Source of the DNA: Microglena sp. YARC
Taxonomy: Eukaryota; Chlorophyta; Chlorophyceae; Chlamydomonadales; Chlamydomonadaceae
Assembly: GCA_022414725.1 (NCBI GenBank)
Contig: CM039464.1
Location: forward strand, 52,470,026-52,534,025
DNA length: 64,000 bases
Reading direction: 5' to 3'
How positions within the stretch are numbered: position 1 is the first letter of the stretch; each line of letters starts with the position of its first letter. Positions 1 to 64,000 of the stretch are shown here, one piece after another. A program made the translations under genes and the position numbers. Under the pieces are notes generated by a model. It was not told the origin of the DNA. It was given only the letters and a program-made list of their open reading frames with translations, and did not search any database.

Positions 1-1098
1 GTCCCTTCACACTTTTTGGGGATGATCTTTTTCACCTTTATTTTGCCCCCCCCAATTGACAGGTGTATGAATAAATAAATACTATTATTTAGTTTCAACT
101 CACCCAGGATGAAGTGGTAGTGCATGTGTCCTTAACCCTCACACACACCCTCGTCCCCCCCACCCACACCCCCTAGGGTAGTCACCACCCCTAACCCTTA
201 CCATTCTCATAACTCACCATAGACCACCACACCCGTTCCTCAACCACAAAAAAACCCACCCCACCAACACCAGTTCCACTGTCCATTTTTGGGTCAAACA
301 CACACAAAACCTAACCCCCCAATGCCTACCCTAACCTCCACCATACCTTCACCCCCTCCCACCCACCCCCACCCACCCCTTACACCACCCCTCCCCTCCC
401 ATATCTCCATAACTCCATCCCAGCCCCCACCCATAACCTCAGCCCACTCATAACTCCACCATCCACCAGTCACTGTCCTATATCAAACACACAAAACCCT
501 ACCCCCATCCTACCTACCTTCACCCCCTCCCCCACCTCGGTCCCACACGGAACTCAGGGGCACGATCACCCCTCCCATTCTGATAAACTCCACCCAAGCC
601 CCCCCAACTAACCCCACCCCTCCCATGATCAGAACTGCCCCCCACCACCCCACCCACCCACCCCCCCACACACACACCTCCACCCAGCGCCCCACCGTGG
701 GTACGCCACTCAACCCACCCATAACCCCCACCCCCACCACACCAGTAACTGTCCATTTAAAGTCACTCTGACTGAAGTGGTAGTAGTATGTTGAGAATGT
801 AAAATAAAATAAATAAATACATAATTATATTTTATAAATAAATCAAACAACTATTAGTTAATAGTTTATTTAGTTAGTATTTTAGTTATTTATGTATACC
901 GTAGTTATATATTCAGGTTAGTTAGTGAGTTAGTTAGTTAGATAGTTTTTGATTTTTTTTTTCCATTTAAAACTCACCCAGGATGAAGTGATAGGACATG
1001 TGACCATGCCCTCACACACACACACACTCACCCCCCCACACACCCACACCCTCTCGCCACACCTTCCCATTCTCATAACTCAACCCCCACCACACCAG
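1..1098. repeat. C-rich low-complexity tract with scattered exon-edge copies
   Basis: CCCCACCC-type low-complexity DNA (about 120-750) lies next to AT-rich tracts (about 780-960). No gene is visible. At about 100-130, 755-790 and 965-1000 there are short copies of a segment reading, on the minus strand, as an exon end followed by a GTGAGT-type donor. The same segment is the core of the array at 1400-1840, so these look like outlying copies of that exon edge. Confidence 0.6.
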
Positions 1099-1291
1099 CA
1101 AGCTTTTTTCTTTTCGGCTTTTCTCTGCAGCTTCTAAACAGCTCCCCAAGCCAGCCACTGTGCTACACTCAAATATTCCAGCACTTCTGGAAAGCTGAGT
1201 TTGTCAGCTTCAAGGTGCACTAGGACGCTTTAGCTGAATAGCCAGACAGGGGAGCTGCCTAGAAGCTGCTGCTCGTAGCTGAAAAACACTG
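1099..1291. mobile_element. hAT-like MITE, family B (193 bp) with perfect 8-bp TSD
   Basis: Non-autonomous inverted-repeat element. The arms carry the CAGCTTCTARRCAGCTCCC motif in opposite orientations near the two ends, and the right end is ...AAAAACACTG. The 8-bp direct repeat CACACCAG lies immediately outside both ends (1091-1098 and 1292-1299), the target duplication size typical of the hAT superfamily. No coding capacity. Related copies lie near 26.8 kb and 56.2 kb. The hAT assignment is inferred from the CAGKG-type end and the TSD length. Confidence 0.75.
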
Positions 1292-1399
1292 CACACCAGT
1301 CACTGTCCATACAAACTTACCCAGGATGAAGTGATAGTACGTATGTTAAATGTAAAATAAATAAATGTATAATTTTATTTATCAATAAATCAAACAACT

Positions 1400-1803
1400 A
1401 TTTAGTTAGGTTCAACTTACCCAAGATGAAGTGATAGGACATGTGACCGTACTTCTAGATGGTGGTTTGCAGTTACCCAGGATGAAGTGATAGTACATGT
1501 GACCGGTACTTCTAGATGGTGGTTGCAGTTACCCAGGATGAAGTATAGTACATGTGACCGTACTTCTAGATGGTGGTTGCAGTTTACCAGGATGAAGTGA
1601 TAGTACATGTGACCGTACTTCTAGATGGTGTTGCAGTTACCCAGGATGAAGTGATAGTACGTGTGACCTATTCTAGATGGTGGTTGCAGTTACCCAGGAT
1701 GAAGTGATAGTACATGTGACCGTACTTCTGGATGGTGGTTGCAGTTACCCAGGATGAAGTGATAGTACATGTGACCGTACTTCTAGATGGTGGTTGCAGT
1801 TAC
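1400..1803. repeat. ~57-bp minisatellite built from an exon edge plus donor
   Basis: About seven to eight head-to-tail copies of a unit containing ACCCAGGATGAAGTGATAG, followed by a block with TTCTAGATGGTGG. On the minus strand each unit presents an exon-like end (...CTTCATCCTGG) followed by a GTAAC donor-like site. The array abuts the VPS53-like exon at 1804-1987, whose end is the first unit. Single-base indels separate the copies. Confidence 0.8.
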
Positions 1804-1987
1804 CCAGGATGAAGTGATAGTACACTGTGACCGTACTTCTGGATGGTTGACGCTAAGCGCGTTGACAGGCTTGCACCCAAGTCAGATATGGCCTGCATAT
1901 CCTTTGGGAGATATTCCACTTGGCCTTGAGAGAACTCAATGTAGATGTTAGCTTGTGCATCGAAGACCTCACCCATCACACCCGTCA
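1804..1987 (-). CDS. Exon of a possible VPS53-like GARP/EARP tethering subunit (partial)
   Basis: A single exon-like open segment on the minus strand. It starts after a plausible AG acceptor and ends at a GTAAC donor candidate shared with the neighbouring array. The translation contains VTGVMGEVFDAQANIYIEF, a lysine/leucine-rich stretch and then LASTIQKYGH. This resembles the VPS53 C-terminal half, where a G-x(6)-F-x(4)-YIE segment is followed some 50 residues later by an FQKY motif. VPS53 belongs to the GARP and EARP complexes, which tether endosome-derived vesicles. The similarity is judged by eye and is weak. No other exon of the gene is visible, so the rest presumably lies left of this window, or this is a fragment. 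A frame change near the donor cannot be excluded. Confidence 0.38.
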
Positions 1988-1999
1988 CTATAGCCATTT

Positions 2000-2860
2000 T
2001 TGATAGAGGCAAATGAACTGCACAGAATGTTGTCAGGGATTAAATTGATTCATACATTTGTTTACAATTTAATAAATATAAATGTTCTAATGTGTTTACA
2101 AGGTGTCATGTGCATCAAAGACCTCACCCATGACACCCGTCACAAACCCCGCTTTTGATAGAGGCAATGGACTGCACAGAGTTTAGTCAGGGGATTAAAT
2201 TTATTCATACACTGTTTTGCAATTTAATACAATAAAATAAATGTTTTTACGACGTGTCATGTGCATCTAAGACCTTGCCCATCAAACCCCGTCACGTAGC
2301 CATTTTTGATGGACTATGAACTGCACAGGGCACTGTTAGTTTTTTATTTTTTCATTCTTTATAATTTCTGCACAATCTCTGTACACTGATGATTTAGGGA
2401 CAAACTGAATAGTACGCAGTCTAGATGTTTGCTTGTGCATCACAGACCGCGTCCATCACATCCGGAACGTATCTGTTGTTGATAGAGGCGATGAAGTGCG
2501 CAGAGAATTGTCAGGGGTTTCCTATTTTTATGTGTATAATTTATGCAGATTTCTGTACAATTTCTGTATAATTTCTGATCATAGATCATTAGAGACAAAC
2601 TAAATAGAACTCAGTGTAGATGTCGGCGTGTGCATCAAAGACCTTGACCATCGCACCCGTCACGTATCCGTTTTTGATAGAGGCGATGAAATGCACATAG
2701 TACTGTCAGGGTTTCGTTTTTTATTTTCTTATTTATAATTTCTGCGGGATTTCTGTACACTTTCTGTATACTTTCTGTACACAGACCATTTAACATTTTT
2801 GTCTAGAGGCGATGAACTGCACAGAGCACGATCAGCCTCACCGCACCGTAAACATTGTCA
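2000..2860 (-). pseudogene. Five degenerate copies of the VPS53-like exon 5' edge
   Basis: Segments near 2110-2170, 2255-2320, 2430-2500, 2615-2690 and 2790-2830 repeat the start of the exon at 1804-1987, each preceded on the minus strand by a TCTATCAAAAA-type acceptor tract. Each carries substitutions and indels, so they look non-functional. Copy spacing is about 150-190 bp. AT-rich intron-like sequence with repeated 'ttctgtacaa' words fills the gaps. Confidence 0.6.
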
Positions 2861-2890
2861 CAGTTCCAATGCGATTGCCTGGTTGAGTAA

Positions 2891-3149
2891 AGGGCTTTCT
2901 TTTCAAATCTGAAAGTGGTTTTTTTCTAGCTAATGGTTTTTACCGCTATATAAAGCGATCGCTAGTCTGAATCCCGTTTTGGCAAAAATATTGCTACACA
3001 AAAGTTTTTAAAAAAAGTTTGTTTAGCCCTGTAAAGCTATAAAAGGCTATAACAGCTTTAAAAAGCACTAAAACGCTGTCCCTGGAGGAGGCCTAAAATT
3101 TTTACAGCTAGAAAATACCCACTTTCAGATTTGAAAAACAAAAAAATGG
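2891..3149. mobile_element. hAT-like MITE, family A (fold-back copy)
   Basis: Both ends carry the family A terminal motif in opposite orientation (TTTTCAAATCTGAAAGTGG on the left, its complement on the right), and the GCGATCGCTAG core is present. Flanks TTGAGTAA (2883-2890) and TTGAGTAG (3150-3157) give a near-perfect 8-bp target duplication. No open reading frame. Confidence 0.65.
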
Positions 3150-3157
3150 TTGAGTAG

Positions 3158-3370
3158 CCCCGTGGCAAGGCGTATGAATTTTCAATGTTGGGATTGTTTC
3201 AAAGAAGAAGAAATGGAATTTCAATGTTTGGGATTGCTTCAAAGAAGAAGAAAAATAAGGAAAAAGGTGTGTGGGGTGTGCGAGCAATGGTCTGCCTCAG
3301 TGTTTTTAGTATTTCATATATAGGTAGGCCAGGTTGAGTAGCCCCGTGGCAAAGAGTATGAATATTCCAT
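3158..3370. repeat. Short direct duplication around a 'ttgagtagccccgtggc' motif
   Basis: The phrase TTGAGTAGCCCCGTGGCAA occurs at about 3150 and 3334, and 'ggattg.ttcaaagaagaagaa' occurs twice (about 3190 and 3230). No gene is visible. Confidence 0.5.
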
Positions 3371-3577
3371 TTTTGGCGGAGCCCCCTCTTCAAGGGGGCG
3401 GGAGCCCCCATGTTTACCCATTTGTCTGTTTGACCGGGAAAAAATTGAAGCCTGACACATCAGCCAACGGTTGCGTAACTAACTCGCTTCGATCAGCTCC
3501 ATCGTTGCCGCCTTTCGTTCTGTTGCCAACACACTCCGCCATTTTCCGCGTCGCTTGCGACGCTGCATAGGACTTGT
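3371..3577 (+). mobile_element. Dispersed ~205-bp 'GGCGGAGCC' element, copy 1
   Basis: Begins TTTTTGGCGGAGCCCCC with a G/C-rich hairpin (CTTC...GGGGGCGGGAGCCCCC) and ends GACGCTGCATAGGACTTGT. The same element recurs at least nine more times in both orientations in this window. Strand is assigned by convention from the GGCGGAGCC end. Class unknown; it could be a SINE or a MITE. No coding capacity. Confidence 0.8.
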
Positions 3578-3619
3578 CTAGATAGCAACTCAATGGCTGG
3601 CCCTCTCTCTGGAAGTAGT

Positions 3620-3960
3620 TGCCAGCAATGCTGAATGCCTGTGAGCAAATGTGTGGGAGTCGGGTGTAGGTGTAGGTGTTGGAGTTCGGTGAGAGTGCAG
3701 GCGTGCAAGTTTGGGGCATGTATGGGAGTTGGCTGTGGGAGTTTGGTGAGATTGTAGGTGTGCGAGTTTGGGGCATGCAAGAGAATTGGGTGTGGGTGTG
3801 GGTGTGGGAGTTGGGTGGGAGTGCAAGAGTGCGGGTGTGGGAGGTGCTTGAGAATGCAGGCGTGTGAGTTTATGGCATGCATGAGAATTGGGTGTGGGTT
3901 TGGGAGTTTAGGGTTTGGGGAGGGGGGGTAGGGTCGACGGGGGGGCTGGGAATCGGAGGG
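3620..3960. repeat. G/T-rich degenerate minisatellite
   Basis: Irregular repeats of 'gtgtgggagttggg' words. Open frames on both strands across this stretch come from the biased composition and show no protein-family features. Confidence 0.6.
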
Positions 3961-5720
3961 TGGGGTTAGGGGTGCAAGCATCAAATGTCAACATGGACAT
4001 CGAGGGGAACCTGCCAACCATCGTGATGATGCTGATGCAGTGGAAGGTAGTTTTCGGCAGATATTTCCGTGGGTGGTGGTCGGAGGTGAATATGATTTGT
4101 AGACGGCGCAGATGTTGGGCCTGGCAGAAAAGAAGAATTAGGGGAGGCGATCTCGGTTTCGCTAATCGCACCTGGGTTCGATTGAAGCTGCGCTCATATT
4201 CGATAAGCAGAGAAGGATCCACCATGAGGGGGAGAGGTCGATCGAATCCTTCATATGATTCGCCTAGGTACAATATCGCCACGCTTTCAGAAGGTTGCGC
4301 AAGAATGTTCTGGACGAACTTGCCGTGGGCGACTGGAGCTGCAGTCAGGTAGCAGCAGCGTTAACAAATCAGTATATTTGCCGTCAAACCATAATCACCC
4401 TCTTCATCACCATCACCATCACCATCATCGTCATCATCATCAATGCTCACGAGTAGGACTCGGACGAAATAGGAGAGGAACCACGAATGCCGGTGGAACA
4501 TACATTATGAAGACGAGAAAATCTCTCACCTGCCCCTAGAACGCTGATAAGAAGCAAGCTTAAAACCATTCCGGATGCTAATGAACCATCTCGGGACCGG
4601 GGTTTCATAGCTGTGGAATTGCTACTGGCACTAGCGCAATATCAGAGCCGAGACTGGAGAAGCAGACTTCGCCTCCGGTTTCAAAATAACGATGCCAACT
4701 ATAGGAAGTCAATCAACAGAATCTTCTTATGGTGCACAGACGACAGGTGTAGCGCACAAGCGACCAGACGCGACGCTTCTGTAGCACCTCTGCAACACTA
4801 TTCAAAGAAAGGATAACACAACGCACTTCGGTGTGGCTACTAATGTACTAAGGTGTGTCTCGGACCACCGCTGGCGCTGGTCCACCGCCACCGCTGGCCA
4901 GCTCGCTGGCGTAGCAGGTGTAGGCGGGTGCGGGTGTAGGGCGGTGTAGGGTCTTCCCGTGGTCCACCGCCCACCGCTGGCGCTGGCGCTGGTCCCAACT
5001 GTCAGTCAAGTGGACAGGTCAGCGACAGGTCGCCGACAAATCAGCATCGAGGGCGAGGGCGAGGGTTGCGCCGGGTTGCGCCGAGTTGCGCGAGGGACCA
5101 GCGGAACTCCAGCTTTCCCAAGCTTTCCTCGCTTTCCCCCCGCTTTTTTCAGTTTCTACGCCCGGACCGACGCCAGCGGTGACCCCTTGGGTCACCGCTG
5201 GTCCCTACCTGGAACTCGCGGGAGCGAGATCACAGGAGCAAGAATGTGAGTTGAGTGACGTAAAGGCTGGCCTGCATCAGATACGCTTGAGGTACGCTCG
5301 ATTGGTAAATTGGCGTTTTGGTAAATAGTAGGGGTGTCTCGTAGGGTATTTCCGTCCCCTAGGGACCGACCAATTGTGAATTGGTACAATAATGTATCGG
5401 TGTATTCAAGTGTTATGGTATGTTGGTCTATTTTTTTGTGTTCGGGTGTTGGTGGCGTTAGGTGTTAGGGGGTTGATGTTGTTCGGTGTTGGTGGGTAGT
5501 GTACTGGTGTTGTTTGTTAGAGGTTGTTTGGTTGGTGCTAGGGTTGTTGGGACTGAAACAGCATATATTCAGCCCTTCCCAATATCGAGGTTGGGCAAGT
5601 CTTTCTAACCACTTGGCAACGCTTAAACTGGATATAATGTAAATACACACATGCCAGTATGTCGGCAGATGGTAGTACCTAGATAGTGTTACAACTGGCA
5701 GGTCCCTAACTCGCAGGAAG
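3960..5720. other. Non-repetitive stretch, no gene recognised
   Basis: Mostly single-copy sequence with a CAT/CAC microsatellite at about 4398-4443 and a GC-rich patch at 4860-5230 with repeated 'ccgctggcgctgg' words. A short open frame near 3990-4070 reads NMDIEGNLPTIVMMLMQ on the plus strand and could be an exon, but I do not recognise it. Nothing else can be supported. Confidence 0.4.
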
Positions 5721-5723
5721 TTC

Positions 5724-6000
5724 CTAACAGGCTGGCCAAATTAGGTTAGAAACGATAACCACCCATTTCAGACATGCCGCCTTGGAAGAGATACCTTCCA
5801 TCCGTGCTGTCTCGCAGTCATACAAGCTCAGGCGCAGTTGGGGCCTGCAAAACGAAATGAACCCAACATAAAAGCCATTCTTCAGTAGGTACAGTACATG
5901 CAGACGGGAGGGTTCCATCCATCTCACGTCATGTGTCAGCTCGTACCAATTCCCGTGTTTTAGAAAGGATCGGAAAAGAAAGACCAGTACACATCAATGC
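5724..6000 (-). CDS. Unrecognised open segment, possible exon(s)
   Basis: The minus strand is open across roughly this interval and has balanced amino-acid composition, unlike the repeat-derived frames elsewhere. It includes FRSFLKHGNWYELTHDVRW and, after a possible TTTTGCAG acceptor, PQLRLSLYDCETARMEG. It ends at a stop at 5724. No homologous family comes to mind. It may be an exon of an unannotated gene or chance. Confidence 0.22.
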
Positions 6001-6039
6001 GTCGTGAACCTCCCTGAGTGATCGAGTTCCTGATTTTCG

Positions 6040-6940
6040 TGGATTCCACACTGGGGGACTTACAAATGGAAGATGGTGAGCGGCCCGGAGGTAGCTGAAA
6101 AAATATGTGACAATTCAAATACAGATTCAGAATCACGACCCTCCAGGAATTTAAGAATTACTCATCATAACTTCAGGTTGGACAAGACCTTCGCGATTAT
6201 CTGGTTACCCCTGACGTGGGCGCACACACACGAAGCCTAACACACACACACACACACAAACGCGCGCCCTATTAGCTAGTAGTAGCTATAAGTAGCTGTT
6301 TGGACCCTTCAAAGCAATCAAGTAAGGCGTTATCGTATCGCCCCAAAACGCTAAGGTATGTTATTTACCTTTCGTATCTATATATGGCAGTAGCACCATC
6401 AAGAAACCCAGAAAAAATGTCACCATTAAATCACGATTCAGCTCGACCGGCACAGGATGCCATATGAAACAGACAGTTAATGAAATCATCAATTGTCACT
6501 GCTCCTAGTAGATACATACATATGTATATAGTAATACCTTAAAGAACCCCCTGAACAAATGTCACCATAAAATCATGATTCAACTCGGCCAACCCAAGAG
6601 GCCATATGCGACAGACAGTTAATGAAATCAGTCGGTTTGATGAAATCAGATCAATCTTGATGAATCAAAAACAGTCATGGTGGTTGGCTCATTTGCAAGC
6701 AAATGGGCCGGCCCCCTCAACCTCACGCCTCGTAATAAGACGTACCACTTATTTTTGTTTTAATATCATAAACAGTGACTGCCAGAGTCAGTAAGAGTGA
6801 CCATTCAAATGAACTGTCAGGACACTTGGGCCAGGAATTGCAATTTGTTTTTCAGACCGCAGGCACATGAGCCAGCAACTGAATCGTTTTTCTACTGTAA
6901 TCAGCATGGAAATGGGTCCAATGCAGGCATGGTTTTTCTT
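6040..6940. other. Intergenic with a ~135-bp duplicated segment
   Basis: Contains a CA microsatellite (about 6238-6262). A segment around 6410-6490 (ATGTCACCATTAAATCA..., CAGACAGTTAATGAAATCA) is repeated at 6555-6635. At 6690-6745 there is a fragment of the 'ggccccctcaacctcac' repeat that recurs at 26.0-26.3 kb. No gene seen. Confidence 0.5.
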
Positions 6941-6944
6941 TTCA

Positions 6945-7425
6945 GCTTTGAGCAACGGCTTCTAGGCAGCTGCTTTGTGTAGCAACGGCTTCTATGCAGC
7001 TGCTCTGTGTAACAACGGCTTCTAAGCAGCTACTCTGTGTATCATCGTTTTTTAGGCAGCTGCTCTGTGCAGCAACGGCTTCTAGGCAGCTGCTCTGTGC
7101 AGTAATGGCTTCTAGGCAGCTGCTCTGTGTAGCAAGGGCTTCTAGGCAGCTGCTCTGTGTAGTAACCGCTTCTAGGTAGCTGCTCTGTGTAGCGACGGCT
7201 TCTAGGCAGCTGCTCTGTGTAGCAAGGGTTTCTGGCAGCTGCTGTGTGTAGCAACGGCTTCTAGGCAGTTGCTCTGTATATAGCAAGGGATTCTAGTCAG
7301 CTGCTCCTTGTAGCAAGGGCTTCTAGGCAGCTGCTGGATATAGCAACGGCTTCTAGGCAGCTGCACTGTGTATAGCAATGGCTTCTGGGCAGCTGCTATG
7401 TGTAGCTCAAAATTGTAGCATGGAC
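6945..7425. repeat. 30-bp minisatellite, about 15 copies
   Basis: Head-to-tail unit AGCAACGGCTTCTAGGCAGC followed by TGCTCTGTGT. The unit matches the terminal arm of MITE family B (GCTTCTAGGCAGCT), so the array probably grew from one element arm. Several frames stay open for 60-110 codons on both strands, as expected for a 30-bp period without stops; these are not genes. Confidence 0.85.
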
Positions 7426-7462
7426 GGTGAAATATAAGTACCAATGCTTAGAGTGGCCTAGT

Positions 7463-7637
7463 TAGGATGACAAGACGTCCTCGAGGTCATCTTTCAAGGT
7501 GTTCAGGTTCCAGCTTGCAAGCTGACTCATCACACCCACCAGGTCCCAGGTAGGATGACAGGGAGGCCTCCAGGTCATCCTTCTAGGTGTTCAGGTTCCA
7601 GCTTGCAAGTTGACTCATCATACCCACCAGCTCCTAG
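7463..7637 (-). repeat. Two extra copies of the phospholipase terminal-exon 3' end
   Basis: A block of about 87 bp containing AGGCCTCCAGGTCATC and GTTCCAGCTTGCAAG occurs at about 7463-7548, 7551-7632 and 7638-7725. The last is the genuine end of the coding exon. The two downstream copies on the gene strand carry no continuation of the exon, so they sit in the 3' untranslated or flanking DNA. Confidence 0.8.
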
Positions 7638-8952
7638 TTAGGATGACAGGAAGGCCTCCAGGTCATCTTTCAAGGTGTTCAGGTTCCAGCTTGCAAGTTG
7701 GCTCATCATCCCCACCAAGTCCGGGTCGTAGTTCATGCGGTTCTTATCGATGGTGGGGAACTCCTTGTACCCCGTGGCCGAGAATGGGGATAGCTTTTGC
7801 TCCACCGTCTCAAAGAAACAAGATCGGTCAGAGTCAATCTTCTCCTTAACCTCAGCGGGAAGGGCAGCCTCCCATGTCGTCGACTGCTGGTTGGCCACCC
7901 ACATCACATCCACTGTCAGCCCGCCCTTCACACCCATGGCACGAGAATCTACAGTGGTGAAGGCGGCCTTAAAGCAGCAGGGTCCACCAGCCTCAGCGCT
8001 GGACTTCAACCCCTCGTACAGGGCGTCCAGGCCATCGGACTCAAACACCTTAAAGCTGGAGTTCATCACCTCCGCAGTCATGCCGTCTGCTCCCTCACCG
8101 TCAGCAGGGTAGCGGCCAAAGTAGCGGGAGATATCGTAGTCATACTTGGCCCAGGCCTCAAGGTCCATTTCCGCCAGGGGCTTACTGAGAGGAGTGAGGA
8201 CGAGGAGCTTGGTCACGCCGCGCCTGAGGGCCGGGAGGATGGCCAGGGCGTCCGACCCTCCGCCGTCGCCAAAGGGCACGTAGGCCGCGCCCTTGCCCAC
8301 GTCGGCTGGGTTCCAGTAGTTGAAGGTGGGCACGCCAATGGCAGCTGCGTGCAGGGAGCCGACAATTCCATTGCTGGGCCGGAGGCTCTGAGCAACAAAG
8401 TTGGAACTCGTACCCATCATGTCTGCTAGTGGTACGACACCGTTGGATGTGACCTCCATTGAGGTGGCCGAGCCGTCTGCGTCGGGGTTGGGCTCGGAGT
8501 TCAGGCCCATGGGTTCTGTGTACCCGGCGCCGACCGGGATGGGCGACACGTCGGGGTTGGAGGACGGGCATCCGCAGTACAGCGGTGTGAACTCGTAGGG
8601 CATGAACTTCTGAGGTTGGTCGTCGTTGATGATGGATGCGCAGAAGATGGGGTAGGGTACGTTGGCGTCAGTGAGCGCGGTCATCATGCGGATACCTAGG
8701 CTAGATGCCTGCTCAGTGGCGTCAGCGTGCTTGTGTGCAGATGTACGAGCGGCAGTTACACAGCTACGATACTCACCCAGACCATAGGGCTCCAGGAAGG
8801 CTTTGCTCATGCTCTCCGACCAGGCCTTCATCTGAGCACATAGGCGTGTGTGTTTTAGTGGTGGTGGTGGTGGTGTGTGGATGCAAGGTGTGTGTCTGGC
8901 TTTGCTCATGCTCTCCGACCAGGTAATCATATGGGCACTAAGGGGGGGGGGG

Positions 8953-8983
<31 letters not shown>

Positions 8984-11900
8984 CGTAGTGGCGGTGGTGG
9001 TGGTGGTGATGTGTGGATGCAAGGTGTGTGTCAGGCCTTGCCCATGCTCTCCGACCAGGCCTTCATCTGGGCACGTAGGGGCGGGGGGTAGTGGTGGTGG
9101 TGGTGGTGGTGATGTGTGGATGCAAGGTGTGTGTCATGCTTTGCTCATGCTCTCCGACCAGGCCTTCATCTGGGCACGTAGGGGCGGGGGTTAGTGGTAG
9201 TGGTGGTGGTGATGTGTGGATGCAAGGTGTGTGTCAGGATTTGCTCATGCTCTCCGACCAGGCCTTCATCTGGGCACGTAGGGGCGGGGGTTAGTGGTAG
9301 TGGTGGTGGTGATGTGTGGATGCAAGGTGTGTGTCAGGATTTGCTCATGCTCTCTGACCAGGCCTACATCTGGGCACTTGGGGGGGGGGGGGGGGGGGGG
9401 GGGGGGTATCTGTGTGCTAGTGGTGGTGGTGGTGTGTGGATTCAAGGTGTGTAGCAGGACATCATCTGAGCATGCAGGGGATGAGTGTGTGTGCGTGTGT
9501 GTGTACATACATAAATGCATACATACATACATACATACATACTAGTACACTTGCACCACCACCTCTATTACACACGCACACACTCATCCCCTGCATGCCT
9601 AGACAAAGACCTGGTCGGAGAGCATGGGCAAGGCCTGACACACACCTTGAACCCACACACCTCCACTGCCACCACCACTAACTAACACATACCTCCCCCC
9701 CCCCCCCCCCCCCCCCCCCCTACACACCTAGACAAAGACCTGGTCGGAGAGCATGGGCAAGGCCTGACACACACCTTGAACTCACACACCTCCACATGCT
9801 CACATAATCATCACCATCAAAGGCCTTATTCACCAGCTCCTTGAAGTAAGACTTTATAGGCCCAGCCCCAGCTACCACTTTGCCGCTGCCTCCGACTCCC
9901 TACCCCCATCTCCCCCCCCCTCCCACTACCCCCACCCACCCCCACCCACACACACACACATGCTCACAATATCATCACCGTCAAAGGCCTCGCTCAGCAG
10001 CTCCTTGAAGTAAGACTTTATAGGCTCAGCCCCAGCTACCACTTTGCCGCTGCCTCCGACTCCCTACCCCCATCTCCACCCCCCCTGCCTCCGCCCCCCC
10101 ATCCCACTACCCCCCCCCCCACCACACACACACACATGCTCACATTATCATCACCGTCAAAGGCCTCATCTAGCAGCTCCTTGATGTAAGACTTTACAGG
10201 CTCAGCCCCAGAGACCACTTTGCCGCTGCCTCCGACTCCCTACCCCCATCTCCACCCCCCCTGCCTCCGCCCCCCCATCCCACTACCCCCCCCCCCCCAC
10301 ACACACACACACACACACATGCTCACATTATCATCACCGTCAAAGGCCTCATCTAGCAGCTCCTTGATGTAAGACTTTACAGGCTCAGCCCCAGAGACCA
10401 CTTTGCCCCTGCCTCCGACTCCCTACCCCCATCTCCACCCCCCCCTCCCCTGCCCCCCCCAGTGTTTTTTTTTCAGAAATCTTCAGGCCAATTTGGTAGC
10501 CACAATTGGCGACCACAGGCTTATTCTGGGACGGTGCGGTAGCACCGTCTGTAGAGCGCGAAGCGCTCGGCGGGAACACCACGTGCGACCCAGGTGCGAC
10601 CCAGGGCACAAATCACTGACCTGAGGGTCGCAATCATGGCGACCAAGGGCCCATTTCGCCCGAATTCCGCACACCTGAGGATCGCACGGGGTGGCGACCG
10701 CGCGACACAATATGCGACCGGTCGCACAAATAAAAAACACTGTCCCCCCCCACCCTCCCCCCCACACACACCCATGCTCACATTATCATCACCGTCGAAG
10801 GCCTCATCAAGCAGCTCCTTGAAGTAAGACTTTATAGGCTCAGCATCTGCTAACACTTTACCAAAGCTGCTGTAGTCCATCTGGGCTACCGCCTCAAATG
10901 TGCACTGCTCGGGGGGAATGTAGGGGCCAAGGAAGGCGGCCATGGGTGTCTGCTTCTGGAAGATAAAGGGTGCAGCAAACCAGGTGCTACCAGAGTTGGT
11001 GCACAAGTACCTGGGGACAAGGTGAATGTGGCTGGGTCAGGGAGCGTGTTTGTAGAAAGTTGTTATTGCAAGCTGCCAAGTGTGGCTTTAGAAGGGAAGA
11101 CAGCCAGAGGTGGCTGCTTCTAGAAGATAAAGGGTGCTGTGAACAAGGTGAATGTGGCTGGGTCAGGGAGCGTGTGCGTAGAAAGTTGTTATTGCAAGCT
11201 GCAAGTGTGGCTTTAGAAGGGGCCTAGGAAGACAGCCAGAGGTGTCTGCGTCTAGAAGATAAAGGGTGCTGCAAATAAGGTGAATGTGACTGGGTCAAGG
11301 TCAGGGATTTTTCCCGCTATATATAGCGATTGCTAGTTTTTACCCCATTTCAGTGAAATAATCGCTATAAAATAAGTAAAAAAAAAGTTGTTTTCGTGTG
11401 CCTAAAAAGCTACAAAAAGCAGTAGAAAGCACTAAAATGCTGTCCCTAGAGAAGGACTTCAACCATAAAGCTAGTAAAAACCCACTTTCAGATTTGAAAA
11501 AATTATCACTGTTCAGGGAGTGTGTTTGTATAAAGGAGGGAGCGTGTGTGGAGGGGTAGGAGGGGGAGGGGGAGGGGGAATGTGGCTGTGTCAGGGAGTG
11601 TGTATGTATACATGAAGGAGCGTGTGTGGAGGGGTAGGAGGGAGCGTGTATGCTCAAGGTTGTGCAAGTCCCTTTAGCCTATTTGGCCAACCTCTGGACT
11701 GCAACAACACGTATGTATATATATACATACAAATATACATATACATGCATATATATATATATAAACACAGGAATTTCCACGATTTTTCCGTTCCTCATGA
11801 AGGTATCTGAAACCACACGGCGGACACGGACAATTGCCTTCCGTACTGTTCTGCCATAATTTACAGGTACCAGTTCCGCGTTGCAACCCTCTGGTTGCCA

Positions 11901-14900
11901 CCATTTGCCTTGCACATACGCACTGGATGTGCCATCTCTCCCACCCATTGCATCGCCTTCACAATGTAATGACCAGTCATTTGAATTTCCCTAAACCCTA
12001 AACCCTAAACCAGTCATTTGAATTTCTCGAGTCCTTCGTAGCCCTTCCTTCATGCGGAGCATTCTCGCCCTTGCACCGCTCATGAGCACGCCCATCCATT
12101 GTCTGCAACCTCTTCCTAGCGTACACGCTAGCTGATCGACCCCCTCCCCCTCACATGCATTTTGGGGTGCAAGAAGCAAGCAACAGGACCTACCAAGCTC
12201 GCTTTAAGAGACCCATAGACTGGAGGGCGCGGACCCAGCCCAGAGCACAAGCTAGCTGATCGACACCCTCCTGCTCCCATGCAAACCAGGGGCAAGAAGC
12301 AAGAAACAGAACCTACCTAGTTCGCTTTAAGAGACCCATAGACTGGAGGGCGCGGACCCAGCCCAGAGCACTAGCTAGCTGCTAGACACCCTCCTGCTCC
12401 CATGCAAACCAGGGGCAAGATGCAAGCAACAGGACCTACCAAGCTCGCTTTAAGAGACCCATAGACTGGAGGGCGCAGACCCAGCCCAGAGCACAAGCTA
12501 GCTGCTAGACACCCGCCACCTCCCATGCAAACCAGGGGCAAGACGCAAGAAACAGGACCTACCTAGCTCGCTTTAAGAGACCCATAGACTGGAGGGCGCG
12601 GACCCAGCCCAGAGCACAGGTAGCTGCTCGAAACCCGCCACCTCCCATGCAGATGGCAAAGTTGTCCTTAGCTTTGATGTGCTTCATGCTGAAGTCACCT
12701 GCAGGTGTGTGGGCAATCAGGGTGGTTAGGGCGGTTAGGGTGCTTCATGCTGAAGTCACCTGCAGGTGTGTGGGCAATCAGGGTGGTTAGGGCGGTTAGG
12801 GTGCTTCATGCTGAAGTCACCTGCAGGTGTGTGGGCAATCAGGGTGGTTAGGGCGGTTAGGGTGCTTCATGCTGAAGTCACCTGCAGGTGTGTGGGCAAT
12901 CAGGGTGGGTAGGGCGGTTAGGGTGGTTAAGGCGGTTCATGCTGTAGTCACCTGCATTTGTGTGGGAGAAAGGGCAGTTAGGGCGGTTCATGCTGTTAGG
13001 GCGGTTAGGGTGGTTAGGGCGGTTCATGCTGTTAGGGAGGTTAGGGAGGTTAATGCTGCAGTCACCTGCACATTAGCATGTACACTTTTCTTTTTTGCGG
13101 TTGGGCCAGTCCCTTAAGCCTAGCAGGCTAATCCTGGACTGTAGCATACATTTACATGGGAGACAAGTTCTATGCAGCGTCGCCTGCGACGCTAAAAAAT
13201 GGCGGAGAGTGATCACGAGGGAGCGACAGGTGGCAACGGAAGCGAGTTAGTTAAGAGGCCGTTGGCTGACGTGCCGGGCTTCATCACGGTCAGATGGATG
13301 GATGGTCCGACGGACAAATGGGTAACACCGGGGGCTCCTGCCCCCCAGAAGGGAGGGCTCCGCCCAAAACAGCAAGAAGACAGTTAGAGGTAACAGTAAC
13401 AAACATGATTGGAACGCTCCCGCCCCCCAGAAGGGGGGGCTCCGCCCAAAACAGCAAGGAGACAGTTAGAGGTAACAGTAACAAACATGATTGGAACGCG
13501 CCCGCCCCCCAGAAGGGGGGGCTCCGCCCAAAACAGCAAGGAGACAGTTAGAGGTAACAGTAACAAACATGATTGGAACGCTCCCGCCCCCCAGAAGGGG
13601 GGGGCTCCGCCCAAAACAGCAAGGAGACAGTTAGAGGTAACAGTAACAAACATGATTGGAACGCTCCCGCCCCCAGAAGGGGGGGCTTCGCCCAAAACGG
13701 CAAGGAGACAGTTAGAGGTAACAATAACAAACAGGATTGGAACGCTCCCGCCCCCAGAATGGGGGGCTCCGCCCAAAACGGCAAGGAGACAGTTAGAGGT
13801 AACAATAACAAACAGGATTGGAACATACATGTAAGTCATCAATTAACAGGAAGACAGGAAAAGGTAACAATAACAGAAAGGATGCCAATTAGGTTTGCCA
13901 GTCCCTTAAGCCTAGCAGGCTAATCCTGGACTGTAGCATACATTTACATGGGAGTCAAGTCCTAGGCAGTGTCGCCTGCGACGCTAAAAAATGGCGGAGA
14001 GTGACTGCGAGGGAGCGACAGGTGGCAACGGAAGCGAGTTAGTTACAAGGCCGTTGGCTGACGTGTCGGGCTTCATCACGGTCCGACGGATGGATGGTTC
14101 GACGGACAAAAGGGTAACACTGGGGGCTCCCGCCCCCCAGAAGGGGGGGCTCAGCCCAAAACAGCAAGAAGACAGTTAGAGGTTACAGTAACAAACGAGA
14201 TTGGAACACACATGTGAGTCATCAATCAACAGGAAGACAGGAAAAGGTAACAATAACAGAAAAGATGCCAATTAGGTTTGACCAGTCCTTTTCGCCTAGC
14301 AGGCTACCCCTGAACTGTAGCATACATTGAAATGGGGAACAAGTCCTATGCTGCGTTGCAAGCGACACGGAAAATTGGCGGAGAGTGTTTGCAACGGAAT
14401 GACAGGTGGCAATGGACTGGAGCTGACCAAAGCCAGTTAGTTATGAGACATTAGGCTGCCGTGTCAGGCTTCGTTTTTTGGTCGGTCAGTCGGGTGAATA
14501 TGGGGGCTCCTGCCCCCCAGGAGGGGGGGCTCCGCAAAAATAGCAAGTTGACAATTGAAGGTACCAATTATAATTCCTTAGCTATCAAAACTCCTAACAG
14601 ATAATCCCTTAAAATTCTTTTACCCTTTGAAGAGTTACAATAACTAATTTACCCTTTGAAGAGTTACAATAACTAATTTACCCTTTGAAAAGTTACAATA
14701 ACTAATTTACCCTTTGAAGAGTTACAATAACTAATTTACCCTTTGAAGAGTTACAATAACTAATTTACCCTTTGAAGAGTTACAATAACTAATTTACCCT
14801 TTGAAGAGTTGGAATAACTAATTTACCCTTTGAAGAGTTAGAATAACTAATTTACCCTTTGAAGAGTTACAATAACTAATTTACCCTTTGAAGAGTTACA

Positions 14901-16804
14901 ATAACTAATTTACCCTTTGAAGAGTTACGATAACTAATTTACCCTTTGAAGAGTTACAATAACTAATTTACCCTTTGAAGAGTTACAATAACTAATTGGC
15001 GGAGCCTCCCCTTCTGGGGGGCAGGGGTTCCCAGGGTTACCCCTTGTTCCGTTTGACCATCCGACCGACCGAAAAATTGAAGCCTGACACGTCAGCCAAC
15101 CATCTCATAACTAACTACCTTCAGTCAGCTCTATCGTTGCCACCTGGGCACCTGTTGTTCCGTTGCCAACACACTCCGCCAATTTTCCACGTCGCTTGCG
15201 ACTCAGCATAAGACTTGTTTTGTTTGTAACATTTATTGATTTAATAACACACGGGACTGGAGCATACATTGCACGAGTGAATGCATAATGGTTCCCTACA
15301 TCTATACATGCATGACCCCAACCTTCGACCCTAGACCCTACACCCATCTTGACCCAAACCCTAAACTTTACAACTTGGTGACCACATGCATTAAACCAGA
15401 TGCAGCATTTGTATACAGGATTGTATGCATGATGGTATCCTACACCTGTGCGTGCATGACCCCAACCCTAAACCTTAAACCCTGCACGACCCCAACCCTA
15501 AACCCTGCATGCCCCAACCGTAAACCCTGCAACTTGGTGACGGCATGCATTAAACAAGATTCAGCATGCGTACCCAAGATTGTATGCATGATGGTATCCT
15601 ACACATGTGCGTGCATGACCCCAACCCTAAACCTTAAACCCTGCACGACCCCAACCCTAAACCCTGCATGCCCCAACCGTAAACCCTGCAACTTGGTGAC
15701 TGCATGCATTAAACAAGATTCAGCATGCGTATACAAGATTGTTTGCATGATGGTACCCTTTCTGTGCATGACCTAATGATTAGCATTGATAGTCATATGA
15801 TATTAATATGTGTATTTTAAAAATGGTGTACAAATGCTGTAAAAATGGTATGCAAGTTTGTTTGCATTCTGATATACGACGTCTGGGTGTGCATGACCAC
15901 ATGCACTATTATTTACAGTCTTGTTAAGATGGTACGCGAATGGTGCCATAAGGTGTATTAAGTGTGCGTGTGTGTTGAACAGACCACATGCAGGTGTGCG
16001 CATGTATCAAGATTGTGCGTGTGCATGTACATGTGTCAGGACTGAATAAATGCGTGCGAATGTGTCAGTATTGTGCATGCGCATCAGCTATTAGGGTTTG
16101 TGCATGTGCGTGCGCATGTGTCAGGATTATGCATGTGCGTCAGCTGTTAGGGGTGGGTCTCACAAGCCCTACCAGTTACTCTTAGTGAGTCATCCCCCCA
16201 CACAAACCACCACCACCTCCACCACACACACAAACAAACGCATCCACACACACATACACACACACTGACCACCACACACGCACGCACACACCACACACAC
16301 ACAAGCCACACCACCACTACCACTTACCCTCGCCGATCTCCGAACACACACACAAACCACCACACACAAACCACCACACCACCACCACCACTTACCCTCG
16401 CCAATCTCCACACACACACACAAACTACCACACACACGCTCACACCACCACCACCACTTACCCTCGCCGATTTCCGGGTACTCCAAGGTGCCAGCAAGGG
16501 GATCTCCTGACCATGTGCTGACATTGATTTTGATTGGTTTATCACAGTTGGCAGATATCCTCTTCTTCCTGGCCTCTCCAGGGGAGGCCTTGGGAGCCTC
16601 CACCAGCTGGGGGACAGGTGGGGGGGGCTGGGCAGGAGCAGGGGTGGGGGGCTCTACAGCGGGGGGGGTCTTCTTGGGGGGCTCTGGGGGGATGGGCTGG
16701 GAGGGTTTCTCGGCTTTGGGGGTTGTACCGTCCAAGGACACGTACGACTGCTTGTCCGGGGTTACGTCCTGGACCGGGGCGGGTGAGCTCGATCCGCAAC
16801 CCAT
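7638..16804 (-). CDS. cPLA2/lysophospholipase-family enzyme with acylation-type N-terminus (4 exons, 633 aa)
   Basis: Rebuilt from exons 16462-16804, 12563-12698, 10782-11010 and 7638-8831. All introns are GT-AG, phases (1, 2, 0) agree, and the total is 1902 nt including TAA. It belongs to the cytosolic phospholipase A2/phospholipase B fold, which hydrolyses acyl esters of phospholipids or lysophospholipids with a Ser-Asp dyad. Visible motifs: oxyanion loop GGGGFRA at residues 133-139, nucleophile TNSGSTW with Ser166, and DGG with Asp425 just before a PALRRGV segment as in cPLA2. Residues 1-6 are MGCGSS, a classic N-myristoylation plus palmitoylation signal, followed by a Pro-rich linker to about residue 80. 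There is no C2 domain, so membrane attachment is probably by lipidation rather than calcium. The start is the first ATG of the exon and gives the acylation motif. Seven of its eight exon edges have duplicated decoys nearby. Substrate is unknown; the family call is firm. Confidence 0.9.
8880..9480 (-). repeat. Decoy copies of the phospholipase exon 4 5' edge
   Basis: In intron 3, about five copies of a ~100-bp unit carry the acceptor region and first ~35 nt of exon 4 (GCTCATGCTCTCCGACCAGG on the plus strand). They lie near 8900, 9040, 9140, 9245 and 9345, with a remnant near 9455. GTG-rich spacers and poly-G runs (8941-8983, 9380-9405) separate them. Only the copy at 8831 is continuous with the rest of the exon. 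Confidence 0.85.
9590..9785 (+). repeat. Two inverted copies of the exon 4 edge unit
   Basis: At about 9596-9655 and 9728-9785 the exon 4 edge unit appears in the opposite orientation (ACCTGGTCGGAGAGCATGGG), separated by a poly-C run at about 9689-9720. Together with the direct copies at 8880-9480 this forms a large imperfect inverted repeat within intron 3. Confidence 0.8.
9790..10430 (-). repeat. Four decoy copies of the exon 3 3' edge and donor
   Basis: Units of about 180 bp begin near 9795, 9960, 10135 and 10318, each containing CATTATCATCACCGTCAAAG or a close variant. On the minus strand this encodes the exon 3 tail (ELLDEAFDGDDN) followed by a GTGAGCATG donor. The real edge is at 10782. 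In the decoys the sequence just upstream (minus strand) ends in Pro/Ser-type low complexity instead of exon 3. Confidence 0.85.
10460..10742. mobile_element. hAT-like MITE, family D (283 bp) in an intron
   Basis: Starts CAGTGTTTTTTTTTC and ends AAATAAAAAACACTG, an inverted pair with CAGTG termini. Flanks GCCCCCCC and TCCCCCCC give a 7/8 target duplication, less convincing than other copies because the site is a C-run. The interior is GC-rich with repeated 'tgcgacc' palindromes. No reading frame of note. It lies between the last decoy and the genuine exon 3 edge. Confidence 0.6.
11100..11300 (-). repeat. Two decoy copies of the exon 3 5' edge
   Basis: Near 11110-11170 and 11235-11295 the segment 'ctgcttctagaagataaagg' and its continuation repeats the first part of exon 3 (true copy 10950-11010). 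The copies are mutated and lack the nucleophile codons. Confidence 0.7.
11302..11511. mobile_element. hAT-like MITE, family A (210 bp)
   Basis: Starts CAGGGATTTTTCCCGC with the GCTATATATAGCGATTGC core and ends CAGATTTGAAAAAATTATCACTG. It has the same structure as the copies at 23052 and 49454. It is inserted in intron 2 inside a 'gggtcagggag' repeat, so a clean target duplication is hard to define. Confidence 0.75.
11515..11985. other. Intron 2 filler with TATA microsatellite
   Basis: GGAGGGG-type repeats (11520-11650), then an AT dinucleotide-rich tract around 11710-11765 and unique sequence. No exon is supported here because exons 2 and 3 of the phospholipase join in phase without it. Confidence 0.5.
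11989..12008. repeat. Interstitial telomere tract (CCCTAAA)n
   Basis: Nearly three copies of CCCTAAA (the TTTAGGG class), flanked on both sides by the 17-bp direct repeat ACCAGTCATTTGAATTT (11972-11988 and 12009-12025). The flanking repeat suggests a one-step insertion, for example at a staggered double-strand break. Confidence 0.85.
12110..12562 (-). repeat. Decoy copies of the exon 2 3' edge and donor
   Basis: Units of about 120 bp near 12190, 12310, 12430 and (true) 12563 share CGCTTTAAGAGACCCATAGA. On the minus strand each ends the exon (SMGLLKRA) and then reads GGTAGGTCCTGTTTC, a donor. A partial fifth copy lies at 12110-12180. Decoys lack the GGGGFRA codons, which occur only in the last unit. 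Confidence 0.85.
12715..13075 (-). repeat. Decoy copies of the exon 2 5' edge and acceptor
   Basis: The 60-bp unit GTGCTTCATGCTGAAGTCAC plus 'ctgcaggtgtgtgggcaatcag' is repeated about four times (12738, 12798, 12858, then degenerate 12930-13070). Each carries the CTGCAG acceptor and the first codons of exon 2 (GDFSMKH). The genuine edge is 12698. Confidence 0.85.
13162..13366 (-). mobile_element. GGCGGAGCC element, copy 2
   Basis: Reverse-orientation copy, from ACAAGTTCTATGCAGCGTCG to GGGCTCCGCCC. It sits in intron 1 of the phospholipase gene. Its right end seeds the 82-bp array that follows. Confidence 0.8.
13367..13850. repeat. ~82-bp minisatellite derived from an element end, about 6 copies
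   Basis: Each unit joins the hairpin end of the GGCGGAGCC element (CCCCCCAGAAGGGGGGGCTC) to AACAGCAAGGAGACAGTTAG and 'aggtaacagtaacaaaca'. Open frames of 90-150 codons on both strands are repeat artefacts. Confidence 0.85.
13955..14161 (-). mobile_element. GGCGGAGCC element, copy 3
   Basis: Reverse-orientation copy nearly identical to copy 2, including about 70 bp of shared flank (CTTAAGCCTAGCAGGCTAAT). Copies 2 and 3 therefore arose by segmental duplication rather than independent insertion. Confidence 0.8.
14339..14541 (-). mobile_element. GGCGGAGCC element, copy 4
   Basis: Reverse-orientation copy, AACAAGTCCTATGCTGCG to GGGGGGCTCCGC, more diverged than copies 2 and 3 but with the related flank 'cctagcaggctacccctgaactgtagc'. 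Confidence 0.75.
14610..14995. repeat. 30-bp minisatellite, about 13 copies
   Basis: Unit TTTACCCTTTGAAGAGTTAC plus AATAACTAAT, nearly perfect. It lies between two oppositely oriented GGCGGAGCC elements in intron 1. Confidence 0.9.
14997..15219 (+). mobile_element. GGCGGAGCC element, copy 5
   Basis: Plus-orientation copy starting directly after the 30-bp array (TTGGCGGAGCCTCCCC) and ending CAGCATAAGACTTGTTT. With copy 4 it brackets the array as an inverted pair. Confidence 0.8.
15290..15775. repeat. Direct repeats rich in telomere-like CCCTAAA words
   Basis: About two and a half copies of a ~180-bp unit containing 'gaccccaaccctaaacc', 'gccccaaccgtaaaccctgc' and TTGTATGCATGATGGTA. The CCCTAAAC words suggest ancient telomeric sequence that later amplified. 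Confidence 0.7.
15780..16190. repeat. TG/CA-rich degenerate repeat in intron 1
   Basis: Irregular 'gtgcatgtgcgtgcgcatgtgtcagga' words at about 15960-16160. No gene seen. Confidence 0.5.
16320..16440 (-). repeat. Two decoy copies of the exon 1 3' edge and donor
   Basis: CACTTACCCTCGCCGATCTC at about 16320 and its variant at about 16390 repeat the exon 1 end (true copy 16455-16480). Each gives EIGEG followed by GTAAGTGG on the minus strand, in a CACACA-rich spacer. Confidence 0.85.
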
Positions 16805-17808
16805 GCTTACGATAGGCGGTGGGGGAAGAAGCTAGAGGTGTGTTAGATGATGCGTTGATATCGGGTGTGAGACAGAAAAATCGGCGTGTCTTAAGGAAGC
16901 TATCCGGAGGGGGTCCTCGCACAACACCAGTGGGGTGAGAAGGCTATGGGGAGCGGAATGTAGTGGGGGGGGAGGGCGGAAGTGGAGAAGAAAAGGTAGC
17001 AGATTCCAGACAAAGTGACAAAGGGTGGATGGCGACCTGCTCAGTTTCAGACGCACGGGATAACAGTTGAGTGGGAAGTGAACATGCACCATTGCCGAGT
17101 TGATGAGAGGTGCTGGATAATTCAAGCAGCAGCCTGGTCAGTACAAAAGTAGGTTCAAGCATTCAAGCAGCAGACGGGGAAGTACCGAACGCGCCGGCTT
17201 AGTTGATTAATCGATGGCCACCACATAAATGACATGTGAAGGGTGGCAGTCCGGTTTGCTGCCATGGACAGCCACGCAAATTTCGTGCTGTTAATTCTAC
17301 AGCGAATGCAGCAACAGCAGAAGCGTTTGGGTTGAAGGAGCCATGGCGGTGGTGGTGATGGACCCAAGGATGAGGAACGCGTGATTGGATGCTTCGATGG
17401 CTTGCCTAGTTCTAAATGCTATGCGGGTCCAATTTATATGCAACGCATGAAGAACAGACTTACGAGTTTGGGGGGAAAGCAATGGTGGATGCTACAGGAC
17501 TTCGCGTTTATCTTCGGGCAATTAATGAATACTAAGGACCTCTGAAAGGGTTGGTACAGCTGCTTGCAATAAACTAGCTAGCAAAACTCGAACGGATATT
17601 TTTGATGCGAACTAATGCTTGTGCACGACAAAGCTTGTCGGATACAAGTTATTGAACTTCGCCCGTCCTTCCCTCGCGTATCCATGGACGGACACACAAG
17701 ACGTACATCGGCGGTACCGTTCTCGGCTGAAGTCTGTGACCTGGACTTCAAACTATCTAATCCGCTTCTGGTTTCCCTGGGTATCGCACAGGGGGACTTG
17801 GAATTGGA

Positions 17809-17842
<34 letters not shown>

Positions 17843-18370
17843 GCACGTAGAACGCAGAAACCAGAGCCAAGAACCCACTATCCGCGAATCAATAAAATCA
17901 AGCAAACCATACGTCTACCACGTCTGCAGAATAGCAGGCATCTTCTTTACATAACGGGCGGTCACCTCCCAGTTTGCGGCCACCTCCCAGTTGGTCTGTT
18001 CGTGTAACCCTGGCCCTAACTGGCACCTGGCCCTGTTTTACACCCTGGCTTCGGTCAGCTGCACTCGATTCCGGTGCCACCTGCCGCTCCGTTAGGTAAT
18101 TATTTTGCCAACATTTCACGCAAAGTTTCCGCGTCGCTTGTCGTCACGCACATCTTGACATGTTTTCAGATTCTGACTGGGACGTGCGTTTCCCCCTGGG
18201 TTTCACAGGTTTTCACGCACATTTTGGGGGTGCCGTACTGCCGTTGCCTATATCCCGTAAGCTATCCGAGGGCATGGAACAACCCTGGTCTTGGCTACTG
18301 GATCGCAGGATTTTTTTCCACATCTGAAAGTGGGTTTTTTTCTAGCTTAATGGTCTGCTCAGGGTACAGC
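16805..18370. other. Region upstream of the phospholipase gene, no gene recognised
   Basis: Single-copy DNA interrupted by a poly-G run at about 17810-17840. A decayed GGCGGAGCC-family remnant lies at about 18040-18160 (TTCGGTCAGCTGCACTCG, then GCGTCGCTTG). The promoter of the phospholipase gene presumably lies in 16805-17300, but no core element can be named. Confidence 0.4.
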
Positions 18371-18611
18371 CAGTGATTTTTGTTTTTAATCTGTAAGTGG
18401 GTTTTTTCTAGCTTTGGGGTTGTAGGCCTCGTCCAGGGACAGCGTTATAGTGTTCGTTACAGTTTTTACAGCTTTTTACAGGTTGTGGTAGCTTTGGAGC
18501 TTTGTAGCCATTTGGGGCACACACAAAAACTTATCCCCCCCCCCCCGATAATATCTGGAAAACGGGGTCAAAACTAGCAATCGCTATAAATAGCGGAAAT
18601 AAAAAGCCCTG
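18371..18611. mobile_element. hAT-like MITE, family A (inverted copy)
   Basis: Runs from CAGTGATTTTTG to AAATAAAAAGCCCTG with the family A interior in reverse (AAACGGGGTCAAAACTAGCA). Flanks do not show a clear target duplication. A second partial end lies just upstream at about 18310-18350. Confidence 0.65.
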
Positions 18612-18654
18612 ACGTAAGGCATCCGAAGGCTTTTAACAACCCTGGTCTTGGCTA

Positions 18655-18840
18655 CGAGGTCGCAACCTGCAAGTGAGTTTTCTAGCTTTAAGGCATTAGG
18701 CCTCCTCCAGAGACAGCGTGTTTATAGCTTTTATAGCTGTTTTAGCCATGTACAGGGGGGGGGGGTAATTTTATTGTGGAAAGTGGGCCAAATTGGGGTC
18801 AAAAATAGCGACCGCTATATATAACGGGAAACAATCCCTG
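18655..18840. mobile_element. hAT-like MITE, family A (truncated copy)
   Basis: Same orientation as the previous copy, missing its left end. It contains GGCATTAGGCCTCCTCC and GGGGTCAAAAATAGCGACCG and ends ACAATCCCTG. Its position next to the 18371 copy suggests a tandem segmental duplication. Confidence 0.6.
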
Positions 18841-19173
18841 GTGGTACGTGACTTGTAAGGCTACTCGTCATTCAAACAAGTGACACCGGGCTAGTACACA
18901 ATACACCGTACAGGGAATTAGTAATTTGAAACCATTACCTTTCATGCCTAGTAACCCTAGTCATCAATCAAACAAGCATGAGATCATGCTATCGCCTTGC
19001 CTCCCATTGCTTTTCTATTCCTAAGTTCTGATGCTAATATAACTACATTAACTACGCTATAACCTTGTAAAAATAATTGTGAATATAACTACATTAACTA
19101 CGCTATAACCTTGTAACAATTATTGTGAATATAACTACCACAGCAAAACCGTACAGCGAATTGGTAGTTTGGA
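18841..19173. repeat. Short tandem duplication 3' of the BLOC-1 gene
   Basis: The words 'gaatataactacattaact' and 'acgctataaccttgtaa' are repeated two to three times between about 19030 and 19140. No coding signal. Confidence 0.5.
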
Positions 19174-20719
19174 TCATTTACTTGTCATGCCTAGTCCCCA
19201 ATCAAAGAAGCCCGAGGGCTCTGCTATTCCCAAGTTCTGAGCCATGCGCCGGCTTTGAGCATCCAGGCTGTCAACAAGAGTTGTCAGTTTGTCCAGCTGT
19301 ACTTCATACTCGTCAAGTGAATCAATGGACGCTTGCACTGGTGCCTGGGGAGGGCGGGGGGGGGGGGGGGGTCAGTTCATCAGTGCCTTTTCCTTTTAGC
19401 CCCTCTGTCACAGTTGGGCGACTCACTTTAGCCTATTTGGCCTACCCCTGGGGCCCTGGACTGTAACAACATACATACAATCCCTAACTGCTAAAACGTA
19501 GTTAATTGGAAGACGTATCCTGTTAAACCAATTCAAAGGTTCCTGAGGGAGAGGAGGAGGTGTGTTCCGGGTGGAGGGTGACACAAATAGACGTATACAA
19601 ATATAATTATATATAAAATATACTTTATCCGATATATGAAATATACCCCGATTATCCAAAATATATAAATATACTTTATCAGATGCAATTGAAATTGAAA
19701 TTGAAATTGTTACATCCGAGTATCAGATGTATTATATATGTCATAAAAAGCTTGCACAGGTTCCTGAGAGAGGCAAGAAGGTGTGGTCCGGTTGGAGGGT
19801 TTCACAAGCAGACGTATGAAAATAAAAGAAAACTGATCATATTTATTACAAATAATGCCAGGATACTGTAAATACAAAATAAACCTTGCGCAGGTGCCCG
19901 AGGGAGGAAAGGAGGAGGTGTGATCCGAGTGGGAAGGTTACTCAAACCTATGTGTAAAAAAAAAACATAATAATACCGCAATGTGTGTGTGAATGTATAA
20001 TATATTATATATAGTCCAAAGGTATGCAAACAGGATAAAGGGACTATATTTGTACCACCCACCCACCCACCCCCACCCCCACCCCCACACATAACTAACC
20101 TGCTTTTCCTTCAGCTGTTGGCCAAAGCTAGCAAGCGCGGTCGCCACATCAGCCATGTGACTGTACTTTGCAAGCAGGGCCTCGTTCATGGCGGTCAACA
20201 GCTCCCATCCCAAGCTCCCTCTTTCTAAGCCTGCTTCTAAGGAAGACCGGGCATGGGCTAAGCCCTTCTCGAGCTCTGCTCTCAACTCAGGGCGAAGCAC
20301 TTGCTGTGCAGTGCTCACACCTACAGTAGGAGGAATGTGTGAGTGCGTGTGAGTATTGGGGGGGGGGAGGCGGTGGGTGAGTGGGTGGTGGTGGGGGGGC
20401 TGTAAGGTGGTGAGGTATGTGTGCACACTAGATTCCCATGGGCTAATTCCCTCGAGCTCTGCTCTCAACTCAGGGCGAAGCAATTGCTGTGCGGTGCTCA
20501 CACCTACATTGAAAGAAGAAGGAGAAGAACTGTTACATTTTTTTCAGCCTCTCTAAGCCAGCCTCTAAAGAGGACCAGGCGTGGGCTTAGCCCCCCCTTC
20601 TCTCTCATGCTCTCAACTCGGGTGAAGAATCTGCTGTGCTGTGCTCACGCAGTAATGAGAACGCCTGGTGGGGCGTGGTATGAAGGGAGCCCCCTCTGTT
20701 TAATTATTTATTTTATCAT

Positions 20720-20778
<59 letters not shown>

Positions 20779-21394
20779 ATCTATCTATCTATCTATCTAT
20801 CTACCTATCTATCTATCTATCTATCTATTTATTTATGTAGCCCTTACCACTGCAAGGTGCTTGATAGGTGAGTGGGTTCGTCTAGGCCTTGTATCTGGTC
20901 TATATATAACAAAAGACGAAAGACATCCCCTGACCCGTACACCACTGGGTCCCTATATAATTATATAATTACATAATTATTTATTATTATTTGATGTTGC
21001 CCTTGCTTAGAAAAAATGAAAACGAAACAATAAAGAAAACAAGATTTGTTTGCGCTTACATTTTCCTTTTTATTTTGTACTACAGAAGACGGCGAGCAGC
21101 CAAATTGCTGGCTGAAGCTATGTACAGTAACCGAGTTCAAGTTTAAGTTGCCCTTACCACTGTCAGGTGCTTGATAGGTCAGTGGATTCCTCTCCGCCTT
21201 GCATCTGGTGTATATATATCAAAACACGAATGATATCCCCTGAACCATAACCCCCTGGACCCCCCCTGCTTATTTATGTATGTATGATGTATATATATGT
21301 ATTCATATTGCCCTTACCACTGTCAGGCGCTTGAGAGGTGAGTGGGTTCCTCTCGGCCTCATCGTGTGCTTCTCCTTGACTGCTCGGGGCTTGC
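19174..21394 (-). CDS. BLOC-1 subunit 2-like protein (partial, N-terminus unresolved)
   Basis: Exons 19174-19344 (ending in TGA), 20100-20320 and probably 21318-21394 join in phase (phase 1, then 0) with GT-AG borders. The middle exon includes ELLTAMNEALLAKYSHMADV, which matches the BLOC1S2 signature of an LL-x2-MN followed by KY-x2-M-x-D and an amphipathic helix. The last exon (SLDEYEVQLDKLTTLVDSL, SRRMAQNL) continues the coiled coil, as in BLOC1S2. The known family works in BLOC-1/BORC complexes that control endolysosome biogenesis and positioning. The third exon reads APSSQGEAHDEAERNPLTS, an acidic/Ser-rich leader. No initiator ATG was found in frame, so at least one further 5' exon is missing. 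By-eye similarity only, but the motif spacing is good. Confidence 0.62.
19350..20090. repeat. Intron of the BLOC-1 gene with a ~150-bp repeated word
   Basis: Poly-G at about 19356-19370. Three copies of a block with 'aggttcctgagggagagg' and 'tccggttggagggt' occur near 19535, 19760 and 19895, interspersed with AT-rich tracts. No exon is supported. Confidence 0.55.
20430..20660 (-). pseudogene. Two degenerate copies of the BLOC-1 middle exon 5' half
   Basis: At about 20435-20505 and 20545-20650 the sequence repeats the acceptor and first 60-100 nt of exon 20100-20320 (CTCTCAACTCAGGGCGAAGC). The first copy keeps the TGTAG acceptor; the second has several indels. Neither continues into the KYSHMADV part. 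Confidence 0.8.
20655..20700 (+). mobile_element. Fragment of the tRNA-like element seen at 31.1 kb
   Basis: AACGCCTGGTGGGGCGTGGT and 'gaagggagcccc' match the left end of the element at 31135-31345. Here it is truncated by the adjacent TATC microsatellite. Confidence 0.6.
20703..20836. repeat. (TATC)n microsatellite
   Basis: About 30 copies of TATC with few interruptions. Confidence 0.95.
20838..21215 (-). repeat. Decoy copies of the BLOC-1 upstream exon 3' edge and donor
   Basis: Near 20840-20900 and 21148-21210 the segment CCCTTACCACTG...GCTTGATAGGT repeats the end of exon 21318-21394 with its GTAAGG donor. Each is followed by a similar spacer with TCTGGTSTATATATA. Confidence 0.75.
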
Positions 21395-21528
21395 CTGCAC
21401 CCATAGGGGAAGGCATACGTGTTAGAGGTGTGTGTGTGTATGTATCAATGGGTGAGGTGTGGTGGGTGGGTGGGTGGTGGAGTGGGGGTGGGGGGGGGCG
21501 TGCCTACAGGGTAGGCATATGTGTTAGA

Positions 21529-21637
<109 letters not shown>

Positions 21638-21734
21638 TACAGTCGAGGGGTAGGCCAAATAGGCTAAAGGGACTTGCCCAAGCGTGACAGGAAGGTATTA
21701 AAAGAAAAAGGCATTGATAAAACCTAGCTTCGGT

Positions 21735-22080
21735 CCGCTGCACTCGATTCCGATGCCACCTGTTGCTCCGATAGGCAACATTCTACACCAATTTTCCGCT
21801 TTGCTTGCGATGCGTCTAGGAATTGTCGTTATAGCCCCTAGTGTCATGGGCGGGCAAGTCCCTTAAGCATTTTTGGCGGAGCCCCCTCTTCAAGGGGGCA
21901 GGAGCCCCCATGTTTACCCATTTGTCCGTCCGACCGAAAAATTTCTTGAAGCCTGACGCGTCATCCAACGCTCGCGTAACTACCTCGCTTCTGTCAGCTC
22001 CATCGTTGCCACCTTTCCTTCCGTTGCCAACACATTCCGCCAATTTTCCGCGTCGCTTGAGACGCTGCATAGGACTTGTT
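21735..22080 (+). mobile_element. GGCGGAGCC element copy 6, preceded by a degenerate copy
   Basis: Full copy at 21871-22080 (TTTTTGGCGGAGCCCCC to GACGCTGCATAGGACTTGTT). At 21725-21828 a decayed right-hand part of another copy (TTCGGTCCGCTGCACTCG) resembles the remnant near 18040. Confidence 0.75.
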
Positions 22081-22239
22081 GGTCTACCCCTGGACTGTAA
22101 CAACATGAACATACACTAGAGGTAGCCAAATAGGCTGAAGGTACAGGCCCAATCTTGCTTCGATTTTTTATTTTTTATTATTGTTTCTGTTTCTATTAAC
22201 GCTTACTTTTTCCTGGTAATTATTTTACAGCCCAAGACG

Positions 22240-23015
22240 GCGAGCAGCCAACTTCTCCTTTGTTGAGCGAAACCGAATGTGAGTGCGTTCTGGATATCTT
22301 GCACTCACATTCCGTGTCGTCCATCACCCTTTGTTACACACATAGCCCAGATACGAGGCCTAGAAGAACCCCCTCCCCCCACCCCCACCAGCAACTGACA
22401 GTGGTACGGGCAATAGAGGGGATCCAGGGACTAGGGGTCGTAGATTTTACTGCGCAAGACGGCAAGCAGCCTTAAAGGCTGGAACCAGGGTACTTCAAAT
22501 GGCCAACGCTTTAGCGCACTTGAAATAAAAAAACTGCGCTTTGCAGTACAAAAAGCGCAAAAAATGCTTGCTGTGCCCACAAGGGATTGCAAAAAACTGC
22601 GCTTAAAGCGCAGAAGGGGTCAAAAAGTCAGCGCTCAAAAGCGCGCACTTTGAATTACCCTGGCTGGAACCATATGAGCAAGTTCAAGTTCTAGGGTTCA
22701 GGGAATTTCATTCATGTTTTGTTACATTTAGCCCAGATACGAGGCCTAGAAGAACCCCTCCCCCCCACCCCCACCCAGCAACTGACAGAGGTACGGGCAA
22801 TAGGGGGTCCAGGGACTAGGGGTCGTAGATTTTACTGCGCAAGATGGCAAGCACCTTAAAGGCTGAAACCATGTGAGCAAGTTCAAGTTCTAGGATTCAG
22901 GGAATGTCATTCATGTTTTGTTACACATAGCCCAGATACGAGGCCTAGAGGAATCCCCCACACCCCATCCACCCACCCAGCAACTGGCAGTGTTATGGCT
23001 AGCAGAGGGGGGCCT
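22240..23015. repeat. ~220-bp tandem repeat, about 2.5 units
   Basis: Units begin around 22330, 22725 and 22920 with TAGCCCAGATACGAGGCCTA, then a C-run and 'cagcaactgacagtgg', then TTTTACTGCGCAAGA. The first unit is interrupted by the MITE at 22486-22662. No gene seen. Confidence 0.8.
22486..22662. mobile_element. hAT-like MITE, family C (177 bp) with perfect 8-bp TSD and empty site
   Basis: Ends CAGGGTACTTCAAA and TTTGAATTACCCTG are inverted repeats (13/14). The 8-bp duplication GCTGGAAC flanks both sides (22478-22485, 22663-22670). The neighbouring tandem unit near 22860 reads 'aaaggctgaaaccatgtgag' without the element, a paralogous empty site. The interior consists of inverted GCGC/AAAAGCGC words. 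Confidence 0.88.
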
Positions 23016-23051
23016 AGGTATTTTTTACTTTTACGTGCCCATCAGGAGGTA

Positions 23052-23274
23052 CAGGGATTTTTATTTCCGCTATATATAGCGATCGCTAGTTTTGACCCCG
23101 TTTTAGCAAAATTATCGCTATACAAAAAGTAAAAGAAAAGTTTTTTTTGTGTGCCCTCAATGGCCCTGAAAGCTAAAAAAAGCTACAGAAAGCACTAAAA
23201 CGCTGTCCCCGGAGGAGGCCTAAAACCATAAAGCTATAAGAAACCCACTTTCATGTTTGAAAAATAAATCACTG
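23052..23274. mobile_element. hAT-like MITE, family A (223 bp) with perfect 8-bp TSD
   Basis: The best preserved family A copy. It starts CAGGGATTTTTATTTCC, has the palindromic core GCTATATATAGCGATCGC, and ends TTTGAAAAATAAATCACTG. The duplication AGGAGGTA is perfect on both sides (23044-23051, 23275-23282). Confidence 0.88.
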
Positions 23275-23282
23275 AGGAGGTA

Positions 23283-23492
23283 TCATCTTCTGCCAACAGC
23301 CGGGTCAAGCTGATCAATTAGGACTTGTCTTTGCAGGACGCACCAATTCTTATCAATTATTTCAGCGTCATTCTTCTCGTACAGCTCAAGCCTGTGCCCC
23401 CTCAGTTCAACTCTGATTGTCGCCCATCTCCTCATTAAGCGCGCGCAATGCCCTGCTTCGCATGCAGCTGAGACAACACGGGAAGGTTCCAT
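23283..23492 (-). CDS. Unrecognised short open segment
   Basis: Open for 69 codons with mixed composition, including ELRGHRLELYEKNDAEIID. It could be an exon fragment. A second frame in the same stretch (RSRALRALNEEMGDN) is also open for a while, so the reading frame is uncertain. No family recognised and no clear splice sites. Confidence 0.2.
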   Translation of the reverse strand: MEPSRVVSAACEAGHCARLMRRWATIRVELRGHRLELYEKNDAEIIDKNWCVLQRQVLIDQLDPAVGRR

Positions 23493-23654
23493 GCTGCCAC
23501 CCCTTGCTCTCCTTGCATGGTATATTGGTATGGTATGGCATGGTGCAGCATAGCATAATTCCGAGTATAGGGCGTATATCAGTATATGGCATGAACATTT
23601 GCGATGTTTTTAGTATTTTTGATTTTTCTGAGCACCTCATTTAGGGCAGGGGTG

Positions 23655-24010
23655 AGAGTGTGTGTGTGTGGTGGTGGGGGGGGGGGGTGGGGGTGGGGGG
23701 GGGGGGGGGGGGGGGGGGGGGTCAGCCATCTCACGCCCCGTAATAAGGCTTACTATTTTTACCTGATTGATTACATACATACAGGAGGTCAGGTACCGTA
23801 GGCGCAATCGGATTAATCACTGAATTGCATTTACACTGTAGCACGAATTCTGGGCCCCTGTCAGTAACGACGATTGTTTGGGGTTCAGTTCACATGTGCC
23901 TTTTCTCTTTAGCTCCTCATGGTACATACAGGAGGCCAGGTACTGTAGATGCGATCGCAAATGCACAGTTGCCTCTCTTTTGAAGATGAAAATGTCTGAA
24001 CCGTAGTACC
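23655..24010. other. Poly-G tract and fragments of the 'ctcacgcc-cgtaataagg' repeat
   Basis: Poly-G with interruptions at about 23675-23721, followed by a fragment of the 26.0-26.3 kb repeat. No gene seen. Confidence 0.5.
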
Positions 24011-24205
24011 TCAAAGGTTCGTACTGTAGTACACCACAAGTTCGTCAGTACCTCAAAGGTTCGTACTGTAGTACACCACAAGTTCGTCAGTACCTCAAAG
24101 GTTCGTACTAAAGTACCCCAAGGGTCCGTTAGTACCTCAAACGTTCGTACTGTAGTACACCATAAGTTCGTCGGTACCTGAAAGGTTCGTCCTGTAGTAC
24201 CCCAA
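24005..24205. repeat. ~42-bp minisatellite, about 5 copies
   Basis: Unit AGTACCTCAAAGGTTCGTAC plus 'tgtagtacaccacaagttcgtc'. A single related unit recurs near 24635-24670. The repeats are contiguous, with no unique spacers. Confidence 0.85.
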
Positions 24206-24213
24206 GGGTCGGT

Positions 24214-24476
24214 AACATTACATTACATTACATTACATGTTAAAGTCTACTTGACACCGCGAGGGTGTATGAGACTCTGTGCTTTAAACAAAAAGAAAAA
24301 GCACCCACAAAGCAAAAACCCCATTACATCAGGGGTGTGTCGAGGACAAACAAACCAAACTCCCAACCACCGTTTTGGTGGCGTAGGTATTAAACCCCTT
24401 AGAGCCGGACCCAGATCTCAACCACTTACAGTGGCGGAGGTAAGAAGCTAACAAATGAGAAGTCACAAGAAGAAGA
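24214..24476 (-). mobile_element. SINE-like element with (TGTAA)n tail, copy 1
   Basis: About 263 bp, near-identical to the copy at 63503-63768 in the opposite orientation. The 3' tail is a pentanucleotide run (TGTAA on the element strand). Near the 5' end a TAAGTGGTTGAGA segment and GGGTTTAATACC 30-odd bases later resemble RNA polymerase III A and B boxes. No coding capacity. Confidence 0.75.
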
Positions 24477-24479
24477 AAA

Positions 24480-25032
24480 AAAGGGATGATAAATTACGGT
24501 GCCACTAAGCAGTCCAGGGCTTCCTGTCTTGCTCTTCTACAAGTAGAAAGATAGTCGGCTAGGTTGCTCCAAAAAGACTTAGTGCCATTTCCATTCATAA
24601 AGGTTCTGAATGTGGAATCGCAGAAGTAAGTAAGTACCTCAAAGGTTTGTACTAAAGTATCCCAAAGGTCCATGACGTGTCGCATACGAAAAGTGGTGTA
24701 TGCTACCCATGTTGACTCTGCCAGCAGACGGTGCGCAGCCTGAACGCCAATAAACCATGCAATAAAAAAAGGTAGTGTATGCTACCCATGTTGACTCTGC
24801 CAACAGATGGCGCGCAGCCTGAAGGCCGATATACCATGTAATAAAAATAAAAAAGGAAGCTGGGAGGGAGATTCAGTTCCCTCAGGAAGTTATGCATGAC
24901 ATTTTTATTTTTATATTATTTTTATTTATTTATTTATTATGCATGACTGTGCATGACATTTTTTTTATGCATGACGGTTTGATTTGTTTTTAAATATTTT
25001 ATGCATGACATTTTTATTCTGGTATTGAAAGT
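24480..25032. repeat. Mixed spacer with a ~90-bp duplication
   Basis: At 24700-24765 and 24778-24840 the phrase GCTACCCATGTTGACTCTGC is repeated. AT-rich 'tatttatttatt' and 'atgcatgacattttt' repeats follow at 24895-25015. No gene seen. Confidence 0.6.
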
Positions 25033-25104
25033 ATTTTTGGCGGAGCCTCCCCTTCTCGGGGGCGGGAGCCCCCAGGGCCACCACGTTGTTCGTTTGTCCG
25101 ACCA
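25033..25104 (+). mobile_element. GGCGGAGCC element, copy 7 (truncated)
   Basis: Only the left third is present, TTTTTGGCGGAGCCTCCCC to GTTTGTCCGACC. Confidence 0.7.
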
Positions 25105-25109
25105 CAAGA

Positions 25110-25710
25110 ACCACCTTAAATACACTGATCATGTCGTAAGCATGCTCTAAGGATTCAAGGTAGTTGGCCCAAGGGTGGGTGAAGTAGCCGCCTAGAGGTT
25201 GCTACGCGTAGTCCCCAAAAGAAAGAGTGATCTGTATGACCGTTCTCCAACCTCCTTGAATACACTGAGCATGTCGTAAGCATGCTATGTGGATTCAAGG
25301 TGGTAAGCCCAAGGGCGGGTGGAAGGAGCTGCATAGAAGCTGCTACGCGTAGTCACAAAAAGAAAGAGTGATGTGTAAGACCGTTCTCCAACCTCCTTGA
25401 ATACACTGAGCATGTCGTAAGCACGCTCCGTGGATTCAAGGTGGTTGGCTCAAGGGCAGGTGGAAGGAGTTGCCTAGAAGACGCTATGCGTAGCCCCCAA
25501 AAGAAAAATAGTGATGCGTAAGACTGTTCTCCAACCACCTTGGATACACTGAGCATGTCGTACGTAAAATCTGTGGATTCAAGGTGGTTGGCCCAAGGGC
25601 GGGTGGAAGGAGCTGCATAGAAGCTGCTACGCGTAGCCCCCAAAAGAAAGGGTGATATGTATGAGTGTTCTCCAACTACCTTGAATACACTGAGCAAGTT
25701 GTATGCATAA
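25110..25710. repeat. ~145-bp tandem repeat, 4 copies
   Basis: Unit with TTGAATACACTGAGCATGTC, GATTCAAGGTGGTTGGC and GAAGCTGCTACGCGTAG. The GAGCTGCMTAGAAGCTGCT word resembles the arm of MITE family B. Frames of 60-120 codons on the minus strand are repeat artefacts. Confidence 0.85.
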
Positions 25711-25870
25711 GGAACGGCAATCATATGATATCATGTCATCATACGATATCATATGATGCCAGCAGTCTGACTAGGCTGAAGCTACCATTTATACACAATA
25801 TCATAATACGCAGTTTGTATGCTTTCATACTCGCCTTCGGTCAACATAATATGATATGCCGGTCCCTACA
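25710..25870. repeat. Outlying copy of the ATCATATGAT-rich repeat
   Basis: Contains TCATACGATATCATATGATG and 'gccttcggtcaacataatatgatatgccgg', matching the monomer of the 53.4-56.2 kb array. Confidence 0.75.
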
Positions 25871-25979
25871 TATGCATGCTCTGTGCATACGTATGTGTAG
25901 GCATGCTATTTATTTATTTATCACCCTTATTAATGCACAGATCTTGTGTATGATCACTAAGGCACTACAGAATTTATTT

Positions 25980-26335
25980 ATCACCGACATGTTGTATGCA
26001 TACGCTGTGCATTCAAGGTGGTTGGCCCCAATTCAAGCAAACTGGCTGGCCCCCTTAACCTCACACCTCGTAATACAGCAAACCATTTATTTATTGGTGG
26101 TTGGCCCCAGTGCAAGCAAACGGGCTGGCATCCTCAACCCCACACCTCGTATTAGAGCACTGTTTATTGATGTATTGTGAGGTGCTTGGTGGTTGGCCCA
26201 GGGCAATCTAACAGGCTGGCCCCCTCAACCTCACACCTCGTAACAAGGCGAACCATTTATTTATTGGTGGTTGGCCCCAGGGCAAGCAAACGGGCTGGCC
26301 CCCTCAACCTCACACCTCGTAAAACGGGGTGTACT
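25980..26335. repeat. ~80-bp repeat 'ggttggccccagggcaagc', about 4 copies
   Basis: Units contain GGCTGGCCCCCTCAACCTCA and 'cacctcgtaata'. Fragments of the same unit occur at 6.7, 23.7, 49.4-49.7 and 62.55 kb, so it is also dispersed. Confidence 0.8.
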
Positions 26336-26379
26336 TTTTATTCATTTATTATTTATTTATCATGTCTGTAATCACCACC

Positions 26380-26790
26380 ATAAAGATCTTGCCAAGGCAC
26401 TACACATGTTGTGTGTGGTCACTAAGGCACTACCTATCTTGTGTGTGATCACAAATGCACTACAGATCTTGCCAAGGCATTACACATCTCGTCTGTGGTC
26501 ACTAAGGCACTACCTAACTTGTGTGTGATCACAAAGGAACTAAAGATCTTGCCAAGGCACTACACATCTTGTCGGTGGTCACTAAGGCACTACATATCTT
26601 GTGTGTGATCACGAAGGCAGTACAGATTCTGCCTGTCATCACGTCGACATTCCATTATATCTCGTATGTGATCACTAAGGCACTACATATCTAGTGTGTG
26701 AACTCTTAGATACTATGGATCTTGCTAAGGCACTACACATCTAGTCTGTGATCAGTTTGGCATCACACATTCTTTAAGTGATCACAAATG
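26380..26790. repeat. ~28-bp degenerate minisatellite
   Basis: Repeated 'gtgatcactaaggcactac' and 'atcttgtgtgtg' words, about 14 units with substitutions. Confidence 0.75.
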
Positions 26791-26821
26791 CAACATCTAT
26801 GAAAATATCGTGTTGGCTATC

Positions 26822-27020
26822 ATCATAATTTCTCTTTTCCACAACGAGCAACAGCTTCCAGGCAGCTCCCCGAGACAGCCACTGGGCTACGCCCCATGAG
26901 TACAACACTCGTGGGAAGAAGATTCGGTAAGCTTCCAGATGCACTACTAGGATTTGCTGCATAGCTAGTCAAGGGAGCTGCCTAGAAGCTGTTGCTCATA
27001 GCAGAAAAGAAAGGCGATGC
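26822..27020. mobile_element. MITE family B, copy 2
   Basis: Inverted arms of about 40 bp: CGAGCAACAGCTTCCAGGCA on the left and its complement, GGGAGCTGCCTAGAAGCTGT, on the right. The termini are diverged and no convincing target duplication is seen. Boundaries are approximate. Confidence 0.65.
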
Positions 27021-27085
27021 CGACCACTGGGTCTAGCCCAGGTTTCTGGCAATAGCTGATTCAGAAACCTTCATAATAGACATAG

Positions 27086-27205
27086 CTTTTTGGCGGAGCC
27101 CCCCTTCTGGGTGGCGGGAGCCCCCAGATTCACCCCGTTGTCCGTCCGACGGACGACTAAGACTAAGCCTAACACGCCAGCCAACTGTCTTGTAACTAAC
27201 ATGGC
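27086..27205 (+). mobile_element. GGCGGAGCC element, copy 8 (truncated)
   Basis: From TTTTTGGCGGAGCCCCCC to 'gccaactgtcttgtaactaac'; the right third is missing. Confidence 0.7.
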
Positions 27206-27236
27206 CCAAGCACTCGACCTAGACCCTCTGTTACCT

Positions 27237-27237
<1 letters not shown>

Positions 27238-27279
<42 letters not shown>

Positions 27280-27281
27280 CA
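27238..27281. repeat. (GAT)n microsatellite
   Basis: About 14 perfect copies of the ATG/GAT triplet. Confidence 0.95.
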
Positions 27282-27544
27282 TTTTCCTGGTGCCCTACTG
27301 GACTCCAAATGTGCCCTCAGCTTGACAGAGTCAAGGGGGACTTATGAACATCATACACCCAAAAACAAATGATGAGCTATTCTGATTGGTGAAAATTTAT
27401 CAGCATGCTCCATTGCCACCAAGGATTATCCAAGTGACTGAGTTCATCTTTCGGCCCATGGCCCCCAACAAGCGCTCCAACCTCATGCCTTGCCATAACG
27501 CACAACATTTGTTTATTTACTGCAGATCTTGATCACCTCCATCA

Positions 27545-28350
27545 CTCCAGGCTGATTACCGGTGCGCATGAAGTAGCGATTCAAGTTAGCTAATGATGAC
27601 TCATCATTACTAATGGCCTATTGTCGGGTTACTAATAAATAATTATGACCTATGTGCATTAAGTAGCGATTCAATCTAGCTTATGATTCCTAATAATTAC
27701 TTATGATGGCCTGTGTGCTTGAAGTAGCGATTCACGTTAGCTAAGGATGACTAATGGGTTACTACTACCTGATTATGGCCTGTGTCCATGAATTAGCGAT
27801 GTAATTAGCTTATGACGACTAATCATTAATAAGGGGTTACTAATAACTAATTAAGACCTGCGTGCATGAAGTATCGATTCAAGTTAGCTAATGATGACTA
27901 ATTATAACTACTGTGTTACTAATGGGTTCCTAATAACTCATTATTCCCGGTGTGCATGAATTAGCGATTCAAGAAAGCTAATGATGACTAATGGGCTGCT
28001 AAAATGTAATTATTACAAGTGTGCATGAAGTAGCGATTTAAGTTAGCTAATGATGACTTATCATTACTAATGGGTTCCTAATAACTAATAATGACGTGTG
28101 TGCATGAATCCTGAGCCACAACCAGTTTCAAGATCTGCTTCTGAGACAGATCCAATTTCGAGATCTGAATGCACAAAGATGCAACAGGCCCTTCAAGAAG
28201 ACTACCGGCCTACTGGATGAAGTAGCGATTTAAGTTAGCACCCGGTTTCTAAATCAGCATCTTGAGACACTCCCAGTTTCAAGATCTGGATGAACAAAGA
28301 TGCAACAGACGCTCCAAGAATGCAGCCGACCTACTATATAAAGTAGCGAT
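27545..28350. repeat. ~85-bp tandem repeat 'gtagcgattcaagttagc'
   Basis: Seven or so units with GCATGAAGTAGCGATTCAAG, 'gttagctaatgatgacta' and TAATGGGTTACTAATAACTA, degenerate. The same phrase also borders the pentapeptide-like array on both sides (28220-28350, 30550-30580). Confidence 0.8.
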
Positions 28351-28354
28351 TGAA

Positions 28355-30400
28355 GTTAACACCCAGTTTCAAGATGTGAATCTGCGCCACGCCCAGTTTT
28401 AAGATCTGCACATGAGAAACACCAAGTTTCAAGATTTCAATCTGAGCCACGCCCACATTCAAGATCTACACCTGAGAAACACCCAGTTTCAAGATGTGAA
28501 TCTGAGCCACGCCCAGTTTCAAGATATGCACCTGAGAAACACCCAGTTTGAAGATGTGAATCTGAGCCACGCCCAGTTACAAGATCTGCACCTGAGAAAC
28601 ACCCTGTTTCAAGATGTGAATCTGAGCCACGCCCAGTTTCAAGATCTGCACCTGAGAAACACCTAGTTTCAAGATGTGAATCTGAGCCACGCCCAGTTTC
28701 AAGATCTGCACCTGAGAAACACCCAATTTCAAGATGTGAATTTGAGCCACGCCCAGTTTCAAGATCTGCACCTGAGAAACACCCTGTTTCAAGATGTGAA
28801 TCTGAGCCAAGCCCAGTTTCAAGATGTGAATCTGAGCCAAGCCTAGTTTCATGATCTACACCTGAGAAACACCCTGTTTCAAGATGTGAATCTAAGCCAC
28901 GCCCAGTTTCAAGATCTACACATGAGAAACACCCTGTTTCAAGATGTGAATCTGAGCCATGCCCAGTTTCAAGATCTGCACCTGAGAAACACCCAGCTTT
29001 AAGATCTGCACCTGAGAAACACCCAGTTTCAAGATGTTAATCTGAGCCACGCCCACATTCAAGATATGCACCTGAGAAACACCGAGTTTCAAGATGTGAA
29101 TCTGAGCCACGCCCAGTTACAAGATCTGCACCTGAGAAACGCCCAGTTTCAAGATTTCAGTCTGAGCCACGCCCTGTTTCAAGATCTACACCTGAGAAAC
29201 ACCCAGTTTCAAGATGTGAATCTGAGCCACGCCCAGTTTTAAGATCTGCACCTGAGAAACACCTAGTTATAAGATATGAATCTGAGCCACGCCCAGTTTC
29301 AAGATCTGCACATGAGAAACACCATGTTTCAAGATGTGAATCTGAGCCACGCCCAGTTTCAAGATATGCACCTGAGAAACACCCAGTTTCAAGATCTGCA
29401 TCTTGAGACAAATCCAGTTTCAAGATATGCACCTGAGAAACACCCAGTTTCAAGATTTGCATCTTGAGACAAATCCAGTTTCAAGATATGCACCTGAGAA
29501 ACACCTAGTTTCAAGATCTGCACCTGAGAAACACCCTGTTTCAAGATGTGAATCTGAGCCACGCCCAGTTTCAAGATCTGCACCTGAGAAACACCCAGTT
29601 TCAAGATCTGCACCTGAGAAACACCCTGTTTCAAGATGTGAATCTGAGCCACGCCCAGTTTCAAGATGTGAATCTGAGCCACGCCTAGTTTCATTATCTA
29701 CACCTGAGAAACACCCTGTTTCAAGATGTGAATCTGAGCCACGCCCAGTTTCAAGATCTACGCATGAGAAACACCCTGTTTCAAGATGTGAATCTGACCC
29801 ATGCCCAGTTTCAAGATCTGCACCTGAGAAACACCCAGCTTCAAGATCTGCACTTGAGAAACACCCAGTTTCAAGATGTGAATCTGAGCCACGCCCACAT
29901 TCAAGATCTGCACCTGAGAAACACCCAGTTTCAAGATGTGAATCTGAGCCACACCCAGTTACAAGATCTGCACCTGAGAAACACCCTGTTTCAAGATTTC
30001 AGGTTGAGCCACGCCCAGTTTCAAGATCTACACCTGAGAAACACCCAGTTTCAAGATGTGAATCTGAGCCACGCCCACATTCAAGATCTGCACCTGAGAA
30101 ACACCCAGTTTTAAGATATGAATCTGAGCCACGCCCAGTTTCAAGATCTGCACCTGAGAAACACCATGTTTCAAGATGTGAATCTGAGCCACGCCCCGTT
30201 TCAAGATATGCACCTGACAAACACCCAGTTTCAAGATCTGCATCTTGAGACAAATCCAGTTTCGAGATATGCACCTGAGAAACACCCAGTTTCAAGATTT
30301 GCATCTTGAGACAAATCCAGTTTCAAGATATGCACCTGAGAAACACCCAGTTTCAAGATCTGCATCTTGAGACAAATCCAGTTTCAAGATCTGAATGCAC
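28355..30400 (+). pseudogene. 60-bp array reading as pentapeptide repeats, interrupted by stops
   Basis: About 34 tandem units of 60 bp (two 30-bp halves). In one plus frame each unit reads NLSHAQFQDLHLRNTQFQDV, four pentads with L or F at the central position and D/N/H two residues later, the layout of pentapeptide-repeat (A-D/N-L-x-x) proteins. Longest open runs in this frame are 28412-28666 and 29728-30114. They are broken by stops that look like single changes (CAG to TAG, TTC to TTT-AAG shifts) and by frame shifts near 29403-29470. No start context, promoter or intron is visible, and the other strand is also open, so this may be plain minisatellite DNA. Known pentapeptide-repeat proteins fold as right-handed beta helices. 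Confidence 0.35.
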
Positions 30401-30600
30401 AAAGATGCAACAGGCCCTTCAAGAAAACTACAGTCCAACTGGAAATAGTACAATTCAATTTAGCACCCAGTTTCAGGATCTGCATCTTGACACACACGTA
30501 GTTCCAAAATCTGCATCTAAGATACAACAGACCCTCCAAGAACGCAATCGACATACTATATGTAGTAGCGATTCAAGTTAGATTATGCTGAGGACAAGGG
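30400..30600. repeat. Right border of the 60-bp array
   Basis: The words 'gatctgaatgcacaaagatg', 'caacaggcccttcaagaa' and 'tgtagtagcgattcaag' mirror those at 28150-28350, so the 60-bp array is bracketed by direct copies of the same segment. Confidence 0.7.
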
Positions 30601-30935
30601 CAGGCCCCTACTAGCCTGGGACCAGCAAATCATATGATGATTACTAATGTGTACCGTATACATTGAAACACTTCTGCACCACACTTCTGAGAACAGAAAT
30701 GCCTCATGTTTACTAGCCTGGGACCAGCAAATCATATGATGATTACTAATGTGTACCGTATACATTGAAACACTTCTGCACCACACTTCTGAGAACAGAA
30801 ATGCCTCATGTTTACTAGCCTAGGACCAGCAAATCATATGATGATTACTAATGTGTACCGTATACATTTAAACACTTCTGCACCACACTTCTGAGAACAG
30901 AAATGCCTCATGTTTACTAGCCAGGGACCAGCAAA
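30600..30935. repeat. ~103-bp tandem repeat, about 3 copies
   Basis: Unit with TACTAGCCTGGGACCAGCAA, ATGTGTACCGTATACATTGA and CTGAGAACAGAAATGCCTCA, nearly perfect. Confidence 0.9.
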
Positions 30936-31130
30936 TCATATGATGCACGCCAAAGGCAAGTATGATATCATATGATGCAGACCAAAGGCAAGTATGATAT
31001 CATATGATATCATACAAATTGTATCATTTGATATTGCACACAAATGGTCACTATAGCCTAGTCAGACTGATTGCATCATTTGGTATCAAATGATGACATG
31101 AAATCATGATATCATATTGCCGTTCTGGTA
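30936..31130. repeat. Outlying ATCATATGAT-rich repeat
   Basis: Dense palindromic words (ATGATATCATATGATATCAT) related to the monomer at 53.4-56.2 kb. Confidence 0.75.
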
Positions 31131-31134
31131 ATGA

Positions 31135-31345
31135 TAACGCCTGGTGGGGCGTGGTGTTAAGGGAGCCCTTCGTGCGCGGGTGGGGAGCGGTCTACTACCT
31201 CAACTGGTCAAGCTACCATCGCGGTTGACGACGACCTGCAACGCCAAGAGCGACCGAAGGGGGAGTCAAACGCCCAACTCTTCATTCTTAAAGTGACTTA
31301 GTCTACCACTAGACCAATGTATATCACTGAAAGAGGCTGACTGAT
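31135..31345 (-). mobile_element. tRNA-derived SINE-like element or tRNA pseudogene
   Basis: On the minus strand TTGGTCTAGTGGTAGAC resembles a polymerase III A box and D arm, and GGGCGTTTGACTCCC about 30 bases later resembles a B box and T arm. The anticodon region does not fold cleanly and no matching acceptor stem was found, so it is not a working tRNA. The other end (AACGCCTGGTGGGGCGTGGT) is shared with a fragment at 20655. Confidence 0.55.
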
Positions 31346-31405
31346 ATTGCCGTTCTGTATTACTAACCCATCTGGCCTTGAACCCGGAACCCTGGACTGT
31401 ATACT

Positions 31406-34400
31406 ATACTATATACACATGCATGTATCATCTATACTGTACACACTGTAAACACTGAATACACATGCATGTATCATCTATACTGTACACTATACTGTAC
31501 ACACTGTATACACATGTATGTATCATCTATACTGTACACTATACTGTACACACTGTATACACATGCATGTATCATCTATACTGTACACTATACTGTACAC
31601 ACTGTATACACATGCATGTATCATCTATACTAAACTGTACACTATACTGTACACACTGTATACACATGCATGTATCATCTATACTGTACACTATACTGTA
31701 CACACTGTATACACATGCATGTATCATCTATACTGTACACTATACTGTACACACTGTATACACATGCATGTATCATCTATACTATACTGTACACTATACT
31801 GTACACACTGTATACACATGCATGTATCATCTATACTATACTGTACACTATACTGTACACACTGTATACACATGCATGTATCATCTGTACTATACTGTAC
31901 TATACTATACACATGTACACTATACTGTACACACTGTATACACATGCATGTATCATCTATACTATACTGTACACTATACTGTACACACTGTATACACATG
32001 CATGTATCATCTATACTATACTGTACACTATACTGTACACACTGTATACACATGCATGTACACTATACTGTACACAACTGTATATACTATACTGTCAATA
32101 CTATACTGTACACATACTGTATACACATGCATGTATCTGTAACTATATACTGTACTTACTGTACACACTGTATACACATGCATGTATCATCTATACTATA
32201 CTGTACACTTATACTGTACACACTGTATACACATGCATGTATCATCTATACTATACTGTACACTATACTGTACACTATACTGTATAGTATGCATGTATCA
32301 TCTATACTATTACTGTACACTATACTGTACACTATGCTGTTACACACTGTATACTGTACCTAACTGTAACACTATACACATGCATGTATCATCTATACTG
32401 TATACTGTACACTATGTACTGTACACTATCATGCAAGTATATCTACACTATACTGTACACACTGTACACACTATACACATGCATGTATCATCTATACTAT
32501 ACTGTACACTATACTGTACACACTGTATACACATGCATGTATCATCTATACTATACTGTACACTATACTGTACACACTGTATACACATGCACATGTATCA
32601 TCTATACTATACTGTACACTATACTGTACACACTGTATACACATGCATGTATCATCTATACTATACTGTACACTATACTGTACACACTGTATACACATGC
32701 ATGTATCATCTATACTATACTGTACACTATACTTTACACACTGTATACACATGCATGTATCATCTATACTATACTGTACACTATACTGTACACACTGTAT
32801 ACACATGCATGTATCATCTATACTATACTGTACACTATACTGTACACACTGTATACACATGCATGTATCATCTATACTGTATACTGTACACTATTACTGT
32901 ACACACTGTATACACATGCATGTATCATCTATACTATACTGTACACACGTATACTGTACACACTGTACACACTGTACACATGCATGTATCATCTATACTA
33001 TACTGTACACTATACTGTACACACTGTATACACATGCATGTATCATCTATACTATACTGTACACTATACTGTACACACTGTATACACATGCATGTATCAT
33101 CTATACTATACTGTACACTATACTGTACACACTGTGTATCACATACATGTTATACTGTACACTATACTGTACACACTGTATACACATGCATGTATCATCT
33201 ATACTATATACTGTACACTATACTGTACACACTGTATACACATGCATGTATCATCTATACTGTATACTGTACACTATACTGTACACACTGTATACACATG
33301 CATGTATCATCTATACTGTACTGTACACTATACTGTACACACTGTATACACATGCATGTATCATCTATACTATATACTGTACACATACTGTGTACACATG
33401 TACACTGTATCATACTACATGCATGTACACATGTATACACACACTGCATGGCATGTATCATATACTATACTGTACACTATACTGTACACCACTGTATACA
33501 CATGCATGTATCATCTATACTATATACTGTACACTATACTGTACACAACTGTATACACATGCATGTATCATCTATACTATACTGTACACTATTACTGTAC
33601 ACACTGTATACACATGCATGTATCATCTATACTATACTGTACACTATACTGTACACACTGTATACACATGCATGTATCATCTATACTATACTGTACACTA
33701 TACTGTTACACACTGTATACACATGCATGTATCATCTATACTGTACACTATACTGTACACACTGTATACACATGCATGTATCATCTATACTATACTGTAC
33801 ACTATACTGTACACACTGTATACACATGCATGTATCATCTATACTACACACTGTGTACACATGTACACTATACTGTACACACTGTATACACATGCATGTA
33901 TCATCTATACTATACTGTACACTATACTGTACACACTGTATACACATGCATGTATCATCTATACTGTATACTATACTGTACACACTGTATACACATGCAT
34001 GTATCATCTATACTATACTGTACACTATACTGTACACACTGTATACACATGCATGTATCATCTATACTACTGTACACTATACTGTACACACTGTATACAC
34101 ATGCATGTATCATCTATACTATACTGTACACTATACTGTACACACTGTATACACATGCATGTATCATCTATACTGTACACACTGTATACACATGCATATC
34201 ATCTATACTATATACTGTACACACTATACTGCATTATACTGTATATACACATGTATACATGTATCATCTATACTATACTGTACACTATACTGTACACACT
34301 GTATACACATGCATGTATCATCTATACTATACTGTACACTATACTGTACACACTGTATACACATGCATGTATCATCTATACTATACTGTACACTATACTG

Positions 34401-37400
34401 TACACACTGTATACACATGCATGTATCATCTATACTATACTGTACACTATACTGTACACACTGTATACACATGCATGTATCATCTATACTATACTGTACA
34501 CACTACACATATACATGTACACACTGTATACACATGCATGTATCATCTATACTATATACTGTACACTATACTGTACACACTGTACACATGCTGTATACAC
34601 ATGCATGTATCATCTATACTATACTGTACACTATACTGTATGTATCATCTATACTGTACACTGTACACACTGTATACACATGCATGTATCATCTATACTA
34701 TACTGTACACTATACTGTACACACTGTATACACATGCATGTATCATCTATACTATACTGTACACCTATACTGTACACACTGTATACACATGCATGTATCA
34801 TCTATACTATACTGTACACTATACTGTACACACTGTATACACATGCATGTATCATCTATACTATACTGTACACTGTATACTGTACACACTGTATAACACA
34901 TGCATGTATCATCTATACTATACTATACTGTACACTATTACTGTACACACTGTATACACATGCATGTATCATCTATACTATACTGTACACTATACTGTAC
35001 ACACTGTATATACACATGCATGTATCATCTATACTATACTGTACACTATACACATGTACACACTGTATACACATGCATGTATCATCTATACTATACTGTA
35101 CACTATACTGTACACACTGTATACACATGCATGTATCATCTATACTATACTGTACACTATACTGTACACACTGTATACACATGCATGTATCATCTATACT
35201 ATACTGTACACTATACTGTACACACTGTATACACATGCATGTATCATCTATACTGTACACTATACTGTACACTGTATACACATGCATGTATCATGTACAC
35301 TACTATACTGTACACTGTATACACATGCATGTATCATCTATACTATACTGTACACACTATACTGTACACTGTATACACATATACTGTATTCACTATACTG
35401 TACACTATACTGTATATACACATGCATGTATCATCTATACTATACTGTACACTATACTGCATGTACACACTGTATATCACATGCATGTATCATCTATACT
35501 ATACTGTACACTATACTGTACACACTGTATACACATGCATGTATCATCTATACTACTGTACACTATACTGTACACACTGGCATGTATCACATGTACATGT
35601 ATCATCTATATCTATACTGTACACTATACTGTACACACTGTATACACATGCATGTATCATCTATACTATTACTGTACACTATACTGTACACACTGTATAC
35701 ACATGCATGTATCATCTATACTATACTGTACACTATACTGTACACACTGTATACACATGCATGTATCATCTATACTATACTGTACACTATACACATGCTG
35801 TACACACTGTACACACTGTATTACACATGCATGTATCATCTATACTATACTGTACACTATACTGTACACACTGTATACACATGCATGTATCATCTATACT
35901 ATACTGTACACTATACTGTACACACTGTATACACATGCATGTATCATCTATACTATACTGTACACTATACTGTTACACACTGTATACACATGCATGTATC
36001 ATCTATACTATACTGTACACTATACTGTACGTACACTGTATACTGTACACACTGTATACACATGCATGTATCATCTATACTATACTGTACACTATACTGT
36101 ACACACTGTATACAACATGCATGTATCATCTATACTATACTGTACACTATACTGTACACACTGTATACACATGCATGTATCATCTATACTATACTGTACA
36201 CTATACTGTACACACTGTATTACACATGCATGTATCATCTATACTATACTGTACACTATACTGTACACACTGTATACACATGCATGTATCATCTATACTA
36301 TACTGTACTGTACACACACTGTATACACATGCATACACATACTGTATACACATGCATGTATCATCTATACTATACTGTACACTATACTGGACACCACTGT
36401 ATACACATGCATGTATCATCTATACTACTGTACACATATTACTGTACACACTGTATACACATGCATGTATCATCTATACTATACTGTACACTATATACTG
36501 TACACATGCTGTATACACATGCATGTATCATCTGTATACTATACTGTACACTATACTGTACACACTGTATACACATGCATGTATCATCTGTATACTGTAC
36601 ACTATACTGTACACACTGTATACACATGTACATGTATCATCTATACTGTACACTATTACTGTTACACACTGTATACACATGCATGTATCATCTATACTAT
36701 ACTGTACACTATACTGTACACACTGTATACACATGCATGTATCATCTATACTATACTGTACACTATACTGTGTACACACTGTATTACACACACTGCATGT
36801 ATCATCTATACTATACTGTACACTATACTGTACACACTGTATACACATGCATGTATCATCTATACTATACTGTACACTATACTGTACACACTGTATACAC
36901 ATGCATGTATCATCTATACTGTACACTATACTGTACACACTGTATACACATGCATGTATCATCTATACTATACTGTACACTATACTGTACACACACTGTA
37001 TTACACATGCATGTATCATCTTACTATACTGTACACACTATACTGTACACTGTACACTATACACATGCATGTATCATCTATACTATACTGTACACTATAC
37101 TGTACACACTTGTATACACATGCATGTATCATCTATACTACTGTACACATATACTGCATGTATCACACTGTATACACACGCATGTATCATCTATACTATT
37201 ACTGTACACTATACTGTTACACACTGTATTACACATGCATGTATCATCTATTACTATACTGTACACTATACTGTACACACTGTATACACATGCATGTATC
37301 ATCTATACTGTACTATACTGTACACTATACTGTACACACTGTATACACATGCATGTTCATCTATACTGTACACTATACTGTACCACACTGTATACACATG

Positions 37401-40400
37401 CATGTATCATCTATACTAAACTGTACACTATACTGACACAACTGTTACACATGCATGTATCATATACACCTAACTATACTGTACACATACTGTTACACAC
37501 TGTATACACATGCATGTATTCATCTATACATACACACTATACTGTACACACTGTATACACATGCATTGTATCATCTATACTATACTGTACACTATACTGT
37601 ACACACTGTATACACATGCATGTATCATCTATACTGCACAGCGTACACCACTGTATACACATGCATATCACTATACTGTACACATACTGTATACACATGC
37701 ATGTATCATCTATACTACTGTACACTATACTGTACACACTGTATACACTATATACTGTACACACTGTATACACTGCATGTATCATCTATACTATACTGTA
37801 CCTATACTGTACACACTGTATACACATGCATGTATCATCTATACTATACTGTACACTATACTGTACACACTGTATACACATGCATGTATCATCTATACTT
37901 CTGCACTACACTATACTGTACACACTGTATACACATGCATGTATCATCTATACTGTACACTATACTGTACACACTGTATACACATGCATGTATCATCTAT
38001 ACTATACTGTACACTATACTGTACACACTGTATACACATGCATGTATCATCTATCTATACTGTACACTATACTGTACACACTGTATACACATGCATGTAT
38101 CATCTATACTATACTGTACACTATACTGTACACACTGTATACACATGCATTGTATCATCTATACTATACTGTACACTATACTGTACACACTGTTATACAC
38201 ATGCATGTATCATCTATACTATACTGTACACATACTGTACACACTGTATACACATGCATGTATCATCTATACTATACTGTACACTATACTGTACACACTG
38301 TATACACATGCATGTATCATCTATACTATACTGTACACTATACTGTACACACTGTATACACATGCATGTATCATCTATACTGTACACACTATACTGTACA
38401 CACTGTATACACATGCATGTATCATCTATACTATACTGTACACTATACTGTACACACTGTATACACATGCATGTATCATCTTAAACTAACTGTACACTAT
38501 ACTGTACACACTGTATACACATGGCATGTATCATCTATACTATACTGTACACTATACTGTACACAACTGTATACACATGCATGTATCATCTATACTGCTA
38601 TACTGTACACACTACTGTACACACTATACTGTATCACATGCATGTATCATCTATACTATACTGTACACTATACTGTACACACTGTATACACATGCATGTA
38701 TCATCTATATATACTGTACACTATACACACCCACTGTATACACATGCATGTATCATCTATACTGTACACTATACTGTACACACTGTATACACATGCATGT
38801 ATCATCTATACTATACTGTACACTATACTGTACACACTGTATACACATGCATGTATCATCTATACTATACTGTACACTATACCAGTATACACATGCATGT
38901 ATCATCTATACTATACTGTACACTATACTGTACACACTGTATATAACACATGCATGTATCATCTATACTATTACTGTTACACTATACTGTACACACTGTA
39001 TACACATGCATGTATCATCTATACTGTACACTATACTGTACACACTGTATACAACTGCATGTATATCTATACTATACTGTTACACTATACTGTACACACT
39101 GTATATACACATGCATGTATCATCTATACTATACTGTACACTATACTGTACACACTGTATACACATGCATTATCATCTATACTATACTGTACACTATACA
39201 GTACACACTGTATACACATGCATGTATCATCTATACTATACTGTACACTATACTGTACACTCCACACTGTACACACTACACATGCATGTATCATATAATA
39301 CTGTACACACTATACTGTGTACACACTGTATACACATGCATGTATCATCTGCACACTTTACTGTACAACACTGCACATGCATGTATCATCTATACTATAC
39401 TCGTACACTATACTGTACACACTGTATATACACATGCATGTATCATCTATACTATACTGTACACTTATACTGTAACACACTGTATACACATGCATGTATC
39501 ATCTATACTATAGTACACTATTACTGTACACACTGTATAACACATGCATGTATATCATATACTATATACTGTACCTACTATACTGTACACACTGTACACA
39601 CACCATGCATGTATCATCTATACTATACTGTACACTATACTGTACACACTGTATTACACATGCATGTATCATCTATACTATACTGTACACTATACTGTAA
39701 CACACTGTATACACATGCATGTTATCATCTATATATGTACACTATTACTGTACACACTGTATACACATGCATGTATCATGCGGGATACTGTACACTATAC
39801 TGTACACACTGTATACACATGCATGTATCATCTATACTGTACACATACTGTACACACTATACACATGCATGTATCATCTATACTGTACACTATACTGTAC
39901 ACACTGTATACACATGCATGTATCATATACTGTACACTGTACACTATACTGTATATACACATGCATGTATCAATCTATATCTATTACTGTACACTATACT
40001 GTTACAACACTGTATACACATGCATGTATCATCTATACTATACTGTACACTATACTGTAACACTTGTATACACATGCATGTATTCATCTATACTAATACT
40101 GTACACTGTACACACTGTATTACACATGCATGTATGGCATCTATACTGTACACTATACTTGTACACACTGTATACACATGCATGTATCATCTATACTATA
40201 CTGTGTACACTATACTGTACACACTGTATACACATGCATGTATCATCTATACTATACTGATACACACTATTACTGTACACCCACTGTATACACATGCATG
40301 TATCATCTATACTATAACTGTACACTATACTGTACACACTGTATACACATGCATGTATCATCTATACTATACCACTATACTGTACACACTGTATACACAT

Positions 40401-43400
40401 GCATGTATCATCTATACTATACTGTACACTATTACTGTACACACTGTATTACACATGCATGTATCATCTATACTATACTGTACACTATACTGTACACACT
40501 GTATACCACATGCATGTATCATCTATACTATACTGTACACTATACTGTACACACTGTATACACATGGCATGTATCATTCTAATACTATACTGTACACTAT
40601 ACTGTACACACTGTATACACATGCATGTATCATCTATACTGTACACTATACTGTTAACACACTGTATACACATGCATGTATTCTATCTATACTATATACT
40701 GTACACTATACTGTACACACTGTATACACATGCATGTATCATCTATACTGTACACACTATACTGTACACACACACTGTATACACATGCATGTATCATCTA
40801 TACTATACTGCGTACACTATACTGTACACACTGTATACACATGCATGTATCATCTATACTATACTGCTACACTATACTGTACACACTGCTATGCACTATA
40901 CTGTACACTATACTGTACACACCTTATACATGCATGCATGTATCATCTATATACCTGTATACTGTATTACTGTACACACTGTATAACACATGCATGTATC
41001 ATCTATACTATACTGTACACTATACTGTTACACACTGTATACACATGCATGTATCATCTATACTATACTGTACAACTATACTGTACACACTGTATGCACA
41101 TGCATGTATCATCTTATACAACAACTATACTGTACACACTGTACACACTGTATACTATATGCACTATACTGTACACATACACTGTATATCAATTACTGTA
41201 TGTACACATGCATGTATCATCTATACTATACTGTACACACTATACTGTACACACTGTATACACATGCATGTATCATCTATACTATACTGTACACTATACT
41301 GTACACACTGTATACACATGCATGTATCATCTATACTATACTGTACACTATACTGTACACACTGTATACACATGCATGTATCATCTATACTATACTACTA
41401 CTGTTACACTATACTGTACACACTGTATACACATGCATGTATCATCTATACTATACTTTGTACTGTACACACCTATACATCCTATACGTAACACACTGTA
41501 TACACATGCATGTATCATCTATACTATACTGTACACTATACTGTACACACTGTATACACATGCATGTATCATCTATACTACTGTACACTATACTGTACAC
41601 ACTGTATACACATGCATGTATCATCTATACTATACTGTACACTATACTACACACTGTTACACACTGTATTTACACATGTATACCATGTGTATCATCTATA
41701 CTATATCTGTACACTATACTGTACACACTGTATACACATGCATGTATCATCTATACTATACTGTACACTATACTGTACACACTGTATACACATGCATGTA
41801 TCATCTATACTATACTTGTACACTACTGTACACACTGTATACACATGCATGTATCATCTATACTATACTGTACACTATACTGTACACACTGTATAACACA
41901 TGCATGTATCATCTATACTATACTGTACACTATATGTACACACTGTATACACATGCATGTATCATCTATACTATACTGTACACTATACTGTACACACTGT
42001 ATACACATGCATGTATCATCTATACTATACTGTACACTATACTGTACACACTGTATCAAATGCATGTATCACATCGTATACCTATACTGTACACTATACT
42101 GTACACACTGTATACACATGCATTGTATCATCTATACTATACTGTTACACTATACTGTACACACTGTATACACATGCATGTATCATCTATACTATACTGT
42201 ACAATACTGTACACACTGTATACACATGCATGTATCATCTATACTGTACACTGTACACTACTGTACACATACTGTACACATGCATGTATCATCTATCTAT
42301 ACTGTATGTTGTATACTGTATACCTGTACCACTATACTGTACACCACTGTATACACATGCATGTATATCTATATGACTGTACCACTATACTGTACACACT
42401 GTATACACATGCATCTTTGTATCACTATACTTATACTGTACACTATACTGTACACACTGTATACACATGCATGTATCATCTATACTATACTCTGTACACT
42501 ATACTGTTACACACTGTATACACATGCATGTATTCTATACTATACTATACGTGTATAATACTGTACACTACTGTATATCACTGTATCACCTGTATGTGGT
42601 ACACATGCTACATCTATACTGTATATACTGACCACACTGTACAATACTATACTTGTACACACACTGTATACACATGCATTGTATCACTCTATACTATACT
42701 GTACACACTTTATACACATGCATGTATAGACATACTATACTGTATACACATGCATGGATTATCATCTATACTATACTGTACAACACACTGCATTGTATCA
42801 CTATACTGTAACACCTGTACACACATACATGCATGTATCATCTATACTATATACTGTACCACTATTACTGTACACACTGTATACACATGCATGTATCATC
42901 TATACTATACTGTACACTATTACTGTACACACTGTATACACATGCATGTATCAATTCTATACTATACTGTACACTATACTGTACACACTGTATACACATG
43001 CATGTATCATCTAACTATACTGTACACTATACTGTACACACTGTATACACATGCATGTATTCATCTATTACTAACTGTACACGTATACTGTACACACTGT
43101 ATACACATGCATGTATCATCATACTATACTGTACACTATACTGTACACACTGTATACACATGCATGTATCATCTATACTATACTTGTACACTATACTGTT
43201 ACACACTGTATACACATGCATGTATCATCTATACTATACTTACACTATTTACTGTACACACTGTATACACATGCCATGTATCATCTATACTATTTACTGT
43301 ACACTATACTGTACACACTGTATACACATGCATGTATCATCTATACTATACCACTATACTGTACACTGTATACTGTAACACTGATACTGTACATGCATGT

Positions 43401-44966
43401 TGTATCACTATAACTGTACACTATACTGTACACCACTGTACACAGTATCATATACTGCTACACATGTACACACTAACACATGCATACACATGCATGTATC
43501 ATCATCTATACTATACTGTACACTATACTGTACACCACTGTATACACATGCATGTATGCACATCTATACTATACTATACTGTACACACTAATACTGTACA
43601 CATACTGTATAAACACATGCCTGTATCATCTATACGATATACATGTACTGTACACACTGTATACACATTGCATGTATCATCTATACTATATACTGTACAC
43701 TGTACTGTACACACTGTATACACATGCATGTATCATCTAACTATACTGTACACTATACTGTACACACTGTTCGTACACATGCATGTATCATCTATACTAT
43801 ACTGTACACTATACTGTACACACTGTATACACATGCATGTATCATCTATACTATACTGTACACTATACTGTACACACTGTATACACATGCATGTATCATC
43901 CTATACTATACCTGTACACTATACTGTACACACTGTATACACATGCATGTATCATCATACTTATACTGTACACTATACTGTACACACTGTATACACATGC
44001 ATGTATCCATCTATATACTGTACACACTGCGTATACACTGCATGTACACTATATACTGTACACACTGTACACACTATACACATGCATGTATCTCTATACT
44101 ATACTGTACACTATACTGTACACACTGTATACACATGCATGTATCATCTATACTATACTGTACACTATACTGTACACACTGTATACACACACATGCATGT
44201 ATCATTGTATATCTATACTATACTGTATACACACACTGTATACACACATCATATACTATACTACTGTACACTATACTGTACACACTGTATACACATGCAT
44301 GTATCATCTATACTGTACACACGTGTATACACATGCATGGCATATCATCTATACTATACTGTACACTATACTGTACACACTGTATACACATGCATGTATC
44401 ATCTATACTGTACACACTGTATACACATGCATGTATCATCTATACTATACTGTACACTATACTGTACACACTGTATACACATGCATGTATCATCTATACT
44501 ATACTGTACACTATACTGTACACACTGTATACACATGCATGTATCATCTATTCCTGTACTGTACACTATACTGTACACACTGTATACACATGCATGTATC
44601 ATCTATACTATACTGTACACTATACTGTACACACTGTATACACATGCATGTATCATCTATACTATACTGTACACTATACTGTACACACTGTATACACATG
44701 CATGTATCATCTATACTATACTGTACACTATACTGTACACACTGTATACACATGCATGTATCATCTATACTATACTGTACACTATACTGTACACACTGTA
44801 TACACATGCATGCATCATCTATACTATACTGTACACTATACTTTACACACTGTATACACATGCATGTATCATCTATACTATACTGTACACTATACTGATC
44901 ACACTGTATACACATGCATGTATCATCTATACTATACTGTACACTATATGGAATACATGTGTATGT
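31406..44966. repeat. 54-bp satellite array, about 13.5 kb (~250 units)
   Basis: Unit starts CATGCATGTATCATCTATAC and continues with two 12-bp sub-repeats (TATACTGTACAC) and ACTGTATACACATG. Common 46-49-bp variants drop one 'actat' block. It has alternating purine-pyrimidine character (TGTACACAC, ACATGCATGT). All three plus-strand frames lack stops within the unit, and 54 is divisible by three, so very long open frames (up to about 2300 codons, 18-residue period) appear in every frame. They are not proteins. Units near both borders (31.4-33.0 and 44.4-44.9 kb) are clean; interior units, above all 37-44 kb, are full of one-base indels, which look like uncorrected sequencing error. Confidence 0.95.
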
Positions 44967-44969
44967 ATC

Positions 44970-45228
44970 CGAGCTTTTTGTTGGAGCCCGCCCCCTTCTT
45001 GGGGGGGAGAGAGCCCCCAGATTCACTCCATTGTCCGTTTGTCCGTTTGTCTGTCCGTCAGTCCGGCCGACCGACTGACCGACCGACTGTAAAATTGAAG
45101 CCTGTCACGTCAGCCAACTGTCTCAAAACTATCTGTCTTCGGTCAGCTCCATCGTTGCCACCTGACGTTCTGTTGCCAACACTCGCCGCCAATTTTCCGC
45201 CGCGCTTACATTCCTACATAGGACTTGT
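44970..45228 (+). mobile_element. GGCGGAGCC element, copy 9
   Basis: Starts TTTTTGTTGGAGCCCGCCCC immediately after the satellite and ends 'cctacataggacttgt', with an internal expansion of 'gtccgtttgtc' and 'gaccgaccgact' words. Confidence 0.75.
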
Positions 45229-46010
45229 TTCCCCTGCTACCAGTAGCGATCGCTACCTGGGGCCCTGTTTAGGCCAAGGCCCTGGTCACTGCGATTTTGT
45301 GGACCAAATTTAGCCCTAAGTCCAAGATATAGCTTCCCTCTAGCTGTCCTCTCGATTTGGGAGCCTGCTAGGTGCATCCACCCCCACCCAAGGCCCTCAA
45401 ACTGGCCCTGAACTACCATGAGACTCGAATCTCGGCCCCGCCCCCAGAACCCCCTTCAGACCGCCTACGCAAATCGCTACCAGGAGCTTGAAAGACACCA
45501 ATTATATATATATTTATAAAGCCAAGTTCTCTGTGTTGCTGAGCAGCAATATATATGTATTCATTTACACATAATATTTACATATATATTTAGCTTCGAA
45601 GTAATCCTGTTAGACCAAGTTTAGGGTTTAGGGTTGGTATCTCGTAGGTTGTAGTTTGTACCTCCTCTTTTTCAAAATATGCAAAATGTGCAAATATCCG
45701 ACAATGATCAGAATTCTTGATTCTCAGGCCAAATGTTCAAATCCGAGGTACAATCTACGAACTACAAAGTGTTTCGAAAACACAAATAAAAATCATCCTC
45801 TGAATTGTTATCAAGTGCTACAGTACTTTGTATCATTTTAAATCATTTAGATCATTTTAATGTTATCAAGTGCCACATTACTTTTTATCCCTTTCAATCA
45901 TTTTCTAATGCTATTAAGTGCTCCACACATTACATGCCCTTCTCTATTATTTCCTTTTGTCCCTCCCTTGACTCCTGCCTCCACCCCCCCCCCCCCCACA
46001 CACCCACATT
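45229..46010. other. Single-copy spacer with a telomere-like word
   Basis: No gene seen. TTTAGGGTTTAGGGTT at about 45621 is a second short telomere-type tract. 'aagtgctacagtactttgtatcatttta' and 'aagtgccacattactttttatc' form a short direct repeat at 45810-45930. Confidence 0.5.
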
Positions 46011-46014
46011 CCCC

Positions 46015-46095
46015 GACGAGTTCTCATGCGTGCACAAAGCGGCGGACGAATTCAAAAAGCCCACTCCCTCCCCACTCCCCATGCGTACACCGTTA

Positions 46096-46126
<31 letters not shown>

Positions 46127-46239
46127 ACACGCACACACATCCACACCTGAAAGCCTGACTCCTCCCCACCCCACCCCCACCCCCCCACCTCACACACACA
46201 CACACGCACACACATCCACACCTGAAAGCCTGACTCCTC

Positions 46240-46270
<31 letters not shown>

Positions 46271-46445
46271 ACACACACACACCATTCTCCAAGGTTTCTC
46301 ACTGGTGTACAAAGTGGCAGACGAATTAAAAGAAGTCCTTAAAGTGCTACATACATACACACACTCTCCCCCCTCCCCTCGCCTCAGTTCTCATCCGTGC
46401 ACAAAGTGGCGGACGAATTCAAAGAAGTCCTTTGACCTAGCAGGG
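46015..46445 (-). pseudogene. Three degenerate copies of the amidotransferase terminal-exon end
   Basis: At about 46018-46065, 46290-46345 and 46388-46440 the sequence repeats the 3' end of the exon at 47161-47399 (best copy contains CACAAAGTGGCGGACGAATT). On the minus strand they read SKDFFEFVRHFVH with changes. CACACA and poly-C tracts lie between. Confidence 0.8.
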
Positions 46446-46494
46446 CTCATAGGCTTACCGGTGCATACACACCCACACACCCACACACCCACAT

Positions 46495-47160
46495 ACACCC
46501 CCCACCCACCCCCACCCACCCACATCCACATTATCCCATGAGTTCTCACCGGTGCATACACACCCATACACCAACATACCCCCCCACACACACCCCTCCC
46601 CACCCACCCACCATCCACACATCATCCATGAGTTCTCATCGGTGCATACACACCCATACACCAACATACCCCCCCCCCCCCCCCCCTCTCCCCCACCCAC
46701 CCACATCCACACATTATCCCATGAGTTCTCACCGGTGCATACACACCCATACACCAACATACCCCCCTCCCCCACCCACCCACATCCACACATCATCCCA
46801 TGAGTTCTCATCGGTGCATACACACCTACACCAACATACCCCCCCCCCCCCTCCCCACCCACCCACATCCACACATTATCCCATGAGTTCTCACCGGTGC
46901 ATACACACCATACACCAACATACCCCCCCCCCCCCTCCCCCCCACCCACATCCACACATCATCCCATGAGTTCTCATCGGTGCATACACACCCATACACC
47001 AACATACCCCCCCCCCCCCCCCCCCCTCCCCACCCACCCACGTCCACACATTATCCATGAGTTCTCACCGGTGCATACACACCCATACACCAACATACCC
47101 CCCCCCCCACCCACCCCCCTCCCCCACCCACCCACATCCACACATTATCCCATGAGTTTC
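46495..47160. repeat. ~90-bp array around an exon-end fragment, about 7 copies
   Basis: Units contain ATGAGTTCTCACCGGTGCAT, then 'acacacccatacaccaacat' and a poly-C tract. The GTTCTCACCGGTGCA word is the extreme end of the amidotransferase terminal exon (VHR, then GTGAGAAC). Frames on both strands are repeat artefacts. Confidence 0.85.
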
Positions 47161-48213
47161 TCACCGGTGCACAAAGTGACGGACGAATTCAAAGAAATCC
47201 TTTGACCTAGCAGGGCTCATAGGGTCGTGCGCCGACAAAGCTGAATGGCCTGCCTCCACTTCTTCTTCGCTACCCATGCGTGCACTGTTCCCGACGAAGG
47301 GCCAGATCTTTTCTAGCGTCAACTCTTTGCTGAGTTCAGGGTGGAACTGGAAGGCGATGACTTTATCGTTGATGCAGAACATCTCGTTGGGGGCGGTGTC
47401 TGGGAAGCAGGGGGGGCGTGTGGGTGGATGGGGGGAGCTATGTGTGTGGGTGTGTGGGTGGATGGGGGGAGCTATGTGTGTGGGTGTGTGGGTGGATGGG
47501 GGGAGCTATGTGTGCGGGTGTGTGGGTGGATGGGGGGAGCTATGTGTGTGGGTGTGTGGGTGGATGGGGGGAGCTATGTGTGCGGGTGTGGTGGGTGGAT
47601 GGGGGGAGCTATGTGTGCGGGTGTGTGGGTGGATGGGGGGGAGCTATGTGTGTGGGTGTGTGGGGTGGATGGGGGAGCTATGTGTGTGGGTGTGTGGGTG
47701 GATGGGGGGACTATGTGTGTGGGTGTGTGGGTGGATGGGAGGAGCTATGTGTGCGGGTGTGTGGGTGGATGGGGGGGAGCTATGTGTGTGGGTGTGTGGG
47801 TGTGAGTGTGCGTCACCTTGCTGAGTCTAGGGTGGAACTGGAATGCGATGACTTCGTCGTCGATACAGAACATCTCCTTGGGGGCAGTGTCTGGGAAGCA
47901 GAGGTGCAGTGCAGGCAGGCCATTCAGCTGCTGCTGCTGCTGTGTGTGTGTGTGTGGTGTGTGTGGTGTGTGGTGTCTGTGGTGTGTGTGTGTTGGAGGG
48001 GGGGTGGGGGTGGGGGAGCTCTGTGAGCTCTCAAATGATTGTTGTATGTGTGTGTGTGTGTGTGTGTTTTGGGGGGGGTGGGGGTGGGGGAGCTCTGTGA
48101 GTCGCTCAAATGATTGTTGTATGTGTGTGCGTGGTGAGGGGAAGCAAAGGGGAGGGGGAAGCAGGCCATTGAGCTTTTGTGTGTATGTGTGCATGGTGTG
48201 TGTGCGTGTGAGT

Positions 48214-48256
<43 letters not shown>

Positions 48257-48311
48257 AGGCGTGAGAGTGGTGTGTGGGTGTGTGGTGTGTGTGAGTGTGG
48301 TGTGTATGTGT

Positions 48312-48349
<38 letters not shown>

Positions 48350-48875
48350 AGGCGTGTGAGTGGTGTGTGGGTGTGTGGTGTGTGTGAGTGTGGTGTGTAC
48401 GTGTGTGTGTGTGTGTGTGTGTGGAGGCGTGTGAGTGGTGTGTGTGTGTGTGGTGTGTGGTGTGTGTGAGTGTGTGTGGAGGCGTGGGTGCGTGCAGGTG
48501 GGTGGGTGGGTCGCTCAAAGGAGTGCTGTGTGTGTATGTGTGTGCAGGTGTGTAGGTGTGTGCGTGTGCGCAAGTTTGTGCAGGTAGGTGAGTGGGTCAT
48601 GCGCTCACTTTCCACATCAAGATAGAACAGGAGGGCAATGACCTTGTCGCTGAAGAAGACTTCCTTTGGGAACGGTGTTTGGGAAGCAGGGGGGAGGTGG
48701 GTGAGCGGTGCGTGTGGGTGGGTGTGTGGGGAGGGTGTGTGTGTGTGGAAGAGGGGGGGGGGCTTTCACTTTCCAAATCAAACATTTAAACAGGAAGGCA
48801 ATGACCTTGTCGCCGCAGAACACTTCCTTTGGGAACGGTGTTTGGGAAGCAGGGGGGGAGGTGGGTGAGCGGTGT

Positions 48876-48906
<31 letters not shown>

Positions 48907-51900
48907 GGGGGGTAAGTGGGTGGGGTGGTGGGGTGTGTGTGTGAGAGTGGTGTGGGTGTGGGGGGGGGGGGGGGAGAAGTGGGTGTCTGGGAAGCATTGA
49001 TAGAGTGTGGGTGAGTGGTGTGTGTGTGTGTGTGGTGTGTGGGGAGAAGTGGGTGTCTGGGAAGCATTGAGAGTGTGTGTGTGAGTGGTGTGTGTGTGGG
49101 GGTGGGGGGAAAGTGGGTGTCTGGGAAGCATTGAGAGAGTGTGTGTGAGTGGTGTGTGTGTGGGGTGGGGGGTAGTGGGTGTCTGGGAAGCATTGAGAGT
49201 GTGTGTGTGAGCGGTGTGTGTGTGGGGTGGGGGGAAGTGGGTGTCGGGGAAGCATTGAGAGTGTGTGTGTGAGTGGTGTGTGTGTGGGGTGGGGGGAAGT
49301 GGGTGGCGGGGAAGCATTGAGAGTGTGTGTGTGAGTGGTGTGTGTGTCGAGGGGGGGGGGGGGGGGAGTGGGTGTCTGGGAAGCACAGGGAGGTTGGTGG
49401 GTAGGTGGGTTTCAGCAGCCCAGGACAAACAGGCCGACCCCCTCAACCTCACACAGGGATTTTAATTACCGCTATATATACCAATCGCTAGTTTTGACCC
49501 CGTTTTAGCAAATTATCGCTATAAAATTTTAAAAAAGTTTTAGTTTTTTGCCCTTAATTTCCCTAAAAAGCTACAAAAAGCTATAGAAAGCACTAAAACG
49601 CCGTCCCTGGAGGAGGCCTAAAAAAGTTAAGCTAGGAGAAACCCACTTTCTGATTTGAAAAAAATATCACTGCCTCACACCTCGTAATAAGGCATCATAT
49701 TGATTGTCTTATTATTGCCAGCTCACCTAAGCGACCACCACCTCAGCACCAAAATTCTGAAATGGCATTGGTCCAAGTTGTCAGCTCACCCGAGGAACCT
49801 TCTAGGGTGGCGCTAGCTGGCAGCTTCAGGGTCTGGTCCCCATGTGATTGAAGTATGTGATCTGAGTTGCCAGCTTACCTGAGGAACCTAACAGAGTGGC
49901 GCCAGCTGGCAGCTTTAGGATCTGGTCCCCATGTGATTAGATCAAGAGATCGAAGTTGCCAGCTCACCTGAGGAACCGAACAGAGTGACGCCAGCCGGCA
50001 GTTTCAAGATCTGGTCCCCATGTGATTCAATCATGTGATCTAAGTTGCCAGCTCACCTGAAGAACCTAACAGAGTGGCGCCAGCTGGCAGTTTCAAGATC
50101 TGGTCCCCATGTGATTCAATCATGTGATCTAAGTTGCCAGCTCACCTGAAGAACCTAACAGAGTGGCGCCAGCTGGCAGTTTCAGAATCTGGTCCCCATG
50201 TGATTCAATCATATGTATATGTTGCACTGGTTCCGGAGCAGGGCAGCTAGTGCCAGCTGGCATGTCCGGGGCGGTACCAGCTGGCGTGTCGGGCGCGGTG
50301 GCAGTAGCGGCGATAGAGGTCTGAGTGACAGAGGCGGAAAGAGGTTCGTAGAGGCCATGCTGTTTGAGGTTTTCGACATGAAGGTTGATCTTTTCAACAG
50401 TGAGTACGAACCTGTGTGTGTTGGGGGGTGGGTGTGTGAGTGGGTGTTTGTGTTTGGGTGTGTGTAGTGGGGGGTGGGGGGCAGAGGTCTGGGTGACTGA
50501 GGCGGAGAGAGGTTCGTAGAGGCCATGCTGTTTGAGGTTTTCAACATGAAGGTTGATCTTTTCAACGGTGAGTACGAACCAGTGTGTGTTGGGGTGTGTG
50601 TGTGTGTGTGAGTGGGTGTGTGTTTGGGTGTGTGAAGTGGGGGGTGGGGGGGCAGAGGTCTGAGTGACTGAGGCGGAAAGAGGTTCGTAGAGGCCATGCA
50701 GCTTGAGGTTTTCGACATGAAGGTTGATCTTTTCAACGGTGAGTACGAACCTGTGTGGGTGGGTGGGGGGGGTGGGGGGGTGAGTGGGGGTGTGTTTTGG
50801 GTGGATGGGTGTGGTGGGGGGTGGGGGGCAGAGGTCTGGGAGACTGAGGCGGAGAGAGGTTCGTAGAGGCCATGCTGTTTGAGGTTTTCAACATGAAGGT
50901 TGACCTTTTCAACGGTGAGTACGAACCTGAGTGTGTTGAGGTGTGTGTGTGTGTGTGTGTGTGAGTGGGTGTTTGTGTTTGGGTGTGTGTAGTGGGGGGT
51001 GGGGGGCAGAGGTCTGGGTGGCTGAGGCGGAGAGAGGTTCGTAGAGGCCATGCTGTTTGAGGTTTTTCGACATGAAGGTTGATCTTTTCAACGGTGAGTA
51101 CGAACCTGAGTGTGGGGGGGAGTGAGTGGGGGCAGAGGTCTGCGTGAGTGATGAGGAGAGAGGTTCGTAGAGGCCATGCTGTTTGAGGTTTTTCGACATG
51201 AAGGTTGATCTTTTCAACGGTGAGTACGAACCTGAGTGTGGGGGGGAGTGAGTGGGGGCAGAGGTCTGCGTGAGTGATGAGGAGAGAGGTTCGTAGAGGC
51301 CATGCTGTTTGAGGTTTTCGACATGAAGGTTGATCTTTTCAACGGTGAGTACGAACCTGAGTGTGGGGGGGGGAGTGAGTGGGGGGCAGAGGTCTGCGTG
51401 AGTGATGAGGAGAGAGGTTCGTAGAGGCCATGCTGTATGAGATTTCCGACATGAAGGTTGATCTTTTCAACGGTGAGTACGAACCTGAGTGTGGGGGGGG
51501 AGTGAGTGGGGGGCAGAGGTCTGCGTGAGTGATGAGGAGAGAGGTTCGTAGAGGCCATGCTGTATGAGATTTCCGACATGAAGGTTGATCTTTTCAACGG
51601 TGAGTACGAACCTGTGTGTGTGTGTGGGTGTGTGGGTGGTGGGGGGGGGGAGTGGGTGGCTGTGTTTGGATGTGTGTGGTGTGTGGTGGTGGGCAGAGGT
51701 CTGAGTGAATGAGACGGAGAGAGGTTTGTAGAGCCCCATGCTGTTTTTTTATTTATTTATTTTTATTTACATATTTACGTAGAGCCCATTGTTATATTAT
51801 GTATTTATTTTATTAATTTATTTTATTTTATTTACATACTTCCGCAGAGCCCAATATTTATACAATGTATTATTTAATGTATTTGTTTTATTTACATACT

Positions 51901-52739
51901 TCCGCAGAGCCCAATATTTATACAATGTATTATTTAATGTATTTGTTTTATTTACATACTTCCGCAGAGCCCAATATTTATACAATGTATTTATTTAATG
52001 TATTTGTTTTATTTACATACTTCCGCAGAGCCCATTATTTATATTATGTATTTATTTTATTTATATATATATATTTTTTTTATCTATCTTTTTAATTTAC
52101 ATAAGAGCCCCATGCTGTTTGAGGTTGTCGATGTGAAGGTCGATCTTTTCAACGGTGAGGACGAACCTGGGTGTGTGTGTATGGGTGGGGGGTGTGGTTG
52201 TGTGGGTGTCAGTGTGTGGTGTTAGGTGAGGGGGGGGGGGGCGTGTGTGATGTGGGTGTGGGTTCGGGTGTGGTTTGAGTCTGGATATGTGGGTGCGGGT
52301 GTCAGTGCTGGTGTGGTGTGGTAGGGTGGGTGCGGATGGTGTGGGAGTGTGTGGGTGTATGTGGGTTTGTGTTTGAGTGTGTGGGTACGGGTGTGGGTGT
52401 AGGTGTGGTGGGGCAAAACCCACTCCCACTCCCACCCCTTGTGGGATGGGGGCATCAAAGGGGTCATGTGGGTGTGGTGGGTGGGTGGGTGGGGTGGGGG
52501 GGGTAAAACCCACCCCCACTCCCACCTCTTGTGGGGGCGTCAAAGGGGTCGTGTGAGTGTGTGTGTTTGTGTAGTGCTTGCGGCACTGGGTGCGAAGGTT
52601 GGCAAGAACCCCACTGGAAAGTGAGTAGCAGTACCTTTTAATCCCCCCCCACACACACCACCACCACACACACCCACTCTCACACACACGCAAGCACCAC
52701 ACCCACACCCACCGCCACTCCCACCCATTGTGTGTGTGT

Positions 52740-52772
<33 letters not shown>

Positions 52773-55700
52773 GAGTAAAAGGTACTGCTACTCACTTTCC
52801 AGAGGGGTTCTTGCCAACCTCCCCACCCAGCGCCGCAAGCACCACACAAACACTCACCCCCACTCCCACACATTGTGGGGGCATCAAAGGGGTCGTGTGG
52901 GTGTGGGTGTGGGTTTGGGTGGGTGTGGGTGTGGGTGTGGGTGTGGGGGGAGTAATTGGTACTGCTACTCACTTTCCAGAGGGGTTCTTGCCAACCTCCC
53001 CATCCAGTGCCGCAAGCACCACACAAACACACACCCTCACTCCGACCCCTTGTGGGGGCATCAAAGGGGTCGTGTGGGTGTGGGTTTGGGTGGGTGTGTG
53101 TGTGGGGGGGGGAGTAATTGGTACTGCTACTTACTTTCCAGAGGGGTTCTTGCCAACCTCCCCACCCAGTGCCGTGGCCAATATCTGGGCACCAAAGCAG
53201 CAGCCTAGGATGCGAGTCTTTCCTGTCTTTACATATCTTGCAATCATCACTTCCATCTTGCGCATCCACTCAGCATCCTCATAAGCAGACTTGCTAGAGC
53301 CTGGGAGCAGCAACAAGTTGTACTTCCCTGCGAATGGTTAGGGGTTAGGGGTTAGGAGTTAGGGGCTAGGAATTATGAGTTAGGGGTTAGGGGTTAGGAG
53401 TTAGGGGTTAGGTCATATGAAAACATACTTGCCTTTGGTCAACATCATATGATATGCCGGTCGCTTGTAAAAATACACGCACAGGGCATGCCACCTAACG
53501 AGCCTTGTTGGCTACCCCTGGAGTGTAAAATTACTAGGAACAGCAAGATGATATTATATGCCGGCATACTGACTAGGCTCAATTCACCATGCCAACTAAC
53601 CAGCCTTGTTGGCTACCCCTGGAGTGTAAAATTAGTAGGAACGGCAGTATGATATCATATGATACCATTTGATGCCGGCAGTCTAACTAGGCTAAAGTTG
53701 CCATTTATATACAATATCATATGATACAGTGTGTATGATATGATACTCACTTTTGATCAACATCATACAATATGCCGGTTGCTAGTAAAATTACACGCAC
53801 AGGTCATGCCACCTAACGATCCTAGTTGGCGACCCCTGGAGTAGCCTGGAGTGTAAAAATACTAGGGAACGGCAATATGATATCATGTGATATCATGTCT
53901 GGCTCGGCTAAATTAATAATTTATGTACAAATCATTTGATGCAATTTGTATGATATCATATGATATCATACTTGCCTTTGGTCAAAATCATATGATATGC
54001 CAGTACCTAGTAAAAATACACACACAGGGCTTGCCACCTAATGAGCCTAGTTGGCGACTTATGGAGTAGATACATACTAGAAACAGCAATATGATATCAT
54101 ATGGTGCCATATGATGCCATATGATGCCGGCAGTCTTACTAGGCTAAGGTAACAATTTATGTACAAAATCATATGATGCAATTTGTATGATATCGTATGA
54201 TATCAATATATCATACTCGCCTTTGGTCAACATCATATGATGCAGTCAAACTAGGCCAAAGTTACCATTTATACGCATATATATCATATCATGCAATTGT
54301 TATGATATCATATGATACCATACTCGCCTTTGGTCAACACAATATGACATGCCGTTCCCTAGTAAAAATACACACACAGGGCTTGCCACCTAACGAGCCT
54401 AGTTGGCGACTTATGGAGTGTAAAAATACTAGGAACAGCAAGATGATATTATATGCCGGCATTCTGACTAGGCTCAATTCACCATGCCAACTAACCTTTT
54501 TTTTTTGCCTTTTTGGCTACCCCTGGAGGTTAAAAATACTAGGAACAGCAATATGATATCATATGATGCCATATGATTAGGGATCGGCAATATGTTATCA
54601 TATGATATCATGTCATCATATGATATCATATGATGCCGGCGGTCTGACTATGTAACTTTGGCCTTGGGCACCATATCATATGATATTAAATCATATGATT
54701 ATTGTATGATGTCATATGATATCATACTCGTCTTTAGTCAACATCATATGATTTTCCATTCCCTGCATATGATGCCGGCAGTCTGACTAGGCTAATGCAA
54801 CAATTTGTATACAAAATCATATGATGCAATTTGTATGATATCATATATGATATCAATATATCATACTCGCCTTTGGTCAACATCATATGATGCAGTCTTA
54901 ACTAGGCCAAAGTTACCATTTATACACATATATATCATATAATGCAATTTGTATGATGTCATATGATATCATACTCGCCTTTGGTCAACATCATATGACA
55001 TGCCGTTCCCTAGTAAAAATACACACACAGGGCATGCCACCTCACGAGCCTTGTTGGCTACCCCTGGAGGGTAGAAATACACACACAGGGCATGACACTT
55101 AACGAGCCTTGTTGACTACCCCTGGAGCAGCCTGAAGTGTAAAAATACTAGGGAACGACAATATGATATCATATGATATCATGTCTGGTTAGGCTAAATT
55201 TACAATTTATATACCATATCACATGATGCAATTTGTATGATGTCATATGATATCATACTCGCCTTTGGTCAACATCATGTGATTTTCTGGTCGCTAGTAA
55301 AAATACACACACAGGGCATGCCACCTAGCGAGCCTACGTGGCTACCCCTGGAGTGTAAAAATATTAGGAACAGAAATATGATATCATTTGATACCATATG
55401 ATGCCGGCAGTCTGACTAGGCTAAAGTTACCATGCCAACTAACAAGCCTATTTAGCTACCCCTGGAGCAGCCTGGAATTCAAAAATACACACACAGGGCA
55501 TGCCAACTAACCAGCCTATTTGGCCACCCCTGGAGGGTAAAAATACTAGGAACAGCAATATGATATCATATGCCGGCATTCTGACTGGGCTCAATTCACC
55601 ATGCCGACTAACCAGCATTTTCGGCTACCCCTGGAGGGTAAAAATACACACACAAGGCATGCCAACTAACCAGCCTATTTGGCTACCCCTGGAGCGTAAA

Positions 55701-56892
55701 AATACTAGGAACTGCGATATGATATTATATGCCGGCATTCTGACTGGGCTCAATTTACCATGCCAACTAACCAGCATTTTTGGTTACCCCTGGAGGGTAG
55801 AAATACACTCAGGGCACGCCAACTAACCAGCCTTTTTGGCTACCCCTCGAGCGTAAAAATACACACACAGAGCATGCCAACTAACCAGCCTATTTGGCTA
55901 CCCCTGGAGCAGCCTGGAGTGTAAAAATACACACACAGGGCATGCCAACTAACCAGCCTATCTAGCTATCCCTGGAGTGTAACAATGGAGAACGACAATA
56001 TGGTACCATATAATATCATCTCATCATATGATACCATTTGATGCCGGCAGTCTGATAAGGCTTAAGTTACCATTTATATACAATAGCATATGACGCAATG
56101 TGTATGATATCATATGATATCAAATGATATCATACTCACCATTGGCCAACATCATATGACATGCAGTTCCCTAGTAAAGGACTCACACCAGTGATTTTAT
56201 TTTCAGCTACGAGCAGCAGCTTCTAGGCAGCTACCCTGGCTGGCTAATGGGCCAAACCTAAAGCAACCTTCAGGTAATCAGCTTTCTTGCGTTGCTGAAA
56301 GTTGGATGCTTAGCGCAGTGGCTGGCTCAAGGAGCTGCCTAGAAGCGGCGGCTAGTAGCCGAACAGAAAAACAGAGGCATGAGCTTTTTTGACAAGCCAG
56401 GCCAGTAGCACCTGATATGTAACTATTGGTAGCTGGTCACCTCAGTCTTGCGCGCGCATCGCGCTCTCTCTCAAGGATATATTCCTGCTCCGTGCAAGAT
56501 CTAGGTGCCCCGCTGGAATTCGAAGGTGCGCGTCGCTTGGTGGAGACAAGGGGGAGTTCTGAATACCACCACCATCGTGACATCGTGACGCACGTAGGTA
56601 CACACGCACTGTTCAGCACCTGCCAGCATCGACCTAGCCTGGGTCGGGGTACGTTGTGAACACGGTGAACACATACCCTGGTGCCTCGGGCATTATCCAA
56701 TACACATAGTTGAGACCTACCAGCATCGACCTCGTCTGGGTCTGGGAACTCGTCACTCATGCATCGGAACCTCTCCCAGATGCCGTCGTCCACCCCCTCG
56801 CGTTCGAGGTGGTGACGAAAGAGCTTCTCCACCCATCCCTCCCACTTCGGGCTGTTATCTGCTTCAAGCACTGCAACGCGGAATGGGGGCAT
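47161..56892 (-). CDS. Class I glutamine amidotransferase-like protein (4 exons, 289 aa)
   Basis: Rebuilt from exons 56721-56892, 53135-53327, 50146-50411 and 47161-47399. All are GT-AG, phases (1, 2, 1) agree, and the total is 870 nt including TGA. The triad of class I glutamine amidotransferases is intact: Cys101 in GCCFGAQ, His230 and Glu232 in FQFHPEL. The N-terminus MPPFRVAVLEADN and the LLLLPGSSKSAYEDAEWM segment match the GMP-synthase-like/gamma-glutamyl-peptidase subgroup (standalone domain, plant GGP1 and bacterial YfeJ types) rather than GuaA, as no synthetase domain follows. HGDQILKLP matches the conserved HxDxVxxLP strand. Likely activity is glutamine amide or gamma-glutamyl hydrolysis in the cytosol; the acceptor is unknown. 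A Pro/Ala/Thr-rich insert (about residues 147-190) is unusual. The start at 56892 is preferred over an in-frame ATG 45 nt upstream because it begins at the first beta strand. Confidence 0.9.
47410..47812. repeat. 32-bp G/T-rich minisatellite, about 12 copies
   Basis: Unit GGGAGCTATGTGTGTGGGTG plus 'tgtgggtggatg', inside intron 3 of the amidotransferase gene. Three plus frames are open; artefact. Confidence 0.9.
47813..48870 (-). pseudogene. Three large decoy copies of the amidotransferase exon 4
   Basis: At about 47815-47900, 48605-48692 and 48775-48852 the minus strand repeats exon 4 from its CTTCCCAG acceptor through FCxxDxVIAFxF. The first keeps FQFHPRLSK (the catalytic-region Glu is Arg); the second and third lose the FHPE motif. 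GT microsatellites (48180-48480) separate them. Exon skipping to any of these would remove or alter the triad. Confidence 0.85.
48960..49400 (-). repeat. ~62-bp array carrying only the exon 4 acceptor, about 7 copies
   Basis: Units contain GTGGGTGTCTGGGAAGCATT followed by GT-rich spacer. On the minus strand this is the pre-acceptor plus CTTCCCAG|ACACC of exon 4, so the array offers seven further candidate acceptors. Confidence 0.85.
49454..49672. mobile_element. hAT-like MITE, family A (219 bp)
   Basis: Starts CAGGGATTTTAATTACCGC and ends TGAAAAAAATATCACTG. CCTCACA is directly repeated at both edges (7 bp; the eighth base overlaps the terminal C). It is inserted in a copy of the 'cctcacacctcgtaata' repeat, in intron 3 of the amidotransferase gene. 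Confidence 0.82.
49730..50145 (-). repeat. Four decoy copies of the amidotransferase exon 3 3' edge
   Basis: Units of about 88 bp near 49780, 49870, 49955 and 50042 share 'tggcgccagctggcagtttc' and CTGGTCCCCATGTGATT. Each encodes HGDQ-x-LKLPA and a GTGAGCTG donor on the minus strand. The true copy ends at 50146 and is continuous with the rest of exon 3. Confidence 0.88.
50470..51745 (-). repeat. About nine decoy copies of the amidotransferase exon 3 5' edge
   Basis: Units of 110-190 bp share GGTTCGTAGAGGCCATGCTG and AAGGTTGATCTTTTCAACGG. Each gives an AG acceptor followed by FVLTVEKINLHV, then the QHGLYEPLS segment, and then runs into Pro-rich low complexity. The genuine edge is 50411. Sequence identity between copies is high. 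Confidence 0.9.
51780..52095. repeat. ~60-bp AT-rich minisatellite, about 4 copies
   Basis: Unit TTTATTTACATACTTCCGCA plus 'gagcccaatatttatacaatg'. The GAGCCC word continues into the exon 3 edge copy at 52110-52165. Confidence 0.85.
52100..52168 (-). pseudogene. Most upstream decoy of exon 3 (diverged)
   Basis: Reads FVLTVEKIDLHIDNLKQHG after an AG acceptor. It is the first exon 3-like acceptor met by the transcript after exon 2, which makes it the strongest candidate for alternative use, but it lacks any continuation into HGDQ. Confidence 0.7.
52560..53134 (-). repeat. Three decoy copies of the amidotransferase exon 2 3' edge and donor
   Basis: Copies near 52570-52650, 52775-52850 and 52960-53030 share 'ttgccaacctccccaccca' or its variant, with CTACTCACTTTCCAG. 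On the minus strand they read GGEVGKNPSGK followed by a GTGAGTAGCAG donor. The true copy is 53131-53195. Spacers are GT-rich. Confidence 0.88.
53335..53420. repeat. GGTTAGG-type simple repeat
   Basis: Repeated 'ggggttagg' and 'agttagg' words just upstream of the exon 2 acceptor. Telomere-like in look but not a clean telomere unit. Confidence 0.7.
53420..56170. repeat. ~200-290-bp ATCATATGAT-rich tandem repeat, about 10 monomers
   Basis: Monomers share GCCTTTGGTCAACATCATAT, 'gatatgccggtccctagtaa', ACACACACAGGGCATGCCA, CTACCCCTGGAGTGTAAAA and runs of ATGATATCATATGATATCAT. Many internal deletions exist. It fills intron 1 of the amidotransferase gene. The palindromic words can form hairpins. Outliers occur at 25.7, 31.0, 63.4 and 63.8 kb. 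Confidence 0.85.
56189..56377. mobile_element. MITE family B, copy 3
   Basis: Starts CAGTGATTTTATTTTCAGC, with inverted arms CAGCAGCTTCTAGGCAGC and GGAGCTGCCTAGAAGCGGCG. The right end is diverged, so its exact border and target duplication are unclear. Lies in intron 1. Confidence 0.65.
56610..56660 (-). repeat. Decoy of the amidotransferase exon 1 3' edge
   Basis: GCCAGCATCGACCTAGCCTG repeats the exon 1 end at 56715-56750 (CAGCATCGACCTCGTCTGG), including the donor area. One copy only. Confidence 0.65.
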
Positions 56893-57883
56893 CTCTAATT
56901 GAAGAAACGGATGAAATTGGTTAGGAGGCAAAAACAATGCAAGTAGGTAGTCCCAAGGTAGGTCTCTGAGAAAAATGCAAGTAGGTAGTCCTGTTCAAAT
57001 GCCCAATCAAAATGAAGGGCTTACGAGAGGTGTCAGGTAATATTACGTGTGCAATATCTCGTGCGTAACGAGGAGGCACAGCATTCGAGGGACATCGAAC
57101 CTGCGCGAACCTACCTGCCTGCCTGGCTGCCTGCCTGGCTGGGCGCCCATCGCCCAACCGTGGAACCAGTCAGGCATGGGCCACATCACACCACGTCACA
57201 CCACACCACGTCACACATCACCTCGCCACACCATGCAGTCATGCAGAGTAAGGTCATCTTCTACGTGATCTGGTGAAAGCTTTCTTCTCACTCACTTGAT
57301 CTGGTGAAAGGGGCGGGGGAGAGGCGGGGGTGCAAAGGGGGGGAAGTTGCCCTGGGAAGTTGCTCGAAGAAGTTGCATCCTGAGGTTCGAAGTTAGTCAG
57401 TCTCTACTTTATCACTGTCCCGATGCGAGGGGAGCTGCAGCCTCAAAGAATTGGCAGTTGATAGCAGGGTTGATTTCCCTGGTTAACGAGTAACCGAGCC
57501 CCGAAACATCATTGAGGCTAGAGGGTATCCCTCTCGAAGCACTCCGGTTCCACAAACAATATCCGCTCAACTCGTCCCGGATCGCCCTCCTATCCCACCC
57601 ACACGCATGCCTTTCGCGACCTGCACTTCTCGTTTCATCGGGACAAATCCTCCTTAACCTGTCTGTGTGCGTTCTCCGAACGGGCTATCTGGTCCCACCA
57701 GCTTTCAGCGACCACAAGAAGACACCAGTAACACACCACATAGCGACAGAACCGCAACAGCAGCACATCCCCCAGCGAGCACTGCTCTTGGCTTACTGTA
57801 ATTCGTCTTTGAGCCGCTCCCTCTGGCGTGCGTTTTCTTTCTGTCGGTGCCTAAGTCCCGCTGCCTCGGATACGTCTTCAACA
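56893..57883. promoter_or_regulatory. Shared ~1-kb divergent intergenic region
   Basis: The amidotransferase (minus, start 56892) and LYR protein (plus, start 57884) genes face away from each other, so both promoters should lie here. A short duplication 'gcaagtaggtagtcc' (56938 and 56976) and TCACACCACGTCACACC-type repeats (57180-57235) are visible. No named core promoter motif can be assigned. Confidence 0.4.
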
Positions 57884-58195
57884 ATGTCATCGGCCGCTGC
57901 GCACAGGCAGCAGGTGCTTGGCCTGTACCGGTCTATGATCTCGCTCATTCGCCGGCTGCCAAGCAGCCAGAGCGAAGCCGCGCTCAAAGAGGCCCGGCAG
58001 ACGTTGCGAGAGAGGAAGGGGGAATCAGACCCTCGGATCCTTCTAGACAATCTGAAGGAGATGTCGTCCAAAATTGGTTTCCTTAGAATCACTGCACCCA
58101 GAAGGCCAGGGGATATTCGAGATGTTGGGGGGCACTATGTCCTAAGAGACGGGGCCCTACAGAAGGGAAGTGGAATTGAGATTGGGGGAAGGTGA
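57884..58195 (+). CDS. LYR-motif protein (Complex1_LYR family), 103 aa
   Basis: From the ATG at 57884 the product reads MSSAAAHRQQVLGLYRSMIS, with the diagnostic L-Y-R tripeptide at residues 14-16, then a basic helix (LIRRLPSS), an EARQTLRERKGE helix and a second helix ending in GFLRITAPRRPG. Length and layout fit Complex1_LYR proteins, small mitochondrial-matrix adaptors that bind acyl carrier protein and help assemble respiratory complexes or Fe-S clusters. The Gly-rich tail (VLRDGALQKGSG) is not diagnostic for a particular LYRM. The frame is open upstream, but the LYR helix should be near the N-terminus, so the 57884 start is chosen. The stop TGA overlaps a good donor (AAG|GTGAGA at about 58190), so a spliced form with a further exon is possible. 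Confidence 0.75.
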   Translation: MSSAAAHRQQVLGLYRSMISLIRRLPSSQSEAALKEARQTLRERKGESDPRILLDNLKEMSSKIGFLRITAPRRPGDIRDVGGHYVLRDGALQKGSGIEIGGR

Positions 58196-58199
58196 GATC

Positions 58200-58880
58200 T
58201 GTCAATATGAGAGGAGGGGGTGGTTGCATGTGGTTTGTGTGTGTGTTGGTGGTCTACCTGGTGGCGGCCATGTGGGTGCGGGGGTTTGCATGGAGGTGAG
58301 GATGGTGAGGCATTTGCAAACTGGATAATGGGCCACATGGACTGCCTGATAGTGTGAGGCATGTGAGCCGCGGTAAATTAAGTGTGCATGGGTTTGTGTG
58401 TAGTATGGTACCATGCATGTGGGCTTAGGGTTTAATTTTATGGAGTTTGATACCATGCATGGGGGGTATGGATTGTGTATGGGGTGCATGGGGGTGTATG
58501 GAGTGTGTATGTGGTGCATGGGGATGAATGGATTATGTAGTGGGTGCATGGGGCTTAATAGATTGTGTAATGGGTGCATGTGGTGGGTAGAGTCTGCAGT
58601 GGGTGCATGGTGGTGGGGTGGAGTTTGTGTTTGGTGCATGGGGTGTGTTTGAGGTGCATGGGTGTGTGTAGAGTGTGAGTGGGGTGCATAGAGATGTCTG
58701 GAGCGTGTGTGGAGTTCATGGGAGCGTATGGGTTGTGTCTCAGGGGCATGGGGGTGTATGGAGTGCGTATCAGGTGCATGGGTGTGCATGGAGTGTATGG
58801 GGTGAAAAGGGGTGTATAGAAGGTGTATGTGAGGCGCACGAGTGTGTATGAAGTGCTCTCGAAGTGCATGGAGGTGTGTA
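58200..58880. repeat. Degenerate 'gtgcatggggtgtatggag' repeat
   Basis: G/T-rich words of about 27-33 bp with much divergence. They give long open frames on both strands with Cys/Met/His-rich or Thr/Pro-rich periodic composition; artefacts. Confidence 0.75.
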
Positions 58881-59475
58881 TAGTTCATGCATGGTGTGCA
58901 TGGGACTGCGCAGAATGTGCATGGTGTGCATGGGGTTTGGCAGAAGGTGCATGGTGTGCATGGGACTGTGCAGAAGGTGTATGGTGTGCATGGGGTTTGG
59001 CAGATTTTGCATGGTGTGCATGGGACTGTGCAGAAGGTGCATGGGATTTAGGAGAAGGTGCATGGTGTATGGCAGAAGGTGCATGGTGTGCATGTGGTTT
59101 GGCAGAAGATGCATGGTGTGCATGGGACTGTGCAGAAGGTGCATGGGGTTTGGCAGAAGGCGCATGGTGTGCTTGGGACTGTGCAGAATGTGCATGGTGT
59201 GCATGGGACTGTGCAGAATGTGCATGGTGTGCATGGGACTGTGCAGAATGTGCATGGGGTGCATGGGGTTTGGCAGAAGGTACATGGTGTGCATGGTGTA
59301 TGGCAGAAGGTGCATGGTGTATGGCAGAATGTGCATGGTATGCATGGTGCACGGCAGAAGGTGTATGGTGGGCATGGGGGGTTGCAGAAGGTGCATGGTG
59401 TATGGCAGAAGGTGTATGGTGGGCATGGTTAATGGTAGAAGGTGCATGGTGTGCATGTGGTTTGGCAGAAGATTA
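58880..59475. repeat. 30-bp minisatellite, about 20 copies
   Basis: Unit TGCATGGTGTGCATGGGACT plus 'gtgcagaagg'. It grades into the degenerate repeat to its left. Frames on both strands are open through the array. Confidence 0.9.
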
Positions 59476-59574
59476 ACGTCCTTTCTTCACTTTTCCACTT
59501 TTTCACCTTCATTTCCTTTTTTTCCTTTTTCGCCTTTATTTTACTTATCCACTTTTACTGCCCACGCGATAACC

Positions 59575-59770
59575 CAGGGCTTTTTTTCGCTATATATAGC
59601 GATCGCTAGTTTTGACCCCGTTTTTTGCAAAATTGTTGCTATAAATGTGAAATCAAAAATGCCCTAAAAAGCTATAAAAGGCTATAAAAGTAGGAGTAGC
59701 CCAGGCCTCAAATTTTCTGTCAGGCCGATCGATTTTTTCTGAGAATGGGGCTGTAAAAGCATGTCTCATG
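59575..59770. mobile_element. hAT-like MITE, family A (right end diverged)
   Basis: Starts CAGGGCTTTTTTTCGC with the GCTATATATAGCGATCGC core. The middle is recognisable to about 59690 and then decays. Confidence 0.6.
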
Positions 59771-59774
59771 GCGA

Positions 59775-60740
59775 TATTAAAAGTTACTTTTCAGGTCATT
59801 CTGAGCACCTCATTTAGGGGGTGGGGTGGGGGGTGGGGGGGGTCTCAGCCCTCATTTTGTATTTGCTAACTTTTTACTCATACCTCCAAATGACATTCTG
59901 ATACCACCTGTGAGTATGCTAAGGGTATTCTATTGACACCACTTTGGACCTCGTGCAATAAGTATTTACCCCCCCCCCCCCCAAACCCCCATACCCCCAA
60001 ACCCCCAAACCCCAACCCAGATAATAAGAGGGTGAATGGCTGTGTGAATCACAAGGGCAGTTCATTGATACCACTTGAGACCCAGGGGTGGGGTGGGGTG
60101 GGGTGTGGGGAGGGTATGATTGTGTGTGTGTCCCCTACCCCCCCACCCCGCCCCCAACCTCAACGACCACCCCCAACCCAACCCCCAACCCCGCCACAAC
60201 ACTGCGACAACACCGAAACGCTGCCATTCTATTACGTTCGACGCGTTTGCCTATATTGTTGAGAGAACTGTCCTGCTGCTGTTTTGTTTGGAATAATGAA
60301 AACTCCAGTTTCTGGCTGCCCCCTGCAAAGGTGAAGGGTTACTACGATACTTGGGCAACCCGTGCAAGACTGAATTTTGACTATCACACAATCCCAATGT
60401 GGGAATTCCGAGGATACCATTATGTGTGCCATATTGTAACCCCCCAGAATTCATATCTAAGTTTTTCAAAAAATGGGTATTTCTATTTAGGGGGGCGGGG
60501 GGGGGAGGAGGGCAGCCCTCCTCGGGTTTTGTAGGCGGGGAAGGAGTGAACTTTTTTTTACTACTCCCAGTAGAAGGCTCTAACATGAGCACGCCTACTA
60601 ATTGCTAGGAGTGGCAAAGCCATTCTAACTGGATCCTTGGTGCTGCTGGTTTGTGTCGGGGGACCCACCTCCTGGGGTGAAATTCCTTTCACACAAACAA
60701 AAAAATGACTCCCGTGCCAGGGTTGGTTAAAAAATATCTT
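59775..60740. other. Intergenic, no gene recognised
   Basis: Poly-C and CCCCAAAC words at 59970-60020. Non-repetitive DNA at 60230-60480 has open frames on both strands, for example TWATRARLNFDYHTIPMWEF on the plus strand. That could be an exon remnant, but no family is recognised. Confidence 0.35.
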
Positions 60741-60744
60741 GTTT

Positions 60745-60840
60745 CAGGTCTCTAAGACTAAAAAGCACTCTATAGGTTTCCTTGGAGAAGGCCTAAAACA
60801 ATTAAGCTAAAAAAAACACTTTCAGATTTGAAAAGAAAGG
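60745..60840. mobile_element. hAT-like MITE, family A (3' fragment)
   Basis: Contains 'aaaaagcactctataggtttcc', GGAGAAGGCCTAAAACA and CACTTTCAGATTTGAAAAG. The left part is missing. Confidence 0.55.
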
Positions 60841-61047
60841 CCATGCGCTAACACAGGTTTACCGCTGAGCGCCACCTGTGTTAGGGCGTGGGTGGGTGGA
60901 AAAAGTGGAAAAGCTAAATGTGACAATGTGAAAAAGAGAAAAAGTCTTAGCGCGTGGGCAGAAAAAAAGTGGCAAAGTGGGAAGTGAAAAAGTGGAAGTG
61001 CGTGGGCTGAAACAGTATATATCCATGATACATATCACCGATTAGAA

Positions 61048-61115
61048 CCGAATGGCTCAGTGGCAGAGCAGAGGTGAAAAATCGAGGCAGGTGCGAGGTT
61101 CGGACCCTTCTTGAG
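61048..61115 (+). other. tRNA-like sequence (SINE head or tRNA pseudogene)
   Basis: TGGCTCAGTGGCAGAGCA matches a D arm and A box. GCGAGGTTCGGACCC about 25 bases later matches a T arm and B box. The anticodon arm and acceptor stem do not pair, so a working tRNA is unlikely. Confidence 0.5.
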
Positions 61116-61299
61116 TGCGCTTGGGCCCGTCCGGAGGGTCGTCGACCGGCACGGTAACTGGTATCTAGATGCGATGTCGGCTTGAGCATCGTGTACTTAC
61201 GATCCCCTTCCCTTAATCCCACTGGGCACGTCCTTAGGGGTCATTGTGACAATTCTTGGATGCTTAAATTTTCATTTTTTTTCTTTCAATTTCCCATCA

Positions 61300-62460
61300 A
61301 TCATGCTAATCCGTGACTGGTGACTGGTGGGATGAGCATGTTTTTAATTTAAACAGAAGAGTGTTCAAGTGAAGAACAGATCCTGTTCAAGGACAGTCAA
61401 TGGTGGTGGGATGAGCATGTATGATAGAATTGTACCCCTAAAAAAAAGCAAAAACGCAAAAAAGCAAAAAAGCAACAACCGTGATTTTACCCCTTACCTA
61501 TTTTTACCCTTTTGTATCCTCTAATTATTTTTCGCGGTTTCTGCCCACGCACTGACGCAGGGTATAGGCTGGAATGGCACGCAACAACTGGGATGCCCTT
61601 TTCTAACATTTTTGCTTTTTTTTACTTCACTTTTTCCTTTTGTTCACCTTTCTTTCACTTTTGTTTTCACTTTCCACGTTTTTAACCCTGGATCCAGTTA
61701 TTCACTTATTCACACTAACCAAAATTTCACCCCTTACTTATTTTTACCCTTTGTACCCTTTCATTATTTTTCTCTTTTTCTACCCACGCATTGCCACAGG
61801 GTGGCCACTGGTGGCATGGGCATGGAGGATGGTTTTTCACCCCTTACTTGTTTGCATCCTTTTACACTTTTATTTTTGATGTGTACCAGTCGATAACTTT
61901 TCACTTTTTCTACCTACGCGCTACCACAGGGTGGCCACTGTTGGCATGAGCATGAAAGAAGGAATGGCACTGGATTTCCTTTTCTAACATTTTCACTTTT
62001 TGTTACTTCACTTTTTCCATTTGGTCGCCTTTCTTTCACTTATGTTTTCACTTCCCACTTTTGTTTACCCTGGAATCAGTTATTCACTTTTTCTACCCAT
62101 GCACTACCACAGGGTGGCCACTGGTGGCATGAGCATGGAAGAAGGAATGGCAGGCAACAGCCGGGGATTGTACCCCTTTTATTAGTAACTATTTTATTTG
62201 TTTATTTATTTATTATTTTGTATTATTCACTTTTTCTATCCGCACACTATCACAGGGTGGCCACTGGTGGCATGAGCAGGGAGGAGGGAATGGCACGCAA
62301 CAGCCGGGAATTTTACCCCTTCATTATTTTTCACTTTTTCTACACACACTATCAAAACCCTGAACCCTGAACCCTGAACTACAGGGTGGCTACTGGTGGC
62401 ATGAGCATGGAGGAGGGAATGGCACGCAACAGCCGGGATTTCAGGCGACTGTATGGGGCT
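61300..62460. repeat. Degenerate ~130-240-bp tandem repeat, about 5-6 copies
   Basis: Units share TTCACTTTTTCTACCCACGC, 'accacagggtggccactg', GGTGGCATGAGCATGGA and 'ggaatggcacgcaacagccgg'. A CCCTGAA tandem (62355-62378) sits inside one unit. No gene is supported. Confidence 0.75.
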
Positions 62461-62591
62461 GAGAAGCCCAAGGGAAGGGGCCCTTTCTTCTGAAGCGCTC
62501 TGTAGTATCATCAGATAAATAAATAAATAGTGTGCCCTTTTTTAGGCGTGGGGTTGAGGGGGCCAGCCTGTTTGCTTGCACTGGGGACAAC

Positions 62592-62786
62592 GAGGGTACT
62601 ACTTCTTGCCAAATTGGTCAGCGCTTAAAGCGCACAAACGTCAAATTGCTCAGCGCTTTTTAGTGCAAAAAGCGCAAAAGCTGCGCGCTGCGCCCGCAGG
62701 GGGTTGAAAAAACTGCGCGAAACGCGCAGAGGGGCTCAAAAAGGCAGCGCGGCACCGCGCTGCCGCGCGCGCTTAGTAGTGCCCTG
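62592..62786. mobile_element. hAT-like MITE, family C (195 bp)
   Basis: Ends GAGGGTACTACTT and TTAGTAGTGCCCTG form an inverted repeat. Flanks GGGACAAC and GGACCAAC give a 6/8 target duplication. The interior shares GCGCTTAAAGCGC and AAAAACTGCGC words with the 22486 copy. Older than that copy. Confidence 0.72.
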
Positions 62787-62978
62787 GGACCAACCACCAA
62801 TAGCATCATCAACAAGCTTCGTAGTAGGCTTTTTTTGTAATATTTTTTCTGGTAATAATTATTTGTACTGCCGAAGACGGTGAGCAGCCAAATTGCTGGC
62901 TGAAGCTATGTAATAAAGTTCAAGTTGCACTGGGGCCAACCACCAACACCATCATCAGCAAGCTTCGAAGTAGGCTTT

Positions 62979-63180
62979 GGGGCGTACCCCCCCTTCTGGG
63001 GGGCGGGAGCCCTCAGTGTTACCCATTTGTCCGTCCGTCCATCCATCCATCCACCCATCCATCCATCCATCCGTTTGACCGTGATGAAGCCCGACACGTC
63101 AGCCAACGGTCTCGCAACTAACTGGCTTCCGTTGCCACCTGTAGCTCCCTTGCAATCACTCTCCGCCATTTTTTAGCATC
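62979..63180 (+). mobile_element. GGCGGAGCC element, copy 10
   Basis: Left end altered (GGGGCGTACCCCCCCTTCTG) and an internal (CCAT)n expansion at 63035-63072. The right part CAATCACTCTCCGCCATTTT is intact, but the 'cataggacttgt' end is missing. Confidence 0.75.
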
Positions 63181-63394
63181 GCAAGCTCCGTAGTAAGCTT
63201 TTTTTAATTGCTTTCCTTTTTTTCTAGTGTCTGTAGTAGGCTCGTCCATATCAGCTTTACATGAACTGCTACCGAGGAGCAAAGGGCATTCACCCGTAGA
63301 AAGGTGAAGTGATCAAATGGGACGTAGGAGCCCATGGGAAGGGGCCCTTTCTTCTGCATACAAGCTGGCTGATCTCAGTGGTATCTGTAGTATA

Positions 63395-63500
63395 TAGGTA
63401 ACGGCAATTTGATATCATATGATGCCGTCAGTCTAGGTAAGCTAAAGTTACAATTTATATATAATATCATGGGATGCAGTTTGTATGATATCATATATCA
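63395..63500. repeat. Outlying ATCATATGAT-rich repeat interrupted by a SINE
   Basis: 'gatatcatatgatgccgtcagtcta' to 'gtatgatatcatatatcat', continuing after the SINE at 63769 ('atatgatatcttactcgcct'). The SINE at 63503-63768 therefore inserted into a monomer of this repeat. Confidence 0.75.
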
Positions 63501-63502
63501 TC

Positions 63503-63768
63503 TTCTTGAGACTTCTCATTTGTTAGCTTCTTACCTCCGCCACTGTAAGTGGTTGAGATCTGGGTCCTGCTCTAAGGGGTTTAATACCTACGCCACCAAA
63601 ACGGTGGTTGGGAGTTTGGTTTGTTTGTCCTCGACACACCCCTGATGTAATGGGGTTTTTTGCTTTGTGTGTGCTTTTTCTTTTTGTTTAAAGCACAGAG
63701 TCTCATACACCCTCGCGGTGTCAAGTAGACTTTAACATGTAATGTAATGTAATGTAATGTAATGTAAT
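63503..63768 (+). mobile_element. SINE-like element with (TGTAA)n tail, copy 2
   Basis: About 266 bp, near-identical to the copy at 24214-24476 but in the opposite orientation. It starts CTTCTTGAGACTTCTCATT and ends in six repeats of TGTAA. The A-box-like TAAGTGGTTGAGA and B-box-like GGGTTTAATACC are present. It splits an ATCATATGAT-repeat monomer, which marks its borders. Confidence 0.8.
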
Positions 63769-64000
63769 ATGATATCTTACTCGCCTTAGGTCAACATCAT
63801 ATGATTTGCCGCCCCCTAGTAGTTTCTGCAGTATCAGTAGGATGCATTGCGTTGTAGTGTCTGCTTCTATCTAGCTGCAACCAAGAAGCAAATGGCATTC
63901 AACCGTAGGAAGGTGGAGTGACCAACTGAGGCACCGGTTCCCGTGGGTCAAATAGGGCACCGGATCTCGTGGGCCCTTTCTTCTGCAAACAAGCTGCCTG
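63769..64000. other. Window end, no gene recognised
   Basis: Remainder of the ATCATATGAT monomer, then a segment with 'gcaaccaagaagcaaatgg' and 'gggccctttcttctgc' that duplicates 63270-63360. No coding signal. Confidence 0.45.

Follow-up and report, generated by a model that had tools for sequence, protein, structure and literature searches.

Tandem decoys of exon edges in the green alga Microglena sp. YARC: frequent duplication of non-coding DNA, probably with no preference for splice junctions

In the 64,000-nucleotide stretch of Microglena sp. YARC DNA analyzed here (the window), a phospholipase-like gene is accompanied by tandem copies of its own exon edges in the adjacent non-coding DNA. 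This locus raises the question whether splice junctions attract tandem duplication, as an earlier note on this sequence had proposed, or whether such arrays arise in another way. The gene (minus strand, 16804-7638) has four exons, with GT-AG borders at all three introns and one open frame running across the exons to give 633 amino acids:

16462..16804, minus strand, exon 1 (ATG at 16804)
12563..12698, minus strand, exon 2
10782..11010, minus strand, exon 3
7638..8831, minus strand, exon 4 (contains the stop codon)

P0001, a protein predicted separately, matches the 633-aa model at every residue they have in common, as well as at five of six true splice edges (both edges of exons 2 and 3, and the 5' edge of exon 4). 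P0001 lacks 28 residues at exon 1. The exon 1 stretch that is absent from it (W...PE) is present in all eight aligned homologues; the donor at 16462 is therefore better supported, and exon 1 is probably misannotated in the public model. The putative assignment of the protein as a lysophospholipase rests on its homologues, 6 of 11 of which carry PF01735; the spliced protein itself scores 21.1 bits against this profile, below the cut-off of 23. All four phospholipase relatives for which a species is named come from green algae. An rbcL search listed matches at 85-91%, among them a Batophora cluster at 89%.

Decoy copies of the exon edges were searched with 70-nt probes, and arrays were also taken from TRF. 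The copy numbers found with the probes are about those given in the earlier note:

16275..16475, minus strand, 68-bp array with the exon 1 3' edge (TRF and 70-nt probe); two copies, decoys 16409-16366 and 16342-16299, with four low-complexity inverted matches set aside
12679..12966, minus strand, 61-bp array with the exon 2 5' edge; three near-identical copies, decoys 12789-12740, 12850-12801 and 12911-12862, and one diverged copy, 12966-12927
12123..12651, minus strand, 123-bp array with the exon 2 3' edge; three copies, decoys 12479-12410, 12356-12287 and 12233-12166
11017..11297, minus strand, 132-bp array adjoining the exon 3 5' edge; two copies retaining some 30 nt of exon together with the intron flank, a 38-nt gap taking out the acceptor and the exon edge
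9785..10459, minus strand, array with the exon 3 3' edge, 176-bp unit from 9913; four copies, decoys 10366-10308, 10183-10115, 10007-9938 and 9843-9785
8898..9390, minus strand, array with the exon 4 5' edge, 100-bp unit from 8993; five direct decoys, 8943-8898, 9079-9033, 9192-9138, 9292-9236 and 9382-9336
9573..9765, plus strand, two inverted copies of the exon 4 5' edge, 9573-9636 and 9730-9765
7463..7722, minus strand, 88-bp array with the stop-codon end of exon 4; three copies, so two extra

The array units (61, 68, 88, 100, 123, 132 and 176 bp) show an 83-99% match. Long homopolymer and short tandem tracts also occur within the arrays. The gene region yields 147 self-alignments, versus none in each of five dinucleotide-preserving shuffles; thus, these alignments are not due to chance. 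The claim that seven of eight exon edges are duplicated, each decoy carrying an exon slice together with its splice site, holds in part. Arrays are present at all seven, and all but one of the six true splice edges have copies bearing a splice site. The eighth "edge" of that count, however, is the end of the coding sequence, without a splice junction, and the copies of the exon 3 5' edge have lost the site. Arrays of competing splice sites do exist, most sets carrying such sites.

Could the tandem copies be mis-assembled repeats? The simple tracts just mentioned would favor this, as would one mis-assembled case reported by the authors of a study on amphioxus, in the accessible portion of that source (PMC3087553). 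However, most copies differ from one another, some by private deletions, and their identity to the true edge is typically 75-97% (98-100% for the three exon 2 5' copies); moreover, the pattern repeats in genes on four large contigs. An assembly artefact, which the earlier note had named as a caveat, is extremely improbable.

The second gene in the window, a class I glutamine amidotransferase gene at 47-53 kb, is duplicated at four of five scored splice edges:

53135..53327, minus strand, exon A; two direct decoys and one inverted decoy of the donor edge at 52581-53012, none of the acceptor edge
50146..50411, minus strand, exon B; nine acceptor-edge decoys at 50540-52176 and four donor-edge decoys at 49769-50095
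47161..47399, minus strand, exon C, ending in the stop codon; longer acceptor-edge decoys at 47851-47911, 48815-48867 and 48641-48699, and shorter ones

Together, the two genes have 9 of 11 edges spanned by duplications. It should be noted that the controls comprised 10 draws for these 11 edges; of the 10 edges matching the draws, 9 are spanned versus 6.8 expected (P=0.10). The high proportions in both genes speak for the proposal that tandem duplication is seeded by the splice junctions themselves, with transcription- or splicing-linked breaks or adjoining simple repeats as possible triggers.

The proposal was compared with 58 splice edges from ten other genes on four large contigs, chosen by protein family (seven CCT and three kinesin genes). 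For CCT, eight clusters fitting 10 kb were taken, one of which (L031) has no junction; for kinesin, we took three compact genes, one of which (L034) already had a partial copy in the list of profile matches. Genes with very long introns are under-sampled as a result of this choice. We used 22 of 25 scored CCT exon pairs, dropping L026 303|313, L027 300|301 and L030 227|248 for low score and skipping seven pairs with large profile gaps, and seven of eight kinesin pairs, dropping L036 148|152 and keeping L035 243|244 despite its low score of 1.3. Decoy matches in L029 and L034 were removed by hand, and one L026 match was trimmed. At L026 254|253, the second-ranked donor 2954 was taken over 2924, and neither is spanned. 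Adding all four dropped pairs, in which a single edge (L026 4296) is spanned, gives 23 of 66.

In this set, 22 of 58 edges (38%) are spanned by a local duplication, versus an expectation of 24.2 for matched intron points (P(>=obs)=0.80); donors are spanned in 8 of 29 cases and acceptors in 14 of 29. Duplication coverage is 0.38 at the edge and 0.31-0.52 at 10-180 nt on the intron side, going down to 0.12 at 90 nt on the exon side, with no peak at the junction across the 58 edges. With the low-complexity filter on, 128 of 639 points in exon interiors and 948 of 2235 in introns are covered in the first seven genes. None of 24 parameter settings gave a significant excess at the 58 edges (lowest P(>=obs) 0.45); under every setting, pooled coverage was lower for edges than for intron points, and edges were slightly above the matched expectation in three (15 versus 14.2-14.5). 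By gene bootstrap, an enrichment of up to 12 percentage points is compatible with 58 edges in ten conserved genes. Overlapping pairs of CCT and kinesin profile matches have the edge-duplication geometry in 9 of 15 cases (kinesin 8 of 12, CCT 1 of 3), and two of the other six are decoy-decoy pairs. Exon slices range from 17 to 113 nt across 51 alignments, so there is no fixed breakpoint; microhomology at breakpoints was examined in 128 near-identical pairs, a comparison that longer arrays confound. Although one CCT donor was struck separately in two paralogues, exon borders in this sample are duplicated no more often than control sites, contrary to the special anchoring suggested earlier, and seeding by junctions appears rather unlikely.

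At that CCT donor, the two paralogues have three and two decoys, each nearer to its own exon than to the exon of the other paralogue; therefore, the decoys arose after the paralogues split, separately in each gene. Decoys could still be functional, as arrays of competing splice sites maintained by selection for splicing regulation, and both splice bases are indeed kept in 74 of 84 decoy alignments, versus 2843 of 3840 control dinucleotides. This excess is, however, about that expected if constraint acts on the true copy alone. The decoys match at a rate of 0.93 at the splice bases, against 0.91 for the adjacent exon copy (0.87-0.91 over the exon flank), 0.86 at 6-12 nt and 0.78 at 13-30 nt into the intron, all close to this expectation. 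Furthermore, the splice site is lost in one of seven sets, and in the one paralogue pair compared neither gene shares its decoys with the other. Splice sites in the decoys decay in a neutral-like manner, as in passive copies, and maintenance of the decoys by selection is very improbable.

About 61% of 33,973 bp of intron sequence lies in local self-alignments, and 16% of intron bases in the ten genes align to exon sequence, in agreement with the suggestion that introns enlarge by such duplication. Introns might also be born by the Rogers-type mechanism, in which, according to the portions of the sources covered (PMC4974935, PMC2891723), duplication of an AGGT-containing exon segment creates an intron from exon sequence only; tandem duplication close to splice motifs is common to both. 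A kinesin intron (L035) with GTGCCAC at its start and at the start of the next exon is compatible with such birth, as is a one-intron difference between two CCT paralogues. The signature of this mechanism, donor and acceptor contexts as two copies of one exon segment, was not found among 34 introns: likeness reached the 95% null level in 3, with about 1.7 expected. The duplicated sequence here consists of edges of existing introns, and intron birth by this route is an improbable source of the arrays.

The explanation that we consider highly probable is that these are mirage-type minisatellites: tandem duplication of non-coding DNA is very frequent, and units cross splice junctions by happenstance, with no measurable preference for them. 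Slippage, unequal exchange and end-joining are candidate routes by which the copies may form. Local tandem duplication would be frequent in the non-coding DNA of this alga regardless of splice junctions. Duplications within an intron, or from exon into intron, would spare the original exon if the copy joined to the exon body is still spliced, and so could persist and expand; conversely, exon-only duplications would alter the protein and be mostly purged. Because selection would remove the latter, surviving exonic copies would tend to include an exon edge, which would look like anchoring. The exon-attached site would be the one normally used. It is possible, but doubtful, that boundary-crossing duplication is a main engine of intron growth, that some four in ten of all splice sites in the genome have near-identical tandem decoys among which splicing picks the exon-attached site, and that decoys occasionally turn into new splice sites or introns.

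The source paper for the amphioxus "mirages" is said to be Nucl Acids Res 2002 30:2871. Mirages are described, in the part of PMC3087553 covered, as minisatellite-like tandem duplications of exon-intron boundaries in the Adh3 and globin genes (BflGb6 units 150-160 bp, 81-100% identity), with haplotype polymorphism and normal splicing by RT-PCR. As far as that part goes, the unit crosses the boundary in both systems (here at 5 of 6 phospholipase edges and 22 of 58 edges in the ten genes), 5' and 3' boundaries are both affected, units are of minisatellite size with imperfect copies, AG/GT is kept in many but not all units (here 74 of 84), and one copy runs on into the real exon. They differ in host, a cephalochordate versus a green alga, and the algal case, with its 22 of 58 sampled edges, is known from one assembly. 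Thus, the structure is already described in amphioxus, contrary to the claim that no described system looks like this, and the present case is a green-algal example with a high load in the sampled genes. In potato RdRp, a tandem duplication over an intron-exon boundary also carried the splice signals along; as presented in the portion covered (PMC4974935), it is a single two-copy case that led to a new spliced intron, whereas the algal arrays are multi-copy and enlarge existing introns. A survey of two green algae (PMC3887541) reports, in the portions covered, high tandem-repeat density in introns, as here, and enrichment near intron-exon junctions, unlike our profile; those portions describe no exon-containing units. 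Introner elements are near-identical introns dispersed among genes; the duplicates in the present analysis are local ones.

Duplicated exon edges may mislead automatic gene prediction and repeat masking, exon 1 of the public phospholipase model being a probable example. The arrays show one concrete route of intron growth. If the 38% holds genome-wide, this alga would provide a natural experiment, on a large scale, in how splicing discriminates a true site from its near-identical neighbors, which amphioxus offered at few reported loci.

The window (C3:52470026-52534025 in the 568-Mb assembly) contains two genes with duplicated exon edges:

Phospholipase-like gene, minus strand, exons 16804-16462, 12698-12563, 11010-10782 and 8831-7638; GT-AG introns, compatible phases.
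Class I glutamine amidotransferase gene, minus strand, window 45700-53700 (gene at 47-53 kb); PF00117, 48.1 bits over joined exons.

The four joined exons of the phospholipase-like gene form a single 633-aa frame; wherever P0001, a separate protein prediction, overlaps it, the residues are the same. The ten other homologues listed show 31-36% identity; the four listed with a species name are all from green algae, and PF01735 (lysophospholipase domain) is present in 6 of the 11 listed homologues. The public model P0001 omits 28 residues where exon 1 ends (window 16462-16545). Because this stretch is retained in all eight aligned homologues, the exon 1 edge drawn in the earlier note is the better model. 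The gap in P0001 probably reflects an error of annotation next to a mirage array (a minisatellite-like tandem duplication of an exon-intron boundary), the alternative being alternative splicing.

Using probes of 40 exon and 30 intron bases for the edges of both genes, we found that the decoys, i.e., copies of exon edges in neighbouring introns, had been counted correctly in the earlier note, to within one copy, for each phospholipase exon edge; this gene region yielded 147 self-alignments, compared to 0 in five dinucleotide shuffles. The claim that each decoy carries its splice site does not hold for the 5' edge of exon 3, where both copies have the exon slice and intron flank without 38 bases including the acceptor. 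The array at the 3' end of the terminal exon is present, but this end holds the stop codon, not a splice junction. In the glutamine amidotransferase gene, one donor has two direct decoys and one inverted decoy, another donor has four, one acceptor has nine in introns (the highest count per edge), and a second acceptor has three longer copies plus shorter ones; for the acceptor edge of exon A, the 40+30-base probe detected no decoys. Other repeats in the window are a 13.5-kb minisatellite at 31408-44948 with a unit of roughly 54 bp (ACTGTATACACATGCATGTATCATC...), and interstitial CCCTAAA-like (plant telomere-type) runs at 11989-12011 and 15326-15759, the latter within a 159-bp tandem array.

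Splice junctions had been proposed to seed the tandem duplications. Because both window genes had been singled out by the duplication pattern itself, we sampled genes by protein family: seven genes of the CCT/Cpn60 family and three of the kinesin family from four large contigs (C1, C2, C3 and C5), all conserved and compact, with 58 predicted edges placed by profile continuity, frame and GT/AG. An edge was considered spanned if a local self-alignment of at least 75% identity crossed it by 12 bases on each side. This was the case for 8/29 donors and 14/29 acceptors (CCT, 15/44 edges; kinesin, 7/14). Compared to random point pairs of the same introns, the ten genes showed no edge excess (22 of 58 versus 24.2 +/- 3.2, P(>=22) = 0.80). 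Self-alignment coverage is 0.38 where exon and intron meet, lies at 0.31-0.52 throughout the first 180 bases of the intron, and drops only inside the exon. When E-value, low-complexity filter, span and identity were varied over 24 settings, edges fell short of the matched expectation in 21 and exceeded it by a little in three (15 versus 14.2-14.5, P 0.45-0.49); one setting showed depletion (bootstrap interval -0.27 to -0.01), and upper bootstrap limits across settings were as high as +0.12. Exon interiors were spanned at 128 of 639 points in the first seven test genes. The two window genes had 9/11 edges spanned versus an interior intron-point mean of 0.68, an excess that is not significant and comes from genes brought up by the duplication pattern. 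Thus, the seeding proposal is not upheld: the tandem duplications in the sampled genes show no preference for splice junctions.

Kinesin and CCT profile matches elsewhere in the genome include partial exon copies adjoining the parent exon. The 128 kinesin and 64 CCT matches contained 15 overlapping pairs within 3 kb: nine with edge-duplication geometry (a 5' copy with the same profile start, or a 3' copy with the same profile end), two decoy-decoy pairs, and four that do not fit. Several rbcL matches were found on contigs C996, C1833, C2356, C2018, C764 and C2110; four are full-length without stops, two of these lying on a single contig with opposite orientations; the remainder are interrupted by stops.

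Both splice bases were kept in 74 of 84 edge-spanning decoy alignments (51 in the ten genes and 33 in the window genes; overlaps may count one array repeatedly), versus 2843 of 3840 other nearby dinucleotides. This retention is no evidence of upkeep. The per-base match in decoys is 0.93 at splice bases, 0.91 and 0.87 in the adjacent exon copy, 0.86 at 6-12 nt into the intron, and 0.78 at 13-30 nt; the square root of 0.78, i.e., 0.88, is roughly the expectation if the true copy alone were constant, and 0.93 is slightly higher. The decoys behave as passive copies. In two CCT paralogues (exons 87% identical at this stretch), a donor common to both has three decoys in one gene and two in the other; each decoy is closer to its own exon than to that of the other paralogue, and therefore these arrays arose within the lifetime of the gene pair.

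The earlier note knew of no similar system; the mirages of amphioxus Adh3 and globin genes had, in fact, been described (PMC3087553). The four mirage features that we compared are all found in the algal arrays at the sequence level: boundary-spanning units, involvement of 5' and 3' boundaries, imperfect copies of minisatellite size, and AG/GT kept in many, not all, units. Among the matches listed from open-licence literature, the term "mirage" was not found outside the amphioxus paper; a report elsewhere may exist. An intron of a potato RdRp gene is described as gained via one boundary-crossing tandem duplication (PMC4974935). According to a plant and algal survey (PMC3887541), tandem repeats are enriched close to the junctions of introns and exons, above all in two green algae. 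Our coverage profile is different; unit sizes and definitions are not the same either.

One CCT paralogue (L029) has an intron near profile position 288 that another (L027; exons 77-83% identical) does not have, a difference that is a gain or loss since duplication. In the kinesin gene L035, the intron at 2118-3855 and the next exon both begin with GTGCCAC, possibly the trace of an AGGT-type duplication; this junction call is weak.

The look of anchoring on exon borders is probably supplied by selection. A duplicated unit wholly within an exon would alter the protein, whereas a junction-crossing unit need not, as the exon, splice site and frame would stay intact at the exon-attached copy; therefore, surviving duplicated exon sequence would tend to include the edge. 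Of the 33,973 intron bases in the ten genes, 61% belong to local duplications, 30% to exon-anchored alignments, and 16% match exon sequence. Introns do grow through these duplications, which was the other suggestion of the earlier note.
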